In this document: positions 1 to 40,528 of the stretch, in pieces
Position numbering within the stretch: position 1 is the stretch's first letter
How the letters are laid out: each line of letters starts with the position of its first letter
NCBI GenBank assembly: GCA_018064885.1
Contig: JAGHUI010000063.1
Coordinates: 1 to 40,528, forward strand
Direction of reading: 5' to 3'
Origin: Candidatus Minthosoma equi
GTDB lineage: Bacteria; Bacteroidota; Bacteroidia; Bacteroidales; Bacteroidaceae
Length of the DNA: 40,528 bases
Position numbers and translations under genes: made by a program
Notes under the pieces: model-generated
Databases searched by the model: none
Seen by the model: only the letters and a program-made list of their open reading frames with translations
What the model was told of the DNA's origin: nothing

Positions 1-10
1 CGTAATCATC

Positions 11-97
11 TACATTTCATTGTTTGAAATGTACGTTTCGTTCTTTGAAATGTATATTTCATTCTTTGAAATGTACGTTTCAAACAATGAAATGTAG
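11..97. repeat. 21-bp tandem array of palindromic units inside an inverted repeat
   Basis: Three units beginning TTTGAAATGTA start at 23, 44 and 65, so the period is 21 bp. Each unit contains the near-palindrome GAAATGTACGTTTC or a variant. The whole array is closed by a perfect 19-bp inverted repeat, 11-29 against 78-96, so it could fold into one long cruciform or hairpin. Confidence 0.8.
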
Positions 98-129
98 CAA
101 ATATAAGGCAAAAGGTGGAAGGAATTGCG

Positions 130-244
130 AGCATACGGTAAAAGCATATACGAGCATATAGCAGAAGAACACATGAGCAGACAGCAGAGGAACACACAAG
201 CAGACAGCAGAAGAACATACAAGCAGACAATAAAAATACATATA
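130..244. repeat. 23-bp degenerate tandem repeat, about five units
   Basis: Units start near 130, 153, 176, 199 and 222, each beginning AGCA. The best-conserved core is AGCAGACAGCAGARGAACA. The two central units (176-198 and 199-221) differ at only a couple of positions and the outer ones are decayed. There are no unique spacers between units, so it is a minisatellite and not a CRISPR array. Confidence 0.75.
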
Positions 245-253
245 TGTAGAAAC

Positions 254-288
254 AAAAAAGGCTCCTCAGGGAAGATTGAGGAGCCTTT
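254..288 (-). terminator. Intrinsic terminator of the esterase-mannanase-phosphorylase operon
   Basis: A 12-bp perfect stem (257-268 with 277-288, core GGCTCCTCA/TGAGGAGCC, 8-nt loop) is followed on the minus strand by a run of T from the A-tract at 254-259. It lies 28 bp after the GH94 stop codon. Confidence 0.85.
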
Positions 289-315
289 GCTTTGTGTGTA
301 TTTCGGAATGATCTG

Positions 316-2820
316 TTATCCCATAACAACTTCTACGATATGCTTGCCTGGGGCAGACTTTACGATGTTGCCTTCGATTGCCTGACCATCAACAAGGATG
401 CTCTTGACACCCTTCTGAACACCTGATGGGTTCTTGACTGTGATGTCATATTCTACACCACGGAGGACACGCTTGACGCTGTATTCCTTGATGTCAGCTG
501 GGAGACATGGATCGACCATAATGCCATCGTATGTTGGCTTGATACCGAGAAGGTACTGGCTGACTGTGAGCCACATCCATGCTGCAGTACCTGTGAGCCA
601 TGAGTTCTTTCCCTCACCTGGCTTGGCTGCATCCTTACCTGCTACCATCTGGCAATTCACGTATGGTTCAACCTTGTGGAGCGCCTGATCCTTGAGGTAC
701 ATTGGAGAAATCTTGCGGAAGAGTTCCCATGCATCATTACCACGTCCGGCAACTGTCTCGCCGATGATAACCCAAGGGTTGTTGTGGCAGAAGATGCCGG
801 CATTTTCTTTGTAACCTGCTGGATATGAAGAAATCTCACCCATCTCAACATGATATGTTGTGTACGCTGGATTGTTGAGTACCATACCATGCTCGCAGTC
901 GAGATACTTCTTGCAAGAGTCGATTGCCTTGTCAACCATGCCTTCTTCAAGACCAATACCTGCCATTGTGCAGAAACCCTGAGACTCTATGAAGATCTTT
1001 CCCTCTTCACATTCGTTAGAACCAATCTTATTGCCATAGAAGTCGTATGCACGGAGATACCATTCACCGTCCCAACCATGCTTCTTTACTGCTTCTACCA
1101 TTGAGTCTATGCACTTCTGAGCACGAGCGGCTTCGTCTGCCTTGCCTATCTGCTTGCAGAGTTCTACATAGTCCTTACCTGTAACAACGAAAAGACCTGC
1201 AATCATAAGTGATTCTGCCTTAGAACCTTCTGAGTTGTTCTCTGTTGTCTGGAATGACTCGTTTGGATCCCAAGAGAAACAGTTGAGGTTGAGACAGTCG
1301 TTCCAGTCAGCACGTCCGATGAGCGGAAGCATGTGAGGACCGAGGTTCTCAACAACGTGGTTGAAAGAGATGCGGAGGTGCTCGAAGAGAGACACTTCGC
1401 TGCCCACCTTATTGTCGAATGGAACAGGCTCGTCAAGGATAGAGAAGTCGCCTGTCTCTTTGATGTATGCGACAGTACCGAAGATAAGCCAGCATGGGTC
1501 GTCGTTGAAACCACCGCCAATATCGTTATTACCATGCTTTGTAAGTGGCTGATACTGATGATAGCAACCGCCGTCAGGGAACTGAGTGGATGCAATATCA
1601 ATGATACGCTCGCGAGCGCGTGAAGGAACCTGATGAACAAAACCTACGAGGTCTTGGTTTGAATCGCGGAATCCCATTCCACGACCTACACCGCTCTCGA
1701 AGAATGATGCAGAACGGGAGAAGTTGAAAGTGATCATACACTGGTACTGGCTCCAAATGTTGACCATACGATTGAGACGCTCATCATCACTCTTGACAAC
1801 ATACTTGTCGAGCAATGCATCCCACATCTGGGCAAGTTCTGCAAATGCAGCATCGACAGCTTCGACTGTAGAGAACTTTTCGATGCAAGCACGAGCCTTT
1901 GTCTTATTTACAAATGTAACATCAGATGCCTGTGAAGTGATGAGCTCACCGCTCTGCTTGCGAGCAAGGTCTTCCTTGCAGAACTTCTCTTCCTGTGCAT
2001 TCTCAACATATCCGAGAAGGAAGATGTAGTCCTTGCTTTCGCCTGGCTGAAGCTCTACCTCAACATAGTGAGAAGCAACAGGTGACCATCCGTGAGCAAG
2101 CGAGTTGCTTGGCTTGCCAGCCATCACGCACTGAGGATCAGCAAATTCATTATAAAGACCGATGAATGACTCGCGATCCGTATCATAGCCGTCGGCCTTA
2201 GCATTTGCAAGAGCATAATATGCATAGTGGTCGCGGCGCTCCTTATATTCTGTCTTGTGATAGATGACAGTCTTATTGTCTGCTGTGTCAATCTCAACCT
2301 CGCCTGTTGACCAGTTACGCTGGAAGTTCTCCATATCTGTGGCAGCATTCCAGAGACACCATTCTGCGAAAGAGAAGAGCTTGATCTTCTTCACCTCATT
2401 AGTGGTGTTCTTGAGAGTAACCTTCTGGATTTCAGCCCAAGTCTTGAGAGGAACGAAATAGAGAACAGATGCCTCGATGCCGTTCTTTGATCCTGTGATG
2501 CGAGTATAGTTCATACCATGACGGCACTCGTAAGAGTCGAGTGGAGTCTTGCATGGCTTCCAACCTGGGTTCCAAACTGTGCCATTATCATTGATATAGA
2601 AATAGCGACCGCCATTGTCCATTGGCACACCATTGTAGCGATAACGAGTGATGCGACGGAACTTAGCATCCTTATAGAAATTGTAACCGCCGGCTGTGTT
2701 GGAAATCAAACCAAAGAAGTCCTCATTGCCGAGGTAGTTGATCCAAGGGAACGGAGTCGCTGGATCGGTGATGACGAACTCACGGTTGAGGTCATCAAAA
2801 TGTCCAAATTCTTTTGCCAT
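316..2820 (-). CDS. GH94 cellobiose/cellodextrin-type phosphorylase
   Basis: Predicted cytoplasmic glycoside phosphorylase: beta-1,4-glucoside plus phosphate gives alpha-glucose 1-phosphate plus the shortened sugar. The 834 residues match the usual cellobiose phosphorylase length, and there is no signal peptide. An N-terminal beta-sandwich (about 1-290) precedes the (alpha/alpha)6 barrel, which carries [10 protein letters not shown] (381-390) and RADWNDC (503-509). The Asp residues of the latter (505/508) include the family's general acid. It is the last gene of the operon, 51 bp after the GH5 mannanase, and ends at a strong terminator. In a glucomannan locus it would process cellobiose or glucosyl-mannose units released by the mannanase. 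Specificity (cellobiose, cellodextrin or mixed gluco-manno-oligosaccharide) cannot be settled by eye, but the RDSNQD and RADWNDC signatures favour the cellobiose-phosphorylase branch. Confidence 0.9.
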
Positions 2821-2871
2821 ATATAATAAGTTTTTTGAATTTTATTATTGGGGGAATTTATCTTACTGATA

Positions 2872-4275
2872 TTACTTTACGAATGATTTTGTCATATCTT
2901 TGATGATATCTAATGTACTCTTGTCAACGGAGAACACAGAGTTGAGTCCTTGTTCCTCCTGAGCAGGATCGCACACATAATCATCGTATGGCTGCCAGAT
3001 GACGTGCTTCACATTTGCGCTGCCGCCCCATCCCCAGAAGTTGCAGCCAGCAATCTTGCCTGAGTCGCGAATGATTGAGAACACATATTTATAATAAGCA
3101 TCGCGTCCCTTTGTTGATGAGCCAGGAGTAAAGAGGAAACGGTCGCGTGGATAGCCAAACTCTTCAAGAACAACTGGACGACCTGCCTTGCTCATCACAG
3201 CGTATGCCGCATCGATGTAAGCAAGCGTTGAATCGCATGCTGCAGGAACCATATCAACTATTGGATCAGGAGCATCTTCGCTGATAGTCTTCTCAGAATC
3301 ATAGTTTTGGTTGAACTTGCCCAGCCATCCCCAGTTGTTTGGCCAAATATGAATACATGCATAATCTATATTTGGAAGAGTGTGGATGGCATTGAAAAGT
3401 TCCATATCATCCTCACATCCATGCATTCCTTCGCTACCAGTTGTGATAAGGTGATTAGGATCGAGAGAACGGATAAGAGTTGACTGCTCGTCAATCCATT
3501 CAACGAACTTTGCCTTATGGAGAGAATCGTTGACAAAGCAGCGAGGCTCGTTGGCAATCTCCCATGACATGATGGCAGGAGATTCAATGTATGGCTTGCC
3601 TGTGATAGTATTTGTGCGTGACACAATGAATTTCACATGGTTAGCAGCCAATGCTTTGGCAGAATCATTAAGCATGAAGTTGCCTGCATACTGCATATAC
3701 TCCCACCATCCCTCGAGGCTTGGAACTGGGGTTTTGTCGAAATGCTTAACAAGACGTCCATCAGTATCTGGTGTGCCTTTGTCGTCACTTGAATACACAT
3801 CGCCAGAGAATCCAACCCAATCAAGATATGCGCCATAACCGCCACTCCATTCCCAAGCATTATTGAAATAGAGAACAGCCTTCATGTCACGCTTCTCAAG
3901 TTCTGCCATAAGATAGTCAAGACCAGCAAGAATGGTATCGTTGTAAACACCTGGCTCAAGCTGAAGTTTAGGACCAATATGGCTTGGGATGCCTTCACGT
4001 CCATCACCGCCGACAAGCACTCGAACATTATCAATGCCAACAGCTTTCATATCATCAAGTTCCTTGACAAGACGCTCACGGTTTCCGCCCCTGCCTTCGC
4101 TGCCAAGAATGGCACCATACCAGAAATTAGCACCTACATAGCGATACTCATTATCGCCAATGAAAAACTTACCATCCTTAACTGTGACGAATGGAGTCTC
4201 TGTTTTTGTAGCACATGATGCCAAACCCATGATAAGGGCGCATGCTACACTGAAAATTATTGCATACTTTTTCAT
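2872..4275 (-). CDS. GH5 (subfamily 7-like) endo-beta-1,4-mannanase, lipoprotein
   Basis: Predicted outer-membrane-anchored endo-mannanase cutting mannan, glucomannan or galactomannan backbones. There are 467 residues with a lipobox LASC (Cys21). The TIM barrel begins near residue 30. The acid/base Glu is in WEIANEPR (E243) and the nucleophile in VLEEFGYPRD (E372). The pattern GANFWYGA near residue 48 and the long barrel loops are typical of GH5 subfamily 7 mannanases. Its ATG overlaps the stop of the upstream esterase gene by one base (TAATG), suggesting translational coupling. It sits between an acetylesterase and a GH94 phosphorylase, as expected for acetylated glucomannan breakdown. Another GH5 subfamily is possible but less likely. 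Confidence 0.85.
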   Translation of the reverse strand: MKKYAIIFSVACALIMGLASCATKTETPFVTVKDGKFFIGDNEYRYVGANFWYGAILGSEGRGGNRERLVKELDDMKAVGIDNVRVLVGGDGREGIPSHIGPKLQLEPGVYNDTILAGLDYLMAELEKRDMKAVLYFNNAWEWSGGYGAYLDWVGFSGDVYSSDDKGTPDTDGRLVKHFDKTPVPSLEGWWEYMQYAGNFMLNDSAKALAANHVKFIVSRTNTITGKPYIESPAIMSWEIANEPRCFVNDSLHKAKFVEWIDEQSTLIRSLDPNHLITTGSEGMHGCEDDMELFNAIHTLPNIDYACIHIWPNNWGWLGKFNQNYDSEKTISEDAPDPIVDMVPAACDSTLAYIDAAYAVMSKAGRPVVLEEFGYPRDRFLFTPGSSTKGRDAYYKYVFSIIRDSGKIAGCNFWGWGGSANVKHVIWQPYDDYVCDPAQEEQGLNSVFSVDKSTLDIIKDMTKSFVK

Positions 4276-5792
4276 TATTTCTTATCCGTTCTAAATGGAA
4301 CAACAGGAAGTCCTCTCATGCCATGCAATGTGCCTGGGATGAAGTTCTTGAAACAATATCTAACGTCCTTAACATCTGCCACCTCTGGACAAACAAGCTT
4401 AAGGAAAGCGCCTTGTGGTCTGCCAGCAAGCACATCGGAACGCCATTCGCTTGCAGCCCAAACGATTGCCTTGTGATATACACCATCAGCCCCAGCAGCT
4501 TCAAAGCCTTCTATATTGTCAAGACGGTCAAAGCCATCTGAACAGTTCTTGAAATAGAGAAGTACAACTTTGCCCTTCTCGTTCTCATTCTTTGCCACAA
4601 CACTGCCTGCAATGACCTGAGCATCACTATCATCGGCATCAACAACTTTCATAAAGTCAAACTCTGGAGCCTCTGCTACAAGTCCCTTCATACCATAGTC
4701 ACGAGCAGCAGCCATGTATGCCAAGCGCTGACCAATTTCAAGTTTCTTTGTTCCATGAATCTGTTTTGGTTCATAGTCATAGATAAGGTCGCTTGTACAA
4801 ACACATCCGCAATTATCCAATGTCTTTGCAATCTGATGCTGAACTTCTCTAATCTTTGCACCGTTGTCGCCATCACTGTTGTCATACCAGTAAGGTGGCA
4901 ACTCTACTGTATAGATAGGAAGTTTGTCGTTTGGCTGATTCCACATTTTGCGCCAAAGGTTTACCATTGTCTTGAAACGGTCAGCGTACTGTCCTTCTCT
5001 TCCAATGTTGCTCTCACCTTGATTCCACAAGAAACCTTTGATTGTATAACCTGCCAAAGGGTGAAGCATTCCATTGTACATCACCATCTTCTGCATGTAA
5101 CTCTCATTGTTGAAAGGCACCAAGCCATCTGGGTATGTCTGGAGTATTTCCTTTGGCAACCAGCCTTCTACACAGCTGCCGCCCCATGAACAGTTAATAA
5201 TGCCAACAGGAACATCAAGCAAGTCAGTAAGAGTGCGGGCGAAGAAATATCCGCACGCAGAGAAGTTTGTCGCGTTCTCTGGACAGCAAATTTCCCATTT
5301 GCCACTCACCTTATCCTGTGGTTCTTGAGCGGCAACCTTTGAAATGGTGGCTACACGAATGCTCTTGCTGTATTTACCTGACATGGCAATAGCCTCGTTT
5401 GCTCCTTCAACAGGACAATTCCAGAAACCGCCAAGCGGCATTTCCATATTTGACTGACCGGAGCAGAACCAGACCTCGCCAATGAGCACATTATTCAGTA
5501 CGACAGTCTGACCGTCGCCTTTAACTGTCACAGAATAAGTTTTATAACTTGCAGCAGGAGTGCTAAGCTCGGTTGTCCACTTACCATTTTTATCTGCTGT
5601 GGCATAGAGCTTCTGGTTTGACCATGTCGTTGTCACTTCAACTACATTGCCAGCCTTTGCCCATCCCCACATCTTTGCTTTTGCCTGCTGCTGAAGCATC
5701 ATGTTGTCGCTGAAAATCTCTGGCAATTCAAGCGCAGATGCAGTTGCAGACAACAGGCTCAGCAAAGCTCCAAAAAGAAAAGTCTTGTTCAT
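4275..5792 (-). CDS. SGNH-type carbohydrate acetylesterase (sialate O-acetylesterase/SASA family)
   Basis: Predicted periplasmic or exported esterase that removes O-acetyl groups from hemicellulose; the context suggests acetylated glucomannan. I chose the ATG at 5792 (505 residues) over an upstream ATG at 5834 because it gives a clean signal peptide (MNKTFLFGALLSLL...ASA) and the promoter-like box lies at 5832-5839. A beta-sandwich domain (about 22-105) precedes the catalytic domain with the nucleophile in CSGQSNMEMP (S114) and the family motif FLWNQGESN (254-262). The C-terminal His block reads QIHGTKKLEIGQRLA (H346). The Asp that usually sits two residues before this His appears to be Gln. 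It is the first gene of a three-gene operon. The family also includes xylan and sialic acid esterases, so the substrate is inferred from neighbours only. Confidence 0.8.
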   Translation of the reverse strand: MNKTFLFGALLSLLSATASALELPEIFSDNMMLQQQAKAKMWGWAKAGNVVEVTTTWSNQKLYATADKNGKWTTELSTPAASYKTYSVTVKGDGQTVVLNNVLIGEVWFCSGQSNMEMPLGGFWNCPVEGANEAIAMSGKYSKSIRVATISKVAAQEPQDKVSGKWEICCPENATNFSACGYFFARTLTDLLDVPVGIINCSWGGSCVEGWLPKEILQTYPDGLVPFNNESYMQKMVMYNGMLHPLAGYTIKGFLWNQGESNIGREGQYADRFKTMVNLWRKMWNQPNDKLPIYTVELPPYWYDNSDGDNGAKIREVQHQIAKTLDNCGCVCTSDLIYDYEPKQIHGTKKLEIGQRLAYMAAARDYGMKGLVAEAPEFDFMKVVDADDSDAQVIAGSVVAKNENEKGKVVLLYFKNCSDGFDRLDNIEGFEAAGADGVYHKAIVWAASEWRSDVLAGRPQGAFLKLVCPEVADVKDVRYCFKNFIPGTLHGMRGLPVVPFRTDKK

Positions 5793-5830
5793 ATTGTTAG
5801 GTTTTGAAGATTTAGTTGGATAATTCCGTG

Positions 5831-5865
5831 GCAAAGTTAGACATTATTTCAAGGTGAAACTTTGC
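5831..5865 (-). promoter_or_regulatory. Promoter of the mannanase operon with an inverted repeat over the -7 box
   Basis: On the minus strand TAACTTTG (5832-5839) fits the Bacteroidetes -7 consensus TAnnTTTG, about 40 bp before the esterase ATG. No TTTG is visible 19-20 bp upstream. The box lies in a perfect 8-bp inverted repeat, GCAAAGTT (5831-5838) against AACTTTGC (5858-5865). A missing -33 element plus a palindrome suggests activator dependence, possibly on the adjacent AraC protein. Confidence 0.5.
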
Positions 5866-5906
5866 ATTTCTTATCCAATAATATACTATTTTCTCCAAAC
5901 CCACGA

Positions 5907-5936
5907 GATGTGAAACTGTTAAGCTGTTTTCACATC
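5907..5936 (-). terminator. Hairpin after the AraC gene
   Basis: A 9-bp perfect stem, GATGTGAAA (5907-5915) against TTTCACATC (5928-5936), with a 12-nt loop lies directly after the AraC stop codon. No long T-run follows, so it may be a weak terminator or an mRNA 3'-end stabiliser rather than an efficient intrinsic terminator. Confidence 0.45.
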
Positions 5937-5937
5937 G

Positions 5938-6882
5938 TCAAACTATCTCTTTCTTCTTGTGGAACTTATCTTTATCCTTTATGGAAGACTCATTCTTCAC
6001 ATAGTTTCCTGTTCTGTCTTTACGATGGTGATAGTTTTCACGGAATTGCGTTGGCGTACAGTTTTTCTTTTTCTTGAAAATCCTGTTGAAATTGCTGACA
6101 TTATTAAAACCGCAATCGTAGCAAATCTCAACAATAGACATGGCACTATCTGCCAATTTTCTTGAAGCATGTCCGAGACGCACGTCAATGATGTATTCCG
6201 AAAGACTCTTGCCAGTCCTGAGTTTGAAGAAACGAGAGAAAGACGTCGGAGTCATGCTGACCAAATCGGACAAAACATTAAGACGGATCTCATCACGATA
6301 ATGCTGGTCAATGTATTCTGCAACCTTACGGATTCTTCGGCTGTCAGGAAGAGGAGTGGTATAAGCGAATGAATTGCTTGACAATGTATGACATTCGGAC
6401 AGCAAAGAAAGTTCGAAAAGAATCTCATAAAGCTTCAGCACTCGGTAAAAACCTGCCTGAGTATTGAAAATCTCCATAATCTTATCCTTCATCGCCTCGC
6501 ATGCAGACTGGTCGAACGAGATACCTCGCTTCGCATTTTCCATCAGCTTGCGAAGACTATCCATCTGCGTCTTCTTCAAAAGGCTGTCACTAAACAAGTT
6601 AGCAGGAAACTGAATCATCAGCTCATGCACATCCTTCAGCTGGCACTCATGCTGTTCCCAACCATGCTCCAAGCCAGCACCAATCAGCACAAGGTCATAT
6701 TTCTGCAATACCTCAATGCTGTCACCGACAATGCGTTTTGCGCCTGTGCCGTTCTCGATGAAATTGAGTTCCAATTCATTATGCTTGTGCAAAGGATAGT
6801 TGAAGCTATCTTTCACTCTCTCTGCCAAATAGAAGCAATCGTTCTCTGACAATGGGGTGATTTCGGTAATTACATCATTCAT
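5938..6882 (-). CDS. AraC-family transcriptional regulator
   Basis: A DNA-binding regulator of 314 residues. The N-terminal half (about 15-100) looks like a sugar-sensing cupin (HKHNELELNFIENGTG near 32-47). The C-terminal AraC domain has two helix-turn-helix units: about 185-235 (LSDLVSMTPTSFSRFFKLRTG) and about 237-285, with the family signature IVEICYDCGFNNVSNFNRIFKK. The tail after residue 285 is rich in Lys and Arg. It lies 57 bp after the GH2-like gene with no promoter box seen in the gap, so it is probably cotranscribed with that gene. It is followed after 145 bp by the mannanase operon on the same strand. The likely role is control of this operon and/or its own; that is inferred from position alone. 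Confidence 0.88.
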   Translation of the reverse strand: MNDVITEITPLSENDCFYLAERVKDSFNYPLHKHNELELNFIENGTGAKRIVGDSIEVLQKYDLVLIGAGLEHGWEQHECQLKDVHELMIQFPANLFSDSLLKKTQMDSLRKLMENAKRGISFDQSACEAMKDKIMEIFNTQAGFYRVLKLYEILFELSLLSECHTLSSNSFAYTTPLPDSRRIRKVAEYIDQHYRDEIRLNVLSDLVSMTPTSFSRFFKLRTGKSLSEYIIDVRLGHASRKLADSAMSIVEICYDCGFNNVSNFNRIFKKKKNCTPTQFRENYHHRKDRTGNYVKNESSIKDKDKFHKKKEIV

Positions 6883-6939
6883 TTTACAGGTAATGTATTA
6901 TTTTATAGGTAGTAAGTTGGTTTCTAATTATTTTGTATC

Positions 6940-9786
6940 TTATTGTTCCTTCTTGTATTCTGTCAGGTTCTTCACACCCTGAATGTCTTTGACTTTTGTC
7001 TCACTGTAAAGAAGCGTCTTCAAAGCATCAAAAGTGATTTCTGACTGGGGATTGAAAGCGTCGCTTGCCACATATTTCTTTATAGCATCCGTGTATGCCC
7101 GTCCTTCTACATACTTGTTTATAGCATCAAAGTCAGTTGTGGCAATAAGCAGTTTACCCTTGCCAACCTTGAACTCCATAAGTATGCCAAGCTTGTGGTT
7201 TCTCTCCACATTATCAACGGTCTGGATTATAGGCTTGTAGTCTTTATCTAAAGCATTCAAAATGAGAGGTCTTGAATTCAAAGCGATTGTCCACCATTGC
7301 CAATCCGTTCTGCCTTCTGTTGGGAAACTATCAAAAATCTTATCAGAAGGATTCATCAACATTCCTAATGTGCCAGGCGATACGGGACGATTATTGTTCT
7401 CACTGATAGTCTTGAACATAGCATAGTTCCAGTAGTCAGGAGTAAACATACCTCCGACGCTCTGCTTCTCAATGCTTTGAGTCTTAGGACAAAGCAACAC
7501 CGCACCACCCTTCTCCAGTTGCTTAAGCGTCTTGACATCAAGAGTGTCTGAAAGCATGTATGCTGATTTAGCAGATGCGCTCTCTGCTTTCTCCGATGCA
7601 TACACCCACATATTATAATAATTATGGTAATTGCCTGTCGTCAACTCCAAGCGCAACTGAGTAGATTTTGCTATTCCGTTCAATGGCAATGAAACGCTGC
7701 CTACATTGGCAACATCACCTTGCCATACCTGAAGGAAATCAACCTCGCCGCTCTTTTCAAACTGAGCAGTCTTCTTTCCATCGTTATCCACACTGAACAA
7801 AGACCACACAAGCGGTGCATTATAGTCATCTTCCGTATAGTTGCTGACTGAAAAATCAATCTTCAGAGTGTCAGCAGAATCCCAGCAATATGTATCCATT
7901 CTTGCCATAGGGACAACGGCATCATTCCAACCCTTGAAGTCATTTGCTTCCACAAGTCCCTTACTGTCCATGAAAGCATCTAAGATTCCGCAAAGAGCAC
8001 TACCCTGCCCAGGATAATCCTTTATGTCCAACAACTGATATCCGCCAAAGCCTGGTGTTCTCAAGCAATACTCCATATCAGCCTTGTAGCAATCTACCGA
8101 CCATCTGCCTGTAGCCTCATGGAATGCATCAATTTGCGATGTCAAGCCGTTCTCTTTCAGACGATCACGGAATATCTCAAGGTTATAAGGATAGAGCACA
8201 CCTGTATATTTAGGGATCTCTTTATAGTCAGGATAAATTTGGAATTGACAGGTTTCATGACTGACAATTGGCACCTTGCAAAGCGATACTACATTGCTGA
8301 AATCCACATTAGTGCTTGGGCGATTAGTGTTAAGAATACCGCCATTGTCAGCATCTGCAAAAGAGAAAGATGTGCGCGAATGTGTTGAGAAGCCATCGCC
8401 GCCACCCACGCGACAAGTAATGTAATAATCCTCAGCAGGGGCTCCATTCTCCTTCAGTTTAGGCCCGCGCCAACCCAGATCATTATTGGAACCTTGACTG
8501 TATAGATGTCTATTGTCAATCTCTCTGAAATCGTCCAGCCATTGAGCCATCATTGCATTATCGCCCCAAAGCTCATTGCCAAGTCCCAATCCCATGAAAG
8601 AAGGATGATTGCCAAGGAACTTCAACACATCAACTCCCTCATTATGAAGAAACTCATTCTGCACAACAGTCGTACTGTCAATAGTACCCCATAGCGGCAA
8701 CTCTGTATGCAGATAAACACCAATCTCATCAGCAGCAATGAAAGCCGCCTCAGTTGGAGTATAACTATGGAAACGATAATGGTTTATGCCATACTGCTTT
8801 GCAATAGTGAACAGTCTTCGCCACTCATCCACATTCGTAGGACTGTAAGCAGAAAGCGGAAACACACAAGCATCATGAGTGCCTCTGAGGAAAGTCTTAT
8901 TGCCGTTGATTGCGAACTGTGTTCCCTCAACAGAAAACTCTCTCATACCAAAAGTTGTAACTAATTTGTCCGATGTTCCTTTTCCTGTAACAGATACAGT
9001 CATTGTGTATAGATCTGGATGGAACTCACTCCACAAATGAGGATTCTCTCCCATATCCATTGTCAAAGAAAGAGTTGTTTCTCCTGGGGCAAGCTTTTCT
9101 GCAACGTTCATAATGGCATTATCTGCATCTTCATCATCAAATACAGAACGCTCCAGCTGAATATTATACTTGCCTGCCTTCTTTATCCTCAGGGATATCT
9201 TCACCTGCGCCTCATTCATGGAGACATTTGGATAAACTTGCATATCAGCAATATACACATCTGGCAAAGCAGTTATCTGCATTCTGCCGAGAATACCATT
9301 CCAGTTTGTCTGAGTGGCATCTGTCCATGCGTGACTGCCATGCACACCTGCTGGCACTGCCTCAGGACGATTGTCAACATCAATCTTTATATGATGCTTG
9401 CCAGCTTTCAGATGAGGAATTTCATAAACATGAGGAGCATAGAGACGACCTTTACTGCCAATCTTTTCGCCATCAACCCAAAGAGTGCTTGGCTTTGTTC
9501 TTTCCAATTCAAGAATAAGCTTCTTACCCTCCATATCCTTTGGAACATCAATATCTCGCTCATACGAAACAACACCAGAATAGGGATAAAGTCTTGTGAG
9601 CTGAGTCGTAACATTCGTAGGATGCTCTCCTCCACCCAGTTTGTTTTCGTCTGTCGTTCCTGGAAGCACACATTCGCCAAGCGACGATTGCCACTTGCCA
9701 GACAAATCCAATGATTTGCGCTGAGCATTGCAAATCACAGACACCATCAGCATCATAAAGCCAGCAAAGAATATCTTATTATTCAT
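6940..9786 (-). CDS. GH2-like exo-glycosidase, secreted
   Basis: A predicted periplasmic beta-glycosidase of 948 residues with signal peptide ending NAQ (about residue 22). The order is an N-terminal jelly-roll sugar-binding domain (about 25-180), an immunoglobulin-like domain (about 185-285), a TIM barrel from FAINGNKTFLRGTHD (291-305) to about residue 620, and a C-terminal extension of about 300 residues. The acid/base Glu is in GLGNELWG (E405) and the probable nucleophile is in VSHETCQFQ (E511). The barrel segment reads RFHSYTPTEAAF in place of the more usual R-SH-P motif of beta-galactosidases and glucuronidases. The substrate is therefore unclear: beta-galactoside, beta-mannoside and arabinopyranoside are all possible. 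The C-terminal region may be a GATase-like or sandwich domain. Its neighbours (AraC, mannanase operon) suggest hemicellulose side-chain or oligosaccharide trimming. Confidence 0.8.
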   Translation of the reverse strand: MNNKIFFAGFMMLMVSVICNAQRKSLDLSGKWQSSLGECVLPGTTDENKLGGGEHPTNVTTQLTRLYPYSGVVSYERDIDVPKDMEGKKLILELERTKPSTLWVDGEKIGSKGRLYAPHVYEIPHLKAGKHHIKIDVDNRPEAVPAGVHGSHAWTDATQTNWNGILGRMQITALPDVYIADMQVYPNVSMNEAQVKISLRIKKAGKYNIQLERSVFDDEDADNAIMNVAEKLAPGETTLSLTMDMGENPHLWSEFHPDLYTMTVSVTGKGTSDKLVTTFGMREFSVEGTQFAINGNKTFLRGTHDACVFPLSAYSPTNVDEWRRLFTIAKQYGINHYRFHSYTPTEAAFIAADEIGVYLHTELPLWGTIDSTTVVQNEFLHNEGVDVLKFLGNHPSFMGLGLGNELWGDNAMMAQWLDDFREIDNRHLYSQGSNNDLGWRGPKLKENGAPAEDYYITCRVGGGDGFSTHSRTSFSFADADNGGILNTNRPSTNVDFSNVVSLCKVPIVSHETCQFQIYPDYKEIPKYTGVLYPYNLEIFRDRLKENGLTSQIDAFHEATGRWSVDCYKADMEYCLRTPGFGGYQLLDIKDYPGQGSALCGILDAFMDSKGLVEANDFKGWNDAVVPMARMDTYCWDSADTLKIDFSVSNYTEDDYNAPLVWSLFSVDNDGKKTAQFEKSGEVDFLQVWQGDVANVGSVSLPLNGIAKSTQLRLELTTGNYHNYYNMWVYASEKAESASAKSAYMLSDTLDVKTLKQLEKGGAVLLCPKTQSIEKQSVGGMFTPDYWNYAMFKTISENNNRPVSPGTLGMLMNPSDKIFDSFPTEGRTDWQWWTIALNSRPLILNALDKDYKPIIQTVDNVERNHKLGILMEFKVGKGKLLIATTDFDAINKYVEGRAYTDAIKKYVASDAFNPQSEITFDALKTLLYSETKVKDIQGVKNLTEYKKEQ

Positions 9787-9861
9787 GTACGGGACAAGAT
9801 TTAGTAGTTCTTTTCTGTATCAGTCAATGCTAATACAAAGCACACTATGATATTATTTTAG

Positions 9862-9890
9862 CAAAAGTATGTATTTTTTTGCAAACACAA
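9862..9890 (-). promoter_or_regulatory. Promoter of the GH2-like gene
   Basis: On the minus strand TACTTTTG (9862-9869) fits TAnnTTTG, and a TTG (9888-9890) lies 18 bp upstream; an overlapping TTTG lies slightly further out. It is about 75 bp before the ATG, in the divergent intergenic region shared with the plus-strand lipoprotein gene. Confidence 0.5.
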
Positions 9891-9944
9891 GCAAATTTGA
9901 AGTAAAATTCTTTCCAAATTCATCATTTTGTGGAAGAATAAAGT

Positions 9945-9952
9945 TACATTTG
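9945..9952 (+). promoter_or_regulatory. -7 promoter box of lipoprotein L3
   Basis: TACATTTG fits TAnnTTTG. It lies downstream of the first in-frame ATG (9928) and 17 bp before the ATG at 9970. This supports 9970 as the true start, with a very short leader. The upstream -33 element is not convincing. Confidence 0.5.
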
Positions 9953-9969
9953 CAAAAATTATTGATTTC

Positions 9970-11454
9970 ATGAAAGAAAATAAGAAACTTACATCCTGCA
10001 ATAAAGGGACTCACACATTATATTTACTCATGTTGCTTGCCGCATGCATCATCATGTCGGCATGCTCTACTTCGCCCGAAAATATAACGAAGGTTGAAGA
10101 GGATGCGCCGATGTATCCTGACTATACAGAAATAACTATTCCTGTAAATATCGCTCCGTTGAATTTTCTGCTGAGAGATGATGCAGAAAGAGTGTGCGTG
10201 TATGTCAACGACGAGGAATTTTACAACAATTCTGGCAATGAAGTCGTCTTTGACATTGATGCCTGGAAAACGCTTATGGACGAGAATGTTGGCAAAAGCA
10301 TTTCAGTTAGAATAGTTGCGAAATACAAGGACAAGTGGAAGGAATACAAGAACTTCACATGGAAGGTCGTGGATGACATTGTTGATCCTTATCTCACCTA
10401 TCGTCTCATAGAACCAGACTATGAGGTTTTCAGCAATCTCGTTCTGCAAGAAAGATGCGTCGAGAACTTTGACACGGAGAACTTTTCCGACTATGGTGTA
10501 GTTGGAAACAAATGTATGAATTGCCACACTTATTCGTCACAAGATCCCAACACTTCCATGTTCTACATAAGAGGCGAGAATGGCGGTGCGATGCTGAACT
10601 TCAACGGAAAACTGGAGAAACTGAATCTGAAACGTGACGACATGGCAAGCGGAAGCGTGTATTTCGGTTTCTCGCCATCAAGCAAATACATTGTCTTCTC
10701 CACAAACATCATCATTCCAGCCTTTCACTCAGCCGAAAGCAAGCGTATGGAAGTATTTGATACAAAGAGCGATGTGTATGTTGCCGACCTGACAAACCAC
10801 AAGTTCATTGACAGTCCTCTGCTCAGCGACAGCACACGATTGGAGACTTTCCCAACCTTCTCTCCTGATGGCAAATACATCTACTATTGCACAGCAATCA
10901 CACCAGATTCGCTGAGTGGAATCACTTCCATGAAGTACAGCCTATGCCGAATAAACTTTAATGAGAAAACTGGCACAATAGGAGAAACCGTTGACACCAT
11001 ATATAATGCTGCAACACAGGGAAAGAGCGTGTGTCATCCTCGCATCAGTCCTGACGGAAAATTCCTCGTTTATACCGTAGCAGATTATGGAACCTTCCCT
11101 ATCTGGCATCGTGAGTCAGATCTGCAAATGATGAATCTTGAGACTGGTGATATCAGCAAGATGGAAAATGTAAACTCCTCACTCTCTGACACATATCATT
11201 CATGGTCATCAAACTCCCGCTGGCTCGTCTTTGCCTCAAAGAGGGATGACGGATTGTATGGAAAGCCTTACTACACATATATAGATAAAAAAGGAGTGTG
11301 CTCAAAGCCTTTTGTCTTGCCTCAAGCACACCCTACATTCTATGATAACTGTCTGAAGTCTTTCAATGCTCCCGAGCAGGGAAAAGGGAAATTGCCATTC
11401 TCTGTTACTGACGTACAGAAAGCGATGTCCTCCGCTCCGACAGAATTCCGTTAG
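9970..11454 (+). CDS. Lipoprotein with one CxxCH motif and TolB/PD40-like propeller (L3)
   Basis: Function unknown. From the ATG at 9970 it has 494 residues, with a long N-region and lipobox IMSAC (Cys32). The ATG at 9928 is rejected because a promoter box lies after it. An N-terminal domain carries YPDYTEITIPVNIAPLNF, shared with the two paralogues L1 and L2. A single CMNCH (C182-H186) is followed by an RG.NGG turn. The rest (about 200-480) is a TolB/PD40-like beta-propeller with repeats such as TFSPDGKYIYY and RISPDGKFLVY and a final SNSRWLVFASKRDDG blade. It converges on the M/L operon and its last 50 bp overlap the end of L2. If the CxxCH binds heme it would be a small c-type cytochrome domain on a membrane-anchored propeller. 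No membrane-protein partner is adjacent on its own strand. Confidence 0.8.
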   Translation: MKENKKLTSCNKGTHTLYLLMLLAACIIMSACSTSPENITKVEEDAPMYPDYTEITIPVNIAPLNFLLRDDAERVCVYVNDEEFYNNSGNEVVFDIDAWKTLMDENVGKSISVRIVAKYKDKWKEYKNFTWKVVDDIVDPYLTYRLIEPDYEVFSNLVLQERCVENFDTENFSDYGVVGNKCMNCHTYSSQDPNTSMFYIRGENGGAMLNFNGKLEKLNLKRDDMASGSVYFGFSPSSKYIVFSTNIIIPAFHSAESKRMEVFDTKSDVYVADLTNHKFIDSPLLSDSTRLETFPTFSPDGKYIYYCTAITPDSLSGITSMKYSLCRINFNEKTGTIGETVDTIYNAATQGKSVCHPRISPDGKFLVYTVADYGTFPIWHRESDLQMMNLETGDISKMENVNSSLSDTYHSWSSNSRWLVFASKRDDGLYGKPYYTYIDKKGVCSKPFVLPQAHPTFYDNCLKSFNAPEQGKGKLPFSVTDVQKAMSSAPTEFR

Positions 11455-12877
11455 CAGCCATTCGTGAATCAATATCCACTTTTTCTTTTGTGAAATCAGG
11501 CACATTATAACTGTACATCAATCGGTCATAATAGTGTCGCGGATTCTTTTGAGGCAATAGGAAAGGTTTGGTAGCCCTACCCTTTTCATCAATTGAAGAA
11601 AGGTACAATCGAGTGTAAAGACCGTCGCCTCGGCGGGACGAGAACACGAACCAATGACTATTGTCACTCCAATTATGATAAGACTCTGTGTCTTTAGTAT
11701 TCACCTCTGCTATTGCACGCTTCTCACCTGTCTTCAAGTTCAGCAGCCACAAATCAGCCTCCTTATGCCAGATTGGGAATGTTCCGTAATCGGCAAGAGT
11801 GTACATGATATACTTTCCATCGTATGAAGGTTTTGGGAATGCTATACTCATGCTGTCACTTTCTGCATCTATAAGAGTATCAATCTTTTCTCCAAATGAA
11901 GCCTTCTCCGCATCAAAAGAGATAGAATAAAGATTGTAACGTACACGCCTTGTGTCGCCAGGATACTGGCGAAGAACTGTAGAACAGAAATACATTGTCT
12001 TTCCGTCTGGCGAGAATGCAGGATAAGTCTCGTTAAAATCCTTCTTCATAAACACAGGAGAAAGTATCAATTCATTCGTCTTTGTGTCAAGCACCTGAAG
12101 ATCACTCTCATGGTCAAACACTTCAATACGCTCATCCTTCACAACGTGGAATCCCTGACGAGTTGTGTTGGTTGAGAAAGCGAGATATCTTCCGTCAGGA
12201 TGCCAATAAGGATACACACAAAGTCCAAGAGTCTTATCTGTCTTGGTATCAAGGATATCCATTTCACCATCTTTCTGAATAACAGAAGCTCCATGATTGC
12301 CGCGAACATGGAAAACAAACTCCTTTGGGTTAGTGCGATTGCTGGTGTGGCAATTAACGCAATTGCCAGGCACACGAGTATTCTGTATTATCTCATATTC
12401 ATCAAAATTGCTCAAGTCACGCTGATAAAGTCCCATCTGACTGAACACTTCATATCCCGGCGCAACACGACGGTAGGTAAGTCCCCATTCCTCAAGATCA
12501 TATTTGCTGACAAACATTCTAAAATCTTGATACTGATACCATTTACCATCCTTTTCCACGCAAACAGTAAACGAAAGTTCCCCATCCTTATTCTGCTCCA
12601 CAAGTGAATGCCACTCATCCAAAGGCATGTCAACCGCATCACCCTGAGCATGCAGTTCCCCACCCTTGCTGCCTTTCACCACAACATCCACGCAACTGAC
12701 ATCTTTGCCAATGACATTGAAGTTCATTGGTGCAATACCCACAGGAATTGTAACCTCGGAATAATCAGGATAGATGACAGGAGGCTTGTCCAGCAACTGC
12801 GGATTCTCTACAGACTTGGAGCATGCAGAGAGAACAAAAACCGTGGTCAATATATATAATAATGTATTAAGTCTCAT
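11405..12877 (-). CDS. Lipoprotein with one CxxCH motif and TolB/PD40-like propeller (L2)
   Basis: Function unknown; 490 residues. Lipobox VLSAC (Cys19) is followed by YPDYSEVTIPVGIAPMNF, then a small N-terminal domain to about residue 140. A single CVNCHTSN motif (C173-H177) is followed by FHVRGNHGA. A TolB/PD40-like propeller (about 200-470) includes YPAFSPDGKTMYF and SDNSHWFVFSSRRGDG. Its start overlaps the stop of membrane protein M2 as ATGA, so the two are probably translated together. It is the last gene of the M1-L1-M2-L2 operon. It aligns along its whole length with L1, including the C-terminal FTK-KVD-D-R segment, so the stop and the 50-bp antisense overlap with L3 look real. No terminator is visible in the overlap. 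Confidence 0.82.
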   Translation of the reverse strand: MRLNTLLYILTTVFVLSACSKSVENPQLLDKPPVIYPDYSEVTIPVGIAPMNFNVIGKDVSCVDVVVKGSKGGELHAQGDAVDMPLDEWHSLVEQNKDGELSFTVCVEKDGKWYQYQDFRMFVSKYDLEEWGLTYRRVAPGYEVFSQMGLYQRDLSNFDEYEIIQNTRVPGNCVNCHTSNRTNPKEFVFHVRGNHGASVIQKDGEMDILDTKTDKTLGLCVYPYWHPDGRYLAFSTNTTRQGFHVVKDERIEVFDHESDLQVLDTKTNELILSPVFMKKDFNETYPAFSPDGKTMYFCSTVLRQYPGDTRRVRYNLYSISFDAEKASFGEKIDTLIDAESDSMSIAFPKPSYDGKYIMYTLADYGTFPIWHKEADLWLLNLKTGEKRAIAEVNTKDTESYHNWSDNSHWFVFSSRRGDGLYTRLYLSSIDEKGRATKPFLLPQKNPRHYYDRLMYSYNVPDFTKEKVDIDSRMAANGILSERRTSLSVRQ

Positions 12878-14430
12878 TGATTCTTTTGTTTTTTAAGTGT
12901 CTCATCCACAAAATTCCTATAGATCAAATATTTCTGCTGATTGCCCTCAAGCTGAGGAAGGAAAAGAAGGTATTGCATTGCAACAACATTCTTGCTGTTT
13001 TGTACAACAAGCTGTCCCATGATTTTATCTATTTCCTGTTCGCTGAAAAGGAAATCCTTAGTCAATCGGCATTTGCGCAGATAACCATATACAGGATGTT
13101 CGTTGATCGCTTTTTCATTGCCCAGCAAAGCAATGGTTTCGTTTGCCCAATTCCTGTAGTACATTGTCTTTTGTAGAATACGCAAATACTTCAGCGACAC
13201 CTTATATTGTCCATTGATCAGATTTGTCTCAGCAAGTCTTTTAATAATTCGAGCGCTCTTGCCATTATCTGGGATAGCCTCCATTGCTTCGAAATCAAAG
13301 CGTTGCGCTGTATTCACCATACCAGTCTGATAATAAATCTCAGCCGTCATCAGCGATGACTCAAAATTCTTGTTGAACACAGGAAATGCACCTTGCCAAC
13401 CATTCTGGAAGAACTGGAATGCACGTTGCTCGTTCAACTGTCCTGTCATGGCGAGAGCAAGATTCAAAGATGAGACCGTAAGTGGAGTATCTGGAGTTTT
13501 CTTTTCTGCTTTTTCTATTATCTCGTTCCATTTCTGCTGACGTACAAGAAGGTCATAATCAAGCACTTCATAAGAAGCAGAAAGATAGTTTGCAGGAACA
13601 GCAATAACTGCTAAGCTAACAACTCCAGCAAGCACTCCCGCAAACACAAAGCGTGAAGTCTTCCCCTCTTTCTGTTCTGGCAATACTGAAATGACGATTG
13701 GAATGATAACAAAGGCCGCCATTACAATATACTGCATTACAGCAACAACATCTACAACATAGTTATAACCAATGCCATAGAAGATTCTAGCAACAGGATA
13801 AGGCACAAACGCAGCACTTGCAAGCATACAAGCAACTGACAACACAATTGCAACAGCAGAAATTAAGAAGTTTCTATTTGCAAGTATCTCTTTTATAGCA
13901 ATATATATTGCAAACATCAAGACAGCAGGTCCTGTGATCCAGTACACAAATGGAACTGCTATTGCCACATATATATATTTCGCAACTGAAGAAGATTTCT
14001 CCGGATATACGACCATGCACGTCATTGCTATAAGCATGGAAATAACAAAAGATAGACGCACGTTGATGTCTCCCATATACATCCATAGAAGGATGACAGG
14101 TATATAAGAAAGCAGGTACCATGCATCCGAAACTTTCTGTTTCTTAACAAGTTTCCATGTTGCCAGCTGCAACAGCACATAGACACAAGCGATTATAACA
14201 GCTCCTACCTGTACGACATTGTAGAACTGCACAAGAAATTCACTGACGTAACGCGCTATGCCTCCTGGAACAGCCAATCGTTCAAAGAACATTTCTGAGT
14301 CGAAAAGAAAAAGCTGAAGCTGTTCCTGATAAACCAGACCTGAAGAATATTTAAATCCCCAGAAGCACCATACAACAACAGCAAACATCGCTGCCAACAG
14401 CACCTTCCAATATCTTTGTATTATATTCAT
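12874..14430 (-). CDS. Polytopic membrane protein with helical-repeat C-terminus (M2, DUF6057-like)
   Basis: Function unknown; 518 residues. There are eight or nine predicted membrane helices (about 9-26, 73-92, 105-119, 126-142, 151-178 possibly split, 187-208, 228-250, 262-281). The long loop after helix 1 contains YQEQLQLFLF and a GG-A-YVSEFLVQFYN segment. YWITGP lies in the fifth hydrophobic stretch. The C-terminal 235 residues are soluble, helical and TPR-like (NLALAMTGQL, GKSARIIKRLAETN, LLGNE). M1 shares all of these marks. Four-base ATGA overlaps join it to L1 upstream and L2 downstream. The layout (helix, acidic extracytoplasmic loop, many helices, soluble tail) resembles GT-C membrane glycosyltransferases, but I see no decisive motif and the resemblance is only a hypothesis. 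Confidence 0.78.
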   Translation of the reverse strand: MNIIQRYWKVLLAAMFAVVVWCFWGFKYSSGLVYQEQLQLFLFDSEMFFERLAVPGGIARYVSEFLVQFYNVVQVGAVIIACVYVLLQLATWKLVKKQKVSDAWYLLSYIPVILLWMYMGDINVRLSFVISMLIAMTCMVVYPEKSSSVAKYIYVAIAVPFVYWITGPAVLMFAIYIAIKEILANRNFLISAVAIVLSVACMLASAAFVPYPVARIFYGIGYNYVVDVVAVMQYIVMAAFVIIPIVISVLPEQKEGKTSRFVFAGVLAGVVSLAVIAVPANYLSASYEVLDYDLLVRQQKWNEIIEKAEKKTPDTPLTVSSLNLALAMTGQLNEQRAFQFFQNGWQGAFPVFNKNFESSLMTAEIYYQTGMVNTAQRFDFEAMEAIPDNGKSARIIKRLAETNLINGQYKVSLKYLRILQKTMYYRNWANETIALLGNEKAINEHPVYGYLRKCRLTKDFLFSEQEIDKIMGQLVVQNSKNVVAMQYLLFLPQLEGNQQKYLIYRNFVDETLKKQKNQ

Positions 14431-15890
14431 CTGACTTTCACATCTATGCGTTCACCATCCAGACATTGCTTGCCAGCAAGACGAGCATCAAAATCCACCT
14501 TGTCTTTTGTGAAGTCTGGACAATTATATGAATCAAAAAGTTCGTTATAGAATTTGCGAGGATTTTTCTGAGGCAAGAGGAAGGGCTTTGTCACCTTGCC
14601 TGCATCATCTATGCTCGCAATATAAGCTTTGTTATACATGCCGTCACCTCGGCGTGAGGAGAATACAAACCAATGACTGTTGCTGCTCCAATTGTGGAAG
14701 CTATCCACATCATCACTGTTCACCTCAGTCAAAGCACGATGCTTACCTGTCTTCACATTCATAATCCACAAATCTGCTTCTTTATGATTTACAGGGAAAT
14801 TGCCGAAATCCGAAACACCATACATCAACCACTTGCCATCGTATGATGGACGCGGATACGTGAAACTCTTGTCCAGCTCTTGAGCATTTAGGAGAGTGTC
14901 AACATGATCACCGTATGTGCCTGTCTTTTCGTCAAAAGAAATCTGGCAGAGACTATATTTTGCCTTCTCATATTCGAGAGGAATGTTACAATACTTTGAA
15001 GAACAATAATAGAGAGTCTTTCCATCAGGAGAAAACACAGGATAGGTTTCAAAGTCTTTTGTCTGCAAAAGAGTATCGAGTATAAGCTCATTTGTTCTTG
15101 TGTCAATGACAAGCACATCACTCATTGTATCGAACACTTCAATGCGCTTCTCTGCTCTCACAAAGAAAAGCTGATGGATAGAGTTGATTGACGAAGCGAT
15201 ATAGTTGCCCGAAGGATGCCAATAGCTGTATCCGCAATTAGCTTTCGTGCTGTCTGTCTTCGTATTGAGCCATGTCTGGTCAGTACCATTTTGAATCACA
15301 GTGCCTCCTTTGTCGCCACGCAGATGCATAAGGAACTGATCTGCACGGCATTGGTTAGCTGTGTGGCAATTCATGCATTGTCCTGGAACAGCAGATTCCT
15401 GAAGAATGGCATATTCATCGAAAGTGTGAATGTCACGCTGATAAATGCCTATATTGCCACCCACCTCATAACCTGGCGGTATTCTGCGGTAAGTGAGTCC
15501 GAAATCGTCAAGATGATACTTGCTGACATGCATGGCAAATGGCTGATACTGTGTCCATTTACCATCTTCCAGCATGCACACGGTGAAAGTTAGATCACCG
15601 CCTTCATTCTGCTCTGTCAGCTCATGCCATTCGTCAATATCGAAGTCAGCAAACTCGCCCTGAACGTGCATTTCCCCACCCTTGCTGCCTTTAACCACAA
15701 CATCTATAATTTCCACCTTATCACTCTGGGCATTGAAATCCATCGGAGCTATATCAACAGGAATTGTAACATCTATATAGTCAGGAAATATCGCTGGCTG
15801 CTGATTTACAACCTGCGGATTCTCAACCGTTTTCATGCACGAAGCGAGCATGAGCATAAGTGTCAAATATATAGGAAAGAGTTTCTTCAT
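14427..15890 (-). CDS. Lipoprotein with one CxxCH motif and TolB/PD40-like propeller (L1)
   Basis: Function unknown; 487 residues. Lipobox LASC (Cys18), then MKTVENPQVV and FPDYIDVTIPVDIAPMDF, which match L2 nearly position for position. A single CMNCHTAN (C172-H176) is followed by an extra Cys (C181) and HLRGDKGG. The propeller (about 200-470) has YPVFSPDGKTLYY and SSNSHWFVFSSRRGDG. No Met or His beyond the CxxCH His is obviously shared by all three paralogues as a distal heme ligand. The gene starts 15 bp after M1 and its stop overlaps the start of M2 (ATGA). Paired order M1-L1 and M2-L2 suggests that each lipoprotein works with the membrane protein encoded just upstream. Confidence 0.82.
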   Translation of the reverse strand: MKKLFPIYLTLMLMLASCMKTVENPQVVNQQPAIFPDYIDVTIPVDIAPMDFNAQSDKVEIIDVVVKGSKGGEMHVQGEFADFDIDEWHELTEQNEGGDLTFTVCMLEDGKWTQYQPFAMHVSKYHLDDFGLTYRRIPPGYEVGGNIGIYQRDIHTFDEYAILQESAVPGQCMNCHTANQCRADQFLMHLRGDKGGTVIQNGTDQTWLNTKTDSTKANCGYSYWHPSGNYIASSINSIHQLFFVRAEKRIEVFDTMSDVLVIDTRTNELILDTLLQTKDFETYPVFSPDGKTLYYCSSKYCNIPLEYEKAKYSLCQISFDEKTGTYGDHVDTLLNAQELDKSFTYPRPSYDGKWLMYGVSDFGNFPVNHKEADLWIMNVKTGKHRALTEVNSDDVDSFHNWSSNSHWFVFSSRRGDGMYNKAYIASIDDAGKVTKPFLLPQKNPRKFYNELFDSYNCPDFTKDKVDFDARLAGKQCLDGERIDVKVR

Positions 15891-15905
15891 CTTCTTTTTT
15901 CTTTA

Positions 15906-17639
15906 TTAATGCAATGACTCTGACTGTTCCATGTCATTATGCATTTGCTGGGCAGATGCAGACAGGCGTCTTGCATATTCTGCAAATGGAGACCCAGGAA
16001 CATTGCCGTGATTTTGTATGCAGTTCCATGCATCGGCATAGCCTGCTGGCATGGAAGGATAACCGCCATACTGCTGCGCCCAACTCAGGTACTGGGCAAA
16101 ACTCTTCATGTCGCCAATAAGAAGAAGCTGACCAAGAAAATACTCCAAAGCCATCTTGTTCTCTGGATTACTGATGAAAAGCTGACCAAGAACCTTATCA
16201 AGTTCGCCATAATTATAAAGAAAATCCGTTTTGAAGCCAAACTTTCTCAATCTACCCCACTGAGGATGCGCATCAATCCATGCTTCATTGCCAAGATAAG
16301 TCTTTGCGTCTTTTGCCCAATCACGATAAAAGAGGCTCTTTTCCAGAAGATCAAGATTCTTTCGTGCCACTTCATACCTTCCGCTGATGATGCAGCATTC
16401 TGCAATGCGCTTAGTAAAACGTCCGCTCTTCTTTCCATTCATTATGCTTTCCTGAATATCAGAAGCATAACGCATAGATTCGTTCACCATTCCAAGTCGG
16501 TAGAAAGCCTCCATAGTAGGCAAATTTGAAGTGTTGTCACGAACCATACCCATGATGAGTGCATCTGTGCCACTCTGAAAGAAGGAGAACATACGGTTGC
16601 TCAACTGCCCTGTCATGGAAAGAGAAAGATTGACGCTCTCCGACCAGAAATTCACAGGAACTACAGTTTTCTCTGCATTTGCAAGAACATCGTTCCATCG
16701 TTCATTCCTAATGAGATAATCCTGATTTATCAGCTCATATTTTTCTTTCTCGAACCCTTTTATTACACCCTGAAATGAAATAATAGCTGCAACGGCAGTA
16801 ACAGTCACAACACATACACGTCGCATCATTTTTGGAGAGACAGATGATGTTGTCCACTTTCTAAACGACATAACAAAAGCAAACACGGCAATGATGGCAG
16901 GAATGATGATCTGCAATTCCTCCACATAATTGAAGCGGCGATAATAGTTTGTGCCACAGATTGCTGTAAGCAATGGCCATTGTGTGAGCACAAAACGAAC
17001 TGCTAACAGATGAACAATCAACATGATTGCAGGAGCAACAGTCTTTTTCCATCCATTAGAGTATATGGCACGAAGCGCGGCATAAAGCCATGCCATTGGT
17101 CCAGCAAGCCAATAGAGGGCAGGAACAACAACAATGTCTGCCCACCACAAAGAGGTCTGTGATTTTCTTTCTACAAATTGCAGGAGTAAAAATGTTGACA
17201 TGGAAAGAATGATAGCCATCACATAGCTCAGCAGCACACATTCATCTCCCATAAATCCAAGCAGCAACGCTACAGGAATTAAAGCAAAAGAAGCAGCCTC
17301 AAATCGTCCAGGTGCATCAGAATCAACACTTTGGGATAGTTTGTATTCATCTATAGTATGCACTGCAAGAACATAGAATACAGCATATATCAACCCCAAG
17401 ACTGCAGCTCCAAGCCATTCGATATAATAGAACTGAGTAAAGAACTCACCCAGCCAATCGGCAAAACCGCCAATGATGCGAACATCATTGACGAAATAAT
17501 CGCCTGTCCACAGAAACAGCTGATTCTGTTCCTGATAGGACAATGCCTGTGGATAGCCTAACCACCAGAACAGGAACACACCCACTCCAAGCAAAGCTCC
17601 CACAAAACAATCAATATGTTTTGTCAACAAATTCTTCAC
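15906..17639 (-). CDS. Polytopic membrane protein with helical-repeat C-terminus (M1, DUF6057-like)
   Basis: Function unknown; 577 residues. The start is GTG at 17639 (complement CAC at 17637-17639), preceded by a near-perfect Shine-Dalgarno. About eight membrane helices are seen (11-29, 75-94, 114-130, 136-155, 166-186, 203-222, 242-260, 274-292). The loop after helix 1 has YQEQNQLFLW and GGFADWLGEFFTQFYY. YWLAGP is in the fifth hydrophobic stretch. The soluble C-terminus (about 300-577) is TPR-like with MTGQL, FYRLGMVN, RIAECCIISGRYEVA and LGNEAWIDAHPQWG. It is paralogous to M2 but carries about 40 extra C-terminal residues. With eight helices both ends would be cytoplasmic; with nine the tail would be periplasmic. 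It follows the HIT gene after 23 bp, so the two are probably cotranscribed. Confidence 0.78.
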   Translation of the reverse strand: MKNLLTKHIDCFVGALLGVGVFLFWWLGYPQALSYQEQNQLFLWTGDYFVNDVRIIGGFADWLGEFFTQFYYIEWLGAAVLGLIYAVFYVLAVHTIDEYKLSQSVDSDAPGRFEAASFALIPVALLLGFMGDECVLLSYVMAIILSMSTFLLLQFVERKSQTSLWWADIVVVPALYWLAGPMAWLYAALRAIYSNGWKKTVAPAIMLIVHLLAVRFVLTQWPLLTAICGTNYYRRFNYVEELQIIIPAIIAVFAFVMSFRKWTTSSVSPKMMRRVCVVTVTAVAAIISFQGVIKGFEKEKYELINQDYLIRNERWNDVLANAEKTVVPVNFWSESVNLSLSMTGQLSNRMFSFFQSGTDALIMGMVRDNTSNLPTMEAFYRLGMVNESMRYASDIQESIMNGKKSGRFTKRIAECCIISGRYEVARKNLDLLEKSLFYRDWAKDAKTYLGNEAWIDAHPQWGRLRKFGFKTDFLYNYGELDKVLGQLFISNPENKMALEYFLGQLLLIGDMKSFAQYLSWAQQYGGYPSMPAGYADAWNCIQNHGNVPGSPFAEYARRLSASAQQMHNDMEQSESLH

Positions 17640-17640
17640 A

Positions 17641-17651
17641 ACAACCTCCTT
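17641..17651 (-). promoter_or_regulatory. Strong Shine-Dalgarno that fixes a GTG start
   Basis: On the minus strand AAGGAGGTTGT lies five bases before GTG at 17639. Such a complete anti-16S match is unusual among genes in this window, which mostly have A-rich leaders, and it may compensate for the GTG start. Confidence 0.7.
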
Positions 17652-17662
17652 AAGACCTTGTT

Positions 17663-18082
17663 TTAGAGGACAGCCTTGATAGCATCAATCATCTGCTGAT
17701 ACTCCTCATCAGAAAGATACACCTTGCCAGGATTCATCTGGAACGTGCCACCATAATCTGGACCATCCTCATACTTTGGAGCAAGATGGAAATGTAGATG
17801 AGAAAGCTTATCGCTATATGCTCCATAATTGATTTTCACAGGATTAAATGCCTTCTGCATTGCGCGAGTAACCTTGCACACATCAGCCATGAACGCATTG
17901 CGCTCCTCATCGCTCAACTCATTCAAATCATTGACATGGCCATTGTAAGCCACAAGGCACCTGCCCCTGTAACTCTGTTCCTTGAAAAGGAAAGCACGTG
18001 AAACACTCAAATCAGCAAACTTAATCATAAGATTGCCATAGCTATTTTTGCAATACAAGCACTCATCTGGATTGCTATACAT
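17663..18082 (-). CDS. HIT-family nucleotide hydrolase/transferase
   Basis: A cytoplasmic protein of 139 residues in the histidine-triad superfamily, which hydrolyses AMP-linked or dinucleoside polyphosphate substrates. The triad reads HLHFHL (H95, H97, H99), with H97 the expected nucleophile. An N-terminal CLYC pair (C8, C11) and later His residues could bind zinc as in many HIT proteins. NGHV (48-51) is the usual upstream HIT segment. It has a consensus promoter 45-75 bp upstream and is followed after 23 bp by M1, making it the likely first gene of the HIT-M1-L1-M2-L2 operon. The true substrate is unknown. Confidence 0.85.
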   Translation of the reverse strand: MYSNPDECLYCKNSYGNLMIKFADLSVSRAFLFKEQSYRGRCLVAYNGHVNDLNELSDEERNAFMADVCKVTRAMQKAFNPVKINYGAYSDKLSHLHFHLAPKYEDGPDYGGTFQMNPGKVYLSDEEYQQMIDAIKAVL

Positions 18083-18125
18083 ATTGTTATTTATTTAGAA
18101 TTAGCAGTATTAATGTATATTTTTC

Positions 18126-18163
18126 GCAAAGTTAACACTTTTATTCTTAGCAACAAAGAAAAA
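18126..18163 (-). repeat. 38-bp direct repeat, copy 1, carrying the HIT operon promoter
   Basis: It is identical over 38 bp to 18861-18898. On the minus strand it contains TTTG (18154-18157), 19 bp, then TAACTTTG (18127-18134), a full Bacteroidetes -33/-7 promoter. The HIT ATG is 45 bp downstream of the -7 box. Confidence 0.85.
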
Positions 18164-18197
18164 TCACGAATTGATATATACAAAACAAAGTGAATTC

Positions 18198-18800
18198 TCA
18201 TATTGTTCTAAAATCGGCATCAACAACATAAAAGTCACCATCACAATCTTTTAGGACATTTCGAGGATGAAGGTCTAAAACTTCTATATCACCATTCGAA
18301 AATCGAGCATTCCCACAAGACACGAAGCCCATATTTGCCATATATTCTTCTATTTCGTCAGGAGTTGCATGAATAGCATTTGCAATATAATCTTGAACAA
18401 TAATAGGATAAATAGAACCATTGCCAAATCCTGTAAACCCATATAAATCATATCGGGTTTGAGGAAACACTGTATTATGTAGAATTATTCGATCAAGAAA
18501 TAAAGATACACTTCTACTAGTCATTAGATTGTTCACCTTATATACGACATTTGTATCAACATTTAAATATACGTCGTTTTCAACACCGCTTGGTGCAGGA
18601 ACACCCAATGAAATTATATCAGAGAAATCAACCCAAAGATTCTTTTCTTTTGCAAGGTTTTCTGCTGTTTTATTATCAATATCTGTTAATTGACGTTCTG
18701 ATAGAGTATGTTGATTTCCTGATGCATTCTTTGCATTTTCTGAACTTCTTCTTTTGCATTCAGATGCAAAGATTTCGAGAGGGCAATTTTTTTCAAGCAT
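18198..18800 (-). CDS. Polyvalent-protein-type protein kinase domain protein
   Basis: A 200-residue protein resembling the serine/threonine/tyrosine kinase domain found in phage and plasmid polyvalent proteins. Markers are a conserved entry SLGVPAPSG-END-YL (64-79), the ATP-binding Lys in NVVYKVNN (K88), the catalytic-loop equivalent DLHPRNVLKD (D176, N181) and YVVDADF (191-197) as the metal-binding Asp segment. In those large proteins this is usually a C-terminal domain; here it stands alone. The first 40 residues are low in hydrophobics and overlap another open frame (18686-18841), so the N-terminus may be displaced by a frameshift. The gene is bracketed by 38-bp direct repeats and sits beside gene-free repeat DNA, which suggests acquisition. 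The target is unknown. Confidence 0.65.
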   Translation of the reverse strand: MLEKNCPLEIFASECKRRSSENAKNASGNQHTLSERQLTDIDNKTAENLAKEKNLWVDFSDIISLGVPAPSGVENDVYLNVDTNVVYKVNNLMTSRSVSLFLDRIILHNTVFPQTRYDLYGFTGFGNGSIYPIIVQDYIANAIHATPDEIEEYMANMGFVSCGNARFSNGDIEVLDLHPRNVLKDCDGDFYVVDADFRTI

Positions 18801-18841
18801 CTTTCTACGCTTTCTTTATGAAACTGATTGAAATATGTCAT
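18686..18841 (-). CDS. Small helical ORF overlapping the kinase gene (possible uORF or frameshifted N-terminus)
   Basis: ATG at 18841 opens a 51-residue frame, MTYFNQFHKESVERCLKK..., ending with TAA at 18686-18688, overlapping the kinase gene by 115 bp in another frame. It is strongly amphipathic-helical (LHLNAKEEVQKMQRMHQEINIL), more protein-like than the kinase frame over the same bases. Its ATG lies just 20 bp after a consensus -7 box. It may be a separate small protein, or the genuine N-terminus of the kinase joined by a frameshift near LSERQLTDID. Not proven either way. Confidence 0.4.
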   Translation of the reverse strand: MTYFNQFHKESVERCLKKIALSKSLHLNAKEEVQKMQRMHQEINILYQNVN

Positions 18842-18860
18842 ATCTTATAACGTATTTTTT

Positions 18861-18898
18861 GCAAAGTTAACACTTTTATTCTTAGCAACAAAGAAAAA
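18861..18898 (-). repeat. 38-bp direct repeat, copy 2, carrying the kinase promoter
   Basis: It matches 18126-18163 at all 38 positions, 735 bp apart. It carries TTTG (18889-18892), 19 bp and TAACTTTG (18862-18869) on the minus strand, placing the small ORF start 20 bp and the kinase ATG 61 bp downstream of the -7 box. Confidence 0.85.
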
Positions 18899-19014
18899 GG
18901 GAAAGAAATTAGAAATCTTGTTATAATGGCTTTCTTATCCAACGAAATATACAAATATACACTCTACCTTATCTTTTTACTCATCACACCCTTTTCCCTC
19001 GCTTCTCAATACTT

Positions 19015-19106
19015 CGTCAGTACTTGCGTCCTTATTCCGTAAGTACTAGCGTCCTTTGCTCGTAAGGACAGTTGTCCTTTGCCCGAAAGGACGGTCGTAC
19101 TTTTGG
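19015..19106. repeat. 23-bp tandem array of four interlocking palindromic units
   Basis: Units start at 19015, 19038, 19061 and 19084, each beginning CGTMAG or CGAAAG. Halves pair as overlapping hairpins: AGTACTT with AAGTACT, GTCCTT with AAGGAC, and GTCCTTT with AAAGGAC. Arm sequences change from unit to unit but pairing is kept, so base pairing appears to be the conserved property. Confidence 0.75.
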
Positions 19107-19218
19107 AGCAATGATGACGAGGACAAAATCGTAACGATGTGTATTAAGTGTCCCACAGATAACACTGATTGGCAACGCAGAACTGTGGGACTTATCAACC
19201 GACAAGTGATAGAAAAAC

Positions 19219-19330
19219 AAAAAAGTGACAGCTCAAGCTGTCACTTTTTTTCAACCTGTCACTCAACCTGTCACTGCATTATCTATTGATTATCCGCAAT
19301 TTATGGGCAAAAGTGACAGGATGACAGGAT
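19219..19330. repeat. GTGACAG/CTGTCAC element with a perfect palindrome
   Basis: A perfect inverted repeat (19219-19233 with 19236-19250, core AAAAGTGACAGCT) is flanked by A and T runs, so it could terminate transcription in both directions. Two further direct copies of ACCTGTCACT follow (about 19253-19275), and an opposite-strand pair GTGACAGGATGACAGG lies near 19313-19328. Confidence 0.65.
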
Positions 19331-19435
19331 TTTTCGGAAATTCTAAAATATTTTAAATACATATTAAGAAACGCAAGTCAAAAAACGGCATATTACCAAC
19401 CTGAGTAGTTAAGAATACAGATTCATATAACAGAA

Positions 19436-19473
19436 AACTCCCAGAGCGTATCATATATACACATCTGGGAGTT
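19436..19473. terminator. Hairpin after the DUF4369-like gene
   Basis: A perfect 10-bp stem, AACTCCCAGA (19436-19445) with TCTGGGAGTT (19464-19473), has an 18-nt loop and lies about 35 bp after the stop codon at 19509. T-rich sequence follows on the plus strand and a short TTTTCTG on the minus strand, so it probably ends transcription from either side. Confidence 0.6.
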
Positions 19474-19508
19474 ATTTTTAATATAACGATGTTTCAACAT
19501 ATAATGAT

Positions 19509-20156
19509 TTAATACTCGTCTGCAGAAACCTCAACAATGGTACCGTCGGGCATTCTCTTTTTATGTGTCAGTGGGAACATTTCTCCTAAGAAATCTTTGA
19601 GTGGCCCATCAGGAAGTTCTTTTGCCATGTTACGAGTAACATTCTTGTAATCAACATGAATACTATCTGCCTTATGCTTAATAGAATTTGCTGTAATAGA
19701 ATCACCACTATCAGAAGCTGCATGGTATAACATAATCAATGAATGATACTTTTCATTACGGATTTCTGTAATATCCTTCCATTGTTGCAATTTATCGTTG
19801 TTTTCCGTTCCACGTGCAGAACTGATAGAATCAATTGTTACATATATATCACCAGGTTCTTCAACAACAAGCAAATCCTCAAGTCCCATACGAAAATGGA
19901 AATCCATACGGATGATTGCCATCATGTGTTTTCGAGTAACAAATTCAAATTTACAATTCTCAACATAGCAAGAATCAACACCAATGCTATCTCGAATACT
20001 CTTATCAAGAGCAATCATGTAGATACATTTACCATTGTACTTGTCGTCAGGCAAAGTTCCATGCACACGACATTCACCAACTTCATTTGATGATTTATCA
20101 CATGACGCTAAAAGCAATAGAAAAACACTTGCAAAAAGAAATAATCCACGTTTCAT
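19509..20156 (-). CDS. Lipoprotein with DUF4369-like domain
   Basis: Function unknown; 215 residues from the ATG at 20156, giving MKRGLFLFASVFLLLLASC with lipobox LASC. An ATG at 20198 would start inside the terminator stem and is rejected. The region CRVHGTLPDDKYNGKCIYM to FEFV (about residues 28-75) resembles the DUF4369 domain that usually precedes a thioredoxin-like domain in Bacteroidetes. Here no thioredoxin CxxC follows; instead there is a charged helical region of about 100 residues. The start codon lies 9 bp after the T-tract of an intrinsic terminator that follows the second SusC/D unit, and no promoter box is seen between them. Expression probably depends on read-through, or on a promoter I cannot recognise. 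A role in the xylan locus is not supported by sequence. Confidence 0.7.
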   Translation of the reverse strand: MKRGLFLFASVFLLLLASCDKSSNEVGECRVHGTLPDDKYNGKCIYMIALDKSIRDSIGVDSCYVENCKFEFVTRKHMMAIIRMDFHFRMGLEDLLVVEEPGDIYVTIDSISSARGTENNDKLQQWKDITEIRNEKYHSLIMLYHAASDSGDSITANSIKHKADSIHVDYKNVTRNMAKELPDGPLKDFLGEMFPLTHKKRMPDGTIVEVSADEY

Positions 20157-20164
20157 AAAACACA

Positions 20165-20200
20165 TAAAAAAAACCTTGCAGAACAGGATGCCCTGCAAGG
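20165..20200 (-). terminator. Intrinsic terminator of the second SusC/SusD unit, abutting the next start codon
   Basis: On the minus strand CCTTGCAG (20193-20200) pairs with CTGCAAGG (20174-20181), followed by an uninterrupted T-run (A-tract 20165-20173). It lies 33 bp after the glycan-binding protein stop and only 9 bp before the next ATG. Confidence 0.85.
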
Positions 20201-20232
20201 TTTTAACTTAAATATCAATAGTATAGAAAAAA

Positions 20233-21726
20233 TTAATACTTCTTCTTGAATGACCAGTATGTACCTTCTGACCAACCAGAGAATGCACCATTGTCAGGGT
20301 AAGTAAGTACAAGAGAGTTAGGACCGTAAGAATAGATCTGGAAGTCTGTTACGTATGCAGCAGAACCACGATTGCTAGCAGCATTTATCTCGTATGGGAA
20401 GAGAACACCAGGTGCTTTTGTACGGAATGAACCAAGCTTCCATCCATCAGCAGTTGACCAATCAATCTCATACTCAGAAGAACGAATTACCTTACCATCC
20501 TTATCGTAAGATATAATCTTGCCATCAGCAGAGAGTGTCATGTAAGCATCGTTACTTTCATCGCCCATAACAACACCCTCAACAGAATGATTAAGTTGAT
20601 CTGCAAGCTGAGAAGCATCATCAACACCCCACCACTTGAATGGAGCAAGTGAAGCATCACGCCAAGAACCATCAGCACCGAAATTACCCCAGCATGTACC
20701 AAGTTGATTGAAATCCCATGTATAAGAAACAGATGTATTCTCAATGTCTGGAGCAATCTGCTTAGCAGCAAATGCCCAATATGTACCTTCTGACCAACCA
20801 GAGAATGCACCATTGTCAGGATAGTAAAGTGTCATACGCTCATGATCAAGGTTGAATATCTGATAGTCTGTAACTTCTGCTTGTGTACCACGATTCTTAT
20901 TAGCATTAATCTCAAATGGGAACATAATTGGAGACTTAAATGGCTGATTTGCATCAGTCTGTGTATGAAGTACACCAATAGAGAATGCACCTGAGTTTGG
21001 ATCGTAGTTCTCAACAGAGAATGAACCCTTAACAATTACATTGCCTTCACCATCGTAAGTAACGATAGTGCCATCCTCCTTGAATACCATATGAGCATTG
21101 TTGTTTTCCCAACCTGCAACGATACCTGTTGTTGAGTGCTCAAGCTGGTCAGCAAGCTGAGAAGCATCATCAACACCCCACCACTTGAAGTCACCAAGAG
21201 AAGCACCACGCCAAGAACCATCAGCACCAAAGTTACCCCAGCATGCACCAAGCTGTGTGAAGTCCCAATACCACTCCTTTGTAGCAGGAGCATCTCCGTT
21301 GCCGCAAAGAAGAGCAATTTCAGGCTTAAGTTCTGATTCAACAAATACATTGAATTTTGTTGATGTTTCTGCTACAGTATTATCTGCATTTACAATGCGA
21401 ATGAATACTTGCTGCTCTGTTGGATTACCACGAGTTGGCAAGATGCTGAAAGATCCAGAAGGTCCATGAGCAAGAAGGTTTTCAGAACCATCTGCCTTGA
21501 AATTATAAAAACAAACATCTGTAGCAGGAGATGTAGTATATGAGAAATAGTTTCCATCAGCAGCAGGCTTGCCATCTGCATCAGTCTGTGTGATTTGAAC
21601 AAGATCAAGAATCTTGTCAGCGTTTGCAATTGAATAGCTGAGCGAACCACCCTCCTCTACAGGATCGCATGAGGAGAAGAGTCCCATTGTAGCTAAGGCT
21701 GCAAACAATATAAATGATTTCTTCAT
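20233..21726 (-). CDS. Surface glycan-binding lipoprotein with a duplicated C-terminal domain (SusE/F-position)
   Basis: A predicted outer-surface carbohydrate-binding protein of 497 residues. Lipobox FSSC (Cys20) is followed by DPVEEGG, a probable surface-export signal. An immunoglobulin/PKD-like N-terminal domain occupies about 25-130. Two closely similar domains follow, about 152-320 and 335-495. Each has WDF-QLG-CWGNFGADGSWR, KWWGVDDASQLADQL and ends PDNGAFSGWSEGTYW. The many exposed Trp and Tyr residues suit sugar stacking. It is the third gene of the second SusC-SusD unit, 27 bp after the SusD gene, where such proteins deliver glycans to the SusC/D importer. The ligand is inferred to be xylan or oligoxylan from the neighbouring locus. 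I do not recognise the repeated domain as a named CBM family. Confidence 0.8.
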   Translation of the reverse strand: MKKSFILFAALATMGLFSSCDPVEEGGSLSYSIANADKILDLVQITQTDADGKPAADGNYFSYTTSPATDVCFYNFKADGSENLLAHGPSGSFSILPTRGNPTEQQVFIRIVNADNTVAETSTKFNVFVESELKPEIALLCGNGDAPATKEWYWDFTQLGACWGNFGADGSWRGASLGDFKWWGVDDASQLADQLEHSTTGIVAGWENNNAHMVFKEDGTIVTYDGEGNVIVKGSFSVENYDPNSGAFSIGVLHTQTDANQPFKSPIMFPFEINANKNRGTQAEVTDYQIFNLDHERMTLYYPDNGAFSGWSEGTYWAFAAKQIAPDIENTSVSYTWDFNQLGTCWGNFGADGSWRDASLAPFKWWGVDDASQLADQLNHSVEGVVMGDESNDAYMTLSADGKIISYDKDGKVIRSSEYEIDWSTADGWKLGSFRTKAPGVLFPYEINAASNRGSAAYVTDFQIYSYGPNSLVLTYPDNGAFSGWSEGTYWSFKKKY

Positions 21727-21753
21727 AATTGAATTCTAATTAATTGAGATTTA

Positions 21754-23577
21754 TTAGTAAACAGGACTTGATGAAATGTTCTTATCAGTATTCTCTGCAG
21801 TCCAACCTGGATTCTGAGTAAGTACATTAGGATTAGCAATAATGTTAATCTGAGCTTCAGGCATCTGGAGGAAGCCGTCAGTAGCAGCATAACGCTTAGC
21901 CCATGAAGATGTAGCATGCTTCATTGTTGACCAATGATCCACATAGAACACCTTTGTACCTTCCTGTGCCTGAAGAGCCTTAGCTGCCTCACAATTCTCA
22001 CCACCGTTCTTTCCAGACCAGCGACGGAGGTCGTTGAAGCGGAGACCTTCACCCATAAACTCATGGAGACGTTCTCTCTTGATGTTATCCCAAGAATAAG
22101 CCATATCAGGATTAAGACCTGCACGCCTACGTACTTCCTTCATCCATGTGTTTGTACCTGTAAGCTCAGAATGCATAAGGTAAATATCAGCGAGACGCAT
22201 GAGAACAAGGTCTGCAAAGTGGTCACCCTGCATTGAGTTACCATTGCTCTGAGTGTTAGAGCCACGAACAATACCCCACCAAGTTGCCACAGAACTGAAG
22301 TCACATTCTTTGCTTGTTACAGCTATAACCTTCTTGTTGTAAAGACCTGTCTCTTCTGAAGCATCAGATACATAATCGAATGCACCAATTTCTGTACGGT
22401 CATCACACTCAAGGATAGTTGCCTTCTTACGAACATCGCCAGCTTCCCATCCATCAAGCATGTTAGAGTTGAATACACCTTGACCCCAACCTTCACCGAA
22501 TGGGACTGAAGCTGCACGACCATTGTTATCAGATCCTGTACGGAGTGAGCAATAAAGAGATGTCTGGTTGATAAAGCCCATCTGTACGTTACCATTCCAT
22601 GAACCAAAGTTACCAAACTGAATCTGGAAAATCTCTTCCTGATTTCCGTTGCCAGCCCAAAATCTATTATCTTTAGCAAGATCCTTTACGAATGCATAAT
22701 CAGGAGCTGTGTACTTGTTTGTGTACTGCCAAAGGAGACGGTAATCTTTGATGAGATCATAACGCTTATTACCGCATACATAGTCAAGAGCTGCTACAAC
22801 CTGATCATATGAAAGCTGTTTAGTTGCACCCTCCTGAGAAGGAAGATCGATGTTCTTTTTATCATCGTCGAGACCAGCCTTAGCAAGCTCACCTACCTGC
22901 TTGTAGAAACCTTCGTAGAACATATAGGCACGAGCAAGATAACCAGCTGCAGCATCCTTTGTTGCATGACCATCACCCATCTGAGTGTAGTTTGAAGGCA
23001 TGAGAGTGTAAGCAGAAAGGAAGTCTGCAAGAATGTGAGGATAAATTACAGTTTCAGCATCCTGCTGTGGACAAGGAGTTGGAGCTGATGCTTGCCAATA
23101 TGCAGGAATATTTCCAAAGAACTGTGATCCCCAAAGATAGTAGAGACCGCGAAGGAAGTATGCCTCACCAAGTGTCTGGTCACGCTGCTCCTTGCTAGGC
23201 CAATTAAAGTTATCAATAGAATAGATAACAGAATTAGCACGAGCAACACCAGCATAAGTTGCAGAATACGCCATATCGAAAAGTGCAGGCTTGTTTGATA
23301 CAAGGTGACCAATAGCAGAACACTCTACGTCACCAGTACCACCAGCACCATTACACTCGTCAGACATGATATTATATACAAGAACAGGACTCTGCAGAGG
23401 GTCTCTTGTGAACTGATTCAATACAGAATAAGCACCAGTCAAAGTTGACTGAACATCAGCCAGCTGTGCAGGGAAGTTTCCTGTATTTGCTTCTGTATAG
23501 TTTTCAGAGTCGAGGTAGCTGTCGCAAGATGAGAGTGCAAGAGCAGCCACAACACCCATTAAAAATATCTTTTTCAT
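21754..23577 (-). CDS. SusD/RagB-family glycan-binding lipoprotein
   Basis: An outer-membrane lipoprotein of 607 residues acting as the hinged lid of its SusC partner. Lipobox LSSC (Cys18) is followed by DSYLDSENYTEANTGNF. The SusD N-terminal domain has ADVQSTLTGAYSVL near 42-55 and the TPR-like ALGEAYFLRGLYYLWGSQFFG region near 136-157. The C-terminal family marks are the VLMRLADIYLMHSE and ERLHEFMGEGLRFNDLRRW segments. It lies 31 bp after SusC and 27 bp before the duplicated-domain lipoprotein. In Prevotella xylan loci two such pairs (XusA/B and XusC/D) occur together; which this one corresponds to cannot be decided here. Confidence 0.9.
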   Translation of the reverse strand: MKKIFLMGVVAALALSSCDSYLDSENYTEANTGNFPAQLADVQSTLTGAYSVLNQFTRDPLQSPVLVYNIMSDECNGAGGTGDVECSAIGHLVSNKPALFDMAYSATYAGVARANSVIYSIDNFNWPSKEQRDQTLGEAYFLRGLYYLWGSQFFGNIPAYWQASAPTPCPQQDAETVIYPHILADFLSAYTLMPSNYTQMGDGHATKDAAAGYLARAYMFYEGFYKQVGELAKAGLDDDKKNIDLPSQEGATKQLSYDQVVAALDYVCGNKRYDLIKDYRLLWQYTNKYTAPDYAFVKDLAKDNRFWAGNGNQEEIFQIQFGNFGSWNGNVQMGFINQTSLYCSLRTGSDNNGRAASVPFGEGWGQGVFNSNMLDGWEAGDVRKKATILECDDRTEIGAFDYVSDASEETGLYNKKVIAVTSKECDFSSVATWWGIVRGSNTQSNGNSMQGDHFADLVLMRLADIYLMHSELTGTNTWMKEVRRRAGLNPDMAYSWDNIKRERLHEFMGEGLRFNDLRRWSGKNGGENCEAAKALQAQEGTKVFYVDHWSTMKHATSSWAKRYAATDGFLQMPEAQINIIANPNVLTQNPGWTAENTDKNISSSPVY

Positions 23578-23608
23578 ATTTATATTTTTGTATCTTTATT
23601 TGTTGTGA

Positions 23609-26600
23609 TTAGAACTTGATACTTGCACCGAGGATGAAAGTACGAGCTGATGGGTAAAGACCCTGATCGATACCACGAACCCATGATGCGTTACCGCCAC
23701 CACCGTTTGCACCAACTTCAGGATCAACACCAGTATAACCAGTGAATGTCATGAGATTCTGAGCCTGGAAATAGAGACGGAGCTGGCTGAATGGAGATGA
23801 CTTCCAGATGTTCTTGAAATCATAACCAAGAGTGATATTCTGAATCTTGAGGAAGTCAGCATCCTGCATGTAGCGAGTAGAAACCCACTGATTGTTTTCA
23901 CCACCAATTGTCAAACGAGGCTGATCATTGCTAGTGCCTTCACCATGCCAACGACCAAATACATCTGTAGTGTATGTCTCGTATGGGCTACCAAGACAAG
24001 CTGTACGATAGCTCTGCATTACCTGCATGCCAAATGCACCGTATGCCTGGATACCAAAGTCAAAGCCCTTATATTCAAAACCAAGGTTAATACCGAGAGT
24101 TACATCTGGGTGAGGGTTTCCAATTTCGTGGCAGTCACCTTCTGTTGTAATCTGACCATCTTTGTTGAAGTCGTCCCAGATACAATCACCAGGAACAGCA
24201 TTTGGAAGAACAGCCTTACCTTCAGCACGAGCAGCATCAATCTGTGCCTGATTCTGCCAGATTCCACTGTAAGACATACCAGAGAAGTAACCTACTGGAT
24301 GACCTACCTTACAAAGAGACACATAACCTGGCATATTGTTCTGGAAAAGACCTGAAGTTACATCATCACCAAGGAGACCAGAAGCTGTGCCAAGGCGAGT
24401 TACCTTATTCTTGTTTGTAGCTACATTTACATTTGCATGATAGTTGAAGTCCTTGCCAATACGATCACGCCAAGAGAGAGCAATTTCAAAACCATAGTTC
24501 TTGATGTCACCGCCATTAACGTATGGAGCTTCAACAACACCATAAACATCAGAAATAGGAGCCTGAACAAGCCAGTCCTTTGTCTTCTTGTTATACCAGT
24601 CGAATGTCAAACCGAGACGACCACCAAGGAAGCGAGCATCAAAACCGAGGTCAATCTGCTCTGAAGTTTCCCATGTAACATCTTCGTTGGCTGCATTCTT
24701 AGTATAAGCACCTGGTGTATAACCAGTATTGCTTACAGTCTGGTCATCAGAACTTCCAAACTTGTATGCGAAGTCAGCATAATCTGTTGGAGAATAACCA
24801 ATGTTAGAAAGATAGTAGAAATTGTCAATCTGGCAGTTACCATTCTGTCCCCAAGAAGCACGAATCTTGAACTGATCAAGCCAAGAAGATGTGTTTTCCA
24901 TGAAAGACTCACGTGCGATATCCCAACCAGCAGAGAATGAAGGGAAAGTACCCCAACGCTTACCCTTTGCAAAGTTTGAAGAACCATCTGTACGGAGAGT
25001 TACTGTAGCCATATACTTCTCATCATAGTTCCAGTTTGCACGACCAAAGAATGATGCAAGAGATGAATCTGTGTCACCCCATCCCTTGAAACCGTCAACA
25101 TTTTCTTTTGCAAAGTTATTAGCCCACATATACTTGAAACCCTTTGTAAGAAGAGTTCCTGCTTCATCTGCATTTACAGACATGTTAAGTTCAAGGTTAT
25201 TATTCCATGCACTATTCTCAATAGATTGACCAACGAGAACATCTACATTATGCTTTCCAAGGTTCTGGAATGTATATGAGATTGTGTTCTCGAATGCAAT
25301 GCTTGAACTCTGATACTGACCATTGTTGAGCTTGTAAACTTTTGGATTATTTGTGCTACTCTCAGAGAATGGTACTGAAGAAGAACGATTGTTAGATGCA
25401 CTATAACCTGTATTCAACTGACCACGATACTTGAGTCCCTTGATTGGCTCAACAACCCAGAAGAATGTTGCACCTACACCAAAATCACGATAACGATTGA
25501 TAGAGTTGTACTCACCACCATAGAATCCTTGAAGTGGATTGAGGAACAAGTTTGGTGTATAAATACCATTACCATCTACATCGTAACTTGTAAGTTCACC
25601 CTTTGCATTGTATGCAGGAACAAGTGGAGAAGCCTTGTAAGCGTTCTGCATGATGCTCCAGTAACCATTACCTTCTGCAAGATCATGGCTTGAATGATAC
25701 CAGTAAGAAATGTTCTCACCGATAGTGATGATATCTCGACCTTTTTCGTTACGGAGAAGAACATGCTCAGAATTGATACGGCCACCGTAGCGCTTATAAT
25801 CAGAAGCGTTGCTGCCACCAAGAATACCTTCATTAGTGCTATAGTTAATGCTCATAGAGAACTTAGAGCGATCAGTACCACCTGTAAGACTTACAGCATG
25901 TGAAGTCTGAACAGCATTCTTATTACGATACTCATTGAACCAGTCCTGTCCATCCCATCCGTTAGGAATGTTTGTGTACTGTTCATTATCATCTGACACG
26001 TATGTTCCCATGATCTTCTGATAAATTTCCTTGTTCATGAGAGAACTCCAGTCTGTTGCTGTTCCGAAAGTGTTGAAGTTTGTCTCATTGACAATCTTCA
26101 TGTAATCCTTTGCACCGAGAGTAGCAGGACGCTTGTATGGATTGCTCCATCCTACAAAGCCATCATACTGGAGAGAAACCTTACCAGCCTTACCCTGCTT
26201 TGTTGTAACAAGGATTACACCATTTGCAGCGCGCGCACCATAGATAGCAGCAGATGCAGCGTCCTTGAGGACATCGATGCTCTCGATATCGTTAGGATTA
26301 AGACCGTTGAGACCGTTATCAGCAGTACCAGCGTTTACACCATCGATGATGAGAAGTGGAGAAGATTCACCGATAGTACCTACACCACGGATGTTAACCT
26401 TAAAGCCCTTACCTGGCTGGGTAGAAGACTGTGTGATGTTAACACCAGGAGTAGTTGCCTGCATAGCAGTAAGCGCATTTGTTGTGTTAAGCTTAGCGAC
26501 ATCCTCGCCCTTAACCTGAACAGTTGCACCAGTGACCAACTTCTTCTTCATTGTACCATAACCAACAACAACGACGTCGTCGAGAAGCTCGTCGTCAGAC

Positions 26601-26902
26601 TTGAGAGTTACAGTCACGTTCTTACGGCCAGCGAGAGCTACTTCCTGTGTCTCGTAACCTACGAAAGAAACAACGATTGTTGCCTTTGCAGAAGATGCGT
26701 TGAAAGAGAACTTACCGTTGACGTCTGTAGCAGAGCCATTAGTTGTACCCTTCTCACGCACTGATGCTCCTGGAATAGGCTCACCTGTTGTTTCACGAAC
26801 TACACCAGTGATGGTGGTCTGAGCAAATGCTGAGAATGGCAGAAGCACAAGGCAAATTGCCATAACCAATGCTCGCAAGTTCATTGAATTACTTTTAAAC
26901 AT
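23609..26902 (-). CDS. SusC/RagA-family TonB-dependent oligosaccharide transporter
   Basis: A 22-strand outer-membrane barrel importer of 1097 residues. The ATG at 26902 and one six codons later both lead into a signal peptide ending AFAQ (about residue 28). Order: carboxypeptidase-regulatory-like domain (about 29-100), TonB-box-like region with VVVVGYGTMKK (110-120), plug (about 125-235, including GESSPLLIIDG and ANGVILVTTKQGK), then the barrel ending in FILGASIKF with C-terminal Phe. It is the first gene of a unit with SusD and a surface glycan-binding protein, with its own promoter about 110 bp upstream. It stands downstream of the GH10 gene after a strong terminator, so it can be expressed separately from the first SusC/D unit. 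Confidence 0.93.
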   Translation of the reverse strand: MFKSNSMNLRALVMAICLVLLPFSAFAQTTITGVVRETTGEPIPGASVREKGTTNGSATDVNGKFSFNASSAKATIVVSFVGYETQEVALAGRKNVTVTLKSDDELLDDVVVVGYGTMKKKLVTGATVQVKGEDVAKLNTTNALTAMQATTPGVNITQSSTQPGKGFKVNIRGVGTIGESSPLLIIDGVNAGTADNGLNGLNPNDIESIDVLKDAASAAIYGARAANGVILVTTKQGKAGKVSLQYDGFVGWSNPYKRPATLGAKDYMKIVNETNFNTFGTATDWSSLMNKEIYQKIMGTYVSDDNEQYTNIPNGWDGQDWFNEYRNKNAVQTSHAVSLTGGTDRSKFSMSINYSTNEGILGGSNASDYKRYGGRINSEHVLLRNEKGRDIITIGENISYWYHSSHDLAEGNGYWSIMQNAYKASPLVPAYNAKGELTSYDVDGNGIYTPNLFLNPLQGFYGGEYNSINRYRDFGVGATFFWVVEPIKGLKYRGQLNTGYSASNNRSSSVPFSESSTNNPKVYKLNNGQYQSSSIAFENTISYTFQNLGKHNVDVLVGQSIENSAWNNNLELNMSVNADEAGTLLTKGFKYMWANNFAKENVDGFKGWGDTDSSLASFFGRANWNYDEKYMATVTLRTDGSSNFAKGKRWGTFPSFSAGWDIARESFMENTSSWLDQFKIRASWGQNGNCQIDNFYYLSNIGYSPTDYADFAYKFGSSDDQTVSNTGYTPGAYTKNAANEDVTWETSEQIDLGFDARFLGGRLGLTFDWYNKKTKDWLVQAPISDVYGVVEAPYVNGGDIKNYGFEIALSWRDRIGKDFNYHANVNVATNKNKVTRLGTASGLLGDDVTSGLFQNNMPGYVSLCKVGHPVGYFSGMSYSGIWQNQAQIDAARAEGKAVLPNAVPGDCIWDDFNKDGQITTEGDCHEIGNPHPDVTLGINLGFEYKGFDFGIQAYGAFGMQVMQSYRTACLGSPYETYTTDVFGRWHGEGTSNDQPRLTIGGENNQWVSTRYMQDADFLKIQNITLGYDFKNIWKSSPFSQLRLYFQAQNLMTFTGYTGVDPEVGANGGGGNASWVRGIDQGLYPSARTFILGASIKF

Positions 26903-27014
26903 GAGTTAAAAATTTAGGTTTAAAGATATTGATAGTAATTAAAAAAATTTCATTTTTATGTATCATTTGAACCCTTAAAAGGCTCGTTTCCTTCGCATCC
27001 AATTCATCACGTTG

Positions 27015-27022
27015 CAAAGTTA
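27015..27022 (-). promoter_or_regulatory. -7 promoter box of the second SusC/D unit
   Basis: TAACTTTG on the minus strand fits TAnnTTTG. It is followed by CAACGTG, the same bases that follow the -7 box of the other SusC gene. No good TTTG lies at the -33 position, which suggests an activator-dependent promoter. The leader is about 105 bases. Confidence 0.6.
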
Positions 27023-27178
27023 TGACATTTTTAACAATCTTTATAACACTTTTATATCCCAAAGCAATACTATTTTATCTATCAAAGCAAAATCGACGTT
27101 AATTATGTACATTTTGTATGTTTTCGATAAAGATACGTTAACATATATATAAATAAATGTACGCGCGCGAGGAATATT

Positions 27179-27202
27179 ACGAAAACGAAAACGAAAACGA
27201 AA
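27179..27202. repeat. Hexanucleotide tandem repeat (ACGAAA)4
   Basis: Four perfect ACGAAA copies sit between the GH10 terminator and the upstream region of the next operon. Slippage could change the copy number, but it lies too far (about 160 bp) from the -7 box to alter core promoter spacing. Confidence 0.75.
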
Positions 27203-27236
27203 AAAGGAGATGACCTGATGAGGTCATCTCCTTTTT
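27201..27236 (-). terminator. Intrinsic terminator of the SusC-SusD-IPT-GH10 operon
   Basis: A 16-bp arm pair (AAAAAGGAGATGACCT with its complement) and a 4-nt loop are followed on the minus strand by a T-run. It lies 22 bp after the GH10 stop and is the strongest hairpin I see in the window. Confidence 0.9.
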
Positions 27237-27257
27237 AATATTTGATGCATACAACTG

Positions 27258-29672
27258 TTAGAAGTTTGATGTGTTTGCCTTCTCGTAGTATGCCTTATAG
27301 TCGTTGCCACCGAACTTGAGACCAAGGTCTTCGCCTGCGATACCATCACATACTCCCTTGTATGCCCACTTGCGGAGATAGTTGGCATCCCAGAGGTTTG
27401 GACTCTGGTTTGGCAACCAGTATGTGTGCTCATCTGCATTGTCAGAAAGGGTCCAGATTGTGATACCGCTCTGCTGTGCTTCTGGAACAATGCGCTTGTA
27501 GCTTTCGAATACTCGGCGATACGCCTCGTACTGTGCTTCGAGCTGATTTGTTGCTGGTGTTGCTGTGCCGAGAGAGATGTCCAACTCTGTGATACGCACA
27601 AGCTTACCTGTTGCAGCAAGTTCTGTGAGTGATGCATCTACCTGTGCCATGAAGGCTTCGATCTGCTCGTCGAATGATTCGTCAGCAGCAACATTAAGTG
27701 TGAGGTGACACTGTGTGCCAAGACCATCAACAACTGTTTCGCCAGCCTTTGCATCAATGCTCTTTGCAAATTCGATGAATGCTTTACGCTTTGATGGAGA
27801 TGTCTCAAGATTGTAGTCGTTGATGAAGAGCTTTGTGTTTGGCATATACTTGCGTGCCATCTTGAATGCCTGAGCTGCATAGTCATCACCGATGAAGTAG
27901 CCCCAGTACCAGTGACCTGATCCCCAGTTGAGGTTGAGACCGTCTGCTTCTGTTTCTGTTGGAGTTCCATCATAATGTTTAGTATCATCCTCTTCCCATG
28001 ATCCGCCGAACTTGCCGTTGAGACCACGGAGACCGTTGTCACCATCTGTAACTGCTTCGTTGAGAACATCGTAGCCATAAGGAGTTACTCCCTTCTCTTT
28101 GAGGTGGTTAGCTACACCGCTGATCCATCCGTCCATTGCGACGAGGAGTGCTTCACGCTTCTCTGCTGGTGACATTGGTACATAGTATGACTTTGCCTTG
28201 CGTGCGCCTGCCTTTCTGCGGATGACCTGACGAGCACGACCTTCTGCGCTCTGATCCTTTGCAGGACCGAACTTGATATTATCTATGTAGTAATCTGCAC
28301 CTACCTGACCAAAGTTGATAATAATACGGTCAACATCGTCGTATGCTGGCGTGAATGTCGCTTCACAGAGCGACCAGTCTGTACCCACATTAAATGATGT
28401 GTAAGCTCCCTGGCTGCCATAAGTAGAACCGTTCTGATACTGGAACTGAAGCTGACCTGCGCCGCTGCTTGACTTTGCATAGAACTGCATGATGTACTTC
28501 TTTGTTGGATCAAGTGGTGTGCTGAATGTGTAAGCACACTGTGCGTTCCAGAAGTTTGCATCGCTTGGGTTGTTGAGGTGCATGCAATACTCAGAGTTGT
28601 TGTAACCTGGTTGTGCTGTATCCTTTGAAGAGCTGTTGCCCCATGAGCCCCAGCCGCCCGTTGTACCACCTTCAAAATCAGCATCATCATTTACAAGAAC
28701 TGTTTCCATTGGATCTGCCTGCAATACACCAAACTCAATGTTGTCAATCCAATATTCACCGCCTACCTTACCGAAGTTGATAATAATACGATCAACATCA
28801 TCGTAAGCTGGCGTGAAGGAAACTTCGCAAGTTGTCCAAGATGTACCAACATCGAATGTCGTGTAAGCTCCCTGGCTGCCATAAGTAGATCCGTTCTGAT
28901 ACTGGAACTGAAGCTGGCCTGCGCCTGTGCTTGACTTTGCCTGGAAACGGATTGTGTATTCGATAGTTGGATCGAGCGGAGTGTCGAATGTGTAAGCACA
29001 TTGTGCGCTCCAGAAGTTTGCATCTGAAGGGTTTGTAAGATGCATACAGTATTCTGAGTTGTCATAACCAGGCTTAACAACATCCTTGCTTGAGCTGTTG
29101 CCCCAAGAGCCCCAGCCACCTGTTGAGCCACCTTCCATATCACTTGAATCTCCTGAGAGCGGGTGGTTCTGCTCTGGAGTGATGTTTGAGTCTGTCTCAA
29201 CAACGAGCTTTGGAGAAATAAGAGACTTGAGGTATGCCTGCTGCTGCTGTGTATGCCACAAGAAGTTGTGACCATAAAGCTTGAGCTCTGGATTTTCTGC
29301 CATTGCTTCGAGCATTGCATCAACTGTTGTGAAATTCATTGCTCCTGAAGCTGTTACAATGGCATCGTGCTTCATGGCATTGCCTGGAGTAACTATCTGG
29401 AAGTTGGCATTAACGAGATCAGCATATTTGCCGCCATCAATATACATATTAGCATTGAATCCAAGACCTAAGTTGAGGTTTGGTGTGTACTGAGCTGCAT
29501 AAGTCTTGATGTCGTCATAGTTGGCGAGCACTTCCTTTACTGCCAGCGGAAGCTCTGCTGATGTCACAGCACCTTCGCCCTCTGGCTTACCCCACTCCCA
29601 TGCCTGGTCGTCACAGCTGGTGAGCAGCATTGTCGCTGCCACCGCTGAAAGTATATAATGAGTATATTTCAT
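27258..29672 (-). CDS. GH10 endo-beta-1,4-xylanase with two inserted CBMs, surface lipoprotein
   Basis: Predicted cell-surface xylanase of 804 residues. Lipobox LTSC (Cys20) followed by DDQ suggests surface export. The GH10 barrel is split: the first part (about 40-165) holds the family motif GHNFLWHTQ (134-142); the second (about 495-795) has the acid/base Glu in YDVLNEAV (E539) and the nucleophile in RITELDIS (E696). Inserted between them are two near-identical beta-sandwich modules of about 140 residues (about 176-316 and 330-470, each with GGWGSWGNSSSK and AGQLQFQYQNGSTYGSQGAY), of CBM4/22-like type. A basic linker, RARQVIRRKAGARKAK (479-494), follows. This architecture and gene order match Xyn10C of the Prevotella xus locus. 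It is the fourth gene of its operon, 20 bp after the IPT protein. Confidence 0.93.
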   Translation of the reverse strand: MKYTHYILSAVAATMLLTSCDDQAWEWGKPEGEGAVTSAELPLAVKEVLANYDDIKTYAAQYTPNLNLGLGFNANMYIDGGKYADLVNANFQIVTPGNAMKHDAIVTASGAMNFTTVDAMLEAMAENPELKLYGHNFLWHTQQQQAYLKSLISPKLVVETDSNITPEQNHPLSGDSSDMEGGSTGGWGSWGNSSSKDVVKPGYDNSEYCMHLTNPSDANFWSAQCAYTFDTPLDPTIEYTIRFQAKSSTGAGQLQFQYQNGSTYGSQGAYTTFDVGTSWTTCEVSFTPAYDDVDRIIINFGKVGGEYWIDNIEFGVLQADPMETVLVNDDADFEGGTTGGWGSWGNSSSKDTAQPGYNNSEYCMHLNNPSDANFWNAQCAYTFSTPLDPTKKYIMQFYAKSSSGAGQLQFQYQNGSTYGSQGAYTSFNVGTDWSLCEATFTPAYDDVDRIIINFGQVGADYYIDNIKFGPAKDQSAEGRARQVIRRKAGARKAKSYYVPMSPAEKREALLVAMDGWISGVANHLKEKGVTPYGYDVLNEAVTDGDNGLRGLNGKFGGSWEEDDTKHYDGTPTETEADGLNLNWGSGHWYWGYFIGDDYAAQAFKMARKYMPNTKLFINDYNLETSPSKRKAFIEFAKSIDAKAGETVVDGLGTQCHLTLNVAADESFDEQIEAFMAQVDASLTELAATGKLVRITELDISLGTATPATNQLEAQYEAYRRVFESYKRIVPEAQQSGITIWTLSDNADEHTYWLPNQSPNLWDANYLRKWAYKGVCDGIAGEDLGLKFGGNDYKAYYEKANTSNF

Positions 29673-29692
29673 TTTGCTTGAAGTTTTTTAGT

Positions 29693-31114
29693 TTATTCTT
29701 CATCCTCATCTGGGAAGTCAGATACTGTCTTTGATTCGCATGGAACGAGACGGAAGTTGTCAACATAAACAGGAATGTTGAAAACAGATGCAGGGTATTC
29801 TGTACCGTCAACTGTGATGTCGCTGTTCACGAAACCAAATCCGAAGTTGCGGTAAGAACCACCATTGCGATCGTCAACAAGCTCCTGGAATGTTGGGACC
29901 TGATCATCCTCAATCTCATTAACATATTTGCTGAACTTTGAGAGCGGGATGGTAACTGTCTTCCAGCCTTCTGTCTTAAATGGAGCAGCCTTGCCTGTAG
30001 TCTCGTCAATCCATGGCAACCAAACGTATGTCTGAGTTGTTGAGCTCTTGCTTTCGTCGCTACCGTAACCGTTGAAAGAGATGTTGTTCTGGATCGAAAT
30101 CTGAAGCTGACCTGTAGCTGACCATTCACGTGGACAATAGATATCGAACTGAACTGCTATGTTTTCAAGGCTTGATGCACCTTCGAAGATGCCGGCACTG
30201 ATCATCCAATTCCAATCATCGTCAGCATTGTCATTACCTGCTGTCCACCACTCAGATGCACGAGTCTTGCCTGCAGCGATACCGCCATTGTCAAGAAGGC
30301 GCTGAGGAACGAGCATTGCTACGTTGCCACGGCCTGTGCCAAGTGGGTCGGAAACGAGGTCTGTAGGATCACACATGGATCCTGTCTCGCTCCAGCTCCA
30401 ATAGCCCTGTGAACCAAGATTATCGAAATTGATGATGTAGGCTGCGTTATTGTTGAAATAAGCTGGAGAGATGGCAGTACCATTAGCACAAACTGCTGTG
30501 ATGCTTCCGCCTTCTGTTTCGCCTGCTGGCATTACGAATGAGAACCATTTGCCTGCATCTTCTCCTACTGCATTTGCAATAGTTGCAGCGTCAACCTTTG
30601 TTCCTGAAGGAAGTGTGACGTCATTAGTTTCCTGAAGATTAGAACCATAGACATACACAACCTCACCTGCAACAGGGAGACAGTTGCTGATGCTTGAGAT
30701 GCTTGGAGCTGCTGCACGCACTGTGAATGGGTATGTGAATGATGTGCCATCCTTGACAAAACGGATTGTATTACGATCCTCTTCTTTTGCGTCGTAGATA
30801 GGAGTCTTGCTGTTGAGAGACACCCAGACGTTGTTGTCTGTCATGAGGGCATTATTGAAATATGTGTCATAGCCATTGATATAGATATGACGGAGACCGC
30901 TGAAACCTGTACCCTGAATACGGATAGTCTGGCCAAGACGGGCGAAATCTACCTCGCGGTTGTGAACTGTGACAGTAGAAGATGCATCTTGCAGATAGAC
31001 ACCGCTCACGCTGATTGGTGAGCTTGCGCTATCGTCGTCGTCACTACATGATGTTGTGATAACAGCAGATGCAAGTGCCACGGTTGCCAACATTATATAT
31101 TTGATACTTTTCAT
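29693..31114 (-). CDS. IPT-domain surface glycan-binding lipoprotein (XusE-like)
   Basis: Predicted surface xylan-binding protein of 473 residues. Lipobox TTSC (Cys23) is followed by SDDDD, a typical Bacteroidetes surface-export signal. IPT/TIG immunoglobulin-like domains span about 32-135 (GQTIRIQGTGFSGLRHIYING) and about 135-225 (GEVVYVYGSNLQ). A C-terminal jelly-roll-like domain (about 225-460) is rich in Trp (WSWSE, EWW, DDWNWM, WLPW) and is the probable ligand site. It sits between SusD and the GH10 xylanase, the place of XusE in Prevotella and of the glycan-binding protein in Bacteroides xylan loci. It would hold xylan at the cell surface for the GH10 enzyme. Confidence 0.85.
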   Translation of the reverse strand: MKSIKYIMLATVALASAVITTSCSDDDDSASSPISVSGVYLQDASSTVTVHNREVDFARLGQTIRIQGTGFSGLRHIYINGYDTYFNNALMTDNNVWVSLNSKTPIYDAKEEDRNTIRFVKDGTSFTYPFTVRAAAPSISSISNCLPVAGEVVYVYGSNLQETNDVTLPSGTKVDAATIANAVGEDAGKWFSFVMPAGETEGGSITAVCANGTAISPAYFNNNAAYIINFDNLGSQGYWSWSETGSMCDPTDLVSDPLGTGRGNVAMLVPQRLLDNGGIAAGKTRASEWWTAGNDNADDDWNWMISAGIFEGASSLENIAVQFDIYCPREWSATGQLQISIQNNISFNGYGSDESKSSTTQTYVWLPWIDETTGKAAPFKTEGWKTVTIPLSKFSKYVNEIEDDQVPTFQELVDDRNGGSYRNFGFGFVNSDITVDGTEYPASVFNIPVYVDNFRLVPCESKTVSDFPDEDEE

Positions 31115-31166
31115 ATATCTGTCAGTTATGAATTTTGAATTGTTTATTTTTCCCTATCACTATGGA

Positions 31167-32921
31167 TTAGATAATCTTTGTGATATCAACCTCGCTATCG
31201 CCAAACACATAAGGCTTCACATTGTCATGAGTGAGAAGTGGATCCTTTGTCTGATCGGTAGCTGGATAAGGAAGAAGGAGGCTGCTTTCTGTAGCTGTTG
31301 ACACACCTGAGCCTGGAGCGACGTATGTTGGGCTGAGCTCGTATGTCTTTGTGCTTGCTGTATAGTAGCTTGCATTACGGTTCTGATTGTTCATGTACTG
31401 AACAACTTCGTTCTGTTGGTAGTAGCCGCGACGAACAAGGTCGTACCAGTACTGACCTTCGAATGCAAACTCTATACGACGCTCATAGCGGAGGTCTTCG
31501 TAAGTGATAGAAGTCTTCTTTGGCATACCTGCACGAGCACGAACAAGATTGTAGTACTTAATTGCATCCGGTGCTTCCGCTTCGTTAATGCTAGCATTGT
31601 TTGCAAGAAGAGCTTCTGCATAATTGAGATACACTTCTGCAAGACGAAGCATGTGAGTGTTGATACCAGAAGATTGCTTGAATGACATGCCGTTGTCGTT
31701 GTTTGTACCAATGACATACTTCTTGATGTTAGCACCCTGAGTACCAGGATTATCATCAACGCCATAAGTATAGCCACCATTCTTTGTGTTCAACTCTGGA
31801 TAGTACTCATCGAGCCATGCGCAAGAGAAGTGCTTGCGGATCTTATCTGCTGGATCGTATTCGTTCCAGAGATCCCATGAGCAGTATGTTGCACCACCCC
31901 AGTTTGTACCGTCGCAAACAGCTGTTGACCAACCGAAGAATGTGGAAATCTGCTGAGTACAGCCCCATCCTACTGCATCTGTAGAACCTGCAATCCACTG
32001 AAGAGCGAAAAGGCTTTCTTTTGTAGTGTTTACAGAGCCTGTGATTGGATAGTAAGGTTTTTCGCCACTAACTGCTACAGGAGAGAAGAGCGAACCATAA
32101 TTAGGCTCAAGCTGAAGATTTTTGTTATCACAAACTACCTTTGCAGCACGCGCAGCAAGGTCGAGATAGTATGTGTTGCGAATGCCACGATTGAAGTTTG
32201 TAACAATCTGATCCTGTTCGCCTGTGTATTTGCCTTCCTTGATGAGACCTGCCATTGAGAGGTACATACGAGAAAGCATACCAAGTGCAGAGTACTTTGT
32301 TACAAAGCCTGTCTGTGATGGTGTTTCACTAAGATTGGCAGCTGCATACTCCATATCGCGAATTGCAAACTCCATGACGTCTGCCTGACGGCATGGTGCT
32401 TCGCTTGCATAAGAGTTCACGAGGTCGCCTGTGTTCTCGTAGATGATAGCATCGCCCCAAAGAGATGCGATGTACCAGTATGCTACACCACGCATGAAGC
32501 GAGCCTGTGCTATGCCCTGAGTCTGTGCATTTTTAGATACTGATGCAGAAGAATAATTCTGGATGTTGTTGACAACATTGTTTGCCTGGGCAACAACGCT
32601 ATAGAATGAGTTCCATGCATCGTTCAAACCATCGGTGAGGGAAGTCTCGTTGAGGTTTGTGTATGGATAGATATAATCAGAGTACTGTGCTGTGATGTTG
32701 TTTGCACGGCCATCACCCATACCATAAGAGAACTTGCTGTTGAAGTCTGACCATACATAGTTGTAGAGAGGATAGATAGCAGCCTCCACAGCTTCGTCAG
32801 AATCGAAATAGGTCTCCTGGTTCAGGCTGGTGGTGTTCTTCTGGTCGAGGAAGTCGTCAGCACAACTGCCGAGCATCATTGTGCCGGCAAGAGCCATTGT
32901 ATATATAATTGCTTTTTTCAT
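31167..32921 (-). CDS. SusD/RagB-family glycan-binding lipoprotein (XusD-like)
   Basis: An outer-membrane SusD homologue of 584 residues with lipobox LGSC (Cys20) followed by ADDFLDQKNTT. Family marks are SDEAVEAAIYPLYNYVW near 46-62, RFMRGVAYWYIASLWGD near 142-158, the LRLAEVYLNYAEALL segment and the C-terminal LRYERRIEFAFEGQYWYDLVR. It is 25 bp after its SusC partner and 52 bp before the IPT protein. In the known system this protein binds xylan or xylo-oligosaccharides and closes over the SusC pore. It is only distantly similar to the other SusD here, so the two pairs are not a recent duplication. Confidence 0.92.
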   Translation of the reverse strand: MKKAIIYTMALAGTMMLGSCADDFLDQKNTTSLNQETYFDSDEAVEAAIYPLYNYVWSDFNSKFSYGMGDGRANNITAQYSDYIYPYTNLNETSLTDGLNDAWNSFYSVVAQANNVVNNIQNYSSASVSKNAQTQGIAQARFMRGVAYWYIASLWGDAIIYENTGDLVNSYASEAPCRQADVMEFAIRDMEYAAANLSETPSQTGFVTKYSALGMLSRMYLSMAGLIKEGKYTGEQDQIVTNFNRGIRNTYYLDLAARAAKVVCDNKNLQLEPNYGSLFSPVAVSGEKPYYPITGSVNTTKESLFALQWIAGSTDAVGWGCTQQISTFFGWSTAVCDGTNWGGATYCSWDLWNEYDPADKIRKHFSCAWLDEYYPELNTKNGGYTYGVDDNPGTQGANIKKYVIGTNNDNGMSFKQSSGINTHMLRLAEVYLNYAEALLANNASINEAEAPDAIKYYNLVRARAGMPKKTSITYEDLRYERRIEFAFEGQYWYDLVRRGYYQQNEVVQYMNNQNRNASYYTASTKTYELSPTYVAPGSGVSTATESSLLLPYPATDQTKDPLLTHDNVKPYVFGDSEVDITKII

Positions 32922-32946
32922 TTGTTCTTAAGTTTATAAAAACATA

Positions 32947-35900
32947 TTAGAATGCTACATTAAGACCTACTGTATAAACTCGTGGTGATGGATAGCGACC
33001 GAAGTCAACACCATTGAGGAGTGAATTTCCGTAGAGGCTACCAACTTCAGGATCGAAACCATCGTAACCTGTGATGGTGAAGAGATTCTGGATGTTGCAG
33101 TAAACCTTAAGGTTGTCAAGATAGAGCTTCTGAACAAGTTTCTTAGGGAATGTGTATGAAAGGCTGATGTTCTGGAGACGGAAGTATGAACCATCTTCGA
33201 TGAAACGGTCGCTCATACGGTTGTTCACGTTAGTCTTTGCATTTGAAAGACGTGGAAGCATTGTAGCGTTTGGATTGCTTACAAAATAGTTACGGTAGTC
33301 TTCTGGTCCGTTTGGATCAATCTTCTCAACCTTTGCATAGTTGCGAACAGAAGAAAGAAGATTTGAGTTCTCTGATGGATTCTCCAACCAGCGGCGAGCA
33401 TAGTTGCAAACCTTGTTGCCATAGCTGCCTGAGAAGAATACTGTAAGGTCAAAGCCCTTATAAGAGAATGTGTTGCCGAAACCGAATGTGAACTTTGGCT
33501 CTGCATCACCAATGAATGTACAGTCATCATCTGTAATTTTGCCATCATTGTTGAGGTCGGCAAAACGGTAGTCACCAAGCCATACGCCACCTTCTTCAAT
33601 CTTTGCGCCTTCTGGAAGAGCTACCTGCTTAACGCTACCATTAGCGTCCTTGTAGTAGAAGTCCTCTGGCTTGTCGAAGCGCCCAATAACCTTATAGCCC
33701 CAGAACTGACCGATACGGCTGCCAACCATTGTGTTTGTAACAGTTGTTACGTCTGAACCGATCTGAACTGTTGTAGGAAGAGTTGAGCCCTGAGTATCGA
33801 GAGAGATGACGCGGTTGCGGTTGGCAGAGAACACAACATTTGTGCGCCAAGAGAAATCGCCATTGTCAACATTGACTGTGTTCAAAGTCATTTCCACACC
33901 CTTATTGCGGATAGAACCTACGTTTGCCCATGGATTTGCTGCCGCACCTGAACCGCTTGATCCAAGGAATGCTGGAAGTGGAACCTGGAGAAGAAGGTCG
34001 TTTGTCTTCTTGTAGTACCAGTCGAAAATGAACTCGATGCGGTTCTGGAAGAAGTTGAGGTCAAGACCTATATTATAAGATGTAGTAGTCTCCCACTTAA
34101 GGTCAGGATTGGCTGTATTGCCATTGAGCACACCTACACCCCAAGGAGTTGTGCGTGATGACATGAGTGCCATATATGTCCAGTTCTCTACATTCTGGTT
34201 ACCTGTATTACCCCAGCCAAGACGGAGCTTTGCGTTGTTCATAACTGAGCCAAGAGCAGAGTCCTTGATAAAGCTCTCGTTTGAGAGTTTCCAAGCGAGG
34301 GCTGCTGATGGGAACCAACCGTAGCGGTTGCCGTCTGCAAACTTGCTTGAGCCATCACGACGGAGAGTGAATGTTGCGAGGTAACGCTCGTCGTACTGAT
34401 AGAATGCACGGCCGAAGTAAGAGAAGAGTGAACTATTCACCTGTGAACCTGTACCAGTAGATGCCGTAACATCACCTGCGGATGGGTCTGTTGCGGAATT
34501 TGAAAGGAAGCCTGAAGCTGCAGATGTCTGTGCCTCCCAATGACTGTGGCTCATTTCCTGACCAAGCATTACGTTGAGAGCATGCTTTTCTGCAAACACC
34601 TTATCATAAGTAAGGATGTTGCGCCATGACCAGTACTTTGTGTTTGTCTTTGTCCACTTTGATGTACGAGTCTCACTTTCGAGAACACCGAAAGTATAAT
34701 CTGGCTCATAGTAGTAGTAGTTATTAAAGTTGTAGTCTGCAGAAACCTCTGTCTTGAACTTGAGTTCAGGAAGGATTGTTGCCTCGAAGTATCCATTTGC
34801 ACGGAGGTTGTACTTCTTGTAATAGTTATCGTGGATTTCTGCCATTGCCACAGGGTTTGTTGGCATATAGACATCGTCTGGACCGTCATATGAACCTGTA
34901 GCGTTTGTAACGGCTACGCTTGGCTGCTGACGGAGTGCGTTGTAGATTGTATTGTTCTGGTCTGTACCTACGTCCTGACGAACATCTGCAAGAGAGAATG
35001 AGATGCCACCCTTGAGCCACTTCTTAATCTGTGAATCAATGTTTGAGCGGAGAGTCTGACGACGGAATCCTGAACCGAGAGCAATACCGTCCTGATTCAT
35101 ATAACCGTAGTTGATTGCATAGTTCACTTTTTCTGTACCACCACTAACACCAATATTATGGCTTGTCATGAAGGCTGTCTTGAAAAGTTCCTTCTGCCAG
35201 TCTGTACCATCTGCAAGAAGCTCAGGAGAAACAAATGTGCTGCTTGACTGAACAATACCTGCCTCTGAGCGCTCGTTGTGATGAGCTGCATATTCACGAA
35301 GGTTCATCACGTCAAGATGCTTTGGAAGAGACTGCCAGCCTACATAACCATCGTATGTAACCTTTGCGTCGCCACTCTGACCTTTCTTTGTTGTAATCAT
35401 GATGACACCATTAGATGCACGGCTACCGTAGATTGCTGTAGCAGAAGCATCCTTGAGGATATCCATGCTTACGATATCTGATGGGTTGATGCTTGCAAGT
35501 GGGTTGTTAGCCTCTTCGCCTGTGCTGATTTCTGTGTCGATAACAACACCGTCAATAACGAAGATTGGCTGAGAAGTAAGGTTGATGGAATTGGTACCAC
35601 GAATGCGAATGCTTGTGGAACCACCTGGGGTACCAATGTTTGCCTGAATCTGCACACCGGCAGCACGTCCCTGAAGAACCTGGTCAATGCTTGTTGGAAC
35701 TGACTTCTCAATGGCCTTGCTGTCAACTGAAACTACAGCACCCGTGAGGTCGGAACGCTTCATCTGGCCATAACCGACGACAACAACATCGCTAAGAAGT
35801 TTTTCATCACTTGAGAGGACAACGTTGATTGTGCTTTTGGCACCAACCTTTACCTCCTTTGGAACATAACCCATGAAAGAGAATTCGAGGGTCTGCCCCT

Positions 35901-36111
35901 GCTGGACAGTGATGGAATATTTACCATCCATGTCTGTCATTGTTCCCTGAGGTTGTCCCTTCACCTTGACAGCCGCACTCATGAGCGGACCGTCTGTGTC
36001 GCTTACGGTACCTTTAACCGTAATCTTCTGCTGAGCCATTACCATGATTGGCAACATGCACAACAGAAGCGCAAGCCCAATGGCTTGTGAAAGTCTGTTA
36101 GTACAACTCAT
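32947..36111 (-). CDS. SusC/RagA-family TonB-dependent oligosaccharide transporter (XusC-like)
   Basis: An outer-membrane transporter of 1054 residues. The signal peptide ends VMAQ (about residue 27). A carboxypeptidase-regulatory-like domain (about 29-100) is followed by VVVVGYGQMKRSD (109-121), plug (about 125-235, with SQPIFVIDGVVID and ASNGVIMITTKKGQ) and the barrel ending in YTVGLNVAF. It is the first gene of the SusC-SusD-IPT-GH10 operon. The promoter box is about 110 bp upstream, with a 13-bp inverted repeat further up. No hybrid two-component regulator, the usual activator of xylan loci, lies in this window, so control must come from elsewhere. Confidence 0.93.
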   Translation of the reverse strand: MSCTNRLSQAIGLALLLCMLPIMVMAQQKITVKGTVSDTDGPLMSAAVKVKGQPQGTMTDMDGKYSITVQQGQTLEFSFMGYVPKEVKVGAKSTINVVLSSDEKLLSDVVVVGYGQMKRSDLTGAVVSVDSKAIEKSVPTSIDQVLQGRAAGVQIQANIGTPGGSTSIRIRGTNSINLTSQPIFVIDGVVIDTEISTGEEANNPLASINPSDIVSMDILKDASATAIYGSRASNGVIMITTKKGQSGDAKVTYDGYVGWQSLPKHLDVMNLREYAAHHNERSEAGIVQSSSTFVSPELLADGTDWQKELFKTAFMTSHNIGVSGGTEKVNYAINYGYMNQDGIALGSGFRRQTLRSNIDSQIKKWLKGGISFSLADVRQDVGTDQNNTIYNALRQQPSVAVTNATGSYDGPDDVYMPTNPVAMAEIHDNYYKKYNLRANGYFEATILPELKFKTEVSADYNFNNYYYYEPDYTFGVLESETRTSKWTKTNTKYWSWRNILTYDKVFAEKHALNVMLGQEMSHSHWEAQTSAASGFLSNSATDPSAGDVTASTGTGSQVNSSLFSYFGRAFYQYDERYLATFTLRRDGSSKFADGNRYGWFPSAALAWKLSNESFIKDSALGSVMNNAKLRLGWGNTGNQNVENWTYMALMSSRTTPWGVGVLNGNTANPDLKWETTTSYNIGLDLNFFQNRIEFIFDWYYKKTNDLLLQVPLPAFLGSSGSGAAANPWANVGSIRNKGVEMTLNTVNVDNGDFSWRTNVVFSANRNRVISLDTQGSTLPTTVQIGSDVTTVTNTMVGSRIGQFWGYKVIGRFDKPEDFYYKDANGSVKQVALPEGAKIEEGGVWLGDYRFADLNNDGKITDDDCTFIGDAEPKFTFGFGNTFSYKGFDLTVFFSGSYGNKVCNYARRWLENPSENSNLLSSVRNYAKVEKIDPNGPEDYRNYFVSNPNATMLPRLSNAKTNVNNRMSDRFIEDGSYFRLQNISLSYTFPKKLVQKLYLDNLKVYCNIQNLFTITGYDGFDPEVGSLYGNSLLNGVDFGRYPSPRVYTVGLNVAF

Positions 36112-36220
36112 AAATAGATAAATTTGTTAGTAATTATAGATATTGATAATGTTAGTCTTTACGATAGCCACACACATATTTATATTATATATGGCGCAAA
36201 CTGTGTACTCTTACACGTTG

Positions 36221-36228
36221 CAAATTTA
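36221..36228 (-). promoter_or_regulatory. -7 promoter box of the xylanase operon
   Basis: TAAATTTG on the minus strand fits TAnnTTTG and is followed by CAACGTG, as at the other SusC promoter. The best TTTG lies only 12 bp upstream, so a normal -33 element is lacking. The leader to the SusC ATG is about 100 bases. Confidence 0.6.
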
Positions 36229-36268
36229 TTGTATTTTTCGCAAATAACATCACAAATATGTGTCAAAA

Positions 36269-36311
36269 ATGTTGCGAAATGTAACATTTTTCTTTTCACA
36301 TTTCGCAACAT
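36269..36311. promoter_or_regulatory. 13-bp inverted repeat upstream of the SusC promoter (possible operator)
   Basis: ATGTTGCGAAATG (36269-36281) is perfectly repeated in inverse at 36299-36311, spaced 17 bp. It lies about 40-80 bp upstream of the -7 box, where an activator would bind. No long T-run follows on the minus strand, arguing against a simple terminator for the upstream GH67 gene. Confidence 0.5.
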
Positions 36312-36337
36312 GCAGAATATCAACTATTAAAATGCAA

Positions 36338-36369
36338 TGCTCCATGGAACTTTCACGAACCATGGAGCA
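36338..36369 (-). terminator. Hairpin after the GH67 gene
   Basis: A 10-bp stem, TGCTCCATGG (36338-36347) with CCATGGAGCA (36360-36369), begins about 9 bp after the GH67 stop. Only a short TTTT follows after a few bases, so termination may be incomplete and allow some read-through into the SusC operon. Confidence 0.6.
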
Positions 36370-36377
36370 CTATTTTA

Positions 36378-38186
36378 CTAATATGCTGGCAAATCTTTTG
36401 GATCTGGAGCTGTATAATTGTCTATGTCGAGATGATAATTCATGAGGGTTTCAAGGGAATGTTTTGCCTTCGGACTTCCATTTGGCAAAGGCATTTTTGA
36501 GAATTGCTGAAAATACAGGACGCAAGCATCACGCCACCACTGTGCATCTTTTGCCTGTCGCTCGAAGCGCCAGAGCTGCTCTTGATAAATTTTTGGATCA
36601 ACAAATTTCTTCTGCTTCTTCCAAGTTTTGACAAAGGATTGCGCCTCGCGTACTCCTTGATCGTAATTGTTGCAAAGATTTACCCAGAGTGTTTTGCCAT
36701 TCTTCATGTTGTATTGCCAAGGAACATGATGGAACCAAAGCAGGAGTTCTTCGGGACATTTGTCAATGTCATTATACATAGAGCGGTATGGTTCTGGATA
36801 TTGCTGCGTGTTGCCTGACCCTGTTGACTGAGTAGTTGATGCTTCGTAATGGTCTGTACGGTTGAAGCCAAGACCAATGCTATCTGCTTTGTGATAGTAG
36901 CGTGGCAACCAATCCTCACGCCATCCTGCAGGAGCGCACCAAGGTTCTGGACCATAATGATGACCACCTGCAAATATGTGGTGAAGGCCAAGCGGCATCA
37001 TATAACGGACAACAGACTTACGACTTTGCAGAAGAAGTGAGGTCATCGGCTCGACAAAACTCTTGTCATTGTTCCAATATTTAGTCAAGTAATCGCTTGC
37101 AATCTTTGCCGATGATACAGATGTGTCATTTGCAATTCTGCCGAAAGCATACCAGTTGGCCATTGCCAAAGGATTGGCTGTCCAATTGCCGCAATCGCCG
37201 ATATTAGCAACACCTGCTATTCCGACTATATTCTGAGAAGCATTCCCTTTCTGAAGATCGTCAATTGTTTCCTTCCACATCGGTGCAAGATAGCATGTTT
37301 GTATGCTGTTACCTGTATATTCTTGAGTGATTTGAACTTCAAGCATCATCTTTGTTTTCTTTAATGCATAGAAAAGTGGTGATACAGGTTCAAGTGGCTG
37401 GAAATCAATTGGACCATTTTTGATTTGAATAATTACATTGTCACGGAACTGTCCGTCGAATGGTACAAATTCCTCATACGCCTGACTAGCTCTATCTCCT
37501 CCTTTGGCAGAATAGACAAAAGCTCGCCACATAACAATTCCATTATGAGGTGCAAGTGCGTCTGCAAGCATATTAGCTCCATCAACATGAGTGCGATCAT
37601 AATCCATAGGACCTGGCTCACCTTCGCTATTAGCTTTTACGAGAAAACCTCCGAAGTCTGGAATGAGTCGGTAAATCTCATCTGCTTTATTCTTCCACCA
37701 TTTCTGAACATCTGCATTTAACGGATCAGCAGTATCGACGTCACCAAGCGCCTTTGGAGAAGCGAAATTGACAGAAAGATAAACCTTCACTCCGTATGGG
37801 CGAAGAATGTCAGCAATCTTTGCTGTTTTGCCGAGCATTTCCGAAGATAGCATCATTGGTTTTGCATTGACATTGTTAAGAACTGTACCATTGATGCAGT
37901 ACTCCTTATTGAGACGACCATATTCTTCATAAACCATGCGAAGAGAATCAGGCATACTACCCTCCCCTGCTGGTATCAGTTCCCATTTCCAAATGCTTTT
38001 TCCTGCATATCCTCGCTCTACCGTTCCATTGGGATTGTCCCAATGATTTAAAAGTCTTAACTCAAATGCATTATGCAAATTTTGAGCATATACATTTAGG
38101 AAAAATACTAATGTAATTATTGACAAAAATGGTCTTAGCATATCGGTATAATATAAATTTGATTTATTTCGAGAATAAAATTTCAT
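36378..38186 (-). CDS. aguA: GH67 alpha-glucuronidase lacking the N-terminal domain
   Basis: Removes (4-O-methyl-)glucuronic acid from the non-reducing end of xylo-oligosaccharides. The protein has 602 residues (587 if the ATG at 38141 is used); both starts lead into a signal peptide ending VYAQ (residue 35), so it is probably periplasmic. A GAGG lies just before the first ATG. Catalytic residues are E188 (KANSEGEPGP), D261 (NGPIDFQ) and E289 (TQEY). Their spacings, 73 and 101, equal those of the Cellvibrio enzyme (E292, D365, E393). NHWDN occurs at residue 47 instead of about 150, so the usual N-terminal domain is absent; the signal peptide is joined straight to the catalytic barrel. The upstream DNA is noncoding with a promoter, so the domain is not on a split ORF. 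It is a separate unit upstream of the xylanase operon. Confidence 0.9.
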   Translation of the reverse strand: MKFYSRNKSNLYYTDMLRPFLSIITLVFFLNVYAQNLHNAFELRLLNHWDNPNGTVERGYAGKSIWKWELIPAGEGSMPDSLRMVYEEYGRLNKEYCINGTVLNNVNAKPMMLSSEMLGKTAKIADILRPYGVKVYLSVNFASPKALGDVDTADPLNADVQKWWKNKADEIYRLIPDFGGFLVKANSEGEPGPMDYDRTHVDGANMLADALAPHNGIVMWRAFVYSAKGGDRASQAYEEFVPFDGQFRDNVIIQIKNGPIDFQPLEPVSPLFYALKKTKMMLEVQITQEYTGNSIQTCYLAPMWKETIDDLQKGNASQNIVGIAGVANIGDCGNWTANPLAMANWYAFGRIANDTSVSSAKIASDYLTKYWNNDKSFVEPMTSLLLQSRKSVVRYMMPLGLHHIFAGGHHYGPEPWCAPAGWREDWLPRYYHKADSIGLGFNRTDHYEASTTQSTGSGNTQQYPEPYRSMYNDIDKCPEELLLWFHHVPWQYNMKNGKTLWVNLCNNYDQGVREAQSFVKTWKKQKKFVDPKIYQEQLWRFERQAKDAQWWRDACVLYFQQFSKMPLPNGSPKAKHSLETLMNYHLDIDNYTAPDPKDLPAY

Positions 38187-38231
38187 TTACCTCGTAATTG
38201 ATTTATTAAATATATAATAAGTATTTCATTA

Positions 38232-38262
38232 CAAAATTAGACGATATAAATCTCTGAACAAA
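38232..38262 (-). promoter_or_regulatory. Consensus promoter of the GH67 gene
   Basis: TTTG (38259-38262), 19 bp, TAATTTTG (38232-38239) on the minus strand: both elements and the spacing match the Bacteroidetes consensus. Unlike the SusC promoters it has a full -33 box, suggesting basal expression. Confidence 0.7.
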
Positions 38263-38323
38263 GAAATTTGCCTATTTTTTACCAATGTTTACTTATGCTT
38301 AACACTTGTTAACAGTGATTGAC

Positions 38324-38354
38324 TTGAAGAATCGGAATAATTGTCATAAATTTG
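38324..38354 (+). promoter_or_regulatory. Promoter of the GDSL esterase leader
   Basis: TTG (38324-38326), 20 bp, TAAATTTG (38347-38354). Transcription would begin near 38361, about 190 bases before the ATG at 38551. Confidence 0.6.
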
Positions 38355-38360
38355 CAATAC

Positions 38361-38500
38361 GAAAGTATAAGACACTTCTCGAATAAACGTAATTTACCAA
38401 ACCTGATAGTTATTACTTATTTTATACTTATATAATCGTTATTACTTGCATTTAGACATGCGAAAGACCAGAACCGCAGTGATTGCGCTTTTGGTCTTTT
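38361..38500 (+). ncRNA. Possible small RNA or attenuated leader
   Basis: A promoter-to-terminator interval of about 140 bases on the plus strand with no gene. The start is estimated from the -7 box. It ends in a hairpin whose arms AAAGACCA and TGGTCTTT are followed by T5. It is either a free sRNA or the terminated form of the esterase leader; the family is not recognised. Confidence 0.4.
38463..38500 (+). terminator. Intrinsic terminator inside the GDSL esterase leader
   Basis: AAAGACCA (38463-38470) pairs with TGGTCTTT (38492-38499), with extra CGC/GCG pairing inside, and a T-run to 38501. It lies 50 bases before the esterase ATG, with no upstream plus-strand gene to terminate. Confidence 0.75.
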
Positions 38501-38550
38501 TACATAAAATAGCTAACAATAAACAAATAAAACTATAAAACTATCATTAT

Positions 38551-39357
38551 ATGAAAAAATTTCTTGTTACTGTAGCATTTGCTATAACTACCTTATTGCC
38601 TGCATCTGCCCAAATGATGGTTCAACATCCTTGGCAGGGAAAGCGCGTTGCTTATTTTGGCGATTCAATTACAGATCCAAGAAACAATGGTTCAAAACAA
38701 AAATACTGGTCATTTCTGCAAGATTGGCTAAACATCACTCCATACGTTTATGCTGTAAGCGGCCGTCAGTGGAATGACATTCCTCGTCAGACAAATCAGT
38801 TACATACAGAACATGCCGATTCAGTAGATGCAATTCTGATTTTCATGGGTACGAATGATTACAACAACGGAGTGCCAATCGGACAATGGTATAATGAAAA
38901 GGATGAGGAAGTTATGTACGGACATGGAGAGCCAAAGAAATTGACTCCTCGCAAACGTCAGTATCTTTGCATGACAGATAGCACATATTGCGGAAGAATA
39001 AACATTGCAATGGCAAAACTTAAAAGTGAATATTCAGACAAGCAAATTGTTCTTCTTACTCCTATCCATCGAGCTCAATTTCATGCAAACGATAAGAATT
39101 GGCAATGCACAGAAGATTACACAAACCAATGTGGAATTTACCTTAAAGAATACATTGATGCTGTTAAGGAAGCCGGTTATGTATGGAGCGTACCTGTAAT
39201 AGATATGAATGCGTTATGCGGGCTTCACCCGATGACAGACGAACATGGCAAATTCTTTCACAATGCTGATACGGATAGGCTTCATCCAAATGATCTAGGC
39301 CACGAACGAATGGCTAAAGTACTTATGTATCAGCTTCTTGCCTTACCTATATTCTAA
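38551..39357 (+). CDS. Secreted GDSL/SGNH esterase
   Basis: A predicted periplasmic carbohydrate esterase of 268 residues with signal peptide ending ASAQ (residue 21). The four SGNH blocks are present: GDSITD (S39), AVSGRQ (G71), MGTNDY (N102) and DRLHPNDLGH (D242, H245). The likely activity is removal of acetyl groups from xylan or pectic side chains, inferred from the neighbouring alpha-glucuronidase and galactanase genes. It is transcribed away from the GH67 gene and converges on the GH53 gene, whose stop lies only 8 bp away. An intrinsic terminator in its long leader suggests conditional expression. Confidence 0.85.
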   Translation: MKKFLVTVAFAITTLLPASAQMMVQHPWQGKRVAYFGDSITDPRNNGSKQKYWSFLQDWLNITPYVYAVSGRQWNDIPRQTNQLHTEHADSVDAILIFMGTNDYNNGVPIGQWYNEKDEEVMYGHGEPKKLTPRKRQYLCMTDSTYCGRINIAMAKLKSEYSDKQIVLLTPIHRAQFHANDKNWQCTEDYTNQCGIYLKEYIDAVKEAGYVWSVPVIDMNALCGLHPMTDEHGKFFHNADTDRLHPNDLGHERMAKVLMYQLLALPIF

Positions 39358-39365
39358 AATACACC

Positions 39366-40457
39366 TTATTCCACAAAACCATCCATAATTGAAGTAGGTG
39401 TACCATTCTTATCAAATGCTCCCAGTTTATAACCACCTGGGAGCATTTGTGGTTCCCAATAGAATACGCCACGACAATGACCATTTGTCTGATAACGTGA
39501 TTCATGTATAAGTCGTTTCAATTGTTCCCTACCCTCTTCCATTATTTCAGGATGATACTCGTTGACTTCAAATCCTGTTTCAACAATCATCACATCCTTT
39601 TTATATTTCTCTGCCACTCGACGGATATTAGCAATTGCATCCGTAATTGTCTTTTCTGCAGATGGCTCTTTCTTACTATCCATTGCCCAATATGGATAGA
39701 CAGACATTCCTATCATGTCAAACTTGCCTCCATAACGTAGAACTGTTCCTAAATTATAATCGTACAAGTTGGGATCAAAACCATTATCAAGATGAACAAT
39801 AACGATTGATTTAGGAAAGACTTTCTTCACAGCATTATAACCAGCACGAATGAATCCAGCATAGTTCTTAGGTTCTGTCTTGATATGTCCCATGGAATAA
39901 GTAACCGTTGTGTTACCATTCTCGTCCTTTATCTCCCAACCTCTCTCATCTGTTTTAACATTCCACAACATTCCATTACTTGTTTCGTTGCCAACTTGAA
40001 CCCATCGCGGAGTAACACCATTATCTTTTAAGAGTTGCAAAACTTCTATCGTATGAGCAACTAAATCTTTTTTCATCTGTTTGAAATCATGCCCCATCCA
40101 TGCTGCAGGAATTGGCTGCTTAGCAGGATCTGCCCACCAATCACTATAATGAAAGCATAGCATGATGTCCATATTCTTTTCCTTGGCACGAAGTGCTTTT
40201 TGGAGAACATCTTCCTTCCCGCAATACCCATCACGAGGATTAACCCATACTCGCAAACGAACAGCATTTATTTGAAAATCTTTTAGAAGATCCAAACATT
40301 CGCGTTCGTTACCATGTTTATCATGAAATTTCACGCCTCTTGCTTCTTGACTTGTGAGAGAACCAATGTCTGCTCCCTTCACAAAATCTTCATTATATTG
40401 AGCATGAACCATGATACTACAAATCACACTATACACAATGATTAAAAGTTTTTTCAT
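39366..40457 (-). CDS. GH53 endo-beta-1,4-galactanase
   Basis: Cuts beta-1,4-galactan side chains of type I arabinogalactan/pectin. The 363 residues have a signal peptide ending VHAQ (residue 20), then the barrel from FVKGADIGSL. Family motifs are NAVRLRVWVNP (64-74), FHYSDWWADP (102-111), the acid/base Glu in VQVGNETSNGMLW (E158) and the nucleophile in IVETGF (E293). The length is normal for the family. It carries no lipobox, so it is likely periplasmic. Its promoter lies at the window edge. It is not a xylan enzyme, so it probably marks the border of the xylan locus or the start of a pectin-related one beyond the window. Confidence 0.93.
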   Translation of the reverse strand: MKKLLIIVYSVICSIMVHAQYNEDFVKGADIGSLTSQEARGVKFHDKHGNERECLDLLKDFQINAVRLRVWVNPRDGYCGKEDVLQKALRAKEKNMDIMLCFHYSDWWADPAKQPIPAAWMGHDFKQMKKDLVAHTIEVLQLLKDNGVTPRWVQVGNETSNGMLWNVKTDERGWEIKDENGNTTVTYSMGHIKTEPKNYAGFIRAGYNAVKKVFPKSIVIVHLDNGFDPNLYDYNLGTVLRYGGKFDMIGMSVYPYWAMDSKKEPSAEKTITDAIANIRRVAEKYKKDVMIVETGFEVNEYHPEIMEEGREQLKRLIHESRYQTNGHCRGVFYWEPQMLPGGYKLGAFDKNGTPTSIMDGFVE

Positions 40458-40494
40458 CAGATATAATAGTTAGTTACAAATTAGTTATTTGGTG

Positions 40495-40525
40495 CAAAGA
40501 TATGAAAAAACACAATATACTACAA
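40495..40525 (-). promoter_or_regulatory. Promoter of the GH53 gene
   Basis: On the minus strand TTG (complement at 40523-40525), 20 bp, TATCTTTG (40495-40502), about 40 bp before the ATG at 40457. It fits the Bacteroidetes consensus. Confidence 0.6.
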
Positions 40526-40528
40526 TTA

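Follow-up and report, generated by a model that had tools for sequence, protein, structure and literature searches.

What might a pair of neighbouring genes, one encoding a membrane protein and the other a lipoprotein, do in the bacterial envelope when the pair occurs twice in succession? The question is raised by a stretch of 40,528 nucleotides from Candidatus Minthosoma equi (Bacteroidaceae; contig JAGHUI010000063.1), the whole of which is referred to here as the window. On its reverse strand lie M1 (15,906–17,639, with a GTG start), L1 (14,427–15,890), M2 (12,874–14,430) and L2 (11,405–12,877), each M being a DUF6057 membrane protein and each L the CxNCH propeller lipoprotein that partners it. 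The tight operon of the original prediction was reproduced from the open reading frames: a gap of 15 bp separates M1 from L1, and both L1/M2 and M2/L2 share 4 bp. A third lipoprotein of the same kind, L3 (9,970–11,454, forward strand), converges on the run, the 3' ends of L3 and L2 overlapping by 50 bp. As had been claimed, M aligns with M and L with L, at identities of 31% for M1/M2, 55% for L1/L2 and 39% for L1/L3.

M and L are inherited as a pair

To score adjacency with profiles of both proteins, we used 61 genomes of the host's family (Bacteroidaceae), 38 of which carry L, and 79 loci picked by likeness to the window's L; the two collections may overlap in source genomes. An M is found no more than 400 bp away from 94 of the 99 L in the genomes, and no more than 500 bp away from 154 of the 160 in the loci. 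In each of the 38 genomes with L, the top DUF6057 match has an E value no higher than 1.2e-38; among the 23 genomes lacking L there is no DUF6057 match in 16 and a weak one (E 2.9e-16 or worse) in seven. The opposite pattern, of M found mostly without L, did not hold for long M, short M in the 61 genomes being counted only among the matches listed and hence as at least that many. Partner fidelity of paralogous pairs, computed on the 136 of 157 L that have an M directly upstream, reached 4397 of 4928 comparisons (89%) versus 42% in within-locus shuffles, although fidelity alone is no proof of contact because linked genes co-duplicate. Adjacency, co-occurrence and partner fidelity thus agree that the two proteins belong together, and M and L are a near-obligate, co-inherited pair. 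In a sample of genomes from the whole phylum, L was found at E≤1e-20 in 5 of 296, the window's own among the five, and M-L is therefore no general part of SusC-SusD (SusCD) systems.

Several diverged pairs are present in one cell, as the original prediction of two versions had it. L1, L2 and L3 are nearest to three different lipoproteins of a single locus in another genome (L080:5731-7200, 71%; L080:8750-10210, 71%; L080:10167-11603, 73%), M2 is 57% identical to L080:7164-8750, and the window's pairs have separate orthologues there. To judge from these comparisons and the partner fidelity, the M-L pairs are old, parallel paralogues that diverged together. What stands of the proposed tandem duplication is the presence of several versions per cell; the recent origin that its wording implied does not, a recent local duplication being ruled out by the separate orthologues. 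The description of L3 as an orphan is true within the window only. Its matching M, here M3, is encoded elsewhere in the genome, on contig C100 (G000:C100:20693-22192, equivalent to L016:5694-7193), and is 59% identical to L080:11606-13084; pair concordance is seen in 42 of 44 loci. The idea that L3 had lost its partner is overturned by M3: the two are separated onto two contigs, yet both have been kept in one genome.

Features of the two proteins

M1 and M2 are clear members of Pfam DUF6057 (PF19529; 408.3 and 466.7 bits against a cut-off of 29.8), an entry with no assigned function. Our literature searches found no paper naming either DUF6057 or PF19529, in keeping with the earlier statement that no function had been described for the pairing. 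A PDB sequence search with the M and L profiles returned weak PD40 and membrane matches and nothing more, and a PHROGs search, a phage search with M2 and Foldseek against viral models gave no lead. The model of M1 contains eight long hydrophobic helices followed by a helical TPR-like tail (pLDDT 94.1), which bears out the prediction of a multi-helix membrane protein with such a tail. Residues conserved at 75% lie mostly in EL1, loop 3, loop 6 and the tail, and loops 2, 4, 5 and 7 have none; E37 is kept in 91 of 92 sequences and D132, in loop 3, in 75 of 92.

L1, L2 and L3 all match PD40 repeats in Pfam, and the L1 model consists of a strand domain and a propeller (pLDDT 93.3) whose top Foldseek match is TolB (E 6e-13). 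Together with the CxxCH motif, found in all 153 complete L of the 79 loci and in 44 of 44 L of a second set, partly distinct from the first and with the window in it, this confirms the description of L as a CxxCH/propeller lipoprotein. Like L, TolB of the Tol-Pal system has a PD40 propeller behind an N-terminal domain. However, the three L score 35.0, 28.7 and 25.4 bits with TIGR02800, whose cut-off is 343, possess a lipid anchor and CxNCH, and neighbour M rather than Pal or TolA. All three of the distant CxNCH propellers that we found have C-terminal TPRs of their own. At least two acidic residues at positions +2 to +7 occur in 13 of 144 L, 8 of 36 DUF4369 lipoproteins (D), 41 of 42 surface-type lipoproteins (X) and 31 of 33 SusD scored; because this acidic surface-export signal is missing from most L, the lipoprotein probably faces the periplasm. 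Propeller lipoproteins of the BtuG type, which are linked to a SusCD-like importer, also appear in the Foldseek list of L1, but they are surface proteins, whereas most L have no acidic surface signal and L is paired with a membrane protein.

The pair at the end of a SusC-SusD gene run

M1-L1-M2-L2 forms the tail of a SusC-SusD-X-DUF4369 gene run that recurs in relatives. Both genes that define a SusCD locus are present in the window's run, which begins on the reverse strand with a SusC-like TonB-dependent transporter (23,609–26,902; TIGR04056, 855.6 bits, cut-off 368) and a SusD-like protein (21,754–23,577; PF07980, 74.2 bits, cut-off 23.1) and continues on that strand with X, a lipoprotein with a surface-type signal and no match in Pfam or NCBIfam (20,233–21,726), and D, a DUF4369 lipoprotein (19,509–20,198; PF14289, 29.5 bits, cut-off 25). 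The head of the run is that of known SusC-SusD loci, including the surface-type lipoprotein; the run differs from them in ending with M-L pairs and the DUF4369 lipoprotein. In the 44 loci with enough upstream DNA, M-L is preceded by SusD in 34, SusC in 28, D in 31 and X in 31; in a second sample, SusCD was found in one of seven such loci. No glycoside hydrolase is constant in the run. The link with SusCD was absent from the earlier reading of the window. Some M-L pairs have housekeeping genes as neighbours, and no uptake locus is visible near them.

In P. distasonis, DUF4369-M-L-M-L is followed by GH26, GH130, MFS and epimerase genes, the same gene types as in Bacteroides beta-mannan loci, for which a GH26-GH130-MFS-epimerase pathway has been described (PMC13276840). 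The available part of that account lists two hypothetical proteins and does not name M-L, and the available part of a paper on S. copri glucomannan loci (PMC12704710) does not name M-L-type genes. Genes of the beta-mannan type also flank M-L in six other loci, and M3 on C100 lies near GH26 and a mannosylglucose-phosphorylase-like GH130. When the GH130 genes of the L-bearing genomes were split into two types, by hand, by score band and after the list had been seen, 5 of 14 mannosylglucose-type genes were within 10 kb of an M or L (0.30 expected) and 9 of 14 lay farther than that from any, versus 0 of 15 for the other type; the five include the gene on C100 from which the test arose, and 4 of 13 remain without it. 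Unsplit, the figure is 5 of 29, with about 0.6 expected. Some pairs are thus linked to beta-mannan genes, and the glycan of the window's locus is plausibly beta-mannan or glucomannan. A strict beta-mannan role for M-L was rejected, since other pairs are near GH3, GH31, GH43 and GH115 genes, as well as housekeeping genes. Where M-L stands beside an MFS transporter, the step that it would carry out is not obvious.

Possible roles of M-L

We consider it somewhat probable (about 0.55) that M-L is a two-protein module of the inner membrane and periplasm that serves SusCD glycan-uptake loci as several cognate pairs. M and L would each supply half of a single envelope module, which in the Bacteroidales is often joined to SusC-SusD loci: M a polytopic inner-membrane protein with a TPR-like tail and with conserved residues in its predicted extracytoplasmic loops, and L a lipid-anchored propeller on the periplasmic side. 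SusD and X, the surface lipoprotein, would capture a glycan that then enters through SusC; a complex of M and L may next act on it, or on its product, where the inner membrane meets the periplasm, in a catalytic rather than a transport role. Several diverged pairs would operate side by side, every L teamed with its cognate M.

One may instead suppose M to be a membrane glycosyltransferase of the GT-C type, or a hydrolase built on a GT-C scaffold, with L as its periplasmic scaffold, building or trimming a lipid-linked or surface glycan. GT-C enzymes carry acids in their first extracytoplasmic loops, and TMEM260-like proteins have a TPR tail. In its predicted topology M has an N-terminal helix and then a large, acidic loop that includes short helices and E37, its tail resembles that of TMEM260-like proteins, and the PMT_2 profile runs in register over helices 3–6, with the PMT_2 TKG at AGP of M; helices, first loop and soluble tail are laid out much as in PMT_2 and TMEM260-like proteins. 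M has, however, no significant structure or profile match to them: Foldseek with M1 gave no PDB match at E≤0.001, GT-C proteins were absent from the best 50 of 529, hhalign against GT-C profiles gave probabilities of at most 2.1%, and 12 PMT_2 sets scored no higher than 23 other membrane proteins on the membrane part (p=0.21) and only narrowly higher at full length (p=0.04), seven ORFs judged antisense by eye having been left out and TMEM260 not being in the set. The missing Foldseek match is no proof of absence, because the TPR tail, kept in the query, dominates the list, but the GT-C-like fold of the original prediction found no structural backing, the profile comparisons pointed neither way, and we regard this role as unlikely. 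Similarly improbable is that M imports oligosaccharides across the inner membrane with L as a lipid-anchored binding protein, as its eight hydrophobic helices and the position of M-L behind SusCD and X would allow; the conserved polar residues of M are mostly in loops, not in membrane helices, and some M-L loci already carry an MFS sugar transporter. That the two genes only travel together, with no joint function, would accord with the way in which bacterial operons co-duplicate and spread as blocks, but the pair persists in many genomes, two of them not belonging to the class, and does so away from SusCD loci too, L never occurs without a strong M match among the 61 genomes, and L3 and M3 were both retained after separation, making this explanation very improbable.

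The invariant CxxCH raises the tentative possibility, doubtful but less so than the preceding ones, that L belongs to the c-type cytochromes, the pair then serving to transfer electrons between inner membrane and periplasm. A CcsA-family match in a frame of at least 320 amino acids is present in 33 of 38 genomes with L versus 11 of 23 others (p=0.002, related genomes being non-independent), and the window's genome has a CcsA-family gene with NrfA not detected; NrfA had been considered as the client explaining its maturation gene, and was rejected on that ground. However, with any CcsA match counted, the comparison becomes 35 of 38, one match being weak, versus 17 of 23 (p=0.07). The fused maturation gene of the window's genome adjoins a protein with two CxxCH motifs, which may explain it, and no histidine is found among the residues of M conserved at 75%. 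Among the three L genomes with no CcsA match, ResB is present in G012 and undetected in G040 and G045; G040, which is 99% complete, has L with CcsA and ResB both undetected. The CxNCH of L1 is modelled as a beta strand (residues 172–179, block pLDDT 91; the model holds no haem). For the suggested electron carrier, then, the conserved motif speaks in favour, and the strand model and G040 against. Also to be held only tentatively is a broader alternative, in which M-L represents an undescribed class of trans-envelope machine, more than an adjunct to a single sugar locus. At its core would be the CxNCH propeller with a TPR partner, either the tail of M or the fused TPRs of distant relatives. A chorismatase/RidA-like enzyme is sometimes encoded next to this core, and what it makes might serve the CxNCH site, at the propeller's mouth, as substrate or cofactor; the Bacteroidales would have multiplied the machine into several cognate pairs, many of which became linked to import by SusCD.

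Few gene sets of the gut have been studied as closely as SusCD loci, yet the M-L module, present in 38 of 61 genomes of the host's family and often in multiple copies, is not named in any paper that we found. If the inner membrane is where M-L processes imported glycan, as we favour, current schemes of plant-fibre use miss a step, one that would concern rumen and human gut bacteria. The matched natural pairs, one of them split over two contigs, make partner specificity and function testable by gene removal.

A neighbouring cluster in the window includes, all on the reverse strand, a GH5 enzyme (2,872–4,275; 1uuq at E 5.9e-81, and 4lyp), whose nearest solved relatives are Man5A and an exo-beta-1,4-mannosidase, and a GH94 (316–2,820), whose nearest solved relatives are cellobiose phosphorylases and a 74% homologue of which adjoins an M-L pair in another locus (L119). 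An AraC-type regulator is encoded on the same strand at 5,938–6,882, and homologues 52–59% identical to it adjoin M-L genes in five loci.

Gene order and family assignment

An ORF check of the window confirmed the positions of the five genes in the original prediction, three for CxNCH propeller lipoproteins (L1 to L3) and two for membrane proteins with a TPR-like tail (M1 and M2), and the 15-bp gap and two 4-bp overlaps reported within M1-L1-M2-L2 were exact. M1 and M2 belong to Pfam DUF6057, far above its cut-off. PD40 repeats occur in L1, L2 and L3, none of which reached the cut-off of a full-length family in Pfam or NCBIfam. No paper found in the literature names DUF6057 or PF19529, and no such M-L pair was among the matches listed for propeller lipoproteins, SusD and mannan.

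M-L pairing across genomes

In 61 genomes of the window's family, its own included, we searched for DUF6057 and for L (E<=1e-20), merging split matches before counting. An M lies within 400 bp of 94 of the 99 L genes, the exceptions being L3, three partial genes and one L in genome G005 that is 5.6 kb from an M with a SusC-SusD pair in between. Conversely, 98 of at least 131 M genes have an L inside 400 bp. The remaining M (at least 33) comprise five long M, two of which adjoin another, L-bearing M, two fragments in genome G006, and at least 26 matches that are short or incomplete, most of them in frames of about 380-430 aa. These resemble a lone gene on another contig of the window's genome (C31, L017:4889-6127), which is of the short DUF6057 type (about 400 aa) and has no adjoining L. 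The best DUF6057 match was E 1.2e-38 or better in all 38 L-bearing genomes; in the 23 genomes without L, DUF6057 was absent from 16 and weak only in 7 (E 2.9e-16 or worse). A second collection of 79 loci contains 160 L, of which 154 have an M no more than 500 bp away; in each of these cases the two genes share a strand, and the median gap is 0. The adjacency proposed as a check on the pairing is borne out for long M. In the window's genome, contig C24 carries an M-L-M run (L014:4893-9996), an order that two congeneric genomes share.

Among 296 genomes drawn over the phylum, only 5, the window's own among them, contain L at E<=1e-20. Two of these lie outside the class and have a full-length L with an adjacent M, and two more, from one further family, have only distant relatives with TPR repeats. 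Record titles place the second collection's hosts in Prevotella-type bacteria, Bacteroides, Tannerellaceae, Dysgonamonadaceae, Prolixibacteraceae and other Bacteroidales.

Age of the pairs and the partner of L3

In locus L080 of a goat-reticulum MAG, the nearest relative found, an S-X-D-M-L-M-L run is accompanied by a convergent L-M. The three L of this locus match L1, L2 and L3 at 71, 71 and 73% identity respectively, against 55% between L1 and L2; the pairs therefore split before the two lineages did. Of the proposed tandem duplication, the presence of several paired versions in one cell holds, with their split older than the divergence from the L080 lineage. We also compared partners in 45 loci with at least two pairs, the window being included together with its split pair. 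When the closest M and the closest L were sought in another locus, both fell in one pair in 4397 of 4928 comparisons (89%); with partners shuffled inside each locus, concordance was 42% and did not exceed 52% in 200 shuffles.

L3, originally regarded as an orphan, has its cognate M on contig C100 of the same genome. The M adjoining the L3 orthologue in L080 is 59% identical to this lone M and 24% to M2, and in 42 of 44 loci the C100 M and L3 behave as cognate partners. The two seem to have been parted by a rearrangement, though misassembly of the 114-contig genome is a possible cause of their separation.

Cellular location, topology and chemistry

An acidic signal for export has been described in surface lipoproteins of Bacteroidetes (PMC5080379). 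At least two acidic residues occupy positions +2 to +7 in 41 of 42 copies of lipoprotein X and 31 of 33 SusD, versus 13 of the 144 L and 8 of the 36 DUF4369 proteins, counting only proteins whose site a simple lipobox rule located (unscored: 54/198 L, L1 included; 5/47 X; 14/50 DUF4369; 17/50 SusD). Because the signal is rare in L and common in X and SusD, L is probably periplasmic. An even helix count would place the TPR tail of M in the cytoplasm, whereas the positive charge preceding the last helix and the absence of conserved positions from loops 2, 4, 5 and 7 speak for a periplasmic tail. Distant CxNCH propellers of another family of the phylum (702-735 aa; L049:6175-8382, L050:2608-4716, L051:4409-6568) bear C-terminal TPR repeats in 3 of 3 cases, from two genomes, and these fusions fit a propeller-TPR contact.

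The CxNCH motif is invariant in 67 aligned L, save for S at the third place in two; E281, S342 and W401 never vary, and 66 of the L retain H399. Judging from the PD40 repeats, these four residues probably occupy like places on the propeller blades, which points to the propeller mouth as the putative working site. It is possible that L carries haem. The suggestion that it is a simple electron carrier is disfavoured because CxNCH is modelled as a strand, maturation genes are missing in genome G040, and the conserved residues of M include no histidine. For the proposed GT-C-like nature of M, structure-model searches gave no match at E<=0.001, and alignment with GT-C proteins was suggestive but non-significant. 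In the window's genome, region L140:3672-8961 on contig C38 places a fused gene of CcsBA type next to a lipoprotein that carries two CxxCH motifs and a gene that by eye resembles imelysin; NrfA was not detected in the genome.

Linkage to beta-mannan genes

A cluster at 316-6882 encodes a GH5, a cellobiose-phosphorylase-like GH94, an esterase and an AraC regulator. The nearest solved relatives of the GH5 are Man5A and an exo-beta-1,4-mannosidase. Homologues of the regulator adjoin M-L genes in five loci, one of which also has GH5, in an orientation different from the window's. On C100, a GH130 close to mannosylglucose phosphorylase follows the M at a distance of 4.4 kb, with a GH26 nearby and a gene read as GH43 by eye in between. 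Downstream of DUF4369-M-L-M-L in P. distasonis come two glycosidase genes, which cluster with the C100 GH26 and GH130, and genes for an MFS transporter, an epimerase and an esterase. Of 106 other loci, 6 have a homologue of GH26 or GH130 flanking M-L. After hand-sorting, 5 of 14 mannosylglucose-type GH130 genes lie within 10 kb of an M or L (0.30 expected), as do 0 of 15 other GH130 genes. The link is real. It is not exclusive, since a B. fragilis plasmid (SusD-M-L, then by eye GH3-like pieces and a sugar transporter) and a distant locus pair M-L with GH3.

Other genomic neighbours

Sixteen loci that have M or L also carry a chorismatase/RidA-like gene (about 370 aa; L047:9876-11063, L048:5347-6588 and L082:12361-13482 among others), which in 15 of them is no more than 700 bp away, and such a gene adjoins a TPR-fused relative in L050. 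All seven of these proteins scanned missed the curated FkbO/Hyg5 family cut-off, and a search of the window for this gene gave no match. A joint scan of 71 flanking proteins found RidA family (10), GH5 (5), BACON (5) and GH3 (3) members.

The upstream neighbours of M1 include a DUF4369 lipoprotein, X, SusD and SusC. In the second collection, 77 loci have an M and 44 of them at least 3.5 kb of upstream DNA; among those 44, SusD was found in 34, SusC in 28, X in 31 and the DUF4369 gene in 31, though this collection consists of the best 80 matches to an L1-led alignment and is biased to the window's type. Among 27 loci of the first collection, SusCD was found in 1 of the 7 with at least 3.5 kb upstream; SusC, SusD or X are also present in L027, L028, L046, L052 and L056. 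Some pairs lie near housekeeping genes, such as pfkA and meaB in P. distasonis, and the C24 run follows methylmalonyl-CoA mutase-like genes and precedes a peptidase-like gene (both by eye). Between the window's DUF4369 gene and M1 are a HIT-domain gene (17663-18082) and a Kinase-PolyVal gene (18198-18800), which look like an insertion; L080 has only a few bases there. The region directly upstream (27258-38186) is a xylan-type locus that encodes GH10, a surface glycan-binding protein, SusD, SusC and GH67.
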